Assembly (NCBI GenBank): GCA_028284665.1 | Contig: JANQRG010000006.1 | Location: 1 to 64,000 of the forward strand | Source: Croceivirga sp. | GTDB lineage: Bacteria; Bacteroidota; Bacteroidia; Flavobacteriales; Flavobacteriaceae | Reading direction: 5' to 3' | Length of the DNA: 64,000 bases | Shown here: positions 1 to 64,000 of the stretch, piece by piece | Layout: the number at the start of each line of letters is the position of its first letter | Numbering within the stretch: the stretch's first letter is position 1 | The notes under the pieces: model-generated | Database searches by the model: none | Told to the model about the DNA's origin: nothing | The model's input: only the letters and a program-made list of their open reading frames with translations | Position numbers and translations under genes: made by a program

Positions 1-54
1 CAGGTGTTTTGGGATACCAATCCACCTAGTCCGGCATTCCCACCAGCTAACTAA
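1..54 (+). CDS. 3' end of an unassigned gene (partial)
   Basis: An open frame runs from the window edge to a TAA at 52-54 and encodes 17 C-terminal residues ending PAFPPAN. It is followed after 14 bases by a lipoprotein gene in the same direction, so the two are probably co-transcribed. In Bacteroidota, small GDGW-type lipoproteins often follow SusC/SusD pairs, so an SusD-like protein is possible, but 17 residues cannot support that assignment. Confidence 0.4.
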   Translation, partial: QVFWDTNPPSPAFPPAN

Positions 55-68
55 TAAAAACGTTAAAA

Positions 69-962
69 ATGAAAAAGTATATAACTAAATATATTCCCAG
101 TCTGCTGGCGGCGACAACCTTACTGTTCATAGCCTGTGAAGATGGAGAAACCACCTTTGATGAGATCATCGAAAATGAACAGCGGGGCGCTGTGTTGCGA
201 ACCGTTTCGACACAAGAAAGTGAAGTATTATATGACGTAGCTACCAGCACTGTACTTGGTGGCAATTTTACGGTTACCCTGGAAGCTCAGGACCAGGAAG
301 ATGGTGCACTGCTTTCTTCGGTAGAGGTGTTTGTAGGTTTTGAAGATGAAACCGAAGGAGGGACTGATAATGACCAGGACGAAGTAATGCTGGAGACCAT
401 TCCCGGCTCTGCCTTCAACCCTGGCCCATTTGGGCTTCCCAGGACCGACTACACGGTAAGTGCAGAGACCTTACAAAGCACTTTGGGTTTATCCGGAGAC
501 CAGATCTCCGGGGGGGACCGGTTTACGGTGCGTTTTGAATTAGTGCTAACCGACGGAAGAAGGTTTTCCTTAGCTCAAAACTCCGGCGTTCTTACCGGGG
601 CTTTCTTTAGTTCTCCGTTCCGCTATAATGTAAACGTAGTATGCGCTCCTTCCATACCTACCCCAGGTACCTGGAGCATAGACTTACAGGATTCCTTTGG
701 GGATGGGTGGAACGATGCAGCACTGGTGGTGACCATCGATGGAGCGGAAACCACTTATACCCTGGAAAATGGTTCCTCAACAAGCGTAAATTTTGATGTC
801 CCGGACGGCACAGCGGAGATTTCCATTGTATTTGTCTCTGGCGCTTTTGATGAAGAAGTTTCAGCACAGGTTACATCAGCCAATGGGAATGTAGTGGTGG
901 ATTTGTCCCCTTCTCCAACTGAAGGAGTAGAGCTACTGGATTACTGTTTGGATAATCTTTAG
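69..962 (+). CDS. Lipoprotein with C-terminal GDGW-motif domain
   Basis: Predicted 297-residue lipoprotein. The signal peptide ends in the lipobox FIAC (Cys23), followed by an acidic stretch (EDGE) as expected for surface export in Bacteroidota. Residues ~30-190 look like a beta-rich domain. Residues ~198-295 carry the pattern WSIDLQDSFGDGWND, which recurs in secreted Bacteroidota beta-sandwich domains. The start ATG at 69 has the A-rich leader usual for the phylum and lies 14 bases after the previous stop. A strong terminator follows at 1015. It probably sits on the cell surface next to a nutrient-uptake complex. That role is inferred from lipidation and position only, since the ligand is unknown. 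Confidence 0.7.
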   Translation: MKKYITKYIPSLLAATTLLFIACEDGETTFDEIIENEQRGAVLRTVSTQESEVLYDVATSTVLGGNFTVTLEAQDQEDGALLSSVEVFVGFEDETEGGTDNDQDEVMLETIPGSAFNPGPFGLPRTDYTVSAETLQSTLGLSGDQISGGDRFTVRFELVLTDGRRFSLAQNSGVLTGAFFSSPFRYNVNVVCAPSIPTPGTWSIDLQDSFGDGWNDAALVVTIDGAETTYTLENGSSTSVNFDVPDGTAEISIVFVSGAFDEEVSAQVTSANGNVVVDLSPSPTEGVELLDYCLDNL

Positions 963-1014
963 ACATGGAACTGTCTAAACCTTATAAGGAATAACACCTT
1001 GAATTCACTAATTA

Positions 1015-1049
1015 GAAACCGGCATCTGGTTTTTCCGGATGCCGGTTTT
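1015..1049 (+). terminator. Intrinsic terminator after the lipoprotein gene
   Basis: Hairpin with an 11-bp stem (AACCGGCATC against GATGCCGGTT) and a short T/C loop, followed by a T-run. It lies 53 bases past the lipoprotein stop and ends the leftmost transcript. Confidence 0.85.
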
Positions 1050-1097
1050 CACTATCGTAGCGATACCAACCATCAGCAAATCCAGAACATTTGATCC

Positions 1098-1817
1098 TTA
1101 TCTATTTAGTAGTTTTTCAGATCCAATGAATTCTCTGTTGTTGAACAAATACCACGAATGTTTTGCAGGGATCGTTATGCCATTTATTTTCTCCTCTTCT
1201 TCGTAGATAATATACTCACTGTCTCCATCAAGCGCCGGGTGGAAATATTGCGCTATTTTGAAGGCAAAGGTTTGCGGATCAAAAAAGAATTTCCAATACT
1301 CTTCGGATTGTTTGCTATTGTAATTCACCGTTATTTGCCAAAAAGTCTGTCCTAGAAAGGAAACCTTTTCGGGTTGACCAACAAAATTAACCGCTTCATC
1401 CTGCAATTTCATCGGTAGGCCAAACATGTATATCCAATACTGTGTCCTTTCTGTAATACTCTTGCAGTCTAACATGAAGTTTTCCAATTGTCCCTCCTGG
1501 GGGATATTCTTCCTGTTACGTTGCAGGATACAAGAATCTTTTATGAATCCCCCGGTTAGCGTGTCGTTATTCTTGAGTAATTCTTTCCAAATTGCAGTAC
1601 TTTTCCCATTATCAACGGTAAGGAATACAACTTCTTTTTCATCACCTTTTGTCAGATCTATCAAAAAATTGCCTTTAAAAAAACTCCAGGAATTATCTGG
1701 ATCATGATAGTGAATTGCCTTTTCTATAATGCTTTTATTGGTCATGATCTGACCGAATGTAGTGAACGCAGCAAATAGCAGTACAGCTATTGCTACACGA
1801 TTTTTTTGGTTCGTCAT
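1098..1817 (-). CDS. Secreted DUF6503-like protein
   Basis: A 239-residue protein with an N-terminal signal peptide (hydrophobic residues ~8-22, cleavage near FGQ). The mature part starts IIEKAIHYHDPDNSW and contains beta-strand-rich sequence with WKELL, FWQITVNY and a C-terminal LLNR. The HDPDNSW opening and length resemble DUF6503 proteins of Flavobacteriia, whose function is unknown. It stands alone, convergent with the lipoprotein gene and downstream of an AraC-type regulator on the same strand (164-base gap). Periplasmic or outer-membrane location is inferred from the signal peptide. Confidence 0.65.
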   Translation of the reverse strand: MTNQKNRVAIAVLLFAAFTTFGQIMTNKSIIEKAIHYHDPDNSWSFFKGNFLIDLTKGDEKEVVFLTVDNGKSTAIWKELLKNNDTLTGGFIKDSCILQRNRKNIPQEGQLENFMLDCKSITERTQYWIYMFGLPMKLQDEAVNFVGQPEKVSFLGQTFWQITVNYNSKQSEEYWKFFFDPQTFAFKIAQYFHPALDGDSEYIIYEEEEKINGITIPAKHSWYLFNNREFIGSEKLLNR

Positions 1818-1981
1818 GGTGCTATTACTTTAGCTGTTTTTAAATAGACTTTCCTGCTGCATTGACTGTTACAGTGCTTGCGGCAAAAAGCAATATTTGA
1901 AAGGATATGGCATTGTTAGCCGGATCTGTGAAAGAAGGGTGGTACATTTACAGACGAAGCAAACTCTGACTTTAAGGCCCC

Positions 1982-3094
1982 TTAGTTGGTTTGGCGGTGT
2001 GGTGAATGTAAATGAAATCTTTTTCTATACTCTTTTGGAGTAACCCCGGTATTTTTTTTAAAGGCTTCGTAAAAGCTGGACGTAGAATTAAAACCCGCTT
2101 TATACACTACTTCGCTTACATTTAATTCCTTGCTATTGTAATTCACTAGAAGCCGTTTCGCAAATTCAATCCTGTAGGAATTAATGTAATCCGAAAAGTT
2201 GGTATCAAAATCAGTGTTTATCAAATGGGACACTAATCTTGGGGATACTCCCAGTTTTTCTCCCAAGCCTTCAAGGCTAAGGTTGGGAGAAAGGTATAAT
2301 TTGTCCTCCTCTAGCAGCGATACCAGTCGTTGTCGTATAGTGTTTTTTTGATCCGTATCCAATAGCACGGCATAGTGTTTTTTGTCTCGTTCTCCCCCCT
2401 TAAAAAGCTGTATTACCTGCTTTTTGGAATGCAGTACCTGCGGGTGATACACCAGGAAATAGGCAAGTCCAAAGATCAGATAGAATAGCATCAACAGGAA
2501 AATAGACTTCAAAAGTTCGTCGGAAAGTAACCCTCCGGCTATGCGATTTGCAATTACCCCTATCCAAATCAGTATCATGAAAAGGAAGCTAAGATTGATA
2601 TGTCGAATAAAGGCCTTCCTTTTCTTATCGATGTCGGACTTTTTTATTAACCATAGACTCCAAATCAAAAAAACCAGCATGATGGGGTAGATCAACGGAT
2701 CGGAAAAAAAAACAGGGAAAAGCTCGTTTGTAATTGCTTGTACCAGCAGGCCTGTAATCGGGGAAAGTAATACCAAAAAGCTGAGGAACATCTTTTTAAC
2801 TAACACATCAGGTTCTCGCAGATAGTGATAGGTAGCTACAAAGAGTAACGGCCCGTACGAAAACAATAGCATTCCTAAGATATGGAAATTGTCAATGGTA
2901 GGTTGGAGCTTGGCAAGACCTATTTCCCGGATGATCAACAAAAAGAAATGAAGACTCAGCAGCGATAGGAAGATGCCCAGAAAAGTTAATCCTACATTTC
3001 TTTTTTTCCGATTGAGCAACAATAAGATGCCAAAGATGAGTAATGAAAATGCACAGGCAATTTCCAAAATAAGACTAAGCCCTGGTGCACTCAT
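1982..3094 (-). CDS. AraC-family regulator with N-terminal membrane domain
   Basis: A 370-residue protein. Residues ~8-215 hold about seven hydrophobic segments. Residues ~255-360 form an AraC-type double helix-turn-helix, with KLGVSPRLVSHLIN and AGFNSTSSFYEAFKKNTGVTPKEYRKR as the two recognition units. This 7TM-HTH_18 layout is common in Flavobacteriia and implies a membrane-bound transcription factor that senses an extracellular or membrane signal. The same architecture recurs at 9272. No clear operator could be assigned, and its target may be the DUF6503 gene just downstream. Confidence 0.85.
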   Translation of the reverse strand: MSAPGLSLILEIACAFSLLIFGILLLLNRKKRNVGLTFLGIFLSLLSLHFFLLIIREIGLAKLQPTIDNFHILGMLLFSYGPLLFVATYHYLREPDVLVKKMFLSFLVLLSPITGLLVQAITNELFPVFFSDPLIYPIMLVFLIWSLWLIKKSDIDKKRKAFIRHINLSFLFMILIWIGVIANRIAGGLLSDELLKSIFLLMLFYLIFGLAYFLVYHPQVLHSKKQVIQLFKGGERDKKHYAVLLDTDQKNTIRQRLVSLLEEDKLYLSPNLSLEGLGEKLGVSPRLVSHLINTDFDTNFSDYINSYRIEFAKRLLVNYNSKELNVSEVVYKAGFNSTSSFYEAFKKNTGVTPKEYRKRFHLHSPHRQTN

Positions 3095-3342
3095 TGGATT
3101 AGGTCTAAAATGGCAAAATATCGAAGTTCCGCGGCAAACTCCTTAAGCATTTTAAGGGTTGATTTTAAGTTGTTAGTTGCCTTTGGTTCTATTATTATAT
3201 AGACTGCAACTACAGGGAAATGTTACAAGTTAACTGCTTAATTTATCAAAAGAACCGCAATCCATGGAGCAAAAGCAAGCATCATGATTTCCTCTCGTTC
3301 GTTTTACTGTTACTCCTAAAGCGTTTCCGGTGAAAATAGTAC

Positions 3343-4233
3343 TTAGCAGTAGCTAAAGCTGGGTTTCACTTTGTAGTTTTTCTTATAGTGTTTGTAAAAC
3401 ACCGAATAATCTGAAAACCCGAAGTCCAATGCCAGGCTGTTCAAAGAGGAGATCTTAACGTCCGAATGGATCAGTTTATGTATTTGTCGTAATCTCAGGT
3501 CTAAATGGAATTGGTGAGGTGTTTTACCGTAAAGCATTTTAAATGTCCTGACCAGGTGATATTTTGATAAGCACGATACTCTGGAAAGCTCATCTAAGTG
3601 AATGTTTTGATGGACGTTGTCCTCAATGAATTCCCTGGCGGTATTTAGTCGTTGAAATATTTCCAGGCGGGTGCTATTTCGTTTAAAATTTAGCTTGCTG
3701 CTGCTGGAGATGTAAGCATTTTGCGCTTTGATAATAGCCTCTGCTAAGGCACAATAAAAGGCCTTATCCGGTTGCTTGTTGACATGCTGATCGATCATAT
3801 CAGGTATTTCTGAAAAATACGGTGATCTTGCCTTCACCCGGAGCTGTAGAAAGAAGGGTTCTTCGTTACGTGGTTTTTGATCAAAAGGATAGACAAGCCA
3901 TGGCTCTTTTGAAATCCGATCATAGGCCACTCGCATTACATGAGTATCCAAATGGATTGCTAAGATAACTGCATCGGCCCTTGTTCTTTGAACTTTTGAA
4001 TTTGGAGGTATGAATAGCAAGGCCCCTTGATCCAACTGCTTTCTTTTGTCGTTAACTAGATATTCAGCCGTGCCCTGCATTGCAAACAGCGTTACGTAAG
4101 TCTTGGTAAATTCTGCTGGAGAAGGGTCCTTTCCGGATGTATCGGAAGAGATGCGAATTGCATTGGGATGCTCTCCTCGCAAATGGTTACTTTCGACATT
4201 TCCACAACTAACGGTTCTGTTTCTTTCTTCCAT
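3343..4233 (-). CDS. AraC-family transcriptional regulator, cupin type
   Basis: A 296-residue cytosolic protein. Residues ~20-170 form a cupin-like AraC ligand domain (LFAMQGTAEYLVNDKRKQL, LDQGALLFIPPNSKV). Residues ~190-295 form the AraC helix-turn-helix pair (LSRVSCLSKYHLVRTFKMLYG, then LDFGFSDYSVFYKHYKKNY). Unlike the regulators at 1982 and 9272 it has no membrane segments. The 375 bases upstream hold no gene but contain the perfect 12-bp palindrome GAATCATGATTC at 4319-4330, a possible operator. Its regulon is unknown. Confidence 0.85.
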   Translation of the reverse strand: MEERNRTVSCGNVESNHLRGEHPNAIRISSDTSGKDPSPAEFTKTYVTLFAMQGTAEYLVNDKRKQLDQGALLFIPPNSKVQRTRADAVILAIHLDTHVMRVAYDRISKEPWLVYPFDQKPRNEEPFFLQLRVKARSPYFSEIPDMIDQHVNKQPDKAFYCALAEAIIKAQNAYISSSSKLNFKRNSTRLEIFQRLNTAREFIEDNVHQNIHLDELSRVSCLSKYHLVRTFKMLYGKTPHQFHLDLRLRQIHKLIHSDVKISSLNSLALDFGFSDYSVFYKHYKKNYKVKPSFSYC

Positions 4234-4608
4234 GATTCAACGTTTTTGATTTTTGATGAATTATCAAGTTATGATGCATTTGAATTGAAGCGGTTAAATC
4301 CAGGGAAGAATCATTCCGGAATCATGATTCGGGAAAAAATAACTACGATTCATCATTTTATAACTCCTTAATCAACGCCTAGGAAGTGTTATAAGGAATT
4401 GTAGGAGTGAAGCTTTGTGGCAGGGTTAATTGAAATTTCCAAAAAAATTCCAGGTGACAACAGCGGAAAAACTCCTTGATGTCCCAAAGGGCTTCGTAGT
4501 GGAATAGAATAGTGGTTCGATTCCACAGTAAGACAAAGACAGCAAATCGAATACAATTCAGACTCATAAAAGAATACGTTTTGAAACCTTCAAAGCCACT
4601 AAACCCCT
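4234..4608. other. 375-base gap with palindromes, no supported gene
   Basis: No convincing gene is visible. The stretch holds GAATCATGATTC (4319-4330), preceded by a half copy GAATCATTCC (4308-4317). It also holds an inverted repeat GTGGAAT / ATTCCAC at about 4498-4525. A 62-codon minus-strand frame (4379-4567) has no recognisable features and was not called. The gap probably contains the promoter of the cupin-type AraC gene and the 3' untranslated region of the ABC transporter operon. Confidence 0.4.
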
Positions 4609-7600
4609 TTAATCGTAAGGTCCTAGCGGAAACCGGTTGTCATTCCTTTCGGCATCCAGATAGTTAAAATAAGGGTCAATGACCACGTGAGTAGGGGTTT
4701 CTAAGAGCGATAACGCCACATCCAGACGTCCATTTTCATCAAATACCCCCGTGCTAAGTGACACTAACTTATCCTGACGGTACAAGGCGAGTGTTACCTT
4801 ACCCGTTAAGGGGATCTTATCATAAACCCTTCCATTTTTCAAATAGCGTTTATGGGCCTGTCCCTCAAGATGTATCTCCGGACCATTGGGCCCCATCACG
4901 GACGTTGCATTCAACAGGCGAATATCATGTTCTACAACATGTTCAAAAAGATCGGTAATATAGTCGAGATCTTTCATACCACTTGAATCCTTGATAGCTT
5001 CCAAAAGTTCCCAGGCTATCGGAAATGGAGGTTGATCCTGAAATTGATATTGTTCCAGAAAAGATCGTAAGACGGTGTTTAGTTGCTTTTCCCCAATGCG
5101 CTCCTGTAGGGCATAAAATGCCAGTGCGCCCTTATGATAGTCGATGTATTGTTTGGATTCATTTTCGACAAGTGGTTGTTCATGATCGATATCATCGCCA
5201 CGCTTCAGGAAATACTGATCGTGTTCAAATTGTAAATAGTTCTTAATCGCTTCGGAGCCCAGTTCTTCTTTTAGAACCATTAATGCGCAATACTGCGCCA
5301 GGGACTCGCTCAACATACCGCTTCCTTTAGTCCTTGCGGGAAAGAATAACATTCCCCACCATTGGTGGGCGATCTCATGAGCAGTCACATAATAGGGGAA
5401 GTCTACAGTAAGCCGTTCGTCATAATCGGATAAAAACCCAAGAGCTTCTGAATACATGATGGTACCGGGAAATGTAGATGCGTAGGTCGCGTATCTGGGG
5501 AATTCCACAATCCTGAGATGGTCCAAAGGGTATGGACCGAAATTTGCAGCGCAGTAATCCAGTGTTTTTTTCATGGCGTCCATCATGGTGTCCACATTGT
5601 AGCGATGTTCGGGATGGTAGTACACTGATAGTGCTTTCCCACGATGCGTTCCGCGTTCTTCGTAATATTCTGCAGACGCGAAGGATAACTTGTTGGCTAC
5701 AGGGACCCTGTTGCTGTATTGGAAATAGTTTCTATTTCCGGCTTCCCATGTTTTGATGAGCGTCCCCGATGTGATGGCCGTTTGGTTAGGAGAAGTGCTC
5801 AAGATAACCTCGGTATCCACCCAGAATCCATCAGCATCGAATTCAGGCGTCCTTATCCCAAGTGAATCCTGTTTATTAAATAGGTATTGTTTGTTTTCAA
5901 GACCCAGATCCTTTCGCACCGTATTGTCCCCCAATTCGAGATTTACATCATATCCAATACGTGGCGTGATATTGAAATTATTAAAAAAACTACCGTTACT
6001 ATTGATTCTCATATTGGAGCGTTCCAAAAGTATACCCGGACCTTTGTAATGCGATTTGAATCGTAAAGTCGTGCTTTCCCCCGAATTCAGAGGGGGCTCC
6101 ATCCTTAGGATACGATACCCTAATACACTGTCAATCAGAATATCATATGCACCCTGAACTTCGATCGAATGAAACTTTGTTAAAGGAAGGAACCTTCCAA
6201 GTGCAAAACCGCCGGCGGAAATATGAAGACTATCCATACGCATTGCTGTTGTATTGGTCAATTGAAGCTCCCCGGTAATCGACAACTCCTTGTCTTCGGG
6301 ATGGATATCTACGTGGTACCGGGATGAAGTAATCGTTGGCTGGGGGACGTATTTGAAAGCGCCGTAGGTAGTTTCATATCGTGCTTTAAGCAAATCGACG
6401 GTATCGTGATCTGTAACCACTTGTCTTTTACTGACAAAGGACCCAAGGCCAATGGAAACCAGGAGGATTGCTATTAAGATAAGTCCGTTTTTATCGCGTA
6501 TCAATCTGTTCCTAAGCTCAGAGGACCTTCGACGGTTTTCCTGCCGCTTCCAAAGGAGTACTGCCAGAAATCCTATAATCACCGTAATCGAAGACCAATA
6601 CAAGGTATACCATAGATATCCATTCCTAAATGGACGATGGCCGTAGAAATCCGAATAGAATCCTGAGGGAATGTCCAAAAAGCGAATCAAATGGTTATTT
6701 ACCCCTAGCGGGTTCCAGAGGAGAAGATTGATGGCGGCTACCAAAAGAAAGACCAGATACCCCAGATATCGATTTTGTAGCAGAACGTGTAGTGTTATCC
6801 CGACTATGGCAAGTAGAGCAAAATAAATGAACTGCGTTACCATTAGGTCGTAGACATATACTCCGATCTGGAATCGCGTGTACCCGGCCAAAGCCTGGGA
6901 AAACACGGCTACAAAGACACCCAATACCAGCCATAGCATAATAATCGCCCATAATGTTGCAAACTTTGAAAGCACAATGGGAGCATTTGCATATGGGGCG
7001 GCGTTATAGATATTATCGAAGTTAACATCCCTGCTCCCCCATACCAGTTCACCAGCGTAGTACAGGAGGATCACATATAGCGGTTGCACGTATTTTCCCT
7101 TAATGATGGTCAACATAATAAATGTAGTGGGATGCGAATATATTCCCAGATACGATTTGGCATCCAGGGTGCCACTGAGTAGATTGAATAGTCCGGCAAC
7201 CAAAATGACCAAAAAGGGAATACTTGTCAGAATCCCTTTTAGATCCAGGATAAAACTGTTGTAAAACTGGAGTAAGTAGGTTTGAAAATCCCACTTTGGG
7301 GTACCAAGGAATAGTTTTCCGTGCTTTTTGCCCCTATTTGGTAACATAAGCTTCTTTTCCTTTGAGGGGGTTTTGGAGGGAAGGGTAAAAGAAAAGCTTT
7401 TATACATCCAAACCGTAACACATAAGGCAATAGCAAGCCATATCACTCTACTGCCTAAGAATAGGGCATGAAAACCCAGATTCATGCTGTTTTTATCCGT
7501 AACACTCCAATATTTTGAGATAAGGCGATACCCGTTGTATCCCAAAGGGTCAAGATAAATGGCAACTGCACCCAAAGAATTATCGGTAATACTACCAGCC

Positions 7601-8181
7601 AGGATTATGTATCCCATGTAGAGCAGAACAGCAACTACTAATACATAACCTTTGTTCTTAAATAGTAGTCCCAAGCCATAGAACAGACTTCCCAAAAGGA
7701 TTACATTGGGGAGTATATTGTAAAAGAATCCTTCGAGGAAGGGCTGGGAATCAAAGGGCAAAAGGCGTTCTGCTTTAATCCAGGGCATGTTAAGGCCGAG
7801 TAGGTATGCAGCATAAAGGCCCAGAAAAGGGATCAAACACAAAATCAAACCACCACACATTCGGCCAAAGAAATAGCCAAACCGGTCCACAGGTGTGGCA
7901 AAAAGCAATGCATAAAAGTTACTATTGATATCGCGTAGCGCAATATTGGACATAATAGCGGCAATAAAAAGCATCCCCAATGAGGATACGATGATTCCGG
8001 TAACACTCATGACGGCATAAGGCGCATTGAGGCCGATGTTAGAAATATCGTCCAAAGTGATGGTAAAATCATCGTAGGTTACCGCTACAAAACAGAAAAG
8101 GAATAGTATGGACGAGAAAACATAAATCTGTGGGCTTCTTAATCCCTTCTTTATCTCAAAAGCAATGAAATGAATGAACAT
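4609..8181 (-). CDS. ABC-2 permease fused to M1-family aminopeptidase
   Basis: A 1190-residue fusion. Residues 1-~590 contain two sets of ABC-2-type membrane segments, with a first helix at ~15-35 and a large polar loop near 270-300. Residues ~620-1190 form a gluzincin aminopeptidase domain. The zinc motif HEIAH is at 935-939, with the third ligand Glu in MLSESLAQY 19 residues further on. The gene follows the ABC ATPase with a 12-base gap, so ATPase and permease form one transporter. The fusion is a recognised Bacteroidota and proteobacterial architecture. The peptidase domain may face the periplasm and act on peptides that are moved or sensed, but the substrate is unknown. Confidence 0.88.
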   Translation of the reverse strand: MFIHFIAFEIKKGLRSPQIYVFSSILFLFCFVAVTYDDFTITLDDISNIGLNAPYAVMSVTGIIVSSLGMLFIAAIMSNIALRDINSNFYALLFATPVDRFGYFFGRMCGGLILCLIPFLGLYAAYLLGLNMPWIKAERLLPFDSQPFLEGFFYNILPNVILLGSLFYGLGLLFKNKGYVLVVAVLLYMGYIILAGSITDNSLGAVAIYLDPLGYNGYRLISKYWSVTDKNSMNLGFHALFLGSRVIWLAIALCVTVWMYKSFSFTLPSKTPSKEKKLMLPNRGKKHGKLFLGTPKWDFQTYLLQFYNSFILDLKGILTSIPFLVILVAGLFNLLSGTLDAKSYLGIYSHPTTFIMLTIIKGKYVQPLYVILLYYAGELVWGSRDVNFDNIYNAAPYANAPIVLSKFATLWAIIMLWLVLGVFVAVFSQALAGYTRFQIGVYVYDLMVTQFIYFALLAIVGITLHVLLQNRYLGYLVFLLVAAINLLLWNPLGVNNHLIRFLDIPSGFYSDFYGHRPFRNGYLWYTLYWSSITVIIGFLAVLLWKRQENRRRSSELRNRLIRDKNGLILIAILLVSIGLGSFVSKRQVVTDHDTVDLLKARYETTYGAFKYVPQPTITSSRYHVDIHPEDKELSITGELQLTNTTAMRMDSLHISAGGFALGRFLPLTKFHSIEVQGAYDILIDSVLGYRILRMEPPLNSGESTTLRFKSHYKGPGILLERSNMRINSNGSFFNNFNITPRIGYDVNLELGDNTVRKDLGLENKQYLFNKQDSLGIRTPEFDADGFWVDTEVILSTSPNQTAITSGTLIKTWEAGNRNYFQYSNRVPVANKLSFASAEYYEERGTHRGKALSVYYHPEHRYNVDTMMDAMKKTLDYCAANFGPYPLDHLRIVEFPRYATYASTFPGTIMYSEALGFLSDYDERLTVDFPYYVTAHEIAHQWWGMLFFPARTKGSGMLSESLAQYCALMVLKEELGSEAIKNYLQFEHDQYFLKRGDDIDHEQPLVENESKQYIDYHKGALAFYALQERIGEKQLNTVLRSFLEQYQFQDQPPFPIAWELLEAIKDSSGMKDLDYITDLFEHVVEHDIRLLNATSVMGPNGPEIHLEGQAHKRYLKNGRVYDKIPLTGKVTLALYRQDKLVSLSTGVFDENGRLDVALSLLETPTHVVIDPYFNYLDAERNDNRFPLGPYD

Positions 8182-8193
8182 ATATCAGAAAGT

Positions 8194-9063
8194 CTAAAGG
8201 GAGTTGCCATTGGTTTTTAAAAAATAAAAATCCTCAAGTTCAGCGCGAACAGGTTCAAATCCTGAGATTGATTCATTAGCGTACATGCGAATTATGGGTT
8301 CCCCTCCCAAGTACCGGAATGAGATCATATGAGGCGATTTTTTATAGGATATCAGTTCATCCTTGCGTATGCTCTTTTTCCAGATATTACCTTCAATTCT
8401 TGAAATGGCCTCTTTGGGTGCACCTTGATACAGGATTTTTCCTTGTTTAATGATGGCCATTCGGTTACAGAGCTCTTTGACATCTTCCACGATATGCGTG
8501 GAGAGAATAACAATGACCCTATCACTGATCTCACTCAAAAGGTCATAGAACCGGTTACGTTCCGCCGGATCCAATCCAGATGTGGGTTCGTCCACTATGA
8601 TCAACTTAGGGTTTCCCAACAGGGCCTGAGCTATACCGAAACGTTGCCGCATTCCCCCGGAATAAGTACTTACAGCCCTTCCTTTTTTCTCAAATAAGTT
8701 GGTTTGCACAAGCAGGTTTTCAACGACCTCTTTTCGTTCCCCCCTTGGGGTTATCCCTTTTAAAATGGCAATATGGGAAAGCAGGTTTTCAGCAGATATA
8801 TTTTTGTATACTCCAAACTCCTGAGGCAGATAGCCCAAGACCCTCTTGGCTTTCTGCTTTTCCTTGAGCATATCAAGCCCGTTCAAATGAACCGTTCCGC
8901 TATCAGCCTCCAGGAGTGTTGCAAGGATTTTCATGAATGTCGATTTGCCTGCCCCATTGGGTCCTAAAAGCCCAAACATGCCTTGATGAATATCAAGATG
9001 TATCCCTTGCAGTGCTTTGACACCGTTGGGGTAGGCCTTACTTAAATCACGTATTTCCAGCAT
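8194..9063 (-). CDS. ABC transporter ATP-binding protein
   Basis: Cytosolic ATPase of 290 residues from the ATG at 9063 (MLEIRDLSKAYPNG). An in-frame ATG at 9078 would add five residues, and the later start fits the family better. Walker A GPNGAGKST, the signature YSGGMRQR, Walker B LIIVDEPTSGLD and the switch histidine in STHIVED are all present. The C-terminal ~70 residues match the extension of ABC-2-type exporters. It precedes the permease-M1 fusion by 12 bases and forms an operon with it. It is divergent from the membrane-bound AraC regulator at 9272, which is a plausible controller. Confidence 0.93.
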   Translation of the reverse strand: MLEIRDLSKAYPNGVKALQGIHLDIHQGMFGLLGPNGAGKSTFMKILATLLEADSGTVHLNGLDMLKEKQKAKRVLGYLPQEFGVYKNISAENLLSHIAILKGITPRGERKEVVENLLVQTNLFEKKGRAVSTYSGGMRQRFGIAQALLGNPKLIIVDEPTSGLDPAERNRFYDLLSEISDRVIVILSTHIVEDVKELCNRMAIIKQGKILYQGAPKEAISRIEGNIWKKSIRKDELISYKKSPHMISFRYLGGEPIIRMYANESISGFEPVRAELEDFYFLKTNGNSL

Positions 9064-9172
9064 TGAACAAATTTTCACAATAGTAATGCGTACCTATTAG
9101 CGCATCGACCCGTCCAATGGGTTGGCACCAATTTGAAGAAGTACGTATTGGGGCCGGTTTAATTTTTCATGT

Positions 9173-9180
9173 TAGTTTTG
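9173..9180 (+). promoter_or_regulatory. -7 promoter box for the AraC/7TM gene
   Basis: Exact match to the Bacteroidota -7 consensus TAnnTTTG (TAGTTTTG), with a TTG at 9148-9150 at about the right distance for a -33 element. This predicts a leader of roughly 85 bases before the ATG at 9272. The short palindrome CCAA-tggg-TTGG (9112-9123) lies upstream, in the divergent intergenic region. Confidence 0.55.
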
Positions 9181-9271
9181 GAAGTAATGGCTTCGTTAAG
9201 CTACTTTGTTCTTTCACCAGGGTAGCCCCTATCGTATTGTTAGGAGGCCTCAGGAGTCGTTTGAAACGTTT

Positions 9272-10402
9272 ATGGAATCATTTTTTTTGATCGGTTCGGT
9301 ACAGAGCATCTTTTTTACATTTCTTTTAGCAGCCAAAAGGAACAAGCGTCCGCATGATTGGATTTTAGGGGTGTGGCTAGCGGCAATTGCTTTTCACCTG
9401 TTTTCGATCTTTTGTGCAGCCAAAGCGTTATATGTGCTTTGGCCCTTGCTACTGTACTTTTCGCCCCTTGCGGAATCCATGATTTTTGTACATGGCCCGG
9501 CCTTGTTTCTCTATACACAATATCTCATTTCAAAAAAGCGGGGATTCAGCCTTTCTGATGCCTTACATTTTGGACTCTTCTTCCTTTCAGTACTTTCGTT
9601 GCTTATAATTTTTTTAGGAAAAGGGGCGCAGCTTGAGATATTTCTTCATTTGGATGAAGCAGCCCCCACGTATTATTTGGTTTCAAGACTCCTTTTCGCA
9701 TTCCACGGGCCATTGTATATTGTGTTGACGTTTTTGGTTTTGTCAAAACATAACGCTAAGGTCAGAGAAAAATATTCCTATACGGAAAGCATAGACCTTA
9801 AGTGGTTGCGAAACATAGCCTTTGGACTGTCCGCTATTTGGTTGTTGGTACTTTTACAGTGGTTTGTACAACTTCCATTTAGTGGTAATGTGCCCGTATA
9901 CATTGGGGTAACGGTATTTGTGTTCTTTCTCGGTTTTATGGGGCTCCGACATGGCGATATTTTTTCAGAGGTCAAAACCGGAGAAAAGGTTAAAAACAAA
10001 ACCGTCACTACAAGACCTGATACCTATAGAAAGTCAAGCATATCTTCGTTGGAAGCAAAAAGAATTGCTGACGAAATGGAGAGACTGTTGAACCGGGAGC
10101 AGGTTTTTTTGAAAAGCAGATTGGCACTTGATGAAATCGCCAAGGCACTTGATGTTTCCTCGCATACCTTGTCGCAAGTGCTGAATAAGCATTTGGGAAC
10201 GAACTTTTTTGATTACATCAATTCGTACCGGGTCGAAGAGGCCAAAAAATTACTGGTTGACCCTGAATACGATAGTTTTACCTTATTGGCCATTGCATTG
10301 GAATCAGGTTTCAATTCAAAATCTTCATTCAACAGGATTTTTAAAAAGCATGTCGGGATGACCCCTTCGGAGTATAAGAACGCTTATCGAACAGCTCGAT
10401 GA
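9272..10402 (+). CDS. AraC-family regulator with N-terminal membrane domain
   Basis: A 376-residue protein from the ATG at 9272 (MESFFLIGSVQSIFF). A longer frame starts at 9206, but its first 22 residues are charged and uncharacteristic, so the internal start is preferred. Residues ~3-225 contain about seven membrane segments. The C-terminal ~110 residues form an AraC double helix-turn-helix (IAKALDVSSHTLSQVLNK, ALESGFNSKSSFNRIFKKHVG). It is transcribed away from the ABC transporter-aminopeptidase operon with about 200 bases between them. A membrane sensor controlling that transporter is therefore a reasonable inference, but it is untested. Confidence 0.87.
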   Translation: MESFFLIGSVQSIFFTFLLAAKRNKRPHDWILGVWLAAIAFHLFSIFCAAKALYVLWPLLLYFSPLAESMIFVHGPALFLYTQYLISKKRGFSLSDALHFGLFFLSVLSLLIIFLGKGAQLEIFLHLDEAAPTYYLVSRLLFAFHGPLYIVLTFLVLSKHNAKVREKYSYTESIDLKWLRNIAFGLSAIWLLVLLQWFVQLPFSGNVPVYIGVTVFVFFLGFMGLRHGDIFSEVKTGEKVKNKTVTTRPDTYRKSSISSLEAKRIADEMERLLNREQVFLKSRLALDEIAKALDVSSHTLSQVLNKHLGTNFFDYINSYRVEEAKKLLVDPEYDSFTLLAIALESGFNSKSSFNRIFKKHVGMTPSEYKNAYRTAR

Positions 10403-10590
10403 GGTAATGAGATGATACAGCTCAGCTTTAACCTGATACTTTTCTTTTGGGGAGTGGATTCATTGCAAAATGTTTCATTTTGCAATGGGCCTTAAAGGGT
10501 GGCTTCACAAATAAAGCCACAACCTCGCTAAAGCAAGCTGCAGCCTTTTTTCCTGCTCAAAAGCTCAAGCAAACTTGCCTTTATCGCAAT

Positions 10591-10617
10591 AAAAAAACCA
10601 CCAACTTACGTTGATGG
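10591..10617 (-). terminator. Terminator after the tRNA remnant
   Basis: On the minus strand the stem CCATCAAC-gtaa-GTTGGTGG (one mismatch) is followed by seven T. It stands just 3' of the tRNA remnant in the same relation as the terminator at 10764 to the intact tRNA. That suggests a duplicated tRNA 3'-end-plus-terminator segment. Confidence 0.65.
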
Positions 10618-10625
10618 CTTTCCTT

Positions 10626-10640
10626 GTAGCGGGGACTGGA
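10626..10640 (-). repeat. 15-bp copy of the initiator tRNA 3' end
   Basis: On the minus strand TCCAGTCCCCGCTAC is identical to the 3' strand of the T-arm and acceptor stem of the intact tRNA (10798-10812). The rest of the tRNA is absent. Copies of tRNA 3' ends are typical of tRNA-targeted integration or of collapsed tRNA clusters. No integrase gene lies nearby. Confidence 0.6.
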
Positions 10641-10763
10641 TTGCTTTCTCGCTTAGCTCGAAAGCGGCCTTTAGGAGGACTCATTACAAAAACCAGCCAT
10701 GCGGTGCATGTCTTTTTCTTGTTTTACAAATTCGTAAAAGCACGCTTCCCGAATTTGCCCAAC

Positions 10764-10794
10764 AAAAAAACCAGCTGTTTAACAGCTGGTTTTT
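10764..10794 (-). terminator. Terminator of the initiator tRNA gene
   Basis: On the minus strand a stem AACCAGCTGTT / AACAGCTGGTT with a tiny loop is followed by seven T, a few bases 3' of the tRNA. Confidence 0.85.
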
Positions 10795-10798
10795 GTAG

Positions 10799-10871
<73 letters not shown>

Positions 10872-10882
10872 ATATAGGAGGG

Positions 10883-10890
10883 CAAATATA
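10883..10890 (-). promoter_or_regulatory. Promoter -7 box of the initiator tRNA
   Basis: On the minus strand TATATTTG matches TAnnTTTG exactly, 12 bases before the mature tRNA 5' end. A TTG at 10913-10911 lies 20 bases upstream of the box, the spacing expected for the Bacteroidota -33 element. Confidence 0.75.
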
Positions 10891-10956
10891 CAACGCTTTT
10901 TGGTTTTAATCAAAATCAGTTCCAAGGTTTACTTTAAAATCAATATTTTCGAAGGC

Positions 10957-12333
10957 ATGGAAATGATCAACGATTTTCTGGTTAAAGCCATTTCAGCAGC
11001 AGAATGGCCCATGTTTCTTTTATTGATAGGGGGAGGAGGCTTTCTGGTACTGTACTCCAGGGGTTTACCCTATCGGTTTTTTGGACATGCTATTGCCATT
11101 ACGCGAGGGAAATATGATGACAAAACAGCAAAAGGGGATGTGAGTTCTTTACAGGCACTTTCTGCTGCTGTTGCAGCTACGGTAGGTTTAGGCAATATTT
11201 CTGGGGTGGCCATCGCCATTCACAATGGTGGCCCGGGTGTGGTTTTTTGGATCTGGATGACCGCCTTGATAGGGATGTGTATCAAGTTCTATTCCTGTAG
11301 CCTCGCCATTATGTTCCGGGGAGTGGATTCTGACGGAAGATTACAAGGAGGTCCCATGTTCTACATCATCCAGGGATTAGGGAAAAAGGCAAAACCATTG
11401 GCTGTTTTCTTTAGTATTGCGGGCCTTTTTGGTTTTTTGGGGGTTTTTACGGCCAATCAGTTTACCGAAACCTTTATGGGGGTTGTGCAACCGGAAGAAA
11501 CTTTATTGGCTTTAGGGGGAAATGAAAATGACCCCTTATTCAACTGGAAATTGTTGATAGGTATTGTACTTGCAGTGGTCTCTTCCTTTGTGATCTTTGG
11601 GGGATTGAAGAACATCGCCAAAGTAGCTACGGCGATTGTTCCGTTTATGGTGATGGTGTATCTAATTACGGTGATTTTGGTTATGATCGCCAATGCTTCG
11701 CAGGTTTGGCCTTCCCTAAAATTAATTGTTTCCGAGGCGTGGAATTTTAATACGATCGTCACAGGTGGGTTTTGGGGTCTGGTGATCATTGGAGTCAGAA
11801 GGGCTATGTTTTCCAATGAAGCCGGATTAGGTTCGGCACCTATGTATCACGGGCAGTCTAAAAATGACGAACCCATTCGGGAAGGGCTGGTCGCTATGTT
11901 AGGGCCTTTTATAGACACCATATTGGTATGCACTTTTACCGCTGTGGTCTTGATCTTAAGTGGGGCCTATCTGGAAGAGGGTAGCGGAATTATGATGACC
12001 CTAAATGCCTTTAACACTTCGCTGGGCAGTTGGGGAGGGGTATTGCTGATGGTTATTGTTTCTGCCTTTGCGTTCTCTACCTTATTCACCTATTCGTATT
12101 ATGGGGTGAAGAGTCTTTCCTATTTGACCAATGCCAAAATTGGAAGATTGTATAATGTATACTTTGTGATCATGATCGTGTTCGCAGCGGTTGCCTCCCT
12201 GGAATTGGTGATAAATCTAATTGATCTCTCGTATGCGTTAATGGTCATTCCCAATATGATCGCCGTCCTGCTATTGGCCCCGAAAGTAAATAAAGCGGCC
12301 AAAGAATATTTCACCAAGCTTTCCAGGCATTAG
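10957..12333 (+). CDS. Sodium/amino-acid (alanine) symporter, AGCS family
   Basis: A 458-residue inner-membrane protein from the ATG at 10957 (MEMINDFLVK). The open frame extends upstream to 10900 through a Lys/Ile-rich stretch unlikely to be translated. About eleven membrane segments are visible. Family hallmarks include TVGLGNISGVAIAIHNGGPG near residue 75 and RRAMFSNEAGLGSAPMYHG near residue 285. AGCS proteins import alanine, glycine or related amino acids with Na+, in keeping with a marine lifestyle. It converges with the rhamnosidase gene, with only 8 bases between stop codons and no obvious terminator between them. Exact substrate is not predictable. Confidence 0.92.
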   Translation: MEMINDFLVKAISAAEWPMFLLLIGGGGFLVLYSRGLPYRFFGHAIAITRGKYDDKTAKGDVSSLQALSAAVAATVGLGNISGVAIAIHNGGPGVVFWIWMTALIGMCIKFYSCSLAIMFRGVDSDGRLQGGPMFYIIQGLGKKAKPLAVFFSIAGLFGFLGVFTANQFTETFMGVVQPEETLLALGGNENDPLFNWKLLIGIVLAVVSSFVIFGGLKNIAKVATAIVPFMVMVYLITVILVMIANASQVWPSLKLIVSEAWNFNTIVTGGFWGLVIIGVRRAMFSNEAGLGSAPMYHGQSKNDEPIREGLVAMLGPFIDTILVCTFTAVVLILSGAYLEEGSGIMMTLNAFNTSLGSWGGVLLMVIVSAFAFSTLFTYSYYGVKSLSYLTNAKIGRLYNVYFVIMIVFAAVASLELVINLIDLSYALMVIPNMIAVLLLAPKVNKAAKEYFTKLSRH

Positions 12334-12341
12334 GCGGATGA

Positions 12342-14900
12342 TCACTTCAATAAGATTTCCTTTTGGTACTCTGACTTATTTCCATGAGGATCCACATAAA
12401 TGGCTTTCATATTTTCTGGTAATTGAATACGGCCCCTAAGGCTTTCTCCTTTTTGTTTTAAATCAAAAAGTAGAGGTCCCATTGAAGTACACAATTCTCC
12501 TTTTATAAACTGTAGACTTCCCAACTGAGGTCGTATTTCAATTGTTTTTAACCCTGGTTCCAATGGTTGAATGCCCAGAATGTTTTTGTAAAAACAAATG
12601 AGTGGGGCAACGGAAGCGTGGCTCCATTGGGTTGTATCATCATATTGTAACTCAAAAAACTCCCCCATAGTGTTGTTTTCCAGAACTGATGGCATCTGAT
12701 ACCAATCATTGCCAAATTCATCTATAAGCGTATCTACTTCTTCGACTTTAGCCAAAGCCCAATACCTCCAAACAGCATTAGTTACAAATGAGCGACCCAT
12801 ACTTTGCGGTCTTTCTTTCAGTATTTTTATAATTTGATCCTGCTTGGCTTTTTCGATCAAATCATATAGCAAGGCAAGACTTAACGATCGTTCATCATAG
12901 CGTATTTCATTTTCTTCCAAGGACCAGGGGAGATTGCTTACAAAACTTTGTTTTTCAGTACTCCAATAGCTGTTTTTTACATTTCGTAATAATCTGTCAG
13001 AGAGCCCTTCCACTTCATTTACTAAGCTAAAATCTTCAAAAGCTTTTGCAAGTTGGGTCAAAGGATACTTTAACATGCAAATCAGATATAGATTAAAAGC
13101 GCAATGCTTATGTCTTTGTTTTTTGTAACCCAAGTGGTCGACCCAAACGACAGGGATGCCCAAGTCCTCAACTGCGGCTAGACCATCCTCTGCAATTAAA
13201 TCCTTTAAAAAACGATAAAACCGTTTTACTCTGGGGTAAACAAATTTCAACTGGGTGAGATCTCCAGAATACAAATAATAATACGAGCAATCGAATACAA
13301 AACCAATACCATGATCAACCAATGGTCCCCATTTTGTAATGCCAATTTCGCGCTGATAGATTCGTGTTAGTCGGTCAAAAGCCGGCCAACAATCCAGAAA
13401 ATATCCGGCTTCGGTAATACCTTGACTGAAGGTGTTGCAGAAACGGGCAACGAGCTGTCCTGCGTCGAATCCAAAGAACAGGGCATGAATAACATGCCCA
13501 ACATCGTTGCTGTATTGTTGACGCTCCCGACCCATACCATCCACAATCAAATCCTGTGATTGATTTAAAATGGTATTGGTACATGCTGCAAGTACCTTGT
13601 TGTAGTTTTCACTGCTGGTGGTAATAGTTGGCATAGCTTCAAAAGGGTAGGTTCGTCTTCGTACGCCAATATCCTTTAAAACAATGGTTCCTTGGCAATT
13701 CCTTATGTGCAGTTGCAACCATTTTACACTTTCAAAGTCAAAAGTCTGGAATTGGTTCCAGCCTTCTTTGCAGATGAAACGTGACCATGAGTTAAAGTGC
13801 GTGTTAAGTAATCTATGGGTACCATTGACCAAATGTGCTTCATGTACCAATAACTCTACAATTGTTCCTTCTTTGGCATGTATCGAAAAAAAAGGAAAGC
13901 CTACAAGCTGTTCAGAAAACTCAAAGGTTAGTGCCATAGTAGCATTGGGTTCAGCATTGAACCGCCACCTCGTATCGTTTGCTTGCACCATTTCAGGGCA
14001 GGGTTTCCAGTTGAACGATTCTTCCTCAGATACAGCAAAATCAAAAAAATGCTCAGGCGCTATTTTCCAATCCAGTTGAAAAACTTCTCGAAGTGCATTA
14101 ACAGATACATTACTGTTTTTTAACAAAGGAATTTGTCGTTCAATTAACCGAAGATCACCTTTGGCCCCTCCGGAATTGGTAAGATAGTCCTTACTATCTG
14201 ATTTTATTAAAGGCTCTTTTGGACAGGAATTTGAAATTACCGAGGGTTTGTTCCAATTCTCATCACGGAAGGTTGTCAAACTCCAACCATAGGGATACTT
14301 TCTAGCGTCGAACTCTTCTTGAAAAGCTCGTAGGAACCATCTTTTGTATTTTCCCGCGGGCCAGGCATTTGCTATGGTACAGTGCCAATCGGCATTGGTG
14401 CCAATAATTTGGTTTTCTAAGGAAAGCCTCATTATAAAACCAGGCACACCGGTTGGCCAAGTACCATCACCATGCCCGTAATATAGCACCTCTACTCCAA
14501 TACAGTTTTTACCATGTTTTAGGTAATCGCTTACTTCAATTTTATCTATTTCAGGATATCGAGGGTCCTGTGGAGCAGGGCCAAAACAAACATATTCGCC
14601 ATTGATCCATAATCGGTAACGACTATCGGCATGAATGTGGACAATGCAATTCATGGGTTCTCCGGGAATGGAGAATGTTTTGCGAAACATTACCACTGAA
14701 TTGGGTAGCGTGCGCCCCACTTTTGGCCATATCCATTGGGCCGGACTTAAATCCAAGGATTCAAAGGGGTCCTCAATGTTTTTATTGACCTCTTCATTGA
14801 CTTCTCCCTGATGGTTGGATAGGAGGTCTAGCGAACTCAGCCCCATTGCTGCACTTGCTCTAATGTTTGTTTTTAAAAATAAACGCCTTGAAAATCCCAT
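12342..14900 (-). CDS. GH78-like alpha-L-rhamnosidase, Tat-exported
   Basis: An 852-residue protein. The N-terminus carries a textbook twin-arginine motif (SRRLFLK, residues 4-10) before a weakly hydrophobic stretch. Residues ~50-240 resemble the N-terminal beta-sandwich carbohydrate domains of GH78 (WIWPK, YRLWINGEYVCFGPAPQDPRYP). Residues ~430-780 form the (alpha/alpha)6 barrel with the acidic motif DGMGRERQQYSND, where GH78 enzymes have their general acid. The end (WSHASVAPLICFYKNILGI) is typical of the family. The enzyme would remove terminal rhamnose from plant or algal polysaccharides outside the cytoplasm. No transporter or regulator partner lies beside it. Confidence 0.78.
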   Translation of the reverse strand: MGFSRRLFLKTNIRASAAMGLSSLDLLSNHQGEVNEEVNKNIEDPFESLDLSPAQWIWPKVGRTLPNSVVMFRKTFSIPGEPMNCIVHIHADSRYRLWINGEYVCFGPAPQDPRYPEIDKIEVSDYLKHGKNCIGVEVLYYGHGDGTWPTGVPGFIMRLSLENQIIGTNADWHCTIANAWPAGKYKRWFLRAFQEEFDARKYPYGWSLTTFRDENWNKPSVISNSCPKEPLIKSDSKDYLTNSGGAKGDLRLIERQIPLLKNSNVSVNALREVFQLDWKIAPEHFFDFAVSEEESFNWKPCPEMVQANDTRWRFNAEPNATMALTFEFSEQLVGFPFFSIHAKEGTIVELLVHEAHLVNGTHRLLNTHFNSWSRFICKEGWNQFQTFDFESVKWLQLHIRNCQGTIVLKDIGVRRRTYPFEAMPTITTSSENYNKVLAACTNTILNQSQDLIVDGMGRERQQYSNDVGHVIHALFFGFDAGQLVARFCNTFSQGITEAGYFLDCWPAFDRLTRIYQREIGITKWGPLVDHGIGFVFDCSYYYLYSGDLTQLKFVYPRVKRFYRFLKDLIAEDGLAAVEDLGIPVVWVDHLGYKKQRHKHCAFNLYLICMLKYPLTQLAKAFEDFSLVNEVEGLSDRLLRNVKNSYWSTEKQSFVSNLPWSLEENEIRYDERSLSLALLYDLIEKAKQDQIIKILKERPQSMGRSFVTNAVWRYWALAKVEEVDTLIDEFGNDWYQMPSVLENNTMGEFFELQYDDTTQWSHASVAPLICFYKNILGIQPLEPGLKTIEIRPQLGSLQFIKGELCTSMGPLLFDLKQKGESLRGRIQLPENMKAIYVDPHGNKSEYQKEILLK

Positions 14901-14970
14901 TTACTTAACTTACATCTTTTGAAGGTATTTGAAACGGCTGAGAATTACAATAACGCAAGTTGATTAATCG

Positions 14971-14978
14971 TAAATTTG
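14971..14978 (+). promoter_or_regulatory. -7 promoter box immediately before era
   Basis: TAAATTTG matches TAnnTTTG exactly and ends only 4 bases before the first era ATG (14983). Transcription should therefore begin at or next to the start codon, giving a leaderless or nearly leaderless message. Confidence 0.65.
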
Positions 14979-14982
14979 TTTT

Positions 14983-15861
14983 ATGATGCATAGATCAGGC
15001 TTTGTAAATATCATTGGCAATCCCAATGTGGGGAAATCTACTTTAATGAATGCTTTCGTAGGGGAAAAGCTCTCTATCATCACCTCAAAAGCCCAGACTA
15101 CCCGCCATCGTATTTTGGGTATTGTAAACGGGGATAATTTCCAGGTGGTTTTTTCGGACACCCCGGGAATCATTAAACCGGCCTATCAATTACAGCAATC
15201 CATGATGGATTTTGTAAAAACAGCTTTTGAAGATGCCGATGTGTTGTTGTATTTGGTAGAGATTGGGGAAAAGGGATTAAAGGATGAAGTACTTTTCAGA
15301 AAGATTGAAAACAGTACGGTTCCTGTCCTGGTGCTATTGAACAAGATAGATACGGCCACACAGGAAACGCTGGAGGAACAAATGGCACATTGGCAACAGC
15401 TATTGCCCAGGGCCGAAATCCATCCTCTCTCTGCTCTTGAAAACTTTAATGTAAAAGAAGTGTTTCACCGTATAGTGGAATTGCTGCCAGAGAGTCCACC
15501 GTATTATCCGAAAGACCAGTTAACCGATCGGCCTGAACGCTTCTTTGTCAACGAAACCATTCGGGAAAAGATACTGCAGCACTACCAAAAGGAGATCCCC
15601 TATGCTGTTGAGGTGGAAACAGAGGAATTCATTGAAGATGAGAAGATCATTAGGATACGGGCCATTATTATGGTGGAGCGGGATTCTCAAAAAGGGATCA
15701 TTATCGGGCATCGTGGGAGCGCACTAAAAAAAGTAGGGGTAGCCGCCAGGGTGGACCTGGAAAAGTTTTTTGAAAAGCAAGTCCATATTGAATTGTATGT
15801 AAAGGTCAATAAAGACTGGCGTTCTAAGACCAATCAATTAAAACGGTTTGGCTATCAATAA
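14983..15861 (+). CDS. era: GTPase Era, ribosome assembly factor
   Basis: A 292-residue GTPase needed for 16S rRNA maturation and small-subunit assembly. G1 GNPNVGKS lies at residues 11-18, G3 DTPG near 60, and G4 NKID near 122. The C-terminal KH RNA-binding domain (from ~200) has the loop GIIIGHRGSALKKVG. Length matches the family. Two adjacent ATG codons (14983 and 14986) are the only possible starts, because the G domain begins at once. The -7 box ends 4 bases upstream, so the message is probably leaderless. It converges with the SYLF gene, with a 12-bp palindrome GAAGTCGACTTC (15891-15902) between them. Confidence 0.97.
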   Translation: MMHRSGFVNIIGNPNVGKSTLMNAFVGEKLSIITSKAQTTRHRILGIVNGDNFQVVFSDTPGIIKPAYQLQQSMMDFVKTAFEDADVLLYLVEIGEKGLKDEVLFRKIENSTVPVLVLLNKIDTATQETLEEQMAHWQQLLPRAEIHPLSALENFNVKEVFHRIVELLPESPPYYPKDQLTDRPERFFVNETIREKILQHYQKEIPYAVEVETEEFIEDEKIIRIRAIIMVERDSQKGIIIGHRGSALKKVGVAARVDLEKFFEKQVHIELYVKVNKDWRSKTNQLKRFGYQ

Positions 15862-15904
15862 AAGAAGTTGATACCTGGCTTGATGGCTGGGAAGTCGACT
15901 TCCA

Positions 15905-16435
15905 TCAAAACGGAGTATACCCGAATTTTTGTCCTCCAACAGAAGCATCTGCCATCAATCCCGCCTTGGGTAATGCAAACACTGCTACGCCATCTTTGTA
16001 TTTGGCATTAACGGCAATTCCGGATTTAACAGCAACCGCAGAAGCCTCAGCGGCAAACTGAAATTTACCCTCTTTAAAACGATTCAGATCTATAGCCGTT
16101 TCAAAAAAGATGATCTCAATAATGGACTGTCCTCCTGCCTGTAAGCCGATGTTTAGTTTTTTCAGATCAGCCATGCCAACGGGTGTGCCACCGTCGTATA
16201 CCACTCCATTCCCTGAGGCGCCACCAATAATGAATCCCCCTTTACCTACGTTTGGAAAAATGACATATCCAGCAGAGGTATCAAAAAAGTGTTGTAAGCC
16301 CGGGCCATTCTTCAGTAAGGTCTGTTTTGCGCTTTTGGCATCCCGCATGATTTTACGGTCTTTTTTATTTTGTGCGGTAGATGTGATGACGGTAAATAAA
16401 AGGACTGTTAATCCAAGATATCGTATAGCTTTCAT
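15905..16435 (-). CDS. SYLF/Ysc84-type lipid-binding domain protein, secreted
   Basis: A 176-residue protein with a signal peptide (residues 1-21, ending STAQ). The mature part is one SYLF domain: FDTSAGYVIFPNVGKGGFIIGGASGNGVVYDGG is diagnostic in spirit, here noted only by its parts YVIFPNVGKGGF and IGGASGNGVV. The C-terminal half carries AVFALPKAGLMADASVGGQKF. SYLF domains bind phosphoinositides in eukaryotes. Bacterial members are secreted and of unclear role. It stands alone between era and a divergent lipoprotein gene, with 238 bases upstream that must hold both promoters. Confidence 0.85.
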   Translation of the reverse strand: MKAIRYLGLTVLLFTVITSTAQNKKDRKIMRDAKSAKQTLLKNGPGLQHFFDTSAGYVIFPNVGKGGFIIGGASGNGVVYDGGTPVGMADLKKLNIGLQAGGQSIIEIIFFETAIDLNRFKEGKFQFAAEASAVAVKSGIAVNAKYKDGVAVFALPKAGLMADASVGGQKFGYTPF

Positions 16436-16673
16436 GTCCAGAATTTTTTAAAAGTAAACATTTAATCCTGCCAGAACTCGTAGAGAATTGTTAAAGATTT
16501 TTTGAGGTTTTTGAAGGCAATACTACGCAGTCAACGAAAAGAGTACTTTTAATTAACATTAAGGCCATAAAAGGGAAGTTTAGGTTACGATAACTAAAGG
16601 TTTATTTGCTGTTTCGTTAACATTTGTCTCGTTTTGATTTGGGAACTTCAGGGGCAAAATAAACCAATCAACA

Positions 16674-18224
16674 ATGAAAAAATTTCTTACATCCCTTTTA
16701 TCTCTTTTTCTTTTATTTTCCTTTTTTTCTTGTGAGCACATCGATGATTTTCTTGGTGACGGCAATGGCGATGACCCGAATGATGATACTCCAATGGATG
16801 TCACAGTAAATTTTAAATCGTTGAATTCCTTTGATGTAGACGGAGAAGACTCCGCTGAGATCACAGCGTTCGACCCCCCCACAAATAAACTTTTTGTAAC
16901 CAATGGCGCTATTCCTGAAATTTCAGTTTTCGATCTTTCTGATATTCATAACCCTGTTCGTTTAGACCCCATCGTTTGTACTACAGTGGGCAATCCAAAC
17001 AGCGTAGCGGTTAGCAACGGAATTTTGGCGGTGGCCCTTGCCAGGGAGTCTGTGGACGCACCTGGAGTTGTTGAGTTGTTTCGCACAGAAGATCAAGTAG
17101 GTATTGGCGTACACGATGTTGGTGTCCTTCCGGATATGGTTACGTTTACGCCCAATGGAGAGTACATTCTTACGGCCAACGAAGGGGAGCCCAATGACGA
17201 TTACACCATAGACCCTCATGGATCAGTAAGTATAGTAAACGTATCCTCCCGGGAAGTAACTACTATGAATTTTGAAGGCTTCAACGGGATGGAGGCAGCC
17301 CTGGAAGAAGACGGTTTCCGGGTGTTTGGCCCTCACGCCTCTTTAGCTGCTGATGTAGAGCCGGAATACGTAACCATTTCAGATGACGGAACTACCGCTT
17401 GGGTAGCATTACAGGAAAATAACGGTGTAGCTGTTGTGGACATAATGAACAAGCAGATCACAGACATTCTGCCATTAGGATTTAAGAATTATGCCAATCC
17501 CGGAAATGAAATAGATCCCAGTGATGAAGATGGAAAAAGAGAGTTGAGAAGCGTACCGGTATTTGGCATATATCAGCCGGACGCTTTGGCCTACTACAGC
17601 GTAAACGGGATGGACTATTTTGTGTCTGCAAACGAAGGAGATGCCAGGGAATATGAAGGCACTCCCGGATTTGTAGAAGAAGATCGTGTCAAAGATGTTA
17701 CGCTGGACCCGGACGCTTTTCCGGATTTTGAAACATTACAGTTGGAAGAGAACCTGGGAAGATTGAAATTGACACTGGTCAATGGAGATACCGATGGGGA
17801 TGGTGATTTCGACGAGATCTATAGCTTTGGCGCGCGTTCCTTTTCCATTTGGTCGGGGATGGGACAACTGGTATACGATAGCGGTAACGAAATTGCCCAA
17901 CGAACGCTTGAGCTAACTCCTGATGCGTTTAACGGTGGAGATGGAAGAAGCGATGACAAGGGTGCTGAGCCCGAAGCGGTAAGCATTCTAAAAATTGGAG
18001 AACGTCAAATTTTGTTTGTTGGTTTAGAACGTAACAACCAGGTTTTGGTCTACGATATCAGCAACCCAAGTTTTCCCGAATTTATTCAAATTCTTTCAAC
18101 GGAAGGGGACGTAGGTCCTGAGGGGGTTTTGCCTGTAGCAGCGGAGGATAGCCCTACCGGAAAGGAGTTAGTAATAGTAAGTAATGAAGTAAGTGGTACC
18201 GTAACCGTTTACGAAAATCAATAA
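16674..18224 (+). CDS. Choice-of-anchor I lipoprotein, beta-propeller
   Basis: A 516-residue lipoprotein. The lipobox ends at Cys20 (FFSC), followed by a low-complexity acidic linker rich in Asp/Gly/Asn (residues ~24-45). The rest is a YVTN-like beta-propeller with the choice-of-anchor I signature parts MVTFTPNGEYILTANEGEPN, YFVSANEGDAREY and YSFGARSFSIW. Related proteins are extracellular alkaline-phosphatase-like or adhesion proteins. The acidic Asp-rich loops (DTDGDGDFDE) suggest calcium binding. It is monocistronic: a strong terminator at 18262 follows the stop by 37 bases. Confidence 0.85.
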   Translation: MKKFLTSLLSLFLLFSFFSCEHIDDFLGDGNGDDPNDDTPMDVTVNFKSLNSFDVDGEDSAEITAFDPPTNKLFVTNGAIPEISVFDLSDIHNPVRLDPIVCTTVGNPNSVAVSNGILAVALARESVDAPGVVELFRTEDQVGIGVHDVGVLPDMVTFTPNGEYILTANEGEPNDDYTIDPHGSVSIVNVSSREVTTMNFEGFNGMEAALEEDGFRVFGPHASLAADVEPEYVTISDDGTTAWVALQENNGVAVVDIMNKQITDILPLGFKNYANPGNEIDPSDEDGKRELRSVPVFGIYQPDALAYYSVNGMDYFVSANEGDAREYEGTPGFVEEDRVKDVTLDPDAFPDFETLQLEENLGRLKLTLVNGDTDGDGDFDEIYSFGARSFSIWSGMGQLVYDSGNEIAQRTLELTPDAFNGGDGRSDDKGAEPEAVSILKIGERQILFVGLERNNQVLVYDISNPSFPEFIQILSTEGDVGPEGVLPVAAEDSPTGKELVIVSNEVSGTVTVYENQ

Positions 18225-18261
18225 GATAGTTTTACTTCATAATTCAATTAAGTTAGATTTG

Positions 18262-18290
18262 GGAGCACGGTCATTGGCCGTGCTCTTTTT
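18262..18290 (+). terminator. Terminator of the choice-of-anchor gene
   Basis: Stem GAGCACGG / CCGTGCTC with a 5-6 base loop and a T5 tail. The stop codon of the convergent gene at 18271 lies inside the loop, so the hairpin overlaps the end of that coding region. Confidence 0.85.
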
Positions 18291-18783
18291 GTATAGCAAT
18301 GAAGAGTTCGTCAGCATATCGGCGAAGCTGTTCCATTTGTGGTTTACCTTTAGCCTTGCCCAATCTTCCAAAAGCGTAAAAAGCGAACCAAACAACGATC
18401 AAAAATCCCATTCCTATCAACCAGGGAGTAATATTGTGACCCAGGGAATGCTTAGAGTACGCAAAGATGCCAAGAATAACAAATAACGTGGCCACCCCAA
18501 AATGAAGGAACATAAAAAAGGTCCATAGGGTGGGATTGGGTCCAAATACCCCATGAATAGTACTCTTTCCCTTACTAAAAGAACTGATTTCCAAATGCAA
18601 TTGTGGTGACCAAAAGTTAGTGGCTTCTTTCTTAAATCGAATATAGATGTGTTCATCGATACGGTTAAGCAAAAAGGGGTCTTTCGGCTTCACATCAAAA
18701 GCCGTCTTCAGGATGTCAGGGTCAGTATAGAGCCGAATATCGAACCGAGGTCTCAGAACGATTTCGTTGACTAGGTCGCTCAT
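18271..18783 (-). CDS. Conserved two-TM protein of unknown function
   Basis: A 170-residue protein. Residues 1-85 are polar (MSDLVNEIVLRPRFDI). Two membrane segments follow at ~85-107 and ~118-140, with a cytosolic tail containing EQLRRYADELFIAIQKEHG. I recognise it only as a conserved flavobacterial neighbour of GTPase genes, without a defined function. It is divergent from der with 75 bases between starts. Its last codons overlap the terminator of the gene to the left. Confidence 0.6.
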   Translation of the reverse strand: MSDLVNEIVLRPRFDIRLYTDPDILKTAFDVKPKDPFLLNRIDEHIYIRFKKEATNFWSPQLHLEISSFSKGKSTIHGVFGPNPTLWTFFMFLHFGVATLFVILGIFAYSKHSLGHNITPWLIGMGFLIVVWFAFYAFGRLGKAKGKPQMEQLRRYADELFIAIQKEHGQ

Positions 18784-18835
18784 TATTCATGGGTTAAGTG
18801 TAGAAAAGGTAGCTACTTTTCTTTATAAATAGTAC

Positions 18836-18843
18836 TACTTTTG
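18836..18843 (+). promoter_or_regulatory. -7 promoter box overlapping a false TTG start of der
   Basis: TACTTTTG matches TAnnTTTG exactly. It includes the TTG at 18841 that would give a six-residue extension of Der. Since the box is promoter DNA, the ATG at 18859 is the true start and the leader is at most about ten bases. Confidence 0.65.
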
Positions 18844-18858
18844 CCAAAAATTCAAGAA

Positions 18859-20160
18859 ATGGGAGGCATTGTAGCGATAGTAGGAAGGCCAAATGTGGGA
18901 AAATCCACCCTTTTCAATCGCCTGATCCAACGTCGCGAGGCAATTGTTGATGCGGTAAGCGGGGTTACCCGGGATAGGCATTATGGAAAAAGTGATTGGA
19001 ACGGGAAAGAATTCTCCCTAATAGATACCGGGGGCTATGTGGTAGGCAGCGATGATATTTTTGAGCAGGAGATCGATAAGCAAGTAGAATTAGCTATTGA
19101 CGAGGCGGACGCCCTGGTATTTATGGTGGATGTAGAAGCTGGGGTAACCGGAATGGACGAAGATGTGGCACGTCTGTTACGTAAAGTGGATAAACCCGTT
19201 TTTTTAGTGGTCAATAAGGTGGACAATGCCCAGCGTCAGGCCGATGCCGCTGAGTTTTATGCGCTGGGGCTTGGCGATTACTACACCGTATCCAGCATCA
19301 ATGGCAGTGGCACCGGGGAACTGTTGGATGAATTGGTCAAAGTGCTACCCGATGATGTTGCTGAAGAAGATGAACTACCGCGTTTTGCGGTCGTGGGAAG
19401 ACCCAATGCCGGAAAATCTTCCTTTATTAACGCGCTGATCGGGGAGGATCGATATATCGTTACCGACATTGCCGGCACCACAAGAGATAGTATTGATACC
19501 CGATATAACCGGTTTGGATTTGAATTCAATTTGGTAGATACCGCTGGAATTCGGCGTAAAGCAAAAGTAAAAGAAGACCTCGAGTTTTATTCGGTCATGC
19601 GCTCTGTACGGGCCATTGAACATTGCGACGTTTGTATCCTGATCTTCGATGCAACCCGAGGGTTTGATGGCCAGGTACAAAACATTTTCTGGCTGGCGCA
19701 GCGAAACCACAAGGGAGTCGTGATCCTGGTCAATAAATGGGACCTGGTGGAAAAAGAAACCAACTCTGTGAAAACGTACACCGAGATCATAAAAAAACAA
19801 ATCGAACCCTTTGTAGATGTACCGATCATCTTCATTTCGGTAGTAAACAAGCAACGCATTTTCAAAGCTATTGAAACCGCAGTAGCTGTGTATCACAACC
19901 GTAGCAAGAAAATAAAGACGCGAGCGCTTAATGATGTAATGCTTCCGATCATCGAAAAAAACCCTCCTCCGGCGTACAAGGGGAAATACGTTAAGATCAA
20001 GTTTTGCACACAATTGCCTACCCCATATCCTCAATTTGCTTTTTTCTGCAACTTACCGCAGTATGTTCGGGATCCCTACAAGCGGTTTTTGGAAAATCAG
20101 TTACGGAAGAATTTTGATTTTACGGGGGTGCCAATAACGGTGTATCTACGCAAGAAATAA
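18859..20160 (+). CDS. der: GTPase Der (EngA), 50S ribosome assembly
   Basis: A double GTPase of 433 residues required for large-subunit assembly. The first G domain has GRPNVGKS at residues 9-16, DTGG and NKVD. The second has GRPNAGKS near 180, DTAGIRRK and NKWD. The C-terminal KH-like domain ends YLRKK. The ATG at 18859 ([16 protein letters not shown]) is chosen because Der proteins begin just before G1 and because the upstream TTG lies inside the -7 promoter box. The short or absent leader matches era. It is followed by a 320-base gene-poor gap. Confidence 0.97.
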
Positions 20161-20226
20161 GGGGTTTAGAAAATCATACTGTCAGCCTCTAAGGAATCAA
20201 TGATGTGCTTGGTTATGTCATGATGA

Positions 20227-20361
20227 GCGGCATCAAGTCCGAAGGGCAAAAGTGTAATTGATGTTTCAATTGAAAAACGGTTCTCTTATACTGAGGATGC
20301 CATAAAATCACTAAATGAAGAGGAAAGGAAGTCTATGTCTAAAACTTTAAAAAAATCATGA
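20227..20361 (+). pseudogene. Possible C-terminal relic of an unidentified gene
   Basis: A 44-codon open frame without a start codon encodes SPKGKSVIDVSIEKRF followed by SYTEDAIKSLNEEERKSM and a lysine-rich end. The amphipathic, charged composition looks like real protein, while the bases on either side are non-coding. It may be the tail of a gene whose front has been deleted. I cannot name the family. The remaining bases up to 20479 show no clear structure. Confidence 0.3.
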
Positions 20362-20479
20362 TGTCCATTGCTGATGAAACTTGACTTCCACTTTGAATAA
20401 AACTCCTAATACTATCTAAAAATGTTGGTATTACAGTAAGATTATTGATATTTTCCTAGGAACAAACCCTTTCCGGACC

Positions 20480-22765
20480 ATGAAAAAAAACCTCCTCCTA
20501 GGCATCTTCTTTTTTACGATGGTTTTTGTTCTTGGTCAGCCCTCTGAAGCTTTCAATGGTCCACTAGAAAACATTCACCTTCATTTAAATAAAACTTCCT
20601 TTTTACAAGGGGAAAGGTTGTGGTTTAAGGCCTATGTACAGAACCAAAACACCAAACTTCCCCCTTTGGAGACCTCCAATCTACATGTAGGCATTTTTAC
20701 GGATAATGGAGAAGAAGTAAAACGCAAACTGTTTTTGGTAGAGAACGGCATGGCCCAAGGCGACTTTGCCATCGATTCCACTTTAGTGGAAACTGAATAC
20801 GTTGTTCTGGCCTGGACGAATTACATGCGCAATTTTAAGGAATTGGAACCATTTCGTCAGCGCATAATGATTTTAAGGGATGTTAAGGAAGCAGAAACAA
20901 AAGAGGGGGGTATGACCATTTCGGTGTATCCAGAAGGGGGGCAGTTGATTGCAGGTACCTATAATAGCATCGGTATTTTGATTAGCAATAGCCTTGGTCA
21001 AGGGGTAAAGGTCAACGATTTAGATCTGGTTGATGAAAAAGGTGAAGTACTTCGAAAAAAGATTGCTACCAATAGCTTGGGTATGGGTAAAGTAAGTTTT
21101 GTGGCTGAATCTGGTGACGCCTATTATTTGCAACGACAAAGATCGGATGGGATAATGATAAAGGCAAAACTGCCACCATTAGTGAGCGGACAGTTCGGTA
21201 TTCGTGTAGACAACAAGGAAGCCGACAAAGTACGAATAGAAATGATCGGTTCCGAAGCCCTTTTTAAAGCGAATGACGGGGAGTACTTCAGCCTGGCCGT
21301 TTATCAGGACGAGTTTATCGGGTTCGAGAATTTTGAAGTCAATGCAGATAAACCTGTTATCTGGTTTCCGCGTGAGCAGATGCCTTATGGGGTAGTAACC
21401 GCAGTGTTATTTGATAAGGAATTGAGACCTGTTTCTCATCGCATGTTCTTTAACCATAAAGACGATATCGTGATGACGGACCTTGAAATTGATCACTGTT
21501 TGACAAAATGGGGAGATTCCATCCAAATCGATGTGCTACTTCCACCGAGCGCAGAATTGATATCCAATATAAGCCTATCAGCCCTTCCGCTATCCAGTAG
21601 GGCGAATAATCCCAACAATTCCATCATCTCTTCGTTTTTGGTCAACCCTTATGTTGTGAAGGGCATTCAAAATCGATACTATTTTGAGGTAGATGACAGG
21701 CAACGACGTTTTGAGCTGGACCAGCGTTTGTTGATAGAGGGTTGGGGGAAGTATGAGTGGGATTCTAGGAAATGGGAGGAGCGAAAGCTGGAGTTCGAAA
21801 TGGAAAAGGGCATTCCCATTTCAGGAAGGATTATGGACGCCAATCTAAATTACGAAAACCAAGTGCTACTACATACCGATCTATCCAGGGCATTCGAATA
21901 TGTGGAATTGGAAGCAGGAAGGACGTTTGATCATAGCATGAATCTGTTTGAAGGGGATTCCCTGAGCTTTAGCCTAATCGGTTCAGGGGGCAATCTTAGA
22001 AAACCAAAAGTGGTATTCGAGCTGCAAGAAGACGTTATGGAAGTCATGAATGTAGGACCTTGGTTGAATCCGCAAACCCTACAAACTGTTAAAGACGATT
22101 ACGGGGAAACCATTTTCGACCAGCCTCTTGATTTGGATAAGCGAACTATCGCTTTAGATGAGGTCACCGTATCCGATAGAAGGAGAGCTGATAATTCTTT
22201 TCAAATTACACCTTTTGTAGAAGGCCGGTTGATTGGTGAAGAGGAAATTAAAAGGTACCCTTCCTTAGTTGGATATATTGCGAGATTGGGTTTTTCAGCG
22301 GGTAATCCGGTTCGTCAAACCGGTTATCCCAGAGGACCTGTTCCTGTATTTGTAGATGGTGTTATTGCTAGTTATCAAGAATGGGTGGGGATTCCTCTCC
22401 GTAATGTCGCAAATGTTGTTTTCAGCAAAAATCATGTATACCGTCCCTTTATATCTATAACCCTAAATAGTGATTACATTTCATCCGAACGGCGTGATCA
22501 ATTTATCAAGTTTGCCATTGAAAAGGGCTATGCCCGACCGCGGAACTACTTCGCCCCAGATTATCCTGATTATACCAGTAACATTTTCAAAAAATACGGT
22601 GTTTTGGATTGGAAGCCTAACGTAATTGTAGGAAATGAAATCCCCACATCCATTACCGTTCCCTTAAAAAATCAAAATGGGGTGCTATTGTTTATTGAAG
22701 GTTTGGTATCCGACGGAAGTTTGATTTCTCAAAAAGTAGAAGTGCAATTACCCGAAGCTAGATGA
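20480..22765 (+). CDS. Exported MG2/TonB-plug-like protein, paralogue 1
   Basis: A 761-residue protein with a signal peptide (residues 1-19, FVLGQ). Residues ~30-130 form a macroglobulin-type beta domain with the motif LHLNKTSFLQGERLWFKAYV, typical of a large Bacteroidota family whose members pair MG2 domains with a TonB-receptor-like plug. Residues ~590-680 resemble that plug (PVFVDGVIASYQEWVGIPL). There is no beta-barrel, so it is not a transporter. The next gene is a full-length paralogue overlapping by four bases (ATGA), so the pair is translationally coupled and may form a heteromer. A surface or periplasmic role is inferred. Confidence 0.8.
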   Translation: MKKNLLLGIFFFTMVFVLGQPSEAFNGPLENIHLHLNKTSFLQGERLWFKAYVQNQNTKLPPLETSNLHVGIFTDNGEEVKRKLFLVENGMAQGDFAIDSTLVETEYVVLAWTNYMRNFKELEPFRQRIMILRDVKEAETKEGGMTISVYPEGGQLIAGTYNSIGILISNSLGQGVKVNDLDLVDEKGEVLRKKIATNSLGMGKVSFVAESGDAYYLQRQRSDGIMIKAKLPPLVSGQFGIRVDNKEADKVRIEMIGSEALFKANDGEYFSLAVYQDEFIGFENFEVNADKPVIWFPREQMPYGVVTAVLFDKELRPVSHRMFFNHKDDIVMTDLEIDHCLTKWGDSIQIDVLLPPSAELISNISLSALPLSSRANNPNNSIISSFLVNPYVVKGIQNRYYFEVDDRQRRFELDQRLLIEGWGKYEWDSRKWEERKLEFEMEKGIPISGRIMDANLNYENQVLLHTDLSRAFEYVELEAGRTFDHSMNLFEGDSLSFSLIGSGGNLRKPKVVFELQEDVMEVMNVGPWLNPQTLQTVKDDYGETIFDQPLDLDKRTIALDEVTVSDRRRADNSFQITPFVEGRLIGEEEIKRYPSLVGYIARLGFSAGNPVRQTGYPRGPVPVFVDGVIASYQEWVGIPLRNVANVVFSKNHVYRPFISITLNSDYISSERRDQFIKFAIEKGYARPRNYFAPDYPDYTSNIFKKYGVLDWKPNVIVGNEIPTSITVPLKNQNGVLLFIEGLVSDGSLISQKVEVQLPEAR

Positions 22766-25050
22766 GACAACAACTACTCGTAGTGCCAGTACTTTTTTGT
22801 GTTTTGCTGTCCACGGGCCAGCGGAATCCTGAACCCTGGGAGAACATCCACCTGCATTTCAATAAGACTACTTTTTTAAAAGGGGAACGACTGTGGTTTG
22901 CCGCCTATATACAGGACCAGAAAACACAGAGACCTTCCCTGGCCACTACCAACCTGCACTTAGGCATTTATTCAAAAGACGGAAAAGAGATCAAACGAAA
23001 ACTACTGTATGTAGAAAATGGGACCTCTCAGGGTGATATCGCCATTGATTCCACCTTTACAGGAGAAGAATACACCGTTCTAGCCTGGACCAAGTATATG
23101 CGGAATTTTCCCAAACTCCAACCGTATGGCCAAAATATTAAAGTGCTGGATGGAGATTTTTTGGGCACGGAGGAATTGAATAGTGATATTGAAATAGCGG
23201 TTTTTCCTGAGGGTGGAGTATTTATTGAAGAGGCCTATAACCAAATTGGGATTAGGGTTACCGATGGTCTGGGTAGAGGGGTAGCTTTAAACGATTTGGA
23301 GCTCGTGGACAGTAACGGGAAAGTCCTTCGTTCTAAAATTACTACCAATAGACTTGGACAAGGAAAAACAGGTCTCTTACCAGAGCAAGATAAGACCTAT
23401 AGCCTCCGATTAAAATACCGTTCCAACACCGTTGTATCTAAAAAAATACCCAAAGCTATTCCTGAGCACATTGGAATGAATGTGGAAAATAACGGTAAAG
23501 AAAAGATCTTATTTAAGTTAGTAGCCGCGGAGGAGACCCTCAAAAAAGAGGCGGGCGCTTCCTTTTCCCTGGCCATATACCAAGACGATTTTGTGGTGTT
23601 TGAAGAAGTCCCAATTGACGAAGATAAAACGGTTGTGGCGTTGAACCGAACGGCACTTCCCTATGGGTTAAATACGGCAGTACTTTTGAATGATAGCCTG
23701 GAACCTGTAGCCTGGCGGATGTTCTTTAATCATAGGAAACAGCAAAACCGGAGGCAGACGGTAGTTGTGGAACATTGCCTTTCGGAATTTGGCGATTCCC
23801 TCCAGGTGGACCTGATATTGCCGGAAGCCGTGGAAGATGAAATGCAGGCAAGTTTATCTGTACTTCCCGAGGCCGCAAGTGGATACAATCCCGCGCAATC
23901 CATTATCTCATCCTTTCTGGTGCAACCCTATTTGAAACAACAATTACCTAATGGCCGATATTATTTTCAAGATATCAACCGGCGTAAACGCTATGAGTTG
24001 GACAAACAGTTGCTGATAGAAGGTTGGGGAAAATACGATTGGGATACCAGAACCTTAGAAAAAGCAAAACTGGAATTTGAGATGGAGACGGGGATCCCTA
24101 TCCGGGGAAAAGTTATAGATGCAAATTTAACAGAAGAACAACAGGTGTTTCTTTTTTCTCAACAATTTGGGGATAAACACTATGCTGACCTGGTAAGGGG
24201 AAAGGACTTTAGTGTTGTGATGAGATTATTTGAAAATGATTCTTTGGGGGTTAGTGTGATAGGAAAAAAGGGAAAGTTGAGAAAGCCTAAGGCTGAACTC
24301 GGATTCACGGTGGCCGTCCAACCGGATTTGGATGTTTCCAATTGGTTAGCGTTTGATCAAATCAATCGATTACCAGAAAAACCACCGGAAACAAGCCAAG
24401 TTTTTGATTTAAGTGAGCGTATTATCGCTTTAGAGGAAGTTACTGTAACCGAAAAGGCTTTGGTAGCTAATAAATATCAATTTACAGCCGCCATTGAAGG
24501 CAGACAAATACGGGATGAGGATATCAAAAAGTATCCCTCGGTGCTCAATTACTTCCGAAAATTAGGCTTTAGGGTAACGGTTGGAAATGGTCAGGTTGTG
24601 GTGCAGTCTTATAACTCCCCTTATCCAGTGGCTCCTGTAAGTATTAATGGGATGCCTGCTACTGCAGTGGAACTCATGAATATGCCGCTGTCAAGCGTAC
24701 AATTTGTAACCTATAACAAATCCTGGTTAAGCCCATTTATTGCGATTTCAATAAATCCCAATTACGTTGCTCCTGAAAATAGGAATAGGTTCATAAAATT
24801 CGCTATTGAAAATGGCTATGTCCGGCCGCAGGAATACTTCGGTGCCAACTATCCGGATTACAATTCGGCACTGTTCAAGAGCTTTGGTGCGTTGGATTGG
24901 AAGGCGAGTTTACGGATTACTCCCGATATTCCTACTTCAATTAGGGTCCCCCTACACCACCAAAAAGGGGTAAAGCTCTATTTGGAAGGAATGGGAAAAA
25001 AGGGGGGTCTGGTAAGTATATCAAAGGAGATTGTTATAGATTCGGAATAA
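22762..25050 (+). CDS. Exported MG2/TonB-plug-like protein, paralogue 2
   Basis: A 762-residue paralogue of the preceding protein, almost equal in length and similar throughout: LHFNKTTFLKGERLWFAAYI, LLIEGWGKYDWDTR, IPIRGKVIDAN, and a plug-like C-terminal part with PVAPVSINGMPATAVELMNM. The signal peptide is residues 1-19 (LLSTGQ). The ATG overlaps the previous TGA by four bases. The strongest conservation between the two lies in the MG2 motif, the LLIEGWGKY segment and the C-terminal ~150 residues ending in PTSIRVPL. That pattern suggests duplication followed by divergence with the fold kept. Confidence 0.8.
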   Translation: MRQQLLVVPVLFCVLLSTGQRNPEPWENIHLHFNKTTFLKGERLWFAAYIQDQKTQRPSLATTNLHLGIYSKDGKEIKRKLLYVENGTSQGDIAIDSTFTGEEYTVLAWTKYMRNFPKLQPYGQNIKVLDGDFLGTEELNSDIEIAVFPEGGVFIEEAYNQIGIRVTDGLGRGVALNDLELVDSNGKVLRSKITTNRLGQGKTGLLPEQDKTYSLRLKYRSNTVVSKKIPKAIPEHIGMNVENNGKEKILFKLVAAEETLKKEAGASFSLAIYQDDFVVFEEVPIDEDKTVVALNRTALPYGLNTAVLLNDSLEPVAWRMFFNHRKQQNRRQTVVVEHCLSEFGDSLQVDLILPEAVEDEMQASLSVLPEAASGYNPAQSIISSFLVQPYLKQQLPNGRYYFQDINRRKRYELDKQLLIEGWGKYDWDTRTLEKAKLEFEMETGIPIRGKVIDANLTEEQQVFLFSQQFGDKHYADLVRGKDFSVVMRLFENDSLGVSVIGKKGKLRKPKAELGFTVAVQPDLDVSNWLAFDQINRLPEKPPETSQVFDLSERIIALEEVTVTEKALVANKYQFTAAIEGRQIRDEDIKKYPSVLNYFRKLGFRVTVGNGQVVVQSYNSPYPVAPVSINGMPATAVELMNMPLSSVQFVTYNKSWLSPFIAISINPNYVAPENRNRFIKFAIENGYVRPQEYFGANYPDYNSALFKSFGALDWKASLRITPDIPTSIRVPLHHQKGVKLYLEGMGKKGGLVSISKEIVIDSE

Positions 25051-25137
25051 GTACAGTGTCCGTAGAACTTTATCAATTTTTTAATAAAGGGCCGGTGAGG
25101 CGTTCCCTATCTTTAAAACAAACAAAACCTATCCATC

Positions 25138-25569
25138 ATGAAACATTCCATTCTTTTATTGGCATTGGCCATTTTCTCAATTCCGTTTTCCCAGGCGCAG
25201 GAATCCGATTATCAATTGGTAGCCAAAACAGTAAATTATTATTTAGAAGGTGGCACTAACAATGACTACGCTACCTTAAAAAAAGCATTTCACGAGACAG
25301 CTACCATGAAATACATCACTAATGAGGGCTATAAAGAGGTGAATGCGCTTGAGTTCTTTTCCAGAATGGATGCCTCCAAACCCAAGCAAAACCGCATTAC
25401 CCGCATTGCCAACATAACAGTTTCCGGTCATGCAGCCAGTGCCCAATTGGAAATAGAGTATCCTACCTTTAGCTTTATAGACTTTATGAACCTGCTAAAA
25501 GTGGATGGCGAATGGAAGATTGTAAATAAGATTTTTTACCGCAAACCTGCCATGCCTTTGGAGCAGTGA
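25138..25569 (+). CDS. Secreted NTF2-like (lumazine-binding type) protein
   Basis: A 143-residue protein with a signal peptide (residues 1-20, cleavage after SQAQ). The mature part is a small NTF2-like fold, with the helical start DYQLVAKTVNYYLEGG, FHETATMKYI, and the closing strands LLKVDGEWKIVNKIFYRKP. It matches the putative lumazine-binding family of Bacteroidota. It follows the MG2 pair in the same direction after 87 bases. Ligand and role are unknown. Confidence 0.75.
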   Translation: MKHSILLLALAIFSIPFSQAQESDYQLVAKTVNYYLEGGTNNDYATLKKAFHETATMKYITNEGYKEVNALEFFSRMDASKPKQNRITRIANITVSGHAASAQLEIEYPTFSFIDFMNLLKVDGEWKIVNKIFYRKPAMPLEQ

Positions 25570-25612
25570 TATTTGTTCGGATAATAGGGAGCAGCTATCG
25601 GATGATTTGCGT

Positions 25613-27262
25613 TTAATCCCTTTGATCACCATTCACAGTAGCCACCTTTTTAGTTTGCATGAGGTCTTTTACAATGTTGGTTCCCAGAAGTGTGGATGCG
25701 GTTATAAATCCTGCAAAGAGTGCACCGGCAACACCACAGGTTACAATATCCTGACCGGTCAGGTAAAGATTTTTGATCGGTGTTCTGGGCTGGAGAAACC
25801 GCTGTTTGTACCGTTCGGGATTATGATCTATTCCGTATAGCTCACCTTTATCATAGTTCATAAAGTGTTGGGTAGTAATCGGACTTGAAAGCTCGTAATA
25901 ATCAACTTTCCCCTGCAGCTGTGGTTCTTTTTGGTAAAGTTCGGCCAGAAGTCGTTGTGCTATTTTTTCTTTTAGCTGTTCATAGTCTTCCCCCCGTTTT
26001 TTCCATGAGGTCCCCTGCCAATTTTGGAAAACAGCGTAAGGCATGGCCGTAATAATATCTATTGTGCTCTTATCGGGATAGCGTTGCTCCCAACTGGGAT
26101 CCTTTGCCGAAGGAAATGAGATATACACTACCGGAAAGGGTTGTTCTATGTCTTTTTCGAATCGGGCTACACAACCGTCGTGGTCCAGATCATCCGGGTA
26201 GATCCAATAATTGGCCTTAGGTAATTGTAGTTCTTTTGGCGAACCATTTAAGCCAATGTACAGACTTACATGGGCAACAGAAGGGGTAACATTTTTAATT
26301 ACTTCATTCAGGCTGTGCCTATTTATAACGTTTTTTGGGAGTAATTTTTTATAGGTATTCATAACACCAGCACCACTTATAATGGTATCCCCGGTAAATA
26401 TCTTACCATCTGTTAGTGCTACTCCAGTTGCCTTGCCGTTTTCAATACAAATTTTAGATACCTCGGCATTGGTCAAGATGCTACCCCCAGCTGCGGCAAT
26501 TACAGGGGCAATAGTGCCTACAATTTGAGCAGATCCTCCGACCGGAAAATAGCCTCCCTGAAGATAGTGCTTAACAACAGAAACGTGCATAGCAAAACTG
26601 CTTTGCGATGGTGGTAGGCCATAATCACCATACTGTCCGGTCAATACCTTGATTAATTCTTTATTGGAAGTTAAGGTTTGTAAGACTGAAAGTGTGCTTT
26701 GAGTGGCATACCTCAAGTAGGACTTCCGCATTTTTTTTCCAAAAAGCTTTTGTATCAGTACCGGCATAGCCTTTTCGGCAAAATAAGATCTGCTGGCTTT
26801 TGACACGGTAAAAACCAAATCCAAGTAAGCATCAATGGCGTGTGCCTCTTTTGGAAAGTACTTTTTTAAGGTGTTTTTGAAATTGTTTACCCCCTTAGGA
26901 AAATCATACGTTTTCTCGCCAATGACAATGCGATCATAGACCTCACCCATATCAGCCCATTGCAGCTGACCATCCGAAACATAGTCGAACATTTTCTTTA
27001 GTACCCCATTTTCTCTATGAACTTCCCCAATATAGTGTATGCCCACGTCCCATTCGTAACCCCTGCGCTTAAAAATGTGGGTGTACCCTCCAGGAGTATA
27101 ATGCCGTTCTAGAAGCAATACTTTCTTGCCCGCTTTTGCCAGGCAAGCCCCCGCTGCAAGGCATCCCATGCCTGACCCTATTAAGACAACATCATAGTGG
27201 TCAGCAACAGTATGTTTCTTTTTATAAGATTGTACGATAGCGAGTTGTATTTGGCGAATAAG
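25613..27262 (-). CDS. FAD-dependent phytoene desaturase/RetSat-like oxidoreductase, start unresolved
   Basis: The frame encodes a protein of about 520-545 residues like all-trans-retinol 13,14-reductase and carotenoid desaturases: the FAD site VVLIGSGMGCLAAG, LLLERHYTPGGYTH, WDVGIHYIGEV, and the closing LYLTGQDIVTCGVAGALF. The first ATG in frame (27169) lies inside the dinucleotide-binding motif and would remove its first strand. The frame continues upstream, with protein-like sequence (AIVQSYKKKHTVADHYD), to a stop at 27263-27265, but without ATG, GTG or TTG. Possible starts are ATC at 27238, ATA at 27250 or ATT at 27259, or the front is disrupted. Coordinates span the open frame. Confidence 0.75.
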   Translation of the reverse strand, partial: LIRQIQLAIVQSYKKKHTVADHYDVVLIGSGMGCLAAGACLAKAGKKVLLLERHYTPGGYTHIFKRRGYEWDVGIHYIGEVHRENGVLKKMFDYVSDGQLQWADMGEVYDRIVIGEKTYDFPKGVNNFKNTLKKYFPKEAHAIDAYLDLVFTVSKASRSYFAEKAMPVLIQKLFGKKMRKSYLRYATQSTLSVLQTLTSNKELIKVLTGQYGDYGLPPSQSSFAMHVSVVKHYLQGGYFPVGGSAQIVGTIAPVIAAAGGSILTNAEVSKICIENGKATGVALTDGKIFTGDTIISGAGVMNTYKKLLPKNVINRHSLNEVIKNVTPSVAHVSLYIGLNGSPKELQLPKANYWIYPDDLDHDGCVARFEKDIEQPFPVVYISFPSAKDPSWEQRYPDKSTIDIITAMPYAVFQNWQGTSWKKRGEDYEQLKEKIAQRLLAELYQKEPQLQGKVDYYELSSPITTQHFMNYDKGELYGIDHNPERYKQRFLQPRTPIKNLYLTGQDIVTCGVAGALFAGFITASTLLGTNIVKDLMQTKKVATVNGDQRD

Positions 27263-27307
27263 TTACGGTTTTCTAGTTTCCAAATTCTAAGGCAAGTAAA
27301 AAACAAT

Positions 27308-28105
27308 TTACCACCCTCCGGAGGCGCCACCCCCGCCAAAGCCGCCGCCGCCAAAACCGCCACCAAAACCACCTGAGCCGAAGCCACCGCCGCCAAAACC
27401 GCCACCGGAAGAGCCTTTATAGCCGCCCCTTCCCATGTTACTTAAGATGATCATATCCCAAATATCCAGTCCGGATCCCCTACGGCCACCACGGTGGTTA
27501 CCGCCGCCACGATTTTTCCTGCTGATCAGGATGATTACAATGATAAAGAAGATGATAAAGGGTAATAGGCGCCCTAATGGAAAGCTTCCATCCTTGCCAA
27601 AGGTACGGTCTTCTTCAAATTGGCCGGTGAGTACCTGGAAAATGGCATCCGCCCCGGCATCGAGCCCACCGTAATAGTCGCCTTGCTTGAATTCCGGGAT
27701 AATTACCTGTTCTATGATCCGTTTGCTCATGAGATCTGTCAAAAATTCTTCTACGCCATAGCCCGTATTGATCGCTATCCTTCGATCGTCTCTGGCAAGT
27801 AGGATCAGAATACCGTTGTCCTCATCCGCTTGACCAATACCCCATTTTTCTCCCCATTGTGCGCCCAGGTAATTGATGTTTTCCCCATCGGTAGAACGGA
27901 TTATAGCAACAACAATTTGTGTTGAAGTACTATCTGCATAGCGGATCAGTTTTTGCTCCAACTGACTTTTTTCCGAGGGGCCAAGTAGGTTGATGTAATC
28001 GTAGACACTAGTTTGCCCTTCCGGCTTGGGCGGAATCTCAAACTGCCCCCATGCCAGGGAAACCACAAAAAGTGATACTAAAAGACTACCCTTTGGAAAC
28101 CGCAT
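27308..28105 (-). CDS. TPM-domain protein with glycine-rich tail
   Basis: A 265-residue membrane protein. Signal peptide at residues 1-20 (LAWGQ), TPM (thylakoid/phosphatase-modulator) domain at ~30-165 with VYDYINLLGPSEKSQLEQKL and INTGYGVEEFLTD, a membrane helix at ~180-198, and a C-terminal tail of about 60 residues that is mostly Gly with regular Phe (GGGFGGGGFG). The tail is usual in this family. It is the third gene of lemA-TPM-TPM, overlapping the preceding gene by 20 bases. The trio resembles LemA/YgcG systems linked to envelope homeostasis, but the function is not established. Confidence 0.88.
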   Translation of the reverse strand: MRFPKGSLLVSLFVVSLAWGQFEIPPKPEGQTSVYDYINLLGPSEKSQLEQKLIRYADSTSTQIVVAIIRSTDGENINYLGAQWGEKWGIGQADEDNGILILLARDDRRIAINTGYGVEEFLTDLMSKRIIEQVIIPEFKQGDYYGGLDAGADAIFQVLTGQFEEDRTFGKDGSFPLGRLLPFIIFFIIVIILISRKNRGGGNHRGGRRGSGLDIWDMIILSNMGRGGYKGSSGGGFGGGGFGSGGFGGGFGGGGFGGGGASGGW

Positions 28106-28523
28106 CGCTCAATTCATTAGTATCACCGTGATGCCAGGGAAAATGAGCTTCAAGCTCCTTGCCGGCACTCAATATGCCTTCAACTATACCGGTTTTGAAA
28201 TCTCCTTGTTTAAAATGTATTTGCATAACATCCCGGGTGCTATCCCAAAAGCCTTTTGGCACTGCGCGATCAATACCGCGATCCCCATAGATCACAAATT
28301 TGTGATCGTGTACAGCTACATAGATCAACACTCCGTTTTCATCTTTAGTATTGTCCATTTTTAAAAAATGGAAAACCTGTTGGGCACGGCTAAAGTGGTC
28401 TATTTTGGCAGAAGCTTCTATGTGCACACGGATCTCCCCCGAGGTGTTCTGTTCCGCTTCAAGAATAGCGTTTACGATCTCCTGTTCTTCCTGCGGTGTG
28501 AGAAAGTCTTCTACCTCAGACAT
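28086..28523 (-). CDS. TPM-domain protein, cytosolic type
   Basis: A 145-residue protein without a signal peptide: FLTPQEEQEIVNAILEAEQN, then SGEIRVHIEASAKID, and VLIYVAVHDHKFVIYGDRGID, which is the TPM core. It lies between lemA (2-base gap) and the secreted TPM protein (20-base overlap), so all three are probably translated together. One TPM domain without and one with an export signal suggests action on the two sides of the membrane. This is inference. Confidence 0.85.
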   Translation of the reverse strand: MSEVEDFLTPQEEQEIVNAILEAEQNTSGEIRVHIEASAKIDHFSRAQQVFHFLKMDNTKDENGVLIYVAVHDHKFVIYGDRGIDRAVPKGFWDSTRDVMQIHFKQGDFKTGIVEGILSAGKELEAHFPWHHGDTNELSDAVSKG

Positions 28524-28525
28524 GG

Positions 28526-29125
28526 CTAGTCAAAGTTGAAATCAACTTCCGGGGCATTCTCGGAACCGGGATCGGATTTATATCGTGGCATTTCCTCAAA
28601 CCCAAACCAGCCGGCCAAAAGTTTGCCGGGAAATTTGGTAGTATGGATATCGTAAATGTTCACCTTTTCATTGTAGCGATCGCGTGCAACGTTAATTCTG
28701 TTTTCGGTTCCTTCCAATTGGGATTGTAATTCCAAAAAGTTCTGATTGGCTTTTATGTCAGGGTAGCGTTCAACGGAGACCAACAAACGGGATAAAGCAG
28801 AAGATAATCCCGTCTGAGCCTGTTGAAATTGTGCTATGGCGTCGGGGCTAATATTGTCAATATCTATGGTAGTTGAAGTAGCTTTGGCCCTTGCTTCTAT
28901 AACGTCGGTCAACGTTTCTCGTTCAAAATCGGCTGCGCCCTGTACGGTTTTTACCAGATTGCCAATAAGATCGTTTCGACGCTGATACGAACTTTCTACA
29001 TTAGCCCAGGCCGTTTTCGCATCCGCTTCCAATTCAACGGCTTTGTTATTAAATCCAACAGCCCACTGGTATACACCAAAGGCTACTACGGCCAGGATAA
29101 TTACCGGGATTAACCATTTTTTCAT
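28526..29125 (-). CDS. lemA: LemA family protein
   Basis: A 199-residue protein with one N-terminal membrane helix (residues 3-22), then long helices: the LemA signature AWANVESSYQRRNDLIGNLV and LTDVIEARAKA are clear. The C-terminal end is acidic. It is the first gene of the lemA-TPM-TPM operon. LemA proteins are membrane-anchored helical-bundle proteins of uncertain function, commonly found with TPM proteins. Confidence 0.92.
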   Translation of the reverse strand: MKKWLIPVIILAVVAFGVYQWAVGFNNKAVELEADAKTAWANVESSYQRRNDLIGNLVKTVQGAADFERETLTDVIEARAKATSTTIDIDNISPDAIAQFQQAQTGLSSALSRLLVSVERYPDIKANQNFLELQSQLEGTENRINVARDRYNEKVNIYDIHTTKFPGKLLAGWFGFEEMPRYKSDPGSENAPEVDFNFD

Positions 29126-29195
29126 TTGCTAGTGTTTTAGTGTTTAGATCTTTGCTACAAGATTAGTAGGCAAGGTAGCAATATTGTTACAGGCT

Positions 29196-29525
29196 TTAGA
29201 GCTGTTCTTTAATTTTTAGGAGCTCGGCCTTTACCTTTTGCAATTTTTCGATCACCTCAAAATTGGAAAGAGTTTTGTGTTTTTCTTCTTTGAGGTGAAT
29301 TTTAGCGCCTTCCAGGGTAAAGCCGCGTTCTTTTACCAAATGATAGATCAATTGTAGGTTTTTGATATCCTGTGGAGTGAATTTGCGGTTGCCTTTGGCA
29401 TTTTTCTTCGGTTGTAATACATCGAACTCCTTTTCCCAAAAGCGAATTAATGAAGTATTCACCCCAAAAGCTTTGGCCACTTCACCAATGCCATAATACC
29501 GTTTTTCGGGGAGCTCTACGTGCAT
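29196..29525 (-). CDS. MerR-family transcriptional regulator
   Basis: A 109-residue protein. The winged helix (residues ~10-75) reads YYGIGEVAKAFGVNTSLIRF followed by WEKEF, NRKFTPQDIKNLQLIYHLV and a coiled C-terminal helix (EKLQKVKAELLKIKEQL). There is no effector domain. Its ATG overlaps the stop of the M23 peptidase gene by one base (TAATG), so it is coupled to it. This pair is conserved in Flavobacteriia in my recollection. A cell-envelope regulon is plausible but unproven. Confidence 0.88.
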   Translation of the reverse strand: MHVELPEKRYYGIGEVAKAFGVNTSLIRFWEKEFDVLQPKKNAKGNRKFTPQDIKNLQLIYHLVKERGFTLEGAKIHLKEEKHKTLSNFEVIEKLQKVKAELLKIKEQL

Positions 29526-30502
29526 TAATCCAGGGATTCGTTCTCTTGATTGGCGATTCTAAGCATATTCTCAAATTCTTCGGCGGTCAAACTGCCATAG
29601 TAAAAATTAATGGGATTGATACGTTTCCCATCCTTCCAGACTTCATAATGAAGGTGAGGTCCCTTAGACCGCCCTGTATTTCCCATAAAGCCTATAAGGT
29701 CACCGCGTTTTACCTTTTGACCTACAGTCACATTGTATTTGCTCAAATGGGCGTATAGTGACCTGTACCCAAAACCATGATCTAAGCGAATGTGCTTGCC
29801 ATAACCAGAGGAACGATTGTCTGCGCGAGTTACTTTACCGTCGCCAGAAGCATATATAGGTGTGCCCCTTGGTGCCGCAAAGTCCATACCCCAATGCATT
29901 TTACGAGCTTTAGTAAAAGGATCGGTTCGCCACCCATAACCAGATACCATTCTTGGCTTGTCTTCATTGTTTACGGGTTGAATGGCCGGGATGGCAGCTA
30001 ATAGCTTTTCCTTTTCTTCAGCGAGTTTGGCAATCTCATCCAGGGACTTGGACTGGATAACCATTTGCTTTTGGATAATATCCAACCGTTTGGAAGCGTT
30101 GATAATGATCTCGGAGTTATTGAAGCCTTCCAGGGATTTGTAGCGGTTAACACCACCAAATCCTGCCCTGCGCTGCTCTTCGGATATGGGGTTAGCTTCA
30201 AAATATAACCGATATAAGTTGTTATCCCGCTCTTCAATATTGGCCAAGACCTGCTCTATCTGCTGCATCTTTCGATTCAAAATGTCAAATTGAAGCTCAT
30301 AGTTCTGAACCTCTCTTGATAACGACAACTCCTTGGGAGTATTCACCAGATTCGTGTTCAACAAGAACAACAATCCAAGAAAACCAAAAAGGGCGGCACC
30401 CAAAACAAAAAGGGCGATATTTCTGTACTTTTTCGTTTTTTTAGGCTCAATCTTTCGGTACGAAAGTGTATCCGGATCGTAATAGTACTTGACTTTAGAC
30501 AT
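29525..30502 (-). CDS. M23 peptidoglycan endopeptidase, membrane-anchored
   Basis: A 325-residue protein: short cytosolic front, membrane helix ~28-48, a coiled coil at ~60-165, and a lysostaphin-type M23 domain at ~185-300. Zinc ligands are visible in HWGMDFAAPRGTP (His, Asp) and in GPHLHYEVWKDG (HxH). It would cleave peptide cross-links during wall growth, with the coiled coil positioning it, as in the MepM/NlpD group. It is divergent from alaS. The minus-strand box TATATTTG (30556-30549) is its likely promoter. Confidence 0.92.
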   Translation of the reverse strand: MSKVKYYYDPDTLSYRKIEPKKTKKYRNIALFVLGAALFGFLGLLFLLNTNLVNTPKELSLSREVQNYELQFDILNRKMQQIEQVLANIEERDNNLYRLYFEANPISEEQRRAGFGGVNRYKSLEGFNNSEIIINASKRLDIIQKQMVIQSKSLDEIAKLAEEKEKLLAAIPAIQPVNNEDKPRMVSGYGWRTDPFTKARKMHWGMDFAAPRGTPIYASGDGKVTRADNRSSGYGKHIRLDHGFGYRSLYAHLSKYNVTVGQKVKRGDLIGFMGNTGRSKGPHLHYEVWKDGKRINPINFYYGSLTAEEFENMLRIANQENESLD

Positions 30503-30548
30503 GAAGGTAAATTATCCTATTTTTGACCGTTCCTAATTCGGTAACAGA

Positions 30549-30556
30549 CAAATATA
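30549..30556 (-). promoter_or_regulatory. -7 promoter box for the M23-MerR operon
   Basis: On the minus strand TATATTTG is an exact TAnnTTTG match, about 47 bases upstream of the peptidase ATG and inside the alaS-peptidase intergenic region. Confidence 0.6.
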
Positions 30557-30605
30557 AAAATTGTTTTGTTCCAAATGTTAAAATTAATTAAAGCTAACCC
30601 CCTGT

Positions 30606-33221
30606 ATGACGTCTCAAAAGGTTAGAGAACAGTTTTTAAACTTCTTTACATCAAAAGCGCATAAAATAGTTCCTTCTGCCCCAATGGTCATGAAAAATGA
30701 CCCTACTCTGATGTTTACTAATGCCGGAATGAACCAGTTCAAAGCGTTTTTTCTTGGTGTTTCCAAGCCGGAGGTAAAGCGAATTGCAGATACACAAAAG
30801 TGTCTTCGTGTAAGTGGGAAGCACAACGACCTGGATGAGGTGGGTAAAGATACCTACCATCATACCATGTTCGAAATGCTGGGGAATTGGAGTTTTGGGG
30901 ATTATTTTAAAAAGGAGGCCATTGACTGGGCTTGGGAGTTGCTTACCAAAACCTATAAGATCGCTCCGGAAAATCTTTATGTTACCGTATTTGAAGGCAG
31001 CACGGATGCCGATAATTTGGAAATGGATCGGGAGGCCTATGACTATTGGAAGGCCATCATTCCTAAGGATCGCATTTTAATGGGGAACAAAAAAGACAAT
31101 TTCTGGGAAATGGGCGACCAGGGCCCCTGCGGTCCCTGCTCTGAAATCCATGTTGATATCCGCTCTAAGGAAGAGAAAGCCGAAGTATCCGGGGCAGAGC
31201 TGGTCAATAAAGATCATCCCCAGGTGGTGGAGATCTGGAATCTGGTCTTCATCCAATACAATCGCAAAGCAGATGGACAATTGGAGGACTTACCAGAAAA
31301 GCATGTGGATACCGGTATGGGTTTTGAACGCTTGTGCATGGTATTGCAGGGAAAGCAATCGAATTACGATACTGATATCTTTACGCCGCTTATTCGCGAG
31401 ATCGAGACCATCACACGTAAAGCCTATGGAAAAGAAGAGGCAGTTGATATTGCCATTCGGGTGGTTGCAGATCACGTACGGGCGGTAGCATTTGCAATAG
31501 CCGATGGCCAGCTTCCCGGTAATACGGGGGCAGGTTATGTGATACGACGAATCTTGCGTCGCGCCGTTCGGTATGGATTTACCTTTCTCGATGTCAAAAC
31601 CCCTTTTATCCATCGCCTGGTAAAGGTTTTGGCAGCCCAGATGGGAAGCACCTTCCCCGAACTGAAAGAACAATTGCAATTGATTGAAAATGTAATTCGG
31701 GAAGAAGAAAGCTCTTTTTTAACTACACTGGAACAGGGCTTGGTGTTATTGGATACCGTGATCAAAAGGACGGAAGGTAAGGTTGTCGACGGCGCAAAGG
31801 CTTTTGAACTTTACGATACCTTTGGGTTCCCTATCGACCTAACCGCTCTGATTTTGGAGGAGAAAGGGCTCGCGTTGGACAAAGAAGGATTTGAAAAAGC
31901 GCTACAAACGCAAAAAGAACGCTCTAAAAAGGCTTCAGCAATAGCGAAAGAAGATTGGACGATACTTTTAGAAGGTTCCGATCATACGTTTGTTGGCTAC
32001 GACACTCTGGAAGCCGAAGTGCAATTGGTAAAGTACCGGAAGATCACCACAAAAAAAGAAGGAGACCGGTACCAATTGGTGCTTAATACCACACCTTTTT
32101 ATCCGGAAGGAGGGGGTCAGGTAGGAGACAAAGGCTATCTCGAAGCGCCAAATGGAGATGTGATCTACATTGTTGATACCAAAAAGGAAAACAATGAGAT
32201 TGTTCACTTTGCGGAATCCCTGCCGAAAAATGTCAAGGTGCCGTTTAAGGCTGTGGTTGACCGTAAACAGCGACAACGTACCGCCAGTAATCATACCGCC
32301 ACCCATTTGCTACACCAGGCACTTCGCGAAGTGTTGGGGAAGCATGTAGAGCAGAAGGGATCTGCTGTTCATTCTAAATATCTACGATTTGATTTTTCAC
32401 ACTTTGCAAAGCTAACCGTGGAGGAGCTTCAGGAAGTAGAAGACTTTGTTAACGCCCGTATTGAAGGACAACTTCCCCTGGAAGAACAACGTGGAATTGC
32501 GATGTCTGAGGCTATGGAACAAGGCGCAATTGCCCTTTTCGGAGAAAAATACGGGGATACCGTGAGGACGGTCCGTTTTGGGAAGTCCATTGAACTTTGT
32601 GGCGGTACACATGTAAAGAATACGACGGACATTTGGCATTTTAAGATAGTATCGGAGGGAGCGGTAGCTGCCGGGATCAGAAGAATTGAAGCCATAACCG
32701 CTGATGCAGTAAAAGACTTTTACTTAGGCAGCAACCGTATGCTGTTCGAAATAAAAGACCGTTTAAATACTACCCAGGACCCTGTAAAGGCGGTGGCTGC
32801 CCTTCAGGAGGAAAATACCCGATTAAAAAAGCAGGTAGAGGCCTTGTTAAAGGAGAAAGCAAAAGGTCTAAAGGCAGATTTGTTGGGTAATCTTGTGGAA
32901 CATAACGGGGTGAAGTTCCTGGCTAAAAAAGTGGATCTGGATGCGGGTGGTATGAAAGATCTGTTGTTTGAAATGGGCAATACTACAACCAATTTGTTTG
33001 CAATGCTGGCCGCTGAACGGGATGGTAAAGCTTTGTTAGCCTGCTATATTTCCAAAGACTTAGCCTTTGAAAAAGGATTAAATGCGGGTAAGATTGTTCG
33101 TGATCTTGGGAAATACATTCAAGGTGGTGGTGGGGGGCAACCTTTTTTTGCCACCGCAGGAGGAAAAGATCCGGGGGGAATCGCCAAAGCTTTGGAACAG
33201 GTTAAGGAGTATTTGAAATAG
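30606..33221 (+). CDS. alaS: Alanine-tRNA ligase
   Basis: A class II synthetase of 871 residues. The aminoacylation domain contains [20 protein letters not shown] and [10 protein letters not shown]. The editing domain has the zinc motifs [11 protein letters not shown] (~565) and CGGTHV (~665). The C-terminal DHHA1 domain ends in [14 protein letters not shown]. Length and domain order are complete. The ATG at 30606 fits the family start ([13 protein letters not shown]). It is followed after one base by the DUF4230 gene, probably co-transcribed. Confidence 0.98.
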
Positions 33222-33222
33222 G

Positions 33223-33837
33223 ATGAAAAAAGTGCTCGCCGGTGCGGTTATTGCGTTGACTTTTGTTTTTGTGTATAGGTCTTGTTGGGATCAAAACATG
33301 GCGAAGGAACGCCTTAAAGAAGACACTGCGCTTATTCAGCAAGAGATCCAAAATGTGGCAAAGCTTATTGTCACGGAAGGGCATTTTTCCCAAGTGTACA
33401 GTTATGCCGATTCCAGGGAACTTTTCGGTTCTTTGCTCACTGCCAATAAAAAAGCTTTAGTGGTTGTGAATGCGGAGGTCCAGGTGGTCTATGACTTAAG
33501 TAAAGTTCACTTTGAAGTTGATGAAGCGAATAAAACACTGGTAGTTCAAAACCTTCCGGAACCGGAGGTAAAGCTATACCCTGATTTTGAATACTACGAT
33601 GTGTCTGCTGATTATTTTAACCCCTTTGAAGCGGAAGACCATAAGGCTATAAAAGCACAGGTGAATGCCAAATTGCTTAAAAAGGTGAATGCCTCTTCTT
33701 TGCTGGATAACGCAGAAAATAGGGCCATCACCGAACTAAGTCAATTTTTGGTACTTACGCGCTCACTGGGTTGGAAATTGGTCTATGAGAAACAACCCAT
33801 TATGGACAGTACCATGTGGGAACAACTGATGGATTGA
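33223..33837 (+). CDS. DUF4230 protein with N-terminal membrane anchor
   Basis: A 204-residue protein with one N-terminal helix (residues 4-19), then the DUF4230 core: LIVTEGHFSQVYSYADSREL, KALVVVNAEVQVVYDLSKV and a C-terminal helix with FLVLTRSLGWKLVYE. The start lies one base after the alaS stop (TAGG-ATG). DUF4230 members are anchored proteins of unknown function in many phyla. Confidence 0.85.
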   Translation: MKKVLAGAVIALTFVFVYRSCWDQNMAKERLKEDTALIQQEIQNVAKLIVTEGHFSQVYSYADSRELFGSLLTANKKALVVVNAEVQVVYDLSKVHFEVDEANKTLVVQNLPEPEVKLYPDFEYYDVSADYFNPFEAEDHKAIKAQVNAKLLKKVNASSLLDNAENRAITELSQFLVLTRSLGWKLVYEKQPIMDSTMWEQLMD

Positions 33838-33871
33838 TCCGTTCGTTATCCGCAGTACACTCCTTTAGGGT

Positions 33872-35635
33872 CTAAGCATTTACACCGCTTTTTTGGGCCA
33901 AAGCCAGGCCATCGTCAATCAGATGCCCTACTTCAGGACGTTGCTGCTTTACTTTTTCCAGATGCGCCTCGATGTCCCTTGCCAATGCTCCTTTATCACC
34001 CTGAATTGCCAATTCGTAAAGCTCTACAGGGAGCAGCCAATCCATAGGAAAATGTTCTTTGAACTCTCCAAAGAGCTTGCTTCGGGATATTGTAGTATCC
34101 GTGCGTTCCCTATAGTTTCGAACACGTTGGTAATAACTTTCCAGTTTCAGTTTTTCGCTGTCCCTGGTCTTTTTAATCGTGGTTTCTGTTAACTCGTGTG
34201 AAATAAGGTTAAAGCTTTTAAGATCGGCTGGGCCGTTGAAAGCAGATACTATCTCTTGTCCCACCGCCATGTGGTACAACCCCCATTCCGGTAAAAAGAG
34301 AATGGTATCATCATGGGTTACCTTGCAATCGGAAAGGGTAATCAAGATGATCTTTCCATAGAGGTTCCGGGTTCCGGTAACAATTTTACCCTCTACGATC
34401 ACACCGCCTTCAAATTCTAATCGTACCCGTTCTCCTTCAAAAATATTGTACGCCTTAAGATCTCTGGGGCTCATATCTTCAATGGCAAGATTGATGCCTT
34501 TGAGTTTCCCCACTGGAGAGCCAAAACCTTCCGGATGGTTTTCTACCCCATGCCCTACAAGTTCTTTTTCACGATAAGCAAGAGCAGTAGCACCTTGCGT
34601 TCTTAAATATATGGGCTTCCTTTGGTGAGAAAGAATAGTATTAAAATGTCCGGAGATCTGTAGCCCTGTACTCATTTCTACAGTACCCAGTGCCTTAGAA
34701 TCCACCAGCTTTTGTACCCCTTTTAGGCCTCCGGTCCGCAAAGCCATGGTATTGGCAAAATCTTCCAGAACCTGACTTAGGTGTGCAAAGTCCGGGGTAG
34801 CAAACAGTTGTGGCTGTGGTTGAGTAATATCGAATTCGGTGAACGCAGCTTCTATAGTATATGGAAGCTTTTTCACTTCATCTGTCATGCACCAAGTACT
34901 TTCCCCTATGGAGGATAGTAAGCCAGCCCCATAGATTTTCGGCGCTTCCGGCCTTCCTATGAGACCATATTCCACAGTCCACCAATGCAAGTTTCGGATC
35001 AAAGCCATCTCACTGGGCTTACCCATATTTTCCTGCAGATGCGCAACGCGCTGCTCAGCTTCTTCTATTTTACTAGCAGAAGTTCCCTCAGCTTCTTTTA
35101 TTATGGACAGATGACGTACCGCATCATATAATTCGTAGTCTTTGGAACTGGAGATAGCTTTTGCCCCTATTTCTCCGAATCTACGGAGATACTCCGCGTA
35201 TTCCGGATTGGCAATAATGGGAGCATGGCCCGCACCTTCATGAATAATATCAGGGGCCGGGGTGTATTCGATGTTTTCCAATTGACGAATATCCGAGGCA
35301 ATCACCAGCACGTTGTAGGCTTGAAATTCCATGAAAGCCGAAGGGGGAATAAAGCCGTCCACGGCCACTGCCGCCCAGCCAATTTCTTTTAAAATTCGAT
35401 TCATCCCATACATATTGGGAATACTATCAATTGAAATCCCGGTTTTTTTAAGGCCTTCCAGATAGGAGGAATGGGCCACTCTACTCAGGTAATCTACATT
35501 TTTCCGCATCACATACCGCCAAACTGCCTGATCAATGGGGGTGTATTCCTCGTAATTCTGGGGTTTAATGTACTGTTTTAGGTGTTCCGGAAGCTTGTCC
35601 AGTACCGGGTTGCTTTCATACGCGAGTTGCTCCAT
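33872..35635 (-). CDS. Aromatic amino acid (phenylalanine) hydroxylase, long form
   Basis: A 587-residue iron- and pterin-dependent hydroxylase. The catalytic half (~1-270) shows the iron ligands in PDIIHEGAGHAP (His132, His137) and WTVEYGLIG (Glu222). The C-terminal ~300 residues form an extra region (ATALAYREKELVGHG) seen in the long bacterial forms. It would convert phenylalanine to tyrosine as the entry to aromatic catabolism. A DUF3291 gene lies 5 bases upstream, and an Lrp/AsnC regulator is divergent from the pair, suggesting amino-acid-dependent control. Confidence 0.9.
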   Translation of the reverse strand: MEQLAYESNPVLDKLPEHLKQYIKPQNYEEYTPIDQAVWRYVMRKNVDYLSRVAHSSYLEGLKKTGISIDSIPNMYGMNRILKEIGWAAVAVDGFIPPSAFMEFQAYNVLVIASDIRQLENIEYTPAPDIIHEGAGHAPIIANPEYAEYLRRFGEIGAKAISSSKDYELYDAVRHLSIIKEAEGTSASKIEEAEQRVAHLQENMGKPSEMALIRNLHWWTVEYGLIGRPEAPKIYGAGLLSSIGESTWCMTDEVKKLPYTIEAAFTEFDITQPQPQLFATPDFAHLSQVLEDFANTMALRTGGLKGVQKLVDSKALGTVEMSTGLQISGHFNTILSHQRKPIYLRTQGATALAYREKELVGHGVENHPEGFGSPVGKLKGINLAIEDMSPRDLKAYNIFEGERVRLEFEGGVIVEGKIVTGTRNLYGKIILITLSDCKVTHDDTILFLPEWGLYHMAVGQEIVSAFNGPADLKSFNLISHELTETTIKKTRDSEKLKLESYYQRVRNYRERTDTTISRSKLFGEFKEHFPMDWLLPVELYELAIQGDKGALARDIEAHLEKVKQQRPEVGHLIDDGLALAQKSGVNA

Positions 35636-35640
35636 GGCGT

Positions 35641-36108
35641 TTAGTTTTGTATTTTGTTTCCTTGCGGGTCGTAAAAATCCAGCATGGTAAAAGCATTAGC
35701 TGTTGGGCCATTTACTTCCAAAGCCTCTAATCTACCTTTTGCCATTTCCAAAGTAGGGAATTCACCTTCCGGCAACCACCACATCACAAATTGAGAGGGG
35801 CCTTTGAGGTCAAACCACTTCTTCTTATTTCTCAGGAAATAACTGTGAACGCTACCATATACAAAGTCTTTGAATGAGGCCACGTCTTCCCACAAACTGA
35901 TGTTTACCGCCATCATTTCATCCTGGAAAGGAGATTGAATATAGCTTGCCGGTCTACCCTGTTCGTCCTTCAATCGCCAAATAAATCCTTTGCTTTCCTC
36001 AGCAAAACGGTTTACCGGCTCCAGGAAATCCACAAACTCCTTCATTACCGGGCTGTCTAAGGAAGCCTTGAACCTGGCGATATTCGCTTGTGCTAGATGA
36101 TAGCGCAT
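35641..36108 (-). CDS. DUF3291 protein (dimeric alpha/beta-barrel type)
   Basis: A 155-residue protein: HLAQANIARFKASLDSPVM, FVDFLEPVNRFAEESKGFIW and a tryptophan-rich second half (SQFVMWWLPEGEFPT) match DUF3291, a ferredoxin-like alpha/beta barrel related to small monooxygenases. It is co-transcribed with the hydroxylase 5 bases downstream, so an accessory role in phenylalanine turnover is possible. Confidence 0.8.
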   Translation of the reverse strand: MRYHLAQANIARFKASLDSPVMKEFVDFLEPVNRFAEESKGFIWRLKDEQGRPASYIQSPFQDEMMAVNISLWEDVASFKDFVYGSVHSYFLRNKKKWFDLKGPSQFVMWWLPEGEFPTLEMAKGRLEALEVNGPTANAFTMLDFYDPQGNKIQN

Positions 36109-36252
36109 TGTTCAGGTTTCTTATAAATGTAACGAAAATGGCGAAAAAATAGAAGTTTTGAATAATTTACAGTGATATATACTTTTAATTGTACTTTTTC
36201 AAGGAAAAAACACTAATTTGCTTAGATTCAAAATATAGAAAAAGGAAGTTGT

Positions 36253-36720
36253 ATGCTACCCCCGTTAGATGCTATTGATCGTAAGATTCTTAAAATTTTG
36301 GAGTCGGATGCGAAAACCGTTGCAAAGACCATTGCGGAACAACTGAATATGACCAAAACTCCGGTGTACGAACGCATACGAAGGCTGGAACAGGAGGGGT
36401 ATATTCAAAAATATGTGGCGTTGGTAGACAAAGAAAAGGTAGAACCCAGTATTACGGTATTCAGCTTTGTTTCCTTGGAAGCCCAAAAAGGTTCCATGAT
36501 GGACGCTTTTTTGGAATTGGTGCGGGAATTCCCGGAAGTGGTGGCGTGTTTTGTAGTAGGTGGAGAATTTGATTTTCTGCTTAAAGTAGTGGTCAAAGAC
36601 CTGGATGCCTACTATGATTTTGCCAAGGGAAAAATTGCCAATTTACCTAATATTGGAGCAGTGAAAAGCGCATTTGTGCTCAAAGAAGTAAAGGATGACA
36701 ACCGTTTTCCACTGTTGTAA
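36253..36720 (+). CDS. Lrp/AsnC-family transcriptional regulator
   Basis: A 155-residue regulator with a helix-turn-helix at ~5-60 (AIDRKILKILESDAKTVAKT, KTPVYERIRRLEQEGYIQKY) and an RAM effector domain at ~65-150 (EVVACFVVGGEFDFLLKVVV). It is divergent from the DUF3291-hydroxylase operon with 144 bases between starts. Lrp-type control of phenylalanine hydroxylase in response to aromatic amino acids is known in other bacteria, so this pairing probably has that purpose. Confidence 0.92.
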   Translation: MLPPLDAIDRKILKILESDAKTVAKTIAEQLNMTKTPVYERIRRLEQEGYIQKYVALVDKEKVEPSITVFSFVSLEAQKGSMMDAFLELVREFPEVVACFVVGGEFDFLLKVVVKDLDAYYDFAKGKIANLPNIGAVKSAFVLKEVKDDNRFPLL

Positions 36721-36807
36721 AAAATAGCGAAGAACCTACCGGATCGTAACAAACTATAAACACTCAAACTATATGGGTAGATTCTTCGCTTACTTTGCAT
36801 CCAACAT

Positions 36808-37425
36808 TTAATTGGACGCAATTTCTCTTTCCGGGGGATATTCCGCCAGGATTTGAGAAACAAACTTTCGAATACGTTGTTCTTTTTTATCAATATTGTC
36901 AATATTATTCAAGGTGCCTACACCGCGTCCCTGCCACACCAATTCTTTGCTTCTCGTGTCAATAAGATCGATATATAATGATCCTTCTGTTCGGGTAGAA
37001 ACTGTTGGGCCAAAGCCGCCACCCCAGCCGCCCCAACCGGGACCCCAGAACCATGGATTGTAAAAGCCACCCCAGCCCCAGCCGCCAAAGCCGCCCCAAC
37101 CCCAACCCCAGCCTCCCCAGCCGAAGTTATTGTTGTAAACATCCACCTGTTCCCGTTCTTTCGTGAAGATACTCACCAGTAAATCCGGTTGTCCCGATTT
37201 TACAAATCCCTTGGCTGCCATTTCTGTATCTATGGCCGTCAATATCCTCTTTTTGTCCAAATCGGAAATTTGGGCTTTATCAATACCGGTTTTGTAATAG
37301 GCGTAGGTCTTGTAATTATTAAAACTGGCCTGACGGTCATAGTCGGAAATAACACGTACGGAAACACAGGAGCTTAAGAAAACAAGCGCCAGCAGCGGAA
37401 GGAAGAGGAATCGTATCTTTTTCAT
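36808..37425 (-). CDS. DUF4136 lipoprotein with Gly/Trp-rich insert
   Basis: A 205-residue lipoprotein from the ATG at 37425 (MKKIRFLFLP). The longer frame to 37476 lacks signal-peptide character. The lipobox is LSSC (Cys20). The DUF4136 core (FNNYKTYAYYKTGID, LYIDLIDTRSKELVWQGRG) is split by about 45 residues made almost only of Gly, Trp and Phe. Such inserts are common in the family in Bacteroidota. Outer-membrane location is likely, function unknown. Confidence 0.85.
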   Translation of the reverse strand: MKKIRFLFLPLLALVFLSSCVSVRVISDYDRQASFNNYKTYAYYKTGIDKAQISDLDKKRILTAIDTEMAAKGFVKSGQPDLLVSIFTKEREQVDVYNNNFGWGGWGWGWGGFGGWGWGGFYNPWFWGPGWGGWGGGFGPTVSTRTEGSLYIDLIDTRSKELVWQGRGVGTLNNIDNIDKKEQRIRKFVSQILAEYPPEREIASN

Positions 37426-37497
37426 ATCAATTTTTTTTGAGTTTAACACGGGCAATGTTATTCTATGAATGCACAAATATTATGCCGAAAATTGTTG

Positions 37498-37659
37498 CTA
37501 TTCCTGCCGATTGGTTTTTTTGTTATAACCATAAGGGCAATGTCTACAACCACTTTCACAGCAGTGCCCTCGCTTTAGCAAGTACTGCGCTGTAAAAACC
37601 CGATAACCCTCCGGAGAAAGGTAAAAGTCTCCTTCTTCTAAAGGTATGTATTTCTTCAT
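37498..37659 (-). CDS. DUF5522 small cysteine-rich protein
   Basis: A 53-residue protein: EGDFYLSPEGYRVFTAQYLL, then KRGHCCESGCRHCPYGY. The Cys pattern CC-x3-C-x2-C matches DUF5522, a small family suggested to bind metal. It lies 72 bases upstream of the DUF4136 gene on the same strand. It is short enough to be missed by gene finders with a 60-residue limit. Confidence 0.85.
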   Translation of the reverse strand: MKKYIPLEEGDFYLSPEGYRVFTAQYLLKRGHCCESGCRHCPYGYNKKTNRQE

Positions 37660-37792
37660 GCAATCAAAAACTCCTTAGCTCAAAATTAGCATCCAATACG
37701 GTTATTTGAAAATTATTTTGGTGGAATCGGGGAGGTTGTCCGGAAATTGAAAGGTTTGATCGATCATTCGGTATTCTAGGCAAAGAATAGGT

Positions 37793-37800
37793 TATATTTG
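37793..37800 (+). promoter_or_regulatory. -7 promoter box for the HExxH mini-protein gene
   Basis: TATATTTG is an exact TAnnTTTG match ending 39 bases before the ATG at 37840. It probably drives the 37840-39923 genes. Confidence 0.55.
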
Positions 37801-37839
37801 TGTACCCCACAATAGAATAGTTCGTAAAAGGACTGTAGT

Positions 37840-38172
37840 ATGATATTGGTTTTTAAACATCTTTTTAGAAAGAACTATGTGGGACTCACCCTTTGGCCGT
37901 TCATCATAGTCAAGGAAAACATTTATAAGGAGGACACCGTCCTTATTAATCATGAAAAAATCCACCTAAAACAGCAGTTGGAATTACTGGTATTGCCATT
38001 TTATATCTGGTACATCGGTGAATGGTTGTTGCGTACGCTACTCTATTTGGACCGTTACCGGGCCTATCAAAACATTAGTTTTGAACGAGAGGCATTTGCC
38101 AATGAAAAGGATCTGGGCTATACAGAACGCAGAAAACCCTATAGTTTTTTAAATTACCTTACTCGACCATAA
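37840..38172 (+). CDS. Small membrane protein with HExxH motif
   Basis: A 110-residue conserved Bacteroidota protein. Residues 38-42 are HEKIH, a zinc-protease-type motif at the edge of a hydrophobic helix (LLVLPFYIWYIGEWLL, ~50-68). A conserved FEREAFANEK follows at 81-90 and offers a third acidic ligand (Glu84). The layout recalls the core of M56/M48 membrane metallopeptidases reduced to minimal size. Activity has not been shown to my knowledge. It is followed after 3 bases by the PLP deaminase gene. Confidence 0.75.
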   Translation: MILVFKHLFRKNYVGLTLWPFIIVKENIYKEDTVLINHEKIHLKQQLELLVLPFYIWYIGEWLLRTLLYLDRYRAYQNISFEREAFANEKDLGYTERRKPYSFLNYLTRP

Positions 38173-38175
38173 TCT

Positions 38176-39078
38176 GTGGAAGTAGTCAATCAAGAACTAC
38201 ATTTTCCTTGGTTAAAAGAAAAAGGTGTTTCCCTTTGGGTAAAACGAGAGGACCTTATCCATCCTGTGATTTCCGGGAACAAGTACCGAAAACTAAAATA
38301 CAACCTCCTGGAGGCTAAAAAGAGGAGAGCTAGTACGCTGTTAAGTTTTGGCGGAGCCTATTCCAATCATATTGCCGCACTGGCCTATGCCGGAAAGGAG
38401 GGTGGTTTCCGCACCGTTGGGGTGATCCGGGGGGAAGAGTTGCAGCAGCGCTGGCAGGACAATCCCACACTGAAGGCCGCAAAAGTACAGGGAATGGAGT
38501 TGCATTTCCTGTCCCGCGAAAATTACAGGAGAAAAGAGGAGGAGAAGGTGCTTTCCCAGTTGAAAGGGCAATTTGGCGAATTCTATCTTTTACCGGAAGG
38601 AGGTACTAATGCTCTTGCTGTAAAGGGTTGTGAAGAGATTTTGACGCCGGAAGATGCTATTTTTGATGCGATTTGTACCTGTGTGGGCACCGGAGGAACC
38701 CTGTCCGGATTGGCCAATGCGGCTCACCTGCACCAAAGGATTTTGGGGTTTCCTGTGCTGAAAGGGGAATATGTAAAGGATTCGATTCGTAACTTTGCTC
38801 AGAAGGAAAACTGGGATTTGGTTCCTGGGTTCCATTTTGGAGGCTATGCCAAAGTGAATACCAACTTGGTACAATTCATGAATCGTTTTAAAAAGCAGAC
38901 GGGGATTCAATTGGATCCTGTGTATACCGGAAAACTGTTTTTTGGATTGTTGGAGCTAATAAAACAGGATAAATTTGCACCCGGGACACGAATTTTAGCG
39001 ATCCATACCGGAGGGCTGCAAGGCATTGCAGGGATGAATGCTATATTGAAAAGGAAAAATTTACCGTTGATCTATTGA
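38176..39078 (+). CDS. PLP-dependent ACC deaminase/D-cysteine desulfhydrase-like enzyme
   Basis: A 300-residue fold-type II PLP enzyme starting at GTG 38176. The PLP lysine lies in VISGNKYRKLKYNLL, the phosphate-binding loop in CTCVGTGGTLSGLANA, and the substrate site in LLSFGGAYSNHIAALAYAG. The family releases ammonia and a keto acid from D-cysteine or 1-aminocyclopropane-1-carboxylate, and sequence alone does not decide between them. The GTG lies 3 bases after the previous stop, and its TGA overlaps the next ATG by one base, so the three genes form an operon. Confidence 0.88.
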   Translation: MEVVNQELHFPWLKEKGVSLWVKREDLIHPVISGNKYRKLKYNLLEAKKRRASTLLSFGGAYSNHIAALAYAGKEGGFRTVGVIRGEELQQRWQDNPTLKAAKVQGMELHFLSRENYRRKEEEKVLSQLKGQFGEFYLLPEGGTNALAVKGCEEILTPEDAIFDAICTCVGTGGTLSGLANAAHLHQRILGFPVLKGEYVKDSIRNFAQKENWDLVPGFHFGGYAKVNTNLVQFMNRFKKQTGIQLDPVYTGKLFFGLLELIKQDKFAPGTRILAIHTGGLQGIAGMNAILKRKNLPLIY

Positions 39079-39923
39079 TGATTACACGTTTTTTTGCCAC
39101 ATTATTGACAGTAACGCTTTTGGTGGGTTGTGGTGCCAAAAGGCGAAGTGCTTCAAAGGTTGTCCAGGGACAAAAGAAGACGGTGTATCAACCTAATTCC
39201 GGTCTGGAGGGCACTAAGGTTAAGAAATCCGAACTCTATCCCATGCCCGAGGATCCGGGCTACTTCAAGAAATTTCCTATCGCCTCTACCCAGGACTATA
39301 TTCAGGAGTTTGCCCAAATTGCGCAATACGAGATGCGTGCTTTTGGAATTCCCGCCAGCATTACTCTCGCCCAGGGAATACTGGAAAGTGGTTCAGGACG
39401 AGGGGAATTGACGCAAAAAACCAACAATCACTTTGGTATAAAATGTCATACCGGTTGGCAGGGCGACTTTGATTTTCACGATGATGATGCCAAGGGAGAG
39501 TGTTTCAGGAAGTACAATCATCCTATGTTCTCTTTCCGGGACCATAGCATTTTCCTGGCCTCCCGTTCCAGGTATCAGTTTTTATTCAATTATCGCAGGG
39601 ATGATTATAAAAAATGGGCGTATGGGTTAAAAAAAGCCGGGTACGCCACGGATAAAAGATATCCCCAGAAGTTGATTGCCCTTATCGATCGGTATGATCT
39701 GGACAAATTTGATAAGGAAGTGGTGGATGGCGGTCTGGAGACGGTTAGAAAGCCCAAGCAATACGAGGTTTTCACCCATGTAGTGGAACGAGGAGATACG
39801 TTATACGGGATTTCCAAAAAATACGCTATTTCCGTGGATGAGATCATGAAGCTGAACAATTTGGAGAGCACAAATATTGGGGTTGGCCAGCAACTGAATA
39901 TTAGGAAGCCGATAACAAGGTAA
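39078..39923 (+). CDS. Lipoprotein glucosaminidase with LysM domain
   Basis: A 281-residue peptidoglycan hydrolase. The ATG at 39078 overlaps the previous TGA by one base, and a TTG just before it is ignored. Lipobox LLVGC (Cys18). The GH73-type glucosaminidase domain (~75-215) has the catalytic Glu in LAQGILESGSGRGELTQKT and NNHFGIKCHTGW. A LysM wall-binding domain at ~235-280 reads VVERGDTLYGISKKYAISVD. It would cut glycan strands during division or growth at the outer membrane. Confidence 0.92.
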   Translation: MITRFFATLLTVTLLVGCGAKRRSASKVVQGQKKTVYQPNSGLEGTKVKKSELYPMPEDPGYFKKFPIASTQDYIQEFAQIAQYEMRAFGIPASITLAQGILESGSGRGELTQKTNNHFGIKCHTGWQGDFDFHDDDAKGECFRKYNHPMFSFRDHSIFLASRSRYQFLFNYRRDDYKKWAYGLKKAGYATDKRYPQKLIALIDRYDLDKFDKEVVDGGLETVRKPKQYEVFTHVVERGDTLYGISKKYAISVDEIMKLNNLESTNIGVGQQLNIRKPITR

Positions 39924-39927
39924 GAGC

Positions 39928-39960
39928 GAATCGGTTCTCGACTGCGCTCGAACTGACTTG
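39928..39960. repeat. Short REP-like palindromic repeat
   Basis: The gene-free stretch between the glucosaminidase and hemL holds GGTTCTCGACTGCGCTCGAA followed by CTGAC, an imperfect palindrome of the kind scattered through flavobacterial intergenic DNA. It shares the GGTTC...GAA-TGAC framework with the PAL elements at 56.3-57.1 kb. Confidence 0.45.
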
Positions 39961-40008
39961 CACCTTACAAAAATTCCTAATACAAAAGATTGATAATAAC
40001 GACATTCT

Positions 40009-41286
40009 ATGCGATACCAACGGAGCAGCGCGCTCTTTGCAGCAGCCAAAAAATACATACCCGGTGGGGTCAATTCCCCGGTCCGGGCCTTTAAAGCGGT
40101 AGGAGGAACACCCATTTTTGTGAAGCAAGCCAAAGGGGCTTACCTCTATGATGAAGATGATAATCAATACATTGATTATATCGCTTCCTGGGGGCCATTA
40201 CTCTTTGGACATGCCCATGAGCCTGTTCTGGAGGCTGTAGTGGCAAAAGCCCAAAAAGGGACTTCTTTTGGTATTCCCACAGAGATTGAGACGGAACTGG
40301 CAAAGCTTGCGGTACGAATGGTGCCTAATATCGACAAGATTCGCTTTGTAAACAGTGGTACTGAGGCCTGCATGAGTGCTGTGCGCTTAGCGCGTGGGTA
40401 TACCGGGAAAGATAAGATCATAAAATTTGCGGGCTGTTATCACGGCCATGCCGATGCTTTTCTCATACAGGCAGGTAGCGGTGCGATCACCTTTGGGAGT
40501 CCTAACAGCCCCGGGGTTACGCAAGGAACTGCAAAGGATACCTTGTTGGCTACCTATAATGATCTGGATAGTGTAAAGGCATTGGTGGCCGCGAATAAAG
40601 GAGAAATTGCGGGAATCATTTTAGAGCCGGTGGCGGGAAATATGGGCTGCATCATTCCAAGGGAAGATTTTATCCATGGCTTGCGGGAACTTTGTAGTCA
40701 GGAAGGTGTTTTGTTGCTATTTGATGAAGTGATGACCGGTTTCCGATTGGCAAAAGGAGGGGCACAAGAAGCATTGGGGGTAGTAGCTGATATCGTAATG
40801 TTTGGCAAAGTAATTGGCGGTGGGCTGCCCGTAGGGGCTTTTGCTGCCCGGGCCGATATTATGGGGCATCTTGCCCCGGAAGGACCCGTATACCAGGCAG
40901 GCACCCTAAGTGGTAATCCTTTGGCCATGAGCGCCGGATTGGCGATGCTAACTGAAATTGACCAAGATCCTGAAGTCTTTGAACGCCTGGCGCAAAAAAC
41001 GGAACATTTGCATAAGGGTATTGCCGAGGTGTTGCACCAAAAAGGCATTTCACATCAAATCAATCGTTTTGGCAGTATGATCTCTGTGCATTTTTGCGAG
41101 GAACCCGTTATCGATTTTGCGTCTTCAGCTAGCGGTAATAATGCCACATTTAAAAAATACTTCCACGGGATGTTGGATCAGGGGGTGTACTTGCCGCCAT
41201 CTGCCTTTGAAAGCTATTTTTTAAACGATGCTATCAGTTATGCGGATTTGGATAGAACCATTGAGGCCGTAAAGACGGTTTTTTAG
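40009..41286 (+). CDS. hemL: Glutamate-1-semialdehyde 2,1-aminomutase
   Basis: A 425-residue PLP enzyme that makes 5-aminolevulinate for heme synthesis. Visible motifs are [13 protein letters not shown] at the start, [29 protein letters not shown], and the PLP lysine in [14 protein letters not shown] (Lys267). Length is typical. Its TAG is interleaved with the stop codon of the convergent membrane protein gene (4-base overlap). Confidence 0.96.
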
Positions 41287-41729
41287 CCACTTTGCTTCTT
41301 AAAGTGCGCGTAAAAACTCGTAATAATCGCGAGGGAGGAAAAAAGGGTCATTACTGTTCCAGGAACAAAATTAACATACCCACCGAGGTCCAGGAACAAG
41401 AAATACCCCAAATCAGCAAGACCCCCTGTGATCGCGGCAAGAAAGATTGCATGCCTATTGCCTTTCCAGATGTAGAAAGCTGCCAGAAAAGTGACTAAAC
41501 CAATCCATAGCAGGTTAAAACCGTGCTGCCCGATAATGGCCCCGGCAGCTTTTGGATAGTCTATTTGTAAGGTTGCGGGATCAACTTTATCGGCAATACC
41601 GGACACTGAGACGGAGATGTCACCAGTCAATATTCCTTTCATGGTCATAATACCCGCAAAAATGTGAACTAGACCCCATACAATCCACAAGATGGCCGAA
41701 ATCCTTAACAACAATGATATTGTCTTCAT
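41283..41729 (-). CDS. Four-TM membrane protein of unknown function
   Basis: A 148-residue protein from the ATG at 41729 ([20 protein letters not shown]). The longer frame from 41777 adds a polar stretch and was not used. Four membrane segments are visible, with a polar loop after the first pair ([20 protein letters not shown]). I do not recognise the family. It follows a Crp/Fnr regulator on the same strand (70 bases) and may be its target. Confidence 0.65.
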
Positions 41730-41799
41730 TTGTATAGTCTTTTCCTCAAATATGAGATAAGGTGAGTAGGTATGCATTAACCTAGATTAAGAAATGCGC

Positions 41800-42270
41800 T
41801 CAGGTATTTCGAAGTTTTCCCGATTTGATCTTGCTAAGGGCTTCCGGGGTAATCCCAAGATACGAAGCGATCATGCATTGCGGTACCCGTTGTGCGATAT
41901 TTGGGTAGGTGGCGATGAAGTCCTCATAGCGATCAATAGCAGAAAAACTCATTAACATGATCACTCTTTTTTGCAACACGGACAGCCGTTTTATCAAAGG
42001 GGCTGCGTTCTGATGTTCTTTGGTGATATCCTTTTCGCGAACCTGGACAATCGAATCCTCCAGGGCATCGATAAACAATGTTGTGGGAATTTCCGGGTCA
42101 GTGCTGTCGGCAATAACCCAGCCTTCCGGGGCGAACATAAAGATGTGTTCTTTCCCGTTTTTATCAATGAGGTAACTTCGCAGCAAACCGGATCGTACCA
42201 CGTAGATCTTACTGCGCAATTCCCCTGACTTTTGTAGAATCTCACCTTTTTTTACCTGAAGGGGCTTCAT
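41800..42270 (-). CDS. Crp/Fnr-family transcriptional regulator
   Basis: A 156-residue regulator, short for the family: the N-terminal cyclic-nucleotide-binding-like barrel (MKPLQVKKGEILQKSGELRS, YVVRSGLLRSYLIDKNGKEH) is truncated at its front, and a compact C-terminal helix-turn-helix reads VPQCMIASYLGITPEALSKI. Such short Crp-like proteins are common in Bacteroidota. It is upstream of the four-TM protein gene on the same strand. Confidence 0.88.
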   Translation of the reverse strand: MKPLQVKKGEILQKSGELRSKIYVVRSGLLRSYLIDKNGKEHIFMFAPEGWVIADSTDPEIPTTLFIDALEDSIVQVREKDITKEHQNAAPLIKRLSVLQKRVIMLMSFSAIDRYEDFIATYPNIAQRVPQCMIASYLGITPEALSKIKSGKLRNT

Positions 42271-42371
42271 ATTTTAAAGATACGGATAAGAGATTAAGAA
42301 CCTTGGAAGGGGATTGGACGATGGCCGTCGAACCTAATCTATGACGAGTTTCGGGAGGAAGCCTTTCTTTA

Positions 42372-43763
42372 TTATTGACCTTTCCCTTTTAGTTCCTCAA
42401 AAGTAGCTGTGCTAACCCAGTAAATGTCCTGATTACTGGTGTAGAATAAATACTTGCCATCTTGGGTGACAAAGGGACAAAGCTCATGATGTTCAGTGTT
42501 GATTGCATCGCCCATGTTAACAGCTTCGGACCAGTTGCCATCAGCATTTTTAAAACTGATGTAGAGATCGCCTCTCCCATACCCTTCGGGTCGTATCCCA
42601 CAAAATATGAGATAAGACTCCTCAGGATCGACAAAAACATCGGCTTCATAAGCTTGTGTATTCACGGCATCTCCTAACCGGACCGCCTTTTGAAACACTC
42701 CCTTGGTAAATTTTGAGTAATAGATGTCATAATCGGAAGGTTTCCGTTCATCGGGGGCGTCCTGATTTGATGAAAAATAGAGCGTTCCATCAGCTGTAAA
42801 GGAAATATAATATTCATTGGCATCGGAGTTGATGTAAGGACCCACATTAATAGGTGCTGACCATCCGTTGTCGGTACGCTCCACGTACCAGATGTCCTGA
42901 TCTTTCAGATCTCCTTGTCCGTCCATCGGCCTTTTAGAAATAAAATACAATCTATCTTCATTAGGGGAAAGGAAAGGATCGTTATACCCATAACGTGAAT
43001 GGGACAGTAAGGTTTCAGGTGGAGTCCATGTAGTACCTACCATTTGGGAATATCGAATTTCATTTTTTCCATTGACATCTACTCCATAGTAAAACTCAGT
43101 GCCTGAGGCATTAAAAACGGATCCAAATTCAGATTCTTCCGTAGAAACGAAGTTTGGGGCAAATACTTTTGGAATCAGTGTAGGGGGCTGTTGTCCCATA
43201 TAGGAACCTTCAAGAGATATTTTTCGAACCAGATCTTCGTTTGCGCCATTAGCAATAAGCCACCTTGCAATAGCTTCGGCTTTGGTGCGAAGTGCAATTT
43301 CCAACGGGGTACTCCCTCTGCTGTTTCGGGCATTGATATCTACGTTGCTGGCAATTAACTTTTCCACAAAGGCAAGGTCTTTATTTAAGATGGCGCGTTC
43401 TATCAAAGCAGCTCCCTCCTGATACGTCCAACCCGTATCCTCCTGCAATGCGACCAGCCGGTCAAACAAGTCAGAATTTTTGAACCGTACCGCCATATAT
43501 AATGGCGTCCTTCCTTCGTTATCCCGACTGTTAGTGGTTATGCCTTTGGTAACTAACAAATCAACTACTTCTTTTTTATCGCAGGCCACCGCCCAATGCA
43601 ACAGGGATCTACCCCGGTTGTCCTGGGTATTTATTGTAGTTTCCCGAAGCAAGCTATCTAATCGGGCAATATTGCCTTGGCAGGCGGTTCTGTAGATACT
43701 TTGTGCCGTGGTAGCGCCGGGCAAAGCTAAAAGCAGTAGTACGGCGAAAAGTATATTCCTCAT
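42372..43763 (-). CDS. Secreted ankyrin-repeat protein with PD40 propeller
   Basis: A 463-residue protein from the ATG at 43763 (MRNILFAVLLLLALPGATTA). The longer frame from 43793 starts before the signal peptide. After export, residues ~25-190 hold about five ankyrin repeats (GRSLLHWAVACDKKEVVDLL, GRTPLYMAVRFK, GSTPLEIALRTK). Residues ~205-460 hold WD40-like PD40 repeats (LYFISKRPMDGQGD, YEADVFVDPEESYLIFCG). Ankyrin repeats outside the cytoplasm joined to a propeller are unusual. The protein probably mediates envelope protein contacts. It is transcribed alone. Confidence 0.8.
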   Translation of the reverse strand: MRNILFAVLLLLALPGATTAQSIYRTACQGNIARLDSLLRETTINTQDNRGRSLLHWAVACDKKEVVDLLVTKGITTNSRDNEGRTPLYMAVRFKNSDLFDRLVALQEDTGWTYQEGAALIERAILNKDLAFVEKLIASNVDINARNSRGSTPLEIALRTKAEAIARWLIANGANEDLVRKISLEGSYMGQQPPTLIPKVFAPNFVSTEESEFGSVFNASGTEFYYGVDVNGKNEIRYSQMVGTTWTPPETLLSHSRYGYNDPFLSPNEDRLYFISKRPMDGQGDLKDQDIWYVERTDNGWSAPINVGPYINSDANEYYISFTADGTLYFSSNQDAPDERKPSDYDIYYSKFTKGVFQKAVRLGDAVNTQAYEADVFVDPEESYLIFCGIRPEGYGRGDLYISFKNADGNWSEAVNMGDAINTEHHELCPFVTQDGKYLFYTSNQDIYWVSTATFEELKGKGQ

Positions 43764-43852
43764 GTAGTTCGTGATTTTGGTGAAAGGGACCACGAAAAGA
43801 TAAGACTATTTTGGATTGCTCCGAACCAGCCCGCCCGGCTCGGAATACCATT

Positions 43853-44566
43853 TTATGATGATTTTAACCGATACTGATACGGATTGCTACCTGGCGTTTC
43901 TTTTTTAAGCTTGGGGAGCCGCTCAAACAATCCTGTGGCGAGCATTTTTTTTTGAAAACGGCTTCGATCCAGGTTTTCCTGCAGTATGGTTTGATGCAGT
44001 TGATGCAATTCGGGCATCGTGAATTCAGGGGGTAGGAGATTATAGGTTAAGTGTTCCCGTTGCACGTCTTCCTTTAGTCGTTTACGTGCAGCATCCACAA
44101 TACGACCATGGTCCATCCAAAACGGCGGTGAAGCATCGAACGAAAACCATTCAGCCGCCTCATCAAATACTCCGGGTACCGGATGCGTAGTAGCAATATC
44201 AACCAGAGAGTAATAGGCCAGGGTCACAAATCGATGGTTGATCCAATACTCTTCCCGCCAGGGGAAATTCTTTTTTAGAAAAAACTGGCGAAACTCCTCG
44301 GAAAAACTACGCTGAGGTCCCCCAAACACGTCCAGGAACTTAAAATGAGGGTCGTTCAAACCGGTACGCTCTTTCAGGATACGAACTACCGCATCATCCA
44401 CAGACTCCTCTCTTCCGATATAGCCTCCGGGTAAGGCCCATTTATCGTCCAGTTGCAGGAGCAAACATTTGAGCGTCCCCTCTTCATACCCAATAACGAC
44501 CAGGTCTATAGAAAGGTTAGGTAAGAAATAATCAGTACCGTGGTCCAACAATTTTTGCATATCCAT
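43853..44566 (-). CDS. Nudix-domain transcriptional regulator (NrtR/AraR-like)
   Basis: A 237-residue protein from the ATG at 44566 (MDMQKLLDHG). The longer frame to 44602 runs through the promoter. Residues ~15-150 form a Nudix fold whose box is degenerate (GGYIGREESVDDAVVRILKE, where the catalytic REL position reads RIL), so hydrolysis is unlikely. Residues ~155-237 form a winged helix (TYNLLPPEFTMPELHQLHQT, FQKKMLATGLFERL). Bacteroidota regulators of this build control arabinose or xylose use. It is divergent from GH3, with two palindromic operators between them. One operator lies inside its own promoter, indicating autoregulation. Confidence 0.88.
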   Translation of the reverse strand: MDMQKLLDHGTDYFLPNLSIDLVVIGYEEGTLKCLLLQLDDKWALPGGYIGREESVDDAVVRILKERTGLNDPHFKFLDVFGGPQRSFSEEFRQFFLKKNFPWREEYWINHRFVTLAYYSLVDIATTHPVPGVFDEAAEWFSFDASPPFWMDHGRIVDAARKRLKEDVQREHLTYNLLPPEFTMPELHQLHQTILQENLDRSRFQKKMLATGLFERLPKLKKETPGSNPYQYRLKSS

Positions 44567-44570
44567 ACAA

Positions 44571-44578
44571 CAAAAATA
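44571..44578 (-). promoter_or_regulatory. -7 promoter box of the Nudix regulator gene
   Basis: On the minus strand TATTTTTG is an exact TAnnTTTG match, ending 4 bases before the ATG at 44566. A TTG about 21 bases upstream serves as -33 element. Operator 1 (44582-44604) lies between and over these elements. Confidence 0.6.
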
Positions 44579-44581
44579 GCA

Positions 44582-44604
44582 TTTTGTGTCAATTTGCCAC
44601 AAAA
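44582..44604. promoter_or_regulatory. Operator 1, palindrome between Nudix regulator and GH3
   Basis: TTTTGTG ... CACAAAA with the inner part CAAtTTG forms a 23-bp palindrome with one mismatched pair, centred at 44593. It overlaps the regulator promoter. It shares TTGTGTCAA with operator 2, whose centre is 32 bp away (three helical turns). Confidence 0.65.
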
Positions 44605-44610
44605 AAGAAT

Positions 44611-44618
44611 TATATTTG
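44611..44618 (+). promoter_or_regulatory. -7 promoter box of the GH3 gene
   Basis: TATATTTG is an exact TAnnTTTG match, 26 bases before the GH3 ATG (44645). Its last three bases are part of operator 2, so a bound repressor would block the promoter. Confidence 0.6.
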
Positions 44619-44634
44619 TGTCAAACCGACACAA
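44616..44634. promoter_or_regulatory. Operator 2, palindrome TTGTGTC-N5-GACACAA
   Basis: A perfect 7-bp inverted repeat with a 5-base spacer, centred at 44625, overlapping the GH3 -7 box and start region. With operator 1 it defines a likely consensus TTGTGTCAA-n-GACACAA for the adjacent Nudix-type regulator. Confidence 0.7.
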
Positions 44635-44644
44635 TAATATTATC

Positions 44645-47071
44645 ATGAAAAGAATACTACGACTTATTCTTAAGATTTTAGGCGTGCTCTTACTGCTGCT
44701 ACTCCTGGCAGGCTTTTTGGGCTGGCGCTATTTTAACAAGACCTTCCTGGATTTTGAAGGGGAGTATACTGAGCAATTGGAGTTTGCCGAGCGCTCTCAG
44801 GATGGCTATGCCTATTGGGATAGAAATGCAAATGGCATTTTGGATGTCTATGAGGACGACCGTCAGTCTATTGATGCACGGATTGCAGATGTGCTTTCGC
44901 AAATGACCTTAGAGGAAAAGATCCACCTATTGAAAGGCTCGGGTATTGCCTCTGCTATGGGTAGAGTAGAGCCAGGAACAGGCATTCCCGGAGCAGTGGG
45001 GACTATAGTGCCCACCCCCCGATTAGGCCTTCCTACTGTGTATTTATCCGATGGACCGGCGGGATTGCGGATACTTCCCACTCGGGAAGGGGAAGATAGA
45101 ACCTATTACTGCACGGCCTTTCCCATTGCCACCCTGTTGGCATCTACCTGGAATGAAAATCTGGTATACGAAGTTGGGAATGCGATGGGGACTGAAGCCC
45201 TGGAATATGGGATTGATGTCATCCTTGGCCCGGGCGCTAACATCCACAGGCATCCGTTGTGTGGGCGAAATTTTGAATATTTCTCCGAAGACCCGCTGTT
45301 AACCGGGTTTATGGGGGCGGCAATTGTGAATGGTATTGAATCCAATGGCGTGGGTACTTCAGTAAAACATTACGTGGCGAACAACCAGGAAACCGAACGT
45401 TTCATAAACGATGTAAGGGTTTCCGAACGTGCCATGCGTGAGATCTACCTGAAAGGTTTTGAGCACATTGTGAAAAAGGCCCAGCCCTGGACCATTATGT
45501 CCTCTTACAACAAGGTTAATGGCACCTATACTTCGGAAAGTAAGTACTTGTTGACTGATGTCTTACGGGACGACTGGGGCTTTGAGGGGCTTGTAATGAC
45601 TGATTGGTTTGGGGGTAGTAACGCTCCGGCTCAGATCAGCGCTGGAAACGATCTGCTGGAACCCGGAACAAAACGGCAATGGAAGGCCTTAACCAAAGCT
45701 GCTGAAAACGGAGAACTGTCCGAAGCAGACATTGACAGGGCTGCCAGTCGGATCCTTAGGTTAATTTTCACCTCAAAGAAAATGCAAAACTACAGCTATG
45801 GGAATAATCCTGATTTGGAAGCTCACGCTGCCGTCACCCGTCAGTCCGCTGCCGAGGGGATAGTGCTACTTAAGAATGAAAACGCCTTACCATTAAACAC
45901 CGGGCAAAATGTTGCTTTATTGGGGGTTACCTCCTATGGGTTTATTGCCGGCGGAACAGGCTCAGGTGATGTAAACGAAGCGTACACGGTTTCCTTAGAG
46001 GAAGGCTTAACCAATACCGGGTTTGTGATCAATACCGCTGCAAAAAATGCGTTTGAAGCACATAAAGCCGCCAATCCTGAAGGTTTTAAAAAACCGGAAG
46101 GTATGGATGCTATATTCAATCCATTTACCCCACCGGAGATTGCCTATACCGAGGTACAACTCAAGGAAATTGTAGCCAGTGCTGATGTCGGGATCTTTAC
46201 CCTGGGTAGAAATGCGGGTGAAGGCGGGGACCGTTATGAAAAAGACGATTTTCTACTTTCGGAATTGGAACAGGACATGCTACAAGCTACAAGTGAGGCC
46301 TTTAAAGCAGCAGGGAAACAGCTGATCGTGGTAATGAACATTGGTGGGGTTGTAGAAACGGCTTCCTGGAAGGATAAAGCCGATGCCATTGTACTTGCCT
46401 GGCAAGGAGGGCAGGAAGGGGGCAATTCGGTGGCTGATATTTTAAGTGGAGCGGTTAACCCCAGCGGAAAACTGCCCATGACGTTTCCGGTGAACCTTGG
46501 AGACCACGCCTCCCATGCAAACTTTCCGGAAGCCGGGGAACATTTATCTGCGGTCGGGATGTTAAGCGGCCTCGTTTTTCCACCTGAAGAACTTCCGGAA
46601 GACGAAAAAGTACGGAATGAGGATTACACCTATTACGATGAAGGGGTGTATGTCGGTTATCGTCATTTTGACAAAGCGGGGCTAGAAGTGTCCTATCCTT
46701 TCGGCTTTGGTTTATCCTATTCCAGTTTTGAGTATGGCCCTATGGAACTACGAATGGAAAATGATACGATACATGTGGCATTGACCGTACAAAACACCGG
46801 CCAGTTGCCCGGAAAAGAAGTGGTGCAACTCTACACCGAAAAAGTAAATTCCGCTATCGACCGTCCGTTGCAGGAACTTAAAGCGTTTACCAAAACAAGA
46901 TCTCTTGAACCTGAAGCTGTGGATAGCCTTTGGCTACGTATTCCGGTAAAAGAATTACAGTACTGGGATGAAAACAAAAACGACTGGACGCTGGAAAAAG
47001 GTAAATATAATGTCAGGGTAGGAGCTTCCTCTAGAGACATTCGTCAGAGTGCTGAGGTGGAGGTAGAGTGA
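44645..47071 (+). CDS. GH3-family beta-glycosidase, membrane-anchored
   Basis: An 808-residue glycoside hydrolase from the ATG at 44645 (MKRILRLILKILGV). The open frame extends to 44540 through the operators and is not coding there. A hydrophobic N-terminal segment (~8-27) exports or anchors it. The catalytic domain has the nucleophile in GLVMTDWFGG (Asp320) and the substrate site in VGTSVKHYVANNQETER. Next comes the GH3 C-terminal domain (GNSVADILSGAVNPSGKLPM) and a fibronectin-III-like end (LYTEKVNSAIDRPLQELKAF). GH3 enzymes release glucose, xylose or arabinose from oligosaccharides. Control by the Nudix regulator suggests a pentose or glucoside substrate. Confidence 0.93.
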   Translation: MKRILRLILKILGVLLLLLLLAGFLGWRYFNKTFLDFEGEYTEQLEFAERSQDGYAYWDRNANGILDVYEDDRQSIDARIADVLSQMTLEEKIHLLKGSGIASAMGRVEPGTGIPGAVGTIVPTPRLGLPTVYLSDGPAGLRILPTREGEDRTYYCTAFPIATLLASTWNENLVYEVGNAMGTEALEYGIDVILGPGANIHRHPLCGRNFEYFSEDPLLTGFMGAAIVNGIESNGVGTSVKHYVANNQETERFINDVRVSERAMREIYLKGFEHIVKKAQPWTIMSSYNKVNGTYTSESKYLLTDVLRDDWGFEGLVMTDWFGGSNAPAQISAGNDLLEPGTKRQWKALTKAAENGELSEADIDRAASRILRLIFTSKKMQNYSYGNNPDLEAHAAVTRQSAAEGIVLLKNENALPLNTGQNVALLGVTSYGFIAGGTGSGDVNEAYTVSLEEGLTNTGFVINTAAKNAFEAHKAANPEGFKKPEGMDAIFNPFTPPEIAYTEVQLKEIVASADVGIFTLGRNAGEGGDRYEKDDFLLSELEQDMLQATSEAFKAAGKQLIVVMNIGGVVETASWKDKADAIVLAWQGGQEGGNSVADILSGAVNPSGKLPMTFPVNLGDHASHANFPEAGEHLSAVGMLSGLVFPPEELPEDEKVRNEDYTYYDEGVYVGYRHFDKAGLEVSYPFGFGLSYSSFEYGPMELRMENDTIHVALTVQNTGQLPGKEVVQLYTEKVNSAIDRPLQELKAFTKTRSLEPEAVDSLWLRIPVKELQYWDENKNDWTLEKGKYNVRVGASSRDIRQSAEVEVE

Positions 47072-47085
47072 TTAAACTTTGGATT

Positions 47086-47157
47086 GAATGGCTCCCCTCC
47101 CCACTTGCCATCATTGCTTTGATCAGCACTTGGGTAGGTTTTTTAAAGGGGAGCTTT
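47086..47157. repeat. Inverted repeat GCTCCCCT / AGGGGAGC between GH3 and galM
   Basis: GGCTCCCCT near 47090 and AGGGGAGC near 47147 are inverted copies about 50 bases apart in the 130-base convergent gap. The arm sequence equals that of the palindrome flanking the DUF559 relic (59578), so this may be a small relative of that repeat, or a two-way terminator. Confidence 0.4.
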
Positions 47158-47202
47158 CTGTTTGCATTCTACAACTAAAATCTCTTGTCCAGGGTAATTT
47201 CC

Positions 47203-48285
47203 TCACAAATCACCCATTGTTTTAAAGTGATAACTACATAGGGAATAGTATTCTTCCCCGGGCTGTAGCACGGTAGAAGGAAAATGAGACTGGTTGGGGC
47301 TGTCCGGATAGTGTTGGGTTTCCAGGCAAAAGGCGGATCGAGGGCCATATTCCTTGTTGTTTTTGCCAATTAAGCCCATGGGTAGATTATTTCCGGTGTA
47401 GAACTGTACCCCAGGGGCATTCGTGAAGACCTCCATGACCCTACCGCTCTCAGGTTCCACTACGGTTGCAGCATGGTTCAGGTCCCCGTTCTTTTTGTTC
47501 AAAACATAGTTATGGTCATAACCTCCGGCGTAGTTCAGTTGCTCATAGGAACTGTCAATGTCTCGTCCGATAGCTTTGGAGGCACCAAAATCCAACGGGG
47601 TATCTTTTAAATTCTGGATTTCCCCGGTGGGGATCAGTGTGGCACCAGAAGGGGTGAATTGGTTCGAGTACAACTGCAATTGGTGATCGAGAATGCTGCC
47701 GTTACCTGCCCCTTTTAAATTAAAATAGCTGTGATTGGTGAGGTTCACAACAGTAGTTTTATCCGTACTGGCCCAATATTCTATTTTTAGCTCATTTTGA
47801 TCTGTTAGCGTATATAACATTCTTATAGTAAGATTTCCGGGATACCCTTCTTCCCCATCCTGAGACAAATACCCCAACTCAAGCGTTTGTGGATCCAATT
47901 GTTTCGCTTGCCAAACTGCTGCGTTAAACCCTTTGGTACCTCCATGAAGGTGGTTCGCCCCATTGTTTTGTACTAAAGTATACTCTTTCCCTTCCAATGC
48001 AAATGCTCCTCCGGCAATACGGTTGGCATAACGCCCTACCGTAGCGCCGAGATAAGAATGATCAGGCCCTAAGTAGCCCTCCAAATCGTCAAAACCTAAG
48101 ACCACATCCTCGAACTTGGAATGGGTGTCGGGTACCCATAAACTAACTAAACTGGCACCATAGTTGGTCACCTGGCATACGGCACCTTGCTGGTTTTGTA
48201 AGGTGAATAAGTCCACTTTTTTGCCGTCTAAAATACGTCTGAAGTTGTCGGCTTCTAGTAAGGAGGGTTTTTGAGGAGGTTTCAT
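47203..48285 (-). CDS. galM: Aldose 1-epimerase
   Basis: A 360-residue mutarotase from the ATG at 48285 (MKPPQKPSLLEADN). Motifs include YGASLVSLWVPD, GRYANRIAGGAF, NNGANHLHGGTKGFNAAVW (catalytic His), LTNHSYFNLKG (second His) and FCLETQHYPDSPNQ (catalytic Glu). There is no signal peptide, so it acts in the cytosol and converts beta to alpha sugar anomers. It converges with the GH3 gene, and together with the Nudix regulator the three form a small sugar-use locus. Confidence 0.93.
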   Translation of the reverse strand: MKPPQKPSLLEADNFRRILDGKKVDLFTLQNQQGAVCQVTNYGASLVSLWVPDTHSKFEDVVLGFDDLEGYLGPDHSYLGATVGRYANRIAGGAFALEGKEYTLVQNNGANHLHGGTKGFNAAVWQAKQLDPQTLELGYLSQDGEEGYPGNLTIRMLYTLTDQNELKIEYWASTDKTTVVNLTNHSYFNLKGAGNGSILDHQLQLYSNQFTPSGATLIPTGEIQNLKDTPLDFGASKAIGRDIDSSYEQLNYAGGYDHNYVLNKKNGDLNHAATVVEPESGRVMEVFTNAPGVQFYTGNNLPMGLIGKNNKEYGPRSAFCLETQHYPDSPNQSHFPSTVLQPGEEYYSLCSYHFKTMGDL

Positions 48286-48487
48286 AGCGATGCAAGATAC
48301 TACAAAGGAGCGGGGGATCATTGTTAAAGGATGATCAAGAAATTTATAGAAAAGTTAGTCTACCTATTTGAAGTTGATTTTCAACATTAGGCCATTCCGA
48401 AATGTGACTGGTATTGCCAATTGAGAAATCCCATAGTTCTTATGAAACATTAGCTTTCTAAAATTTTTTTCGCAGAGCTTTAGGGTT

Positions 48488-50824
48488 CTATTTTTTGAAT
48501 TGCTCTATCAGCATTATGAAATCTTTGTCCCCATTAAAATCTTTCCAGTCTTCATCTTTTTCTACAAAATAGGGTTCTATTTCGTTTCTCGAGAGACTAC
48601 GTTCTAGATATTTCAAAGCATTTTCTTTTTCCCCCTTCAAGGCAAAAACACATGATAGATTATAAGAACTTTCTCCATGTTCAATAGCCTTGTAAAAAAC
48701 TTCAACTGCTTTCTGATACAACTCATTGGCTTCTTTTCCTTCTTTGGTTTTAGCTAAGTCTGCTAAAGCGTTTCCCCAGTTATTAAAGGCTTCGTGTTTG
48801 TCAGGCTTTATGGCAACAGCCTTCTGGAATTTTTCAAATGCCTGATGGTATAATTCATCGGCTTCTTTGCCCTCTTTGGTTTTGGCTGAGTTGACTAAAA
48901 CACCTCCCCAGTTGTTAAAAGCTTCGTGCAATTCCGGTTCAATCTCAATAGCCTTCTGGAATTTTTCAAATGCTTGACGGTACAATTCATCGGCTTCTTT
49001 TCCTTCCTTGATTTCGGCTAACTTTCCTAAATCAGTTCCCCAATTGTAGAATGCCCTATGATAGTCTGGTTTGATTTCTACAGCCTTTTGGTACTGCTCG
49101 AAAGCCTGATGATACAAATCATCGGCTTCCTTCCCTGTTTTGGTTTTGGCTAAGTCGGTCAAGTGATATGCCCAGTTGTAAAATGCCCTGTGATAGTCTG
49201 GTTTGATCTCTGTAGCCCTTTGGTACTGCTCAAAAGCCTGATGATACAATTCATCGGCTTCTTTTCCTTTTTTGGTTTTGGCTAAGTTTCCCAGATCAGT
49301 CCCCCAATTGTTAAATGCTACGTATTTGTCTGGTTTTATCTTAGTAGCCTCATTATATTTTTCAAATGCTTGGTGATACAACTCATCGGCTTCTTTTCCC
49401 TCCTTGGTTTTGGCTAAGTTTCCCAGATCAGTTCCCCAATTGAACAACGCCTCATGAAGGTCTGGTTTTATCTCAACAGCCTTATTGAATTTTTCAAATG
49501 CTTGGTGATACAAATCATCGGCTTCTTTTCCTTCATTACTTTTGGCTAAGTTTCCTAAATTATTTCCCCAATTGTTAAGAGCTTCATATTTATCTGGTTT
49601 TATTGCAATAGCCTTTTCGTATTTTCCGATTGCTTTCTGATACAAATCATTGGCTTCTTTTCCTTCCTTGGTTTTGGCTAAGTTTCCCAAATCAATTCCC
49701 CAGGACAAATACAATTCTGCTAGCAAAGAATTTACATCCTGGTCATTAATTTGCTTTGCTCTTTCTTCGATCCTGATAACACCTTGTTGGTCATAGTTTT
49801 CGGAAATCAGTAAATCTATAATATCCTTTTTCAATTTATCCGCATGTAATTCAGCCTCATCAAGTATTACATTTTCCTTTTTCTCGAATTGACGAATTGA
49901 TTTGGTAACGTCCTTTTTCGCCATTTCTAAACGTTCCTTCACTCCCTTAAAATGCTCTTCATCATTAATGTCATTAATTTCGTTTAACATTGCCTGTAAA
50001 GACGAAAACGGTTTATCAAGGATTTCGGGTTGCGTTAAACCCAGAATATCATTAAGTTTAAGCATGAAGGCGTCTGCATCGTAACCCTTTATCAAAGAGG
50101 CATTGGTATTAGGGGTAGTTAGGAATTCCTGAACTCTTTGGCTTGGAGGATCCTCCCTATAGCCAACCCAATAGAGTCCATTATCAAACCTTCCTAATTC
50201 TTTAATGTGTTCAAAAACGGGATCGGACCCACTATATCCAATAAATATCCAGGGTCTTTCATTCTTTATACTATCAAAGATTCTTGGTAAAATCGATTTC
50301 ACCTTCTCCATTTCATCCTCGGTATTTAGTAACCATAATCCATGGTGTTGGCCATGTAAGTATACCACAGATCCTATTTTGAAAGTTGTTGTTGTTAGGT
50401 CCTTTAGAATGGCCATGTCGTAGGTGGATGGGAATTCGTTAAATAGCGATAACGCCCTGAGCATCAAATTGTCAAAATTTACCGTTAGCACATAATCGAC
50501 AAATCCACTTTTCATTAATTGAGCAAGGTAAATATGGGTTACATTGATTTTAGCCTCATCAATATATTTTTTTAAAAGTTCGTTTCTTTGATGGGGTAAT
50601 AGGCACTCCATTAGTTTAGAATAGTACTGTTCTTTTTCATTTAGTTTTTTAATAAAGGGGCTATTCTGATACTTATTCAGGATGTCTTTTGTGATGTCCC
50701 TAGCCAAAGGTATATTCCCGGTTACTGAAGCCCCAGCTCCGAGAAAGAATATAGGTTGTGGTTTGTTGTTATCCTTGGCTTGTTGAATTAGATATGCTAA
50801 CTCTTCAATAGTTATTTCTTTCAT
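48488..50824 (-). CDS. SIR2-like domain protein with eight TPR-type repeats
   Basis: A 778-residue protein. Residues ~22-265 form a SIR2-like Rossmann domain: FFLGAGASVTGN (29-33 core), LTVNFDNLM (113-121), VVYLHGQHHG with candidate catalytic His157, and FIGYSGSDP. A coiled region follows, then eight 44-residue TPR-type repeats (~375-726) with the frame WG..L..LAKTKEGKEADELY, and a C-terminal cap. SIR2 fused to repeats is a known build of NAD-depleting antiphage proteins (Thoeris and SIR2-APAZ are relatives in principle). Base composition is clearly richer in A+T than its neighbours, and the gene stands alone, both suggesting acquisition. A defence role is inference. Confidence 0.85.
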   Translation of the reverse strand: MKEITIEELAYLIQQAKDNNKPQPIFFLGAGASVTGNIPLARDITKDILNKYQNSPFIKKLNEKEQYYSKLMECLLPHQRNELLKKYIDEAKINVTHIYLAQLMKSGFVDYVLTVNFDNLMLRALSLFNEFPSTYDMAILKDLTTTTFKIGSVVYLHGQHHGLWLLNTEDEMEKVKSILPRIFDSIKNERPWIFIGYSGSDPVFEHIKELGRFDNGLYWVGYREDPPSQRVQEFLTTPNTNASLIKGYDADAFMLKLNDILGLTQPEILDKPFSSLQAMLNEINDINDEEHFKGVKERLEMAKKDVTKSIRQFEKKENVILDEAELHADKLKKDIIDLLISENYDQQGVIRIEERAKQINDQDVNSLLAELYLSWGIDLGNLAKTKEGKEANDLYQKAIGKYEKAIAIKPDKYEALNNWGNNLGNLAKSNEGKEADDLYHQAFEKFNKAVEIKPDLHEALFNWGTDLGNLAKTKEGKEADELYHQAFEKYNEATKIKPDKYVAFNNWGTDLGNLAKTKKGKEADELYHQAFEQYQRATEIKPDYHRAFYNWAYHLTDLAKTKTGKEADDLYHQAFEQYQKAVEIKPDYHRAFYNWGTDLGKLAEIKEGKEADELYRQAFEKFQKAIEIEPELHEAFNNWGGVLVNSAKTKEGKEADELYHQAFEKFQKAVAIKPDKHEAFNNWGNALADLAKTKEGKEANELYQKAVEVFYKAIEHGESSYNLSCVFALKGEKENALKYLERSLSRNEIEPYFVEKDEDWKDFNGDKDFIMLIEQFKK
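48647..49702 (-). repeat. Tandem array of eight 132-bp coding repeats
   Basis: Eight in-frame units of 132 bp (44 codons) encode the TPR part of the SIR2-like protein. Phrases such as LAKTKEGKEADELYHQAFEK recur with few changes, and the underlying DNA is also near-identical in places. Such an array can gain or lose units by recombination, so its length may differ between strains. It is not a CRISPR array, because units are adjacent and coding. Confidence 0.85.
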
Positions 50825-50989
50825 TTTTACTTACTCTTTTTCACATTGAGTGCTATCGCAGAATGAGTGCTAGAGTCTCTCTTTTTTACGGAGTAACTTT
50901 TGGGGGAAGATCCAGCTTCTAATTTAAAGGATAATGTCTAAAGCTTTTTCACTTTTATCCTTAAAAAAACCGGGGTTTTTCTGCAATTT

Positions 50990-52192
50990 TTAATCGTTTT
51001 TTTGAAACAACGCAATCAACCCAAATACTGGCCCCACTGCTAATACCAAAAAAAGCCATTTGGGCGAAACAACCCATTGTAAATACGTTACTAGTTGGAT
51101 ACTGAAAATGGTAATTGCAAAACCAATACAATTCACTATGGTCAGTGCAGTGCCTTTGATGGTTGCCGGGGCATTTTTGGCTACCAGGGTAGAAAAGAGC
51201 GGGGAGTCGGCAATGACCACCATGCCCCAAAACAGCAAAAAGGTCACAAACCAGCCGGGATAGGGCAGGACAAACATCAGGGGGAAGAGCAGGCAACAGC
51301 TGCCTGACAATGCCAACGCCCCTCCGGCAGTTCGTTTCTCTCCCAATTTTTGCGAAATAAACCCACCTAAGACACAAGCTAACCCGCCAATGGCAATGAC
51401 GGCAAAGGAATGTAGCGCTACCGAAAAGGTTACGCTGGGATGGTACTCTGCATAGGTAACCAGCATTACCGGAACAAAAGCCCATACGGTATACAGTTCC
51501 CACATATGCCCGAAATACCCAAAGGCAGCGGAGCGAAATGTCTTTTCCCGAAATATGGTAAAACAGGCCGTCAGTTGCAGTTGTTGACTCGCCTTACGAT
51601 AAGGGCCATCAGGTACACCGCCGACAATCAGAAATCCCCCTAACACTGCCAGGCTAGATGTTGCAAGTATTACCCCTTTCCATGGCAAAGCGACGGAAAC
51701 GCCTTTGAGTAAATGGGGCAAGGCGGTTCCCAGGACGAGCGCGCCCACCAAAAAACTCAAGGATTTTCCCAAGCCCTTATCAAAATGGTCGGCGGCAATT
51801 TTCATTCCTACCGGGTAGATCCCGGCCAGGAAAAATCCAGTCAAAAAACGGCATACTATAATGGAAGTGAAACTATTCCCCTCCCATAAGATGCCCAGGT
51901 TGCACAAGGCGCCCAACAGTGCACTTACAAGAAACACTTTTGAAGGCGAAAAACGGTCGGTTAGGGTAAAGATGGCAAAGAGCAAGGTGCCCGTAATAAA
52001 ACCTAACTGTACTGCGGAGGTCAAATGTCCAAGGGCGTAAGTGGGCAGATTAAAGGTATGGATAAGGTCTTCCATTACCCCGTTCCCGGCAAACCACAGA
52101 GAGGTACAACAGAATTGGGCGATAACTATACAAGGGAGAATATGCGGGGCGGGTTTTGTCAAAGGATGATGCTTTTTGCTGACGTTCAACAT
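50990..52192 (-). CDS. MFS transporter
   Basis: A 400-residue membrane protein from the ATG at 52192 (MLNVSKKHHPLTKPAPHILP). The longer frame to 52237 overlaps the neighbouring gene too far. Twelve membrane segments are visible. The MFS loop between helices 2 and 3 reads FTLTDRFSPSKVFLVSALLG, and FLTGFFLAGIYPVGMKIAAD matches helix 4 of the family. The substrate cannot be predicted. Its start overlaps the end of the VOC gene by 7 bases, so the three genes 53633-50990 form one operon. Confidence 0.85.
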   Translation of the reverse strand: MLNVSKKHHPLTKPAPHILPCIVIAQFCCTSLWFAGNGVMEDLIHTFNLPTYALGHLTSAVQLGFITGTLLFAIFTLTDRFSPSKVFLVSALLGALCNLGILWEGNSFTSIIVCRFLTGFFLAGIYPVGMKIAADHFDKGLGKSLSFLVGALVLGTALPHLLKGVSVALPWKGVILATSSLAVLGGFLIVGGVPDGPYRKASQQLQLTACFTIFREKTFRSAAFGYFGHMWELYTVWAFVPVMLVTYAEYHPSVTFSVALHSFAVIAIGGLACVLGGFISQKLGEKRTAGGALALSGSCCLLFPLMFVLPYPGWFVTFLLFWGMVVIADSPLFSTLVAKNAPATIKGTALTIVNCIGFAITIFSIQLVTYLQWVVSPKWLFLVLAVGPVFGLIALFQKND

Positions 52193-53229
52193 AGGTCTTG
52201 CCCTACTGGAGTTGCAAATGAAGCGGCCCAAAACCACCCCGGATACAAATAATACAATACACTATACACTCCAAGGAAAGCCCACAACACAAGCACCACC
52301 CAAAACAGCACCGGATGTTGGACTTTTGAAATGGGTTCGAATAAATGGGTCTGACCGGAGCGCAGGTCCATAATCACCCAAAGGGTAAAGAAGATACCCC
52401 AGATCCAGGCCCATCCTGTCACCAGGCTAATGATAATCAATCCCAACCCTATCGAGGCCCTCCATTTGAAAGGCTTCTCGAATCGGGATTTCTTAGGAAA
52501 GATGCTGCTGTCTACTATGGGAACCACATGGAAAAAAGCACCGAAAGGATCTGCCAATGCAGTGAAATGGTTATCCTCAAAAACCAGGGAACCTCCGTTT
52601 TCCAGCACACTTTTTTTAGTGGTGGCGGTGTCTCGCACAGCAAAAAATACTCCCCAGTACTCGTATTTCCCTTTTAGGGTGTTACTTACCTCCCGAACCG
52701 CTCCTATTTGCTGTTGCGAGGAATCCAAAATAAAGCGGCGACCGTTTTGAGCAGGAGCGAACGTCCAGTGAAACAGAGTTTCGTAGAAGGGGCTAATCCT
52801 GGAGAAGTCTGAAATGAACAACTCATTCCACACCAAAGCATTCTTGGTATTTTTAAAGCGACTGTTCAACTGATCTCCCTCGTAGACGGTAAAACCCGCA
52901 CCGAGCGGATCCCGGATCAAGGCAACTTTTCCGATAGGGTTTTCAGTGTCAACCAGTTCAATGATCCCACCTAGGGTTTTGGCTCTTGCTACTGTGTCTT
53001 CTACACTTTCCACACGGATATAGCTCATCCAGAAAGAAGGCATATTCATGTCCTTAAACTTCCTGGGTGTTTCGTAAAGGCCCGAAATTTGCTTGTTGCC
53101 ATAATGTGCCAAATAATAGCGGCCATCTTCCGTATAGTATTCCCAGTTAAAAACAGCGGAATAAAAATTTTTAGCTATGGTGAGCTCGTAGGTTGAGAGA
53201 TCAGCAAAAACAAAGTGGTTTTCCATCAT
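52186..53229 (-). CDS. Two VOC domains fused to membrane helices
   Basis: A 347-residue protein. Two vicinal-oxygen-chelate (glyoxalase-like) domains are at ~1-120 (HFVFADLSTYELTIAKNFYS, IGKVALIRDPLGAGFTVYEG) and ~125-230 (VWNELFISDFSRISPFYETL, NHFTALADPFGAFFHVV). The C-terminal ~100 residues contain about three membrane helices (GLGLIIISLVTGWAWIWGIF, FWVVLVLWAFLGVYSVLYYL). VOC domains tethered to the membrane are uncommon. The ATG overlaps the stop of the upstream gene by four bases (ATGA). Confidence 0.75.
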   Translation of the reverse strand: MMENHFVFADLSTYELTIAKNFYSAVFNWEYYTEDGRYYLAHYGNKQISGLYETPRKFKDMNMPSFWMSYIRVESVEDTVARAKTLGGIIELVDTENPIGKVALIRDPLGAGFTVYEGDQLNSRFKNTKNALVWNELFISDFSRISPFYETLFHWTFAPAQNGRRFILDSSQQQIGAVREVSNTLKGKYEYWGVFFAVRDTATTKKSVLENGGSLVFEDNHFTALADPFGAFFHVVPIVDSSIFPKKSRFEKPFKWRASIGLGLIIISLVTGWAWIWGIFFTLWVIMDLRSGQTHLFEPISKVQHPVLFWVVLVLWAFLGVYSVLYYLYPGWFWAASFATPVGQDLC

Positions 53230-53633
53230 GGTGTTGCTTTTTTCTTCAGAAAGCTACTGCCCAGCGTAATACCAATAACAACTTGAAACACCACACTGGA
53301 TACCCAACTTATCCGGAACCACATCGGGAGGGGTTGCATGGGACCAAGCGCTGCAAAACCGTCAATGACTAAGCCTATTCCCAAAAAAATAAACCATAGC
53401 ACCAGAGCCGTTCTTCGGGCAATTAGTACGGCTACGAATGGTCCCATAATCCCTGCTACAAAAGCCGAGGACAGGGCTCCCACTTGCGGTAAGGGAGCAT
53501 ACGGAAGGTTTTTTGGCCCCCAGGTGATGCCATTGGCTTTCCAGAGTTGGGTAAGCCCAGCCTGTACTAAGAATACAGTGAGAATTCCAGCAAGGATGGC
53601 GACGACCAAACGCCAGGTGGGAGAAATTGTCAT
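53226..53633 (-). CDS. Four-TM membrane protein of unknown function
   Basis: A 135-residue protein with four hydrophobic segments (~8-27, ~50-70, ~75-93, ~108-127) and a Lys-rich tail. No family recognised. It is first in an operon with the VOC-membrane fusion and the MFS transporter, coupled by ATGA overlap. The trio may work together at the membrane. Confidence 0.65.
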   Translation of the reverse strand: MTISPTWRLVVAILAGILTVFLVQAGLTQLWKANGITWGPKNLPYAPLPQVGALSSAFVAGIMGPFVAVLIARRTALVLWFIFLGIGLVIDGFAALGPMQPLPMWFRISWVSSVVFQVVIGITLGSSFLKKKATP

Positions 53634-53825
53634 GGAAACTTTGCTGCGTTTACTTGCAGTGCTTTAAGGTAAATAAAATGGATGGTATTTCAAGGACTTC
53701 AAAAACTGCTTGTCCGTCCTCAATGGAGGAGGTCCAATTTTGATCTTTGGATTCTTGCGTACTCCCTTCGACTCCTCTTAATTAGTACACAAGAATGAAA
53801 GAACACACTATTTTCTTGGGATGTC

Positions 53826-53846
53826 ATTCCGCACCTGTTGCGGAAT
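53826..53846. repeat. REP-like hairpin ATTCCGC-N7-GCGGAAT
   Basis: A perfect 7-bp inverted repeat preceded by GATGTC and followed by CCA, in the gene-free stretch 53634-53917. It has the form of the widespread REP-like unit GTCATTCCGC...GCGGAATC. The same gap holds CTTGTCCGTCCTC...GAGGAGG (about 53722-53746), similar to degenerate copies near 56290 and 63290. Confidence 0.5.
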
Positions 53847-53917
53847 CCATTTTTAAGATAAAAGTATCTGCATTCCTAACTCCTTGTGGTTTAATTTGAA
53901 ATGACTGTTCGGATACA

Positions 53918-55249
53918 CTATTCCTGCGGTAAGGGCTGTAGAAAATGCGTTACGGCATATTCCCCAATCGCTGTCCCCAACCGATGCCCTTCTTCGGAAT
54001 CGTATCGAAAGTGGATACCAAGGTAGACCCGGGACATTGATGCTTCCAATCCCGCTTCCGAAAAACTAGAGAACGAGCGAATAGGGGGTTCCATAGCGAC
54101 CTTTTCTGAAAATGGTCCTGCCTGTTCTACTTCCGGTGTGGACATGACAAAAGTGTACCCATCTCCTGTACCAAGTGTGGTAGCCAAAACTCGCATGGCT
54201 GCTGAGCTGGCCGTTCCGTGGGCGGAGGGATAGGAAGGAAAGGCATAGGTGTGTTGGTGAAGGTTGTTCCACCCCGGATCGGGTTGGGTATCCGGGTTTT
54301 CGTCATGTTCCGCCCAGCGGATCGCCGTATAGGGCCGCCAATGGTTATAGTGAAATTTGTTGTCAAAGACGTTGATATAGGCATCATAGACCGCCATATT
54401 CATCAGTGCAAAAGCACGGGTCGCTTCCCATAGGTTAAGCTGTTCTTTTACCACCAGGTCCCTGGCCAGTCGGTTGTGCGAATTTTCTACAAAGTCCTTC
54501 CACCACATTGCCAGATGTGCCTGGTCTTCCGTCCGGGTAGTACTTTGCCGGGCCCCTACTTCTTTTACCTCATTGAACGCCTGAGCATAGGTGGCGCTGG
54601 GAATCTCGGGTGGAGGTGGAGACCGAAAGTGGTCCTGCGAAGGGAGCATAAAAGGTTGGGCCAAAGCCCAACCCGCTCCAAATACAAAACCTTCCGGGGT
54701 ACCACTATGCTCGTTAAATTCGGCATATACCCCGGGAGCCATGGGATGCCAGGTATATTCCGCTTCCCCGTTCCAGGCGTCGCCTTGCCGTTCGTCGAGG
54801 AGTTTGGCCGCAGCTGCTTCTCCCAACGTCTTCGCCGCCCCAATTTCAGCTTTGGGTAAGGTATCCAGGCAACGTTCCAGGGCTTCGTGCAGTTCCGGTT
54901 TATGATCAGGGTAATGGGTAACAGCTATCGCATAAAGCGCATGGGCAACGGTTGCTACAGGGTGGGCTTCCAAGGATTCGCCATGATACGTATAGTAACT
55001 GTATTGAGGTGCCAGGGTGTTTAACGCGTCATGCGCTGCCAAATGCATCATCGTTGCGGTACGTAGTCCTTTCAAGGTAAGCAGACCGTCTTCAGCAGTT
55101 GCCAGAGCCATCACCTTTTCGTTCCAGGCAAGTAATACCTCGGGGCCGTAGTCTTGCACCCGGAGCGCTTTTTTGCCGCAGTTAATCAGTAAAAGGAACA
55201 GTAGGATGAGGAGCTGGAGTTTTCCATTCGTGATACGAAAGTATTTCAT
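53918..55249 (-). CDS. Vanadium haloperoxidase/PAP2-like lipoprotein
   Basis: A 443-residue lipoprotein (lipobox LINC, Cys23). The C-terminal half contains the vanadate/phosphate pocket shared by vanadium haloperoxidases and PAP2 phosphatases: FHYNHWRPYTAIRWAE (Arg), FPSYPSAHGTASSAAM (Ser, His) and SRVYLGIHFRYDSEEGHRLG (Arg and His). Most bacterial members with this length and domain order are annotated as vanadium-dependent haloperoxidase-like, but halogenating activity cannot be told from phosphatase by sequence. It is divergent from an AraC-type regulator, 146 bases apart. Confidence 0.85.
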   Translation of the reverse strand: MKYFRITNGKLQLLILLFLLLINCGKKALRVQDYGPEVLLAWNEKVMALATAEDGLLTLKGLRTATMMHLAAHDALNTLAPQYSYYTYHGESLEAHPVATVAHALYAIAVTHYPDHKPELHEALERCLDTLPKAEIGAAKTLGEAAAAKLLDERQGDAWNGEAEYTWHPMAPGVYAEFNEHSGTPEGFVFGAGWALAQPFMLPSQDHFRSPPPPEIPSATYAQAFNEVKEVGARQSTTRTEDQAHLAMWWKDFVENSHNRLARDLVVKEQLNLWEATRAFALMNMAVYDAYINVFDNKFHYNHWRPYTAIRWAEHDENPDTQPDPGWNNLHQHTYAFPSYPSAHGTASSAAMRVLATTLGTGDGYTFVMSTPEVEQAGPFSEKVAMEPPIRSFSSFSEAGLEASMSRVYLGIHFRYDSEEGHRLGTAIGEYAVTHFLQPLPQE

Positions 55250-55395
55250 ACTGGAAGTGGTTTAGGTAGCAGTCCGGCAAAAACGCTGATAAGAAGATAG
55301 TTAAATAGTTGACTACTAGTACGGTAAAATGTATAGCTCGCAGTATTTCGTGTTTTTTTGGAAGGAATTGGCGGTTTCCTTAATTTGTAGCAGCT

Positions 55396-56253
55396 ATGAC
55401 AAGAGACATTATCGATATCAACGATTTTACCATCCTGGTGGAGGAAGCAGCATCCGATAGGGTGATTGTTGATTCCTGTTATTTTGATGAGCCCATGATC
55501 GCAGTGGCGTTTTATGGTTCCGGCAATGTGCACCTGTCCATGAATTTTAGGGAGCATAAAATGGCATATGAGCATACCAAAGGGCTTGCACTTTCTTTTT
55601 ATGCTGATGAGACTGTAGAATGTGTGCACACCGTCTCGCCGGATAAACCCTTACAATGTCTTGTGATTGCTACAGCACCCCGAAACCTGGAACTGTTACC
55701 CAATAATGAAGGGGAGCTGTTTACGGAACTGCTGGACCAATTAGTGCGACCCAAGGCCCCTTATGTTGAGGGTCCGCGCTTTTTTATGACGCCTGAGATG
55801 CAGTATATTGTGGATCAGATCTTTTCCAATCAGTATGAAGGGAAAGCCAAGATGATGTTCTTCCGCAGTCAGATCACGGCCTTATTATCCCACTTTTTCT
55901 GGCAATTGTCAACCCTAAAAACAACAGAGATCAAAAGTTCGGAACGGGAAAAACTGTTGCAGGTAAAAGAAATCCTTTCCGAAAACCTGGACACCCCACC
56001 TTCGCTGAACGAACTCTCCCGCCAGATCGGACTTAATACCTTCAAATTGAAAAAGGAGTTTAAAGCATTGTTTGGTGTTCCTGTATTTAAGTATCTGCAA
56101 AATGAGCGTATGATCAGGGCTCATGAATTGATCCGAAGTGAACAGGCTACGGTTCAAGAGGCCGCCTGGCATGTGGGTTATGACAGCCTGAGTTCCTTTT
56201 CCAATGCGTTCACTAAAAAATTTGGCTTCCGTCCCAGTGAGGTTAAAGTGTAA
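55396..56253 (+). CDS. AraC-family transcriptional regulator
   Basis: A 285-residue regulator without membrane segments. The N-terminal ~170 residues form a PchR-like sensing domain. The C-terminal AraC helix-turn-helix pair reads LNELSRQIGLNTFKLKKEFK and AWHVGYDSLSSFSNAFTKKF. The start ATG follows a TTAATTTG box by about ten bases. Neighbours are the haloperoxidase-like gene (divergent) and, beyond the PAL/GIY-YIG insertion, a three-gene operon whose promoter carries AraC-spaced direct repeats (57276-57313), making it a likely target. Confidence 0.87.
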   Translation: MTRDIIDINDFTILVEEAASDRVIVDSCYFDEPMIAVAFYGSGNVHLSMNFREHKMAYEHTKGLALSFYADETVECVHTVSPDKPLQCLVIATAPRNLELLPNNEGELFTELLDQLVRPKAPYVEGPRFFMTPEMQYIVDQIFSNQYEGKAKMMFFRSQITALLSHFFWQLSTLKTTEIKSSEREKLLQVKEILSENLDTPPSLNELSRQIGLNTFKLKKEFKALFGVPVFKYLQNERMIRAHELIRSEQATVQEAAWHVGYDSLSSFSNAFTKKFGFRPSEVKV

Positions 56254-56339
56254 TTCCGAATGGTCTGCCCATCTTGGTAGGCTTGTCCACCTCCGGTAGG
56301 AGAAATCTAATTCATGAAAACCTAACAGTTAGAAGAGTG

Positions 56340-56461
56340 AGATTTCTCACGCTCCTATTGCTCTGCAATCTCCGGTTCGAAATGACTGTATATGGGAAAA
56401 ATCAATTACGGATACTTTTAGTCATTTCGAAATGAGGAGAAGAACGACGATTGAGAAATCT
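56340..56461. repeat. PAL element A (cloverleaf palindrome) upstream of GIY-YIG
   Basis: 122 bp bounded by AGATTTCTCA and TGAGAAATCT (perfect 10-bp outer stem). Inside, TTCGAAATGACT (56376-56387) pairs with AGTCATTTCGAA (56420-56431). A small left hairpin ATTGC-tct-GCAAT sits between outer and central stems. The loop of the central arm is identical to that of element C. It ends 20 bases before the GIY-YIG ATG. Confidence 0.85.
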
Positions 56462-56481
56462 AAAAAAGCTACTTTTAAAGA

Positions 56482-56781
56482 ATGCTATTTCGGTACTTTG
56501 TTTACATCACTACCAATGAAAATAAAACTACACTTTATATTGGGGTGACTAACGACATTCAACGTAGACTCTCCCAACACTACTTCGATAGTCAAAATAC
56601 CAGAAAATCCTTTGCAGGTAGGTATAATTGCTACTATTTATTGTATTACGAGGGTTTTGAAACCGTTGAAGCAGCAATTTATCGGGAGAAGGAATTAAAA
56701 AAATGGAGGAGAGAAAAAAAGGATCGTTTGATTTCTTCCTTAAATCCTAATTGGGAATTCCTGAATAGTGATGTGGTTTAG
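56482..56781 (+). CDS. GIY-YIG nuclease family protein, element-associated
   Basis: A 99-residue single-domain GIY-YIG protein of the UvrC-N-like/YhbQ-like group: FVYITTN (GIY-equivalent strand), TLYIGVTNDIQRRLSQH (YIG and Arg) and the glutamate helix IYREKELKKWRREKKDRLIS. It lies exactly between two PAL elements: A ends 20 bases before the ATG, and the TAG is formed by the first bases of B. A second, broken copy at 62899 and a 3' relic at ~56950 keep the same relation. It probably encodes the endonuclease that moves or maintains these elements. The function is inferred. Confidence 0.85.
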   Translation: MLFRYFVYITTNENKTTLYIGVTNDIQRRLSQHYFDSQNTRKSFAGRYNCYYLLYYEGFETVEAAIYREKELKKWRREKKDRLISSLNPNWEFLNSDVV

Positions 56782-56897
56782 ATTTCTCACGCTCACTGCA
56801 CATTGCAGCTCGGTTCGAAATGACTGTTGGCGGAAAAGTTATAATAGAAACTAATAGTCATTTCGAAATGAGGTGCTTGGCACCGATTGAGAAATCT
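56780..56897. repeat. PAL element B downstream of GIY-YIG
   Basis: 118 bp with the same 10-bp outer stem and the same central TTCGAAATGACT / AGTCATTTCGAA arm, but a different central loop. The left hairpin is CTGCA-cat-TGCAG and the right one GGTGC-ttg-GCACC, each different from A and C but still paired. Its first bases supply the nuclease stop codon. Confidence 0.85.
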
Positions 56898-56934
56898 CAA
56901 CTCTGATTGTTCCCCTCGAGGCTGCATTTGACCT

Positions 56935-57030
56935 CCTTTGGTACAAACTTTATGCAGTAAGGGAAAAAGGATATCCTTGTCAACTACTTTAATCTTGATT
57001 GGGATTTTTTAAGTATCGATGTAATTTAGA
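56935..57030 (+). pseudogene. 3' relic of a second GIY-YIG copy
   Basis: Between elements B and C, about 70 bases align with the last 22 codons of the GIY-YIG gene: a GAAAAAGGAT...CTTGATTGGGATTTTTT...GATGTAATTTAG end replaces the intact gene's lysine-rich helix and NWEFLNSD end. It is frameshifted and its front is gone. The TAG again merges into element C. Confidence 0.6.
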
Positions 57031-57147
57031 TTTCTCACGCTTCTACTGCTTCGCAATATCCGGTTCGAAATGACTGTATATGGGAAAAATCAATTACGGA
57101 TACTTTTAGTCATTTCGAAATGAGTCGGAACGACGATTGAGAAATCT
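57028..57147. repeat. PAL element C
   Basis: 120 bp with both conserved stems. The central arm and its ~35-base loop are identical to element A over more than 60 bases, showing a recent common copy. The right hairpin reads TCG-gaa-CGA. It lies after the nuclease relic, closing a tandem A-gene-B-relic-C array. Confidence 0.85.
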
Positions 57148-57275
57148 CATTGTTATTTTACTTCATAAGATTTTCATGCTCTCTTCACAACTCTCAAGGT
57201 CTGTTCTGTAAGCCTAAGGACGAACAAAACTAGGTTGGGTCCGATATAATAGTCAGATCAGAGAATGATCTCCTT

Positions 57276-57313
57276 CTCCTTTTCGAACAAATCATACTCC
57301 TTTTCAAACAAAT
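57276..57313. promoter_or_regulatory. AraC-type direct-repeat operator (17 bp, 21-bp period)
   Basis: CTCCTTTTCGAACAAAT (57276-57292) and CTCCTTTTCAAACAAAT (57297-57313) differ at one base and start 21 bp apart, the classical spacing of AraC half-sites. The second ends 19 bases before a perfect -7 box (57333), so it overlaps the -33 region as in class II activation. The nearest AraC gene is at 55396. Confidence 0.7.
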
Positions 57314-57332
57314 GTCCGGAAGGTAGCTGCTC

Positions 57333-57340
57333 TAGTTTTG
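57333..57340 (+). promoter_or_regulatory. -7 promoter box of the DUF5367-DUF1772-NmrA operon
   Basis: TAGTTTTG is an exact TAnnTTTG match, 25 bases before the ATG at 57366 and just downstream of the direct repeats. Confidence 0.65.
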
Positions 57341-57365
57341 GAGTGTAATTAAAAAACGAGCAGTC

Positions 57366-57767
57366 ATGAAAACGTTTAGAGCAATTGGAATTGGAGCTGG
57401 TATCTGGGCCCTGGGAGTAAGCGCCTATACGCTCTCCTACTTTGTCCCGGTACTGGACAATCCGGAACAACAGGCCAATATGGTTTTGTTTATCGTAGTA
57501 CTTCCCCTGGTTTGGTTTGGGGCAAAAGGGTACTACAAAAAAGAACAGCATACCCACGGCTATTGGGTGGGGCAGACCTTCTTTTTAACAGCAGCAGCTT
57601 TGGATGCTTTGATCACCGTGCCCCTATTGGTAATCCCTAATGGTGGGAGCCATTACGCCTTCTTTACCGACCCAGGCTTTTGGGTCATTGGGTTAGAATT
57701 TATCGCTACCTCAGTACTGTACTGGTATGCTAAGGTCTGTACGAAAAAACTAAAAAGTACTAACTAA
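57366..57767 (+). CDS. DUF5367-like four-TM protein
   Basis: A 133-residue membrane protein with four hydrophobic segments (IGIGAGIWALGVSAYTLSYF, MVLFIVVLPLVWFGAKGYY, TFFLTAAALDALITVPLLVI, FWVIGLEFIATSVLYWYAKV). Length and the WFGAKGYY segment fit DUF5367. It is first of three genes spaced by 13 and 94 bases, downstream of an AraC-type operator. Confidence 0.65.
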   Translation: MKTFRAIGIGAGIWALGVSAYTLSYFVPVLDNPEQQANMVLFIVVLPLVWFGAKGYYKKEQHTHGYWVGQTFFLTAAALDALITVPLLVIPNGGSHYAFFTDPGFWVIGLEFIATSVLYWYAKVCTKKLKSTN

Positions 57768-57780
57768 AAAATCATGAAAC

Positions 57781-58272
57781 ATGGAAATTACACTGAGCAA
57801 TCTATCACTTTTCGCGACTGTCCTCTTGGTTGGTCTGGTCGCCGGACTATGCTTCACCTGGGGCAACGCCGTTACCCCTGGTATTGGACAATTGGACGAT
57901 CTGAGCTACCTCAGCGCCTTTCAGCAAATGAATCGTAGCATCCTGAATCCCACCTTCTACGGGGTTTTTATGGGCTCGCTTTTGGTAGGCATTGTTGCGG
58001 TCTTTACAAACAAAGGCGTTTCTCCCACCCACTTTTGGATGGTTTTGACCGCTGTGCTGATCTACTTCTTTGGAGTGATCCTCGTAACGGTTTTCGGGAA
58101 CGTGCCCTTGAATGAACTGCTGGACAAAACCGATCTGGCCCAAAGCAGTACGGAGCAATTAAGTGCCTTGCGCAAGAGATTTGAACAGCCCTGGAATCGG
58201 TTTCATACCATACGGGTCGTTACGGGAACCATCGCTTTTGCACTGCTCATCATCGCAAGTAGTAACAAATAG
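57781..58272 (+). CDS. DUF1772 (anthrone-oxygenase-like) membrane protein
   Basis: A 163-residue protein with four membrane helices and the DUF1772 pattern: AGLCFTWGNAVTPGIGQLDD, YLSAFQQMNRSILNPTFYGV and RFEQPWNRFHTIRVVTGTIA. Some members oxidise anthrones or similar aromatics. It is often beside NmrA-type oxidoreductases, as here. Second gene of the AraC-regulated operon. Confidence 0.85.
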   Translation: MEITLSNLSLFATVLLVGLVAGLCFTWGNAVTPGIGQLDDLSYLSAFQQMNRSILNPTFYGVFMGSLLVGIVAVFTNKGVSPTHFWMVLTAVLIYFFGVILVTVFGNVPLNELLDKTDLAQSSTEQLSALRKRFEQPWNRFHTIRVVTGTIAFALLIIASSNK

Positions 58273-58292
58273 AACTGAAACAATAATACTCT

Positions 58293-58330
58293 TCGATCCC
58301 GCCTACCGGCAGGCAGGTGTGCTCGGGGAG
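58293..58330. repeat. REP-like repeat CTACCGGCAGGCAGG
   Basis: The 94-base gap between DUF1772 and NmrA genes holds CCCGCCTACCGGCAGGCAGG followed by TGTGCTCGGGG: the ends CCCG / CGGG and the core GCCTACCGGCAGGC pair. It resembles the small palindromic repeats common between genes in this phylum. Being inside an operon it may shape mRNA stability. Confidence 0.5.
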
Positions 58331-58366
58331 ACACTAAAAACAATAACAATTAAAACAGAAATCATC

Positions 58367-59203
58367 ATGAAAAACAACATTTTAGTATTAGGAGGAAAAG
58401 GAAAAACAGGGCGACGTATCGCCGAAAGATTAACCCACTTAGGCCACAATGTCCGAATCGGTTCAAGAAGTGAAACTCCGGCTTTTGACTGGCATCAACC
58501 TGCAGGCTGGCCAGCGGTGCTGGAAGGGATTGAAAAGATGTATATCACCTATCAACCGGATCTGGCGGTTCCCGGTGCTAAGGAAGCCATTGAAGCTTTA
58601 ACTAAAGTGGCAAAACAGCAGGGGGTACAACAGTTGGTCATTTTGTCCGGGAAAGGGGAAGTAGAAGCTCAGCGTTGTGAGCAAATTGTACTGAATTGTG
58701 GGATAGAAGCCACCGTGGTACGGGCAAGCTGGTTCAGCCAGAATTTTAGCGAGAGCTTTTTCCTTGATCCCATTCAGCAAGGCGTGGTAGCGTTGCCCAA
58801 TGCGGATAGTCCGGCACCTTACGTAGATGCAAATGATATTGCGGAGGTAGTAGTCAAGATACTTTTGAATACAGGCCATAGTGGGAAGATCTATGAGTTG
58901 ACCGGTCCACGTTTACTCACCTTTGAAGATGTCGTAGCCCAGATTGCTAAGGCTTCCGGCCGGGAACTCCAATTTATTCCGATCACGCTTTCCGAATATG
59001 TGAATGCTATGAAAGAAATGCAACTGCCTGAAGATGTGATTTGGCTCATTGAGTACTTGTTTACGCATGTGCTGGACAACCCGGAAAACCAGATCGTCAC
59101 CAATGATGTGGAAAAGGTGTTGGGTCGGCCTCCAATCGACTTTTCAGACTATGTCGCGGAGACCGTAAAAACCGGGATTTGGAATCCGGAAGTGGAAGTG
59201 TAG
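58367..59203 (+). CDS. NmrA-like NAD(P)-binding oxidoreductase
   Basis: A 278-residue protein from the ATG at 58367 (MKNNILVLGGKGKTGRRIAE). The frame open from 58163 overlaps DUF1772 and the repeat and is not coding. The Rossmann motif VLGGKGKTG, then HNVRIGSRSE, WPAVLEGIEKMYITYQPDLA and VVRASWFSQNFSE match NmrA/SDR-a relatives, including quinone- or azo-reductases. Last gene of the operon, with a terminator 26 bases later. The substrate is unknown. Confidence 0.85.
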   Translation: MKNNILVLGGKGKTGRRIAERLTHLGHNVRIGSRSETPAFDWHQPAGWPAVLEGIEKMYITYQPDLAVPGAKEAIEALTKVAKQQGVQQLVILSGKGEVEAQRCEQIVLNCGIEATVVRASWFSQNFSESFFLDPIQQGVVALPNADSPAPYVDANDIAEVVVKILLNTGHSGKIYELTGPRLLTFEDVVAQIAKASGRELQFIPITLSEYVNAMKEMQLPEDVIWLIEYLFTHVLDNPENQIVTNDVEKVLGRPPIDFSDYVAETVKTGIWNPEVEV

Positions 59204-59228
59204 GAAAACTCATCAAATTAGTAGAAAA

Positions 59229-59256
59229 GACAGGTCTTTAAACCTGTCTTTTTTTT
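59229..59256 (+). terminator. Terminator of the AraC-controlled operon
   Basis: Stem GACAGGT / ACCTGTC with a 6-base loop and an eight-T tail, 26 bases after the NmrA stop. Confidence 0.9.
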
Positions 59257-59270
59257 GAAACGAGAAATAC

Positions 59271-59398
59271 TAGCTCCTTCCCTTACTAAAGGGAAGGTGG
59301 CTTACTTCGGAGAAGTAAGACGGATGGGTTGGTTATTTACCACCCTTTCCGTCATCCCTTCGGGATGTCACCTTTCCCTAACCAGGGAAAGGAGCCTT
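59271..59398. repeat. Palindromic element P1 flanking the DUF559 relic
   Basis: About 128 bp made of nested stems: outer GCTCC/GGAGC, CTTCCC/GGGAAG, CTTACTTC-gga-GAAGTAAG, a central GACGG/CCGTC arm, CATCCC-ttc-GGGATG and CTTTCCC/GGGAAAG. The order outer stem, side arms, central arm, side arms resembles the PAL layout but with different sequence. It ends about 25 bases before the relic start. Confidence 0.75.
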
Positions 59399-59423
59399 AG
59401 AATTTTCTGCTATTTTGGGATTG

Positions 59424-59552
59424 GTGAAAAAGCACAATAAATCAGAGTTGAAGGGCTACAGAAAAGCGCTAAGACAAAACCTAACTTCTCCGGAAATCAG
59501 ATGTTTTCTAAGTTCCTTTCTCCGCTCTTTCAATTCCTTTTTGCTAGGTTAG
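59424..59552 (+). pseudogene. DUF559-type endonuclease relic
   Basis: A 42-codon frame from GTG 59424 encodes KKHNKSELKGYRKALRQNLT then SPEIRCFL, matching the start of DUF559 proteins (LR..LT..E..LW), restriction-type very-short-patch-repair-like nucleases. The expected 110-120 residues are cut short by a TAG, and the following DNA shows no continuation. It lies between two palindromes (P1, P2), so it repeats on a different family the arrangement of the GIY-YIG units. Confidence 0.6.
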
Positions 59553-59574
59553 CTTCACTTCAATTAAAATAATC

Positions 59575-59713
59575 AAAGCTCCCCTCTTTAGAAAAGAGGG
59601 GAATGAATTCGGACTGAAAGGAGGAAGAAAGGGGAGATTGAAGAACCAATCCCTCCGGCATCACCTGTCGAGCTGATGCCACCTCCCTTTATCCAAAGGG
59701 AGGAGCTTTTGTT
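59575..59713. repeat. Palindromic element P2 flanking the DUF559 relic
   Basis: About 139 bp bounded by AAAGCTCC / GGAGCTTT. Inner hairpins are CCCCTCTTT-ag-AAAAGAGGGG, GGCATCA / TGATGCC and CCTCCCTTT-atcc-AAAGGGAGG. The outer arm GCTCCCCT recurs near 47090. Confidence 0.75.
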
Positions 59714-59794
59714 TTGAGATACTTCAAATTTAAATTTTCCACACCTAATCCAGTCTGCTCGAAATCATTATTGTGAGGTAATAAACAAACAATA

Positions 59795-59819
59795 AAAGGG
59801 CATCTAAAAGATGCCCTTT
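59795..59819 (-). terminator. Terminator of the 46-residue ORF
   Basis: AAAGGGCATC-tttta-GATGCCCTTT on the minus strand, a perfect 10-bp stem followed by a short T-rich tail. It lies 6 bases past the stop of the small ORF at 59826. Confidence 0.7.
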
Positions 59820-59825
59820 ATTCCA

Positions 59826-59966
59826 TTATCCCTTATACAAATAGTCCATATCCGAACTGGGACAACGGCTTAACGGTGATTTCCACTCGTCATCTTTTTT
59901 GTTTGCCGATGGGATGGTATACCATCCAAAGAACATCGGTCTTTTGTACTGTTGTCTTGTTTTCAT
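59826..59966 (-). CDS. Small protein of unknown function, 46 residues
   Basis: A frame from ATG 59966 to TAA 59826 encodes MKTRQQYKRPMFFGWYTIPS, then ANKKDDEWKSPLSRC and DMDYLYKG. It is hydrophilic, has one Cys, and is followed at once by a clean terminator, which supports a real transcript unit. No family recognised. It sits 53 bases downstream of mddA on the same strand and could also be read from that transcript. Confidence 0.45.
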   Translation of the reverse strand: MKTRQQYKRPMFFGWYTIPSANKKDDEWKSPLSRCPSSDMDYLYKG

Positions 59967-60018
59967 GGTTGAATTGTTTACTTGTTTTTTGATGATGATT
60001 GATAATTTTGTGTTCGTA

Positions 60019-60792
60019 CTATACTTTTTCCTTTACGATCAGCTTTGGATTGCTTCTTTTTCGCCACTTGGTGAACGGAATGAGCATTGGTTTTTTAGCC
60101 TGATAGGCCTTATATGTTTCTCCAAACTCGTTCATGAGGTCCTTTTCTTCCAATAGGGTTCCAATAACCACATAAGCAGTAATGGCAATGGCGAATAGCA
60201 AATGCGTTACTGTCATGGTCGGAGTAGCCCACATACCTAGTAGCATACCAAAATACAGCGGGTGACGTACGTATTTGTAAAATAAGGTCACCCGAAACTG
60301 CAATTGCGTATAGGGTTTGTTCATCAACTCTAAAAAGGTCTGTCGTAGTCCAAACAGATCGAAGTGATTGATCAAAAACGAACTGATGAATAATATCGCC
60401 CAGCCGGCAAAGAACAATCCATACAACAGATAATACAATAGGCTGTTAGGGGTTACTTCCCATAGCAAACCTCCAACAGGTTGCCAGTTGTACACCAGGT
60501 TAAAGAGCAACAGCCCGGAAACCAGAACAAAGGTGCTACGCTCTATTGGCCTTGGAAAATAGCGGGTAAATAGGGCCTTGAACCATTTTCGTGCCATCAC
60601 ACTGTGTTGTACCCCAAAGAGGGAGATCAACAAGAGGTTGTTTGCTACTGCCCATAAAACAGGGAGTTGAGGAGCTCGGTCAATTCCAATACCTGGAATT
60701 AAGTTGCCGACTGAAGCGATCCAAAAAAGGATGGATCCAAATGCGATCAGGTACGCAACTACGGAATACGTAAACATTACAATTTTCTTCAT
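60019..60792 (-). CDS. mddA: Methanethiol S-methyltransferase (MddA-like)
   Basis: A 257-residue membrane protein with about six helices and an isoprenylcysteine-methyltransferase-like C-terminal part (VTLFYKYVRHPLYFGMLLGM, GTLLEEKDLMNEFGETYKAY). The N-terminal FGVQHSVMARKWFK matches MddA, which methylates methanethiol to dimethyl sulfide. The gene also resembles the NnrU family, so the assignment is probable rather than certain. Its promoter region carries a -7 box (60825-60818) and a phased GGTTAC array. Confidence 0.75.
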   Translation of the reverse strand: MKKIVMFTYSVVAYLIAFGSILFWIASVGNLIPGIGIDRAPQLPVLWAVANNLLLISLFGVQHSVMARKWFKALFTRYFPRPIERSTFVLVSGLLLFNLVYNWQPVGGLLWEVTPNSLLYYLLYGLFFAGWAILFISSFLINHFDLFGLRQTFLELMNKPYTQLQFRVTLFYKYVRHPLYFGMLLGMWATPTMTVTHLLFAIAITAYVVIGTLLEEKDLMNEFGETYKAYQAKKPMLIPFTKWRKRSNPKLIVKEKV

Positions 60793-60817
60793 GACGTTTC
60801 GATTTTTAATTCGATGG

Positions 60818-60825
60818 CAAACCTA
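60818..60825 (-). promoter_or_regulatory. -7 promoter box of mddA
   Basis: On the minus strand TAGGTTTG is an exact TAnnTTTG match, 25 bases before the mddA ATG. Confidence 0.6.
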
Positions 60826-60858
60826 GTCACGAAGAAGCCCTTCCTAAGAATAGTAGCT

Positions 60859-60908
60859 GGTTACAAATGGGTTACGCCACCACCACCGAAGGGTTACAAA
60901 TGGGTTAC
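60859..60908. promoter_or_regulatory. Phased GGTTAC operator array upstream of mddA
   Basis: GGTTACAAATGGGTTAC occurs twice (60859-60875 and 60892-60908), giving four GGTTAC hexamers at 60859, 60870, 60892 and 60903. Spacings are 11, 22 and 11 bp, so all lie on one face of the helix. The array is about -47 to -96 from the predicted transcription start, a usual activator position. The 11-bp period fits OmpR/PhoB-type winged-helix regulators, none of which lies in the window. Confidence 0.65.
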
Positions 60909-60963
60909 AAAACAAAGATTATGGTTTTTAAATAATTGTTTATCAGATAGTTGAAAAAAACTA

Positions 60964-62727
60964 TCAAATAGTATGTAAAAATGCCGACAAATCGTCCTCA
61001 GGACTGAGATGTAGCTTTTTTCTGAGCCGGTTTCGGCTCATTTTTACCGAGGCGGGATTGATATTTTGAAGGGTAGCAATCTGTTTTGTATCCAAATTCA
61101 GCTTGATAAAAGAACACAGGCGTACATCGGTTTTGGTCAGTCCCTCAAACTGTTCGTTTAAGCGGGCATAGAAGGAGCTACTCAATTCATCTACCTTTTG
61201 ATAGAAGTCATCACTGTCCTTGTTCACCCAGATCTTGTTCTTGATTTCTTCTTCCAGGAGTTCCAATTCTTTTTGGCGTTTACGCCCCGTAGCCGCTTTT
61301 AACGATTCCAGGCGTTCCGCAAGAGATTCCGCCCATTCCTGGTTATTGGAAATGTTGACGGCCATGGTGGTCAAATCCTTTGTTTTAAATTCAATTTCGG
61401 AATTCAGCAGCTGGTTCTCCACCTTTTTCAACTTTAAGTTCTGCCGGTGTTTGTAGTACAAGAAGGTCAAGAAGGCGATCACTAACAAACTCACGATCAA
61501 CAATACATAAAAGCGGGTGTTTTGTTTGTTTAATTGTCGTTCGTAGGCTACCTGTTGTGCCGTTTGTAGTTTGTGAAATTTGACACTGTCCGCCAGTTGT
61601 TTTTTTTCGAAGGCATAGTTCATTTCGGCACGAGTGATCTCTTCGGTACGTTCTACGTTGAACAAGGTATCCTTTAATTGCGCATAACGTTCGTAGTATT
61701 CCAATGCGGTCCTGGTGTTTCCAAGATTTTTGTATGCCTCGCTCAAACAAAAACAGGCCTCCTGTTGAAGAATGCTATGTCCCGAGGCCATAGACATTTC
61801 TTGTCCCCTGAGGCAATCATCCCTGGCCTTGGTCCACTGGCCCAGTCGCAAATAAGTACCTCCACGATAGACCAGGGTAGAGGCAAGTCCACCTTCATCG
61901 TTGATTTTGGTTTTTAAAGCTACAGCTTTGTCATGCAATTCCAGGGCTTTGTCAAAGTTGTTGATTTTGGTGTACTCGACCCCCAAATTGGAATACCCCC
62001 TGGCTTCGGAAATAGGGTCGTTAACTTCCTTGGAAAGCCGAACACTTTCATTAAAACTGGCAATGGCGAGGTCATGATCTTTTTTGCTGGAATGGATAAG
62101 GCCAATATTGTTGTGCACCAGGGGTAAACTTTCCGTAAGCCCCATTTGCTCTTTTATAGCTAAGCTCTTTTGGTAATATTCTAAAGAGGTGTCAAAATTC
62201 TTCAGATCGTTGTGGATGTTTCCCAAATTGTTCAGCGCTCTTGAAATAACGGGCTCGGCCCCTATTTTTTCGGCAAGCTTCAGGGACTTTAAAATGTATT
62301 CCTGGGCCTGGGGATAATTCCCCATTTCATAGAATACTGTGCCTATATTTCCCAATATGATGGCAATTCCGTGTTCGTCACCCAGTTCTTGAACCAGTTC
62401 ATAATTTTTCAAAAAGTATTCCCGGGCCTGGTAAAATTGTCCTTGCTGGGCGTGGGTAATGCCAATCCATTTAATGGCGTCTGCTTTCCATGCTTTGTTT
62501 CCTGTAGTTTGAGAAAACGCTAATAGTTGCTTCCCAATAGTTCGGGAACTATCCGCACTAAACCGCATGTTAAAACGGGCCAGGGCCAGACCTGCTTCAA
62601 AACGGACGGAGTCGGGTGCATTGGTATTTTTAAATCGAAGCAGCAAGCTATCCTGAATAGTGGTCTGTCCTTGCAGATAGCAAATAGCAAAGGACCATAG
62701 CACTGCTAATAGGGAATACTTCTTCAA
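60964..62727 (-). CDS. Secreted-domain TPR sensor with LuxR-like HTH
   Basis: About 587 residues from a TTG start at 62727 (KKYSLLAVLWSFAICYLQGQ, a signal peptide). The ATG at 62802 would prefix a charged stretch running into the adjacent repeat. Residues ~60-370 hold about seven TPR units (ALNNLGNIHNDLKNFDTSLE, ARGYSNLGVEYTKINNFDKA). A membrane helix follows at ~400-420, then a coiled coil and a C-terminal helix-turn-helix (LCSFIKLNLDTKQIATLQNI, NPASVKMSRNRLRKKL). TPR-TM-HTH proteins of this kind are membrane-bound regulators in Bacteroidota. A TATATTTA box lies 15-20 bases upstream of the TTG. Confidence 0.83.
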   Translation of the reverse strand: MKKYSLLAVLWSFAICYLQGQTTIQDSLLLRFKNTNAPDSVRFEAGLALARFNMRFSADSSRTIGKQLLAFSQTTGNKAWKADAIKWIGITHAQQGQFYQAREYFLKNYELVQELGDEHGIAIILGNIGTVFYEMGNYPQAQEYILKSLKLAEKIGAEPVISRALNNLGNIHNDLKNFDTSLEYYQKSLAIKEQMGLTESLPLVHNNIGLIHSSKKDHDLAIASFNESVRLSKEVNDPISEARGYSNLGVEYTKINNFDKALELHDKAVALKTKINDEGGLASTLVYRGGTYLRLGQWTKARDDCLRGQEMSMASGHSILQQEACFCLSEAYKNLGNTRTALEYYERYAQLKDTLFNVERTEEITRAEMNYAFEKKQLADSVKFHKLQTAQQVAYERQLNKQNTRFYVLLIVSLLVIAFLTFLYYKHRQNLKLKKVENQLLNSEIEFKTKDLTTMAVNISNNQEWAESLAERLESLKAATGRKRQKELELLEEEIKNKIWVNKDSDDFYQKVDELSSSFYARLNEQFEGLTKTDVRLCSFIKLNLDTKQIATLQNINPASVKMSRNRLRKKLHLSPEDDLSAFLHTI

Positions 62728-62804
62728 GATTGGTTGATTTTCAACTAAATATAAGGAATCTGGGTTGCAAAACGAGGGTTCTATCACTTTTCTGAATACC
62801 ATCG

Positions 62805-62878
62805 GAAATGACTTTAAAGGATCATAGTCATTTCGACATGAGGTATCCCGATGTTATTGGGAAACGATTGAGAAATCT
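62805..62878. repeat. PAL element D, right half only
   Basis: GAAATGACT (62805-62813) and AGTCATTTC (62826-62834) form a shortened central arm. TCCCGAT-gtt-ATTGGGA makes the right hairpin, and TGAGAAATCT ends the element 20 bases before the GIY-YIG pseudogene. The left outer strand is missing. Confidence 0.75.
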
Positions 62879-62898
62879 AAAAAAAGTACTTTTAGCAT

Positions 62899-63198
62899 AT
62901 GTTGCTAAGCTACTTCGTTTACATTGTTACTAATCAGAAGAAAACTACCCTTTACATTGGAGTGACCAATGACATTCAACGCCGCCTTTCCCAATAGTAC
63001 TTTGACAGTCAAAATGCAAGAAAATCCTTTGCAGGTAAGTACAATTGCTATCATTTGGTGTACTACCGAGGTTTTGGGTCTATAGAAGAAGCCATTGATA
63101 GGGAAAAAGAGATGAAAAAATGGCGAAGGGAGAAAAAGAATCGCTTGATTACTTCCTTTAACCCAAACTGGGATTTTTTAAATAGTGAAGTGATATAG
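62899..63198 (+). pseudogene. GIY-YIG nuclease copy with in-frame TAG
   Basis: A full-length 100-codon copy of the gene at 56482 (FVYIVTNQKKTTLYIGVTND, then NWDFLNSEVI), interrupted by TAG at codon 33 (62995-62997), where the intact copy has a His codon. No frameshift is present, so the inactivation is recent or depends on one codon. Flanks carry half PAL elements D and E, and the final TAG again falls on the first bases of the right element. Confidence 0.8.
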
Positions 63199-63267
63199 AT
63201 TTCTCACACTCTCCCGATAGTTATCGGGATCGGTTCGAAATGACTACTGCCGTTATTTTAGTCATTT
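63197..63267. repeat. PAL element E, left half only
   Basis: AGATTTCTCA begins at the pseudogene stop. The left hairpin is CCCGATA-gt-TATCGGG, then CGGTTCGAAATGACT, ending in AGTCATTTT where the right half should start. D and E are complementary halves of one element. Confidence 0.75.
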
Positions 63268-63406
63268 TAAAGAAGCAAAGGAACTGCCTGTCCTCCTCGA
63301 GTGGGGGAAATCTCGTCTACGTTGTTAAGCCCGAAGTTGTACCTGTCCGCCTTTGGCGGAAACTTTGTGTAGCGAGTTTAGCCAGCCGGTAGTTGCCGGG
63401 GTATAC
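63268..63406. repeat. Degenerate repeat debris
   Basis: A 139-base stretch without a gene. CTGTCCGCCTTTGGCGGAAA followed by CTTTGTGTAG resembles the segment GACCTCCTTTGG...AACTTTATGCAG near 56930 that also borders a GIY-YIG relic, and CTGTCCTCC...GGGGGAAATCT (about 63287-63313) resembles 56286-56308. These look like worn copies of a neighbouring repeat family. Confidence 0.4.
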
Positions 63407-63787
63407 TCAACCCATCGCTTCTCTCTTTTCCTTTAGCATAATCCTGCATTCCTCAAAGTCGATTTCAGGGTAGGTGTGGTGTGCCCAATCGCTCAATTGT
63501 TTTAAAATGGGAAGCAGTCCGCTTGCTTTTTCAGTCAACGAATACTCTACCCGTGGTGGGGTTTCTGCAAACGATTGTCGCCTAAGCAGTCCGTCGCTTT
63601 CCAATTCTTTAAGTTGGTTGGTTAAGACTTTCCTGGAAATGGTGGGGAGCAAGGCGTTGAGTTTTCCAAAGCGTAATGCACCATTAGATAATAGGTAAAT
63701 AATTATGGGCTTCCATTTATTGCCGATAATATTCATGGTATGCACAAGCGTACAGGAATTGGGGTTGTCTATATATTTCCGTGCCAT
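63407..63787 (-). CDS. HxlR-family transcriptional regulator
   Basis: A 126-residue winged-helix regulator: conserved Cys12 in the N-terminal NPNSCTLVHTMNIIGNKWKP, then LRFGKLNALLPTISRKVLTN, LKELESDGLLRRQSF and a C-terminal helix (LKQLSDWAHHTY). The conserved cysteine allows thiol-based sensing of quinones or aldehydes, as in HxlR/HypR/QorR. It is divergent from a flavodoxin-fold oxidoreductase gene (105-base gap), the usual target of such regulators. Confidence 0.92.
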   Translation of the reverse strand: MARKYIDNPNSCTLVHTMNIIGNKWKPIIIYLLSNGALRFGKLNALLPTISRKVLTNQLKELESDGLLRRQSFAETPPRVEYSLTEKASGLLPILKQLSDWAHHTYPEIDFEECRIMLKEKREAMG

Positions 63788-63892
63788 TAGTTACTTTTTA
63801 GATACCACATTTTCACAAAGCGGCCGAACTAAAAGTCTCTTTTATAAACTATTATTAGTTCCTTTACGAAACAAATTAAAACAAATTTTGTA

Positions 63893-64000
63893 ATGCCGAA
63901 TGTATTTATACTCAATGGCCATCAGAAATATCCTTTTTCTGCAGGAAGATTGAATGCTACTTTAACGGAAAAGGCTGGTAAATTCTTCACTGGAAATGGC
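63893..64000 (+). CDS. Flavodoxin-fold NAD(P)H oxidoreductase (partial)
   Basis: The first 36 residues are in the window: [20 protein letters not shown], then [12 protein letters not shown]. The NGH-x-SxG-x-LN pattern matches the FMN-binding start of MdaB/KefF-type NAD(P)H-quinone reductases. It continues past the window edge. It is divergent from HxlR, which probably represses it until oxidants or quinones appear. Confidence 0.75.

Follow-up and report, generated by a model that had tools for sequence, protein, structure and literature searches.

The small GIY-YIG nuclease encoded in a 64,000-nucleotide stretch of a Croceivirga sp. contig (JANQRG010000006.1, positions 1 to 64,000; hereafter the window) quite probably recognises its own hairpin within a module of gene and repeats, acting on single strands in the manner of Ssn. 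This view is founded on the non-random flanking of such genes by the hairpins, the co-specificity of nuclease and hairpin, their co-occurrence among genomes, and the presence and absence of the whole block at syntenic sites. A sequence-only reading of the window had proposed that the gene and the palindromes around it are one mobile module in which the nuclease recognises or cuts the palindrome. That the two belong together is borne out, and recognition is made probable by flank statistics, co-specificity and co-occurrence, whereas cutting and mobility we infer.

Gene and palindromes in the window

The intact gene starts 20 bases 3' of palindrome A, as had been read from the letters (Table 1). 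Its reading frame of 99 codons is open and specifies a GIY-YIG domain (Pfam PF01541, E 2e-16), and the AlphaFold model of the 99-residue product has a mean pLDDT of 92.7. Y8, Y19, R29 and H33 are invariant and E69 is kept in at least 90% of an alignment of 55 sequences; the product is a small GIY-YIG protein with its catalytic residues intact, a mark of the Ssn family. PADLOC gave nothing more than weak partial matches.

Table 1. Gene copies, palindromes and REP units of the region, in positions of the window
Feature	Position	Strand	Basis or remark
Palindrome A, dimer of two REP units, GTC heads facing	56340..56461		fold, unit scan
REP unit of A, left	56341..56386	-	unit scan
REP unit of A, right; tail toward gene start	56421..56460	+	unit scan
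Intact GIY-YIG nuclease gene	56482..56781	+	99 codons; stop TAG overlaps repeat tail in B
Palindrome B, dimer of REP units, heads facing	56780..56897		fold, unit scan
REP unit of B, left; tail CTA (minus strand, 56779-56781) is the gene's stop TAG	56781..56824	-	unit scan
REP unit of B, right	56857..56896	+	unit scan
3' remnant of second gene copy, about 43 bp, same TAG junction, before C	56987..57029	+	repeat-family analysis
Palindrome C, dimer of REP units, heads facing; central loop same as that of A	57028..57147		fold, unit scan
REP unit of C, left	57029..57074	-	unit scan
REP unit of C, right	57109..57146	+	unit scan
REP unit before third gene copy; intact partner unit absent	62827..62877	+	unit scan
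Third gene copy, 77% identical, in-frame TAG at codon 33 (pseudogene)	62899..63198	+	sequence
REP unit after third gene copy, sharing TAG stop	63198..63244	-	unit scan

Palindromes A and B have in common a 10-bp outer stem (AGATTTCTCA/TGAGAAATCT) and a 12-bp arm (TTCGAAATGACT/AGTCATTTCGAA), which agrees with the earlier description. Folded as single-stranded DNA, A, B and C reach z scores of -5.0, -8.1 and -4.3 against dinucleotide shuffles, none of 200 shuffles being as good. Exact outer stems spaced 80-110 bp apart are found at three places in the 4.59-Mb genome, namely A, B and C, all inside the window, and the reversed control pattern at none. Hairpins such as GTCATTCCTGCG... are of a class other than that of A and B.

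The palindrome had been described as a cloverleaf, but the unit scan ruled out a single element of this kind: each palindrome is made of two copies of a smaller unit (GTC head, AT-stem and tail). The unit also occurs elsewhere, and the palindrome is a dimer of it, with the layout tail-stem-head / head-stem-tail (...GAAATGAC-loop-GTCATTTCGA...GAGAAATCT). The heads face each other in A, B and C, and the tails do so at G000:C35, C30 and C22, in G137 and in Azospirillum. All eight units in the window read GTCATTTC...GAAATC. An A precedes GTC, the stem of 5 bp gives way to a G.A mismatch, and the middle part is long and variable; the units span 38-51 nt and have the tail CTA or CTC. A strict definition of this TTTCG unit, GTCATTTCGA-N(4-34)-GAGAAATC, gives 22 units in the Croceivirga genome, eight of them around the gene copies of the window, and is matched in 41 of 149 genomes of the family, compared with one match, in one of the 149, for the reversed pattern. 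A and C have the same central loop over 32 bp, although in its outer parts C resembles the orthologous B of G006, as if units exchanged sequence.

Three gene copies had been said to keep the junction with the repeat, the stop codon being the first bases of B. The TAG junction is present in all three, although only one copy is intact, another being a remnant and the third having an in-frame stop. The overlap with B is also real, but TAG consists of a T plus the first two bases of B. It is the exact reverse complement of the 3-nt tail CTA, and the stop codon is shared because this tail reads TAG on the opposite strand. Across loci, the stop is shared in just this manner (TAG/CTA) with 6/95 minus-strand downstream units. 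The nearest unit usually has its tail toward the gene, both upstream (98 vs 29) and downstream (95 vs 34).

Flanking and co-specificity in other bacteria

Two sets of loci were compared. The first comprises 99 genes at 94 loci of the genus and the family (25 + 29 + 40 loci). In the family, 148 matches were obtained in 76 genomes, and the loci studied were three of the own genome, 29, 40 and 20 weak-end regions, with five extra genes or fragments therein. The second set, picked by protein sequence, comprises 97 genes, drawn from named genomes (80 loci, the best 80 of 572 confirmed candidates) and from 13 of 26 plasmid-collection records.

In set 1, a unit lies within 150 bp upstream of 56/99 genes and downstream of 56/98, compared with 1-4 of 92-99 at a distance of 900-1350 bp and 0-6 of 98-99 when permuted or altered heads are sought within 200 bp. 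The corresponding counts in set 2, as drawn from the best 80 of 572 candidates and 13/26 plasmid records, are 64/97 upstream and 68/95 downstream, 2-5 of 84-91 at 900-1650 bp, and 0-2 of 95-97 with permuted or altered heads. About a kilobase from the gene, units are thus found in 1-6% of cases in both sets (set 2 again from the best 80 of 572). Flanking by chance was ruled out in the two sets by the altered-head controls and the distal intervals. The unit rate of set 1 is still raised at 150-600 bp (8-21 of 95-99), as is to be expected of repeats in arrays. Within the same loci, a unit is present in 223/294 gaps adjoining a nuclease gene vs 29/146 other intergenic gaps (Fisher 9e-30).

The pairing of nuclease and repeat is general across many bacteria. 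In set 2 (best 80 of 572 plus plasmid records), unit-bearing loci include records labelled as alpha-, beta-, gamma- and deltaproteobacteria, Nitrospirae, Omnitrophota, Patescibacteria, Ignavibacteria, Anaerolineae and Dehalococcoidia, and include a Planktothrix plasmid and Neisseria gonorrhoeae. Genes of the close subfamily (61-100% identity) have at least one unit within 160 bp in 18/18 cases; a close gene was never seen without units, and the possibility, raised at the outset, that most relatives would lack the flanks was not realised among these 18. More distant members are less often flanked: in 34/98 set-1 genes, close ones included, neither flank has a unit within 150 bp. Single-domain GIY-YIG genes that belong to other subfamilies, as told by eye from translations, were found in the genomes studied with a unit within 150 bp in 0/18 cases. 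These 18 are part of a weak-end control of 20 genes, whose other two are in-family, one with units on both sides and one without; region L241 yielded no gene and L240 two. The two genes of L240 (G124:C23) stand in tandem, are nearly identical, encode 82-aa GIY-YIG proteins of another subfamily and have no flanking units.

Co-specificity was assessed with 146 of the 196 genes, the other 50 having no unit within 160 bp or lying outside 70-140 aa. Protein identity is correlated with hairpin distance (Mantel rho -0.47, reached in 0/999 permutations; the comparisons reuse genes and are not independent). On the protein tree, which is poorly resolved (102 columns, 76/143 inner branches open), the hairpin class changes 47 times, compared with a mean of 96.7 and a minimum of 90 after shuffling. 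In 73/104 genes the units on the two sides belong to one class, compared with a mean of 13.6 after shuffling. The only comparison that controls for host ancestry is the paralogue test, in which a same-genome paralogue less than 60% identical is set against a homologue elsewhere that is at least 55% identical: the hairpin is nearer to that of the homologue in 36 cases, tied in two and nearer to that of the paralogue in none, with genes shared among comparisons that are therefore not independent. Among pairs without a related neighbour gene, in which genes are also reused and not independent, the class is the same (at most 1/8 letters differing) in 10/11 at 85% identity or more, 432/466 at 70-85% and 1030/1896 at 55-70%. 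Repeat type goes with the protein lineage and not with the genome, which suggests that the enzyme recognises the hairpin of its lineage.

Genomes tell a similar story. At least one TTTCG unit is present in 9/10 genomes with a close gene vs 32/139 without (p 3.6e-5), and the TCCTGCG repeat in 12/14 genomes with a d2 gene vs 21/135 without (p 1.5e-7). The crossed presence/absence tests, of TTTCG or TCCTGCG against the other gene, were not significant (p 0.23 and 0.061), and TTTCG counts show a weak excess in d2-gene genomes (one-sided rank test, p 0.025). The 32/139 genomes are of the kind that the sequence-only reading had taken to speak against a module; they indicate that the gene is not required for the repeat to persist. 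Neither G046, with 13 TTTCG units, nor G106, with seven of the TCCTGCG type, yielded the gene at E<=1e-9, and G016 has 11 TCCTGCG units, its sole gene match at E<=1e-9 carrying six stops. In the TTTCG-rich genomes G138, G137 and G141 (66, 36 and 22 units), gene relatives are only 50-54% identical or weaker. G144 has a close gene and no strict TTTCG unit, a variant being carried in the flanks. Unit arrays at L212 (G046) and L213 (G153) alternate between two stem classes (TTC/ATC and TTC/CAT, respectively), and no GIY-YIG match at E<=10 was found in 5 kb around them.

Presence or absence of the block, and its function

Among the 11 genomes of the genus searched, the gene-plus-repeat block lies at the AraC site in the Croceivirga genome and in G006 only; seven others have AraC and the same downstream neighbour (judged by eye) without the block, including G008, whose AraC is 91% identical. 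A unit pair (G000:C35:214597-214684) is absent in G009, where its flanks, 72-75% identical, are 20 bp apart. Azospirillum lipoferum 4B carries the gene together with two unit pairs in its suf operon, as 617 bp between sufB and sufC (L179, 1861-2477), and at the same site A. oryzae, A. ramasamyi and strain B510 (flanks 93.7-94.7%) have only a spacer of 87-129 bp. The comparison of empty sites that had been suggested thus yielded relatives without the block at the AraC and suf sites, but not clean junctions: the Azospirillum and Shinella sites differ by presence and absence, with neither a clean junction nor a target duplication found. A Rhizobium query (L189) retrieved only itself at 80% cover or more among 134 records, and a Planktothrix query (L181) two partly similar records. 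In the window, a direct repeat (TCCTTCTCCTTTTCGAACAAA / TCATACTCCTTTTCAAACAAA) at 57271-57312 precedes the gene at 57366, and a similar pair can be read in eight other AraC neighbourhoods; it may bind the neighbouring AraC-type regulator (55396-56253).

The module would consist of the nuclease gene, the hairpins on either side of it that are its target, and further copies of the hairpin elsewhere in the genome. The GIY-YIG protein would bind the folded hairpin in single-stranded DNA, either on the lagging strand or in DNA being taken up, and nick at or beside the unpaired GTC head. Cuts at paired units might release or copy the segment between them, and repair or recombination at the cuts might spread or homogenise the repeats, sometimes carrying the gene along. 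A wider proposal, made here tentatively and with somewhat less than even confidence, is that the CGTC REP superfamily as a whole has its missing partners in the GIY-YIG/Ssn nucleases, and that the two constitute a second, independently evolved REP-mobilising system beside RAYT/GTAG, in which an ssDNA-specific nuclease would cut its own hairpin and move both itself and solo repeats, orthogonal classes coexisting in one genome.

The system might instead be a non-mobile one of the host, in which the nuclease cuts incoming or exposed single-stranded DNA at its repeats to control DNA uptake or recombination and is inherited with occasional gene transfer. This overlaps with the explanation preferred here, recognition being shared and the purpose being different, and its chances fall only a little short of even. 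Ssn and its repeat reportedly modulate natural transformation in Neisseria; the genomes with a match, 76 in number, have one to eight matches each, and decayed gene copies stand beside surviving repeats, all of which would suit a resident function. However, genes of the same class are found in different neighbourhoods, and close relatives are unlike at the AraC and suf sites, so that some movement of gene and repeats is needed.

It is improbable that the gene is a passive passenger, hitch-hiking between copies of CGTC REPs that something else, such as RAYTs, mobilises. The persistence of repeats without the gene would fit, as would the tie of GTAG REPs to RAYTs (PMC3733652), but the 36:2:0 outcome of the paralogue test requires recognition by, or descent with, the nuclease, and the 2013 survey reports no transposase tied to CGTC REPs.

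Still less credible is the view that the repeats are common transcription terminators, or hairpins at mRNA 3' ends, and adjoin a small gene by chance. REPs in general adjoin gene 3' ends (PMC3733652), and 43/95 minus-strand downstream units are placed at -3 to +3 relative to the stop codon; however, units are as common upstream as downstream in set 1, other gaps of the same loci are far poorer in them, other GIY-YIG subfamilies lack them, and the stem follows the nuclease lineage even at non-syntenic sites, as terminators need not. A group I intron or free-standing homing endonuclease with a palindromic target by chance is the least credible of all, for although the GIY-YIG fold and weak matches to homing-endonuclease models (NCBIfam, below its cut-off, and PHROGs) point that way, the five Rfam matches at E<=1 in the part of the window scanned (50000-64000) all fall below gathering scores and include no intron family, a phage collection gave zero matches to the nuclease at E<=1e-5, and the repeats are dispersed and class-specific.

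Relation to known repeats and nucleases

CGTC REPs have the head CGTC (variants TGTC and CCTC), a stem of 8-9 bp starting with AT, a loop of 4-5 nt and a 3-nt tail, CCA; they are dispersed, often as dimers, which are mostly HH, and are known from alpha-proteobacteria, Bacteroidetes and Neisseria among others (Di Nocera 2013, PMC3733652). They 'apparently lack a dedicated transposase', and that survey reports none associated (PMC3733652). The window units resemble them in the GTC head, the AT-starting stem (A-T and T-A as first pairs after GTC in 8/8), the 3-nt tail, the dispersal and the dimers, and differ from them in the first head base, which is A in 8/8 instead of C or T, in the 5-bp stem with G.A and a long variable middle, and in the tails CTA/CTC. 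Many units of relatives do fit the 8-9 bp stem, 4-5 nt loop and CCA tail, for example GTCATTCCCGCGAAAGCGGGAATCCA. Among 347 distinct units near genes of all loci, the base before GTC is T in 192, C in 90, A in 49 and G in 16, and stem position 6 is G.A in 52/60 units with the triplet TTC, 9/9 with GTC and 8/9 with TAC. This mismatch is frequent in the TTC, GTC, TAC and TGT classes, whereas units of the TCC and CCC classes mostly have a base pair at that position. There appear to be two architectures, mismatched or paired at position 6, inside one repeat superfamily, and the palindromes of the window can be identified from their sequence as dimers of a CGTC-like REP hairpin, a variant of CGTC-type REPs.

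These repeats, which include dRS3 of Neisseria, RPE-4/6 of Rickettsia, rhizobial repeats and others, were without an enzyme in 2013. In many bacterial groups the present comparison offers them a nuclease partner that can be put to the test, and it shows that a change of nuclease goes with a change of hairpin, even where two paralogues share a genome. Should the nuclease move the repeats, this would be a transposition-like system without a known transposase; if not, it would be a rich natural source of nucleases that each act on a different hairpin and are useful as tools for ssDNA, and it would hint at how repeats shape DNA uptake. A link of GIY-YIG to REPs was not found in open-licence PMC literature as judged by titles and the beginnings of abstracts, an absence that means little.

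The comparison with RAYT systems (REPtrons and REPINs) made in the sequence-only reading is apt in that a nuclease gene is framed by repeats it is thought to process, more of which are dispersed. It fails as to enzyme fold and repeat class: RAYTs are HUH tyrosine transposases and the window protein is GIY-YIG, and the head of its repeat is GTC, not the GTAG of the REPs linked to RAYTs (PMC3733652). The system also differs from the GIY-YIG domains of Slx1, UPF0213 (YhbQ-like), UvrC-N and I-TevI, the other single-domain subfamilies being without units, as described above.

The window gene most likely belongs to the ssDNA-specific Ssn family of GIY-YIG nucleases. Ssn of Neisseria, reportedly published in Nat Commun in 2025, is said to cut single-stranded DNA at a repeat with hundreds of copies, and its family is said to include thousands of homologues with sequences of their own. 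Membership is likely because the N. gonorrhoeae homologue found by protein search (L180), which is 41% identical to the window protein when aligned and which we take to be Ssn itself, has CGTC-type units adjoining its gene. The earlier statement that no system of this kind has been characterised is probably wrong, Ssn being such a system. As in Ssn, a small GIY-YIG protein is accompanied by a short, presumably cognate repeat in many copies (the 22 strict units, eight around gene copies), and the homologues have their own sequences. Unlike that of Ssn, the repeat of the window forms a longer dimer, in which the stem has 5 bp and a G.A mismatch and the arms vary, and its tail supplies the stop codon; moreover, the whole block of gene and repeats is present or absent between relatives. 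As far as can be told, what may be new beyond Ssn is the tie to CGTC REPs, the orthogonality within a genome, the variant hairpin, and the presence and absence of the block.
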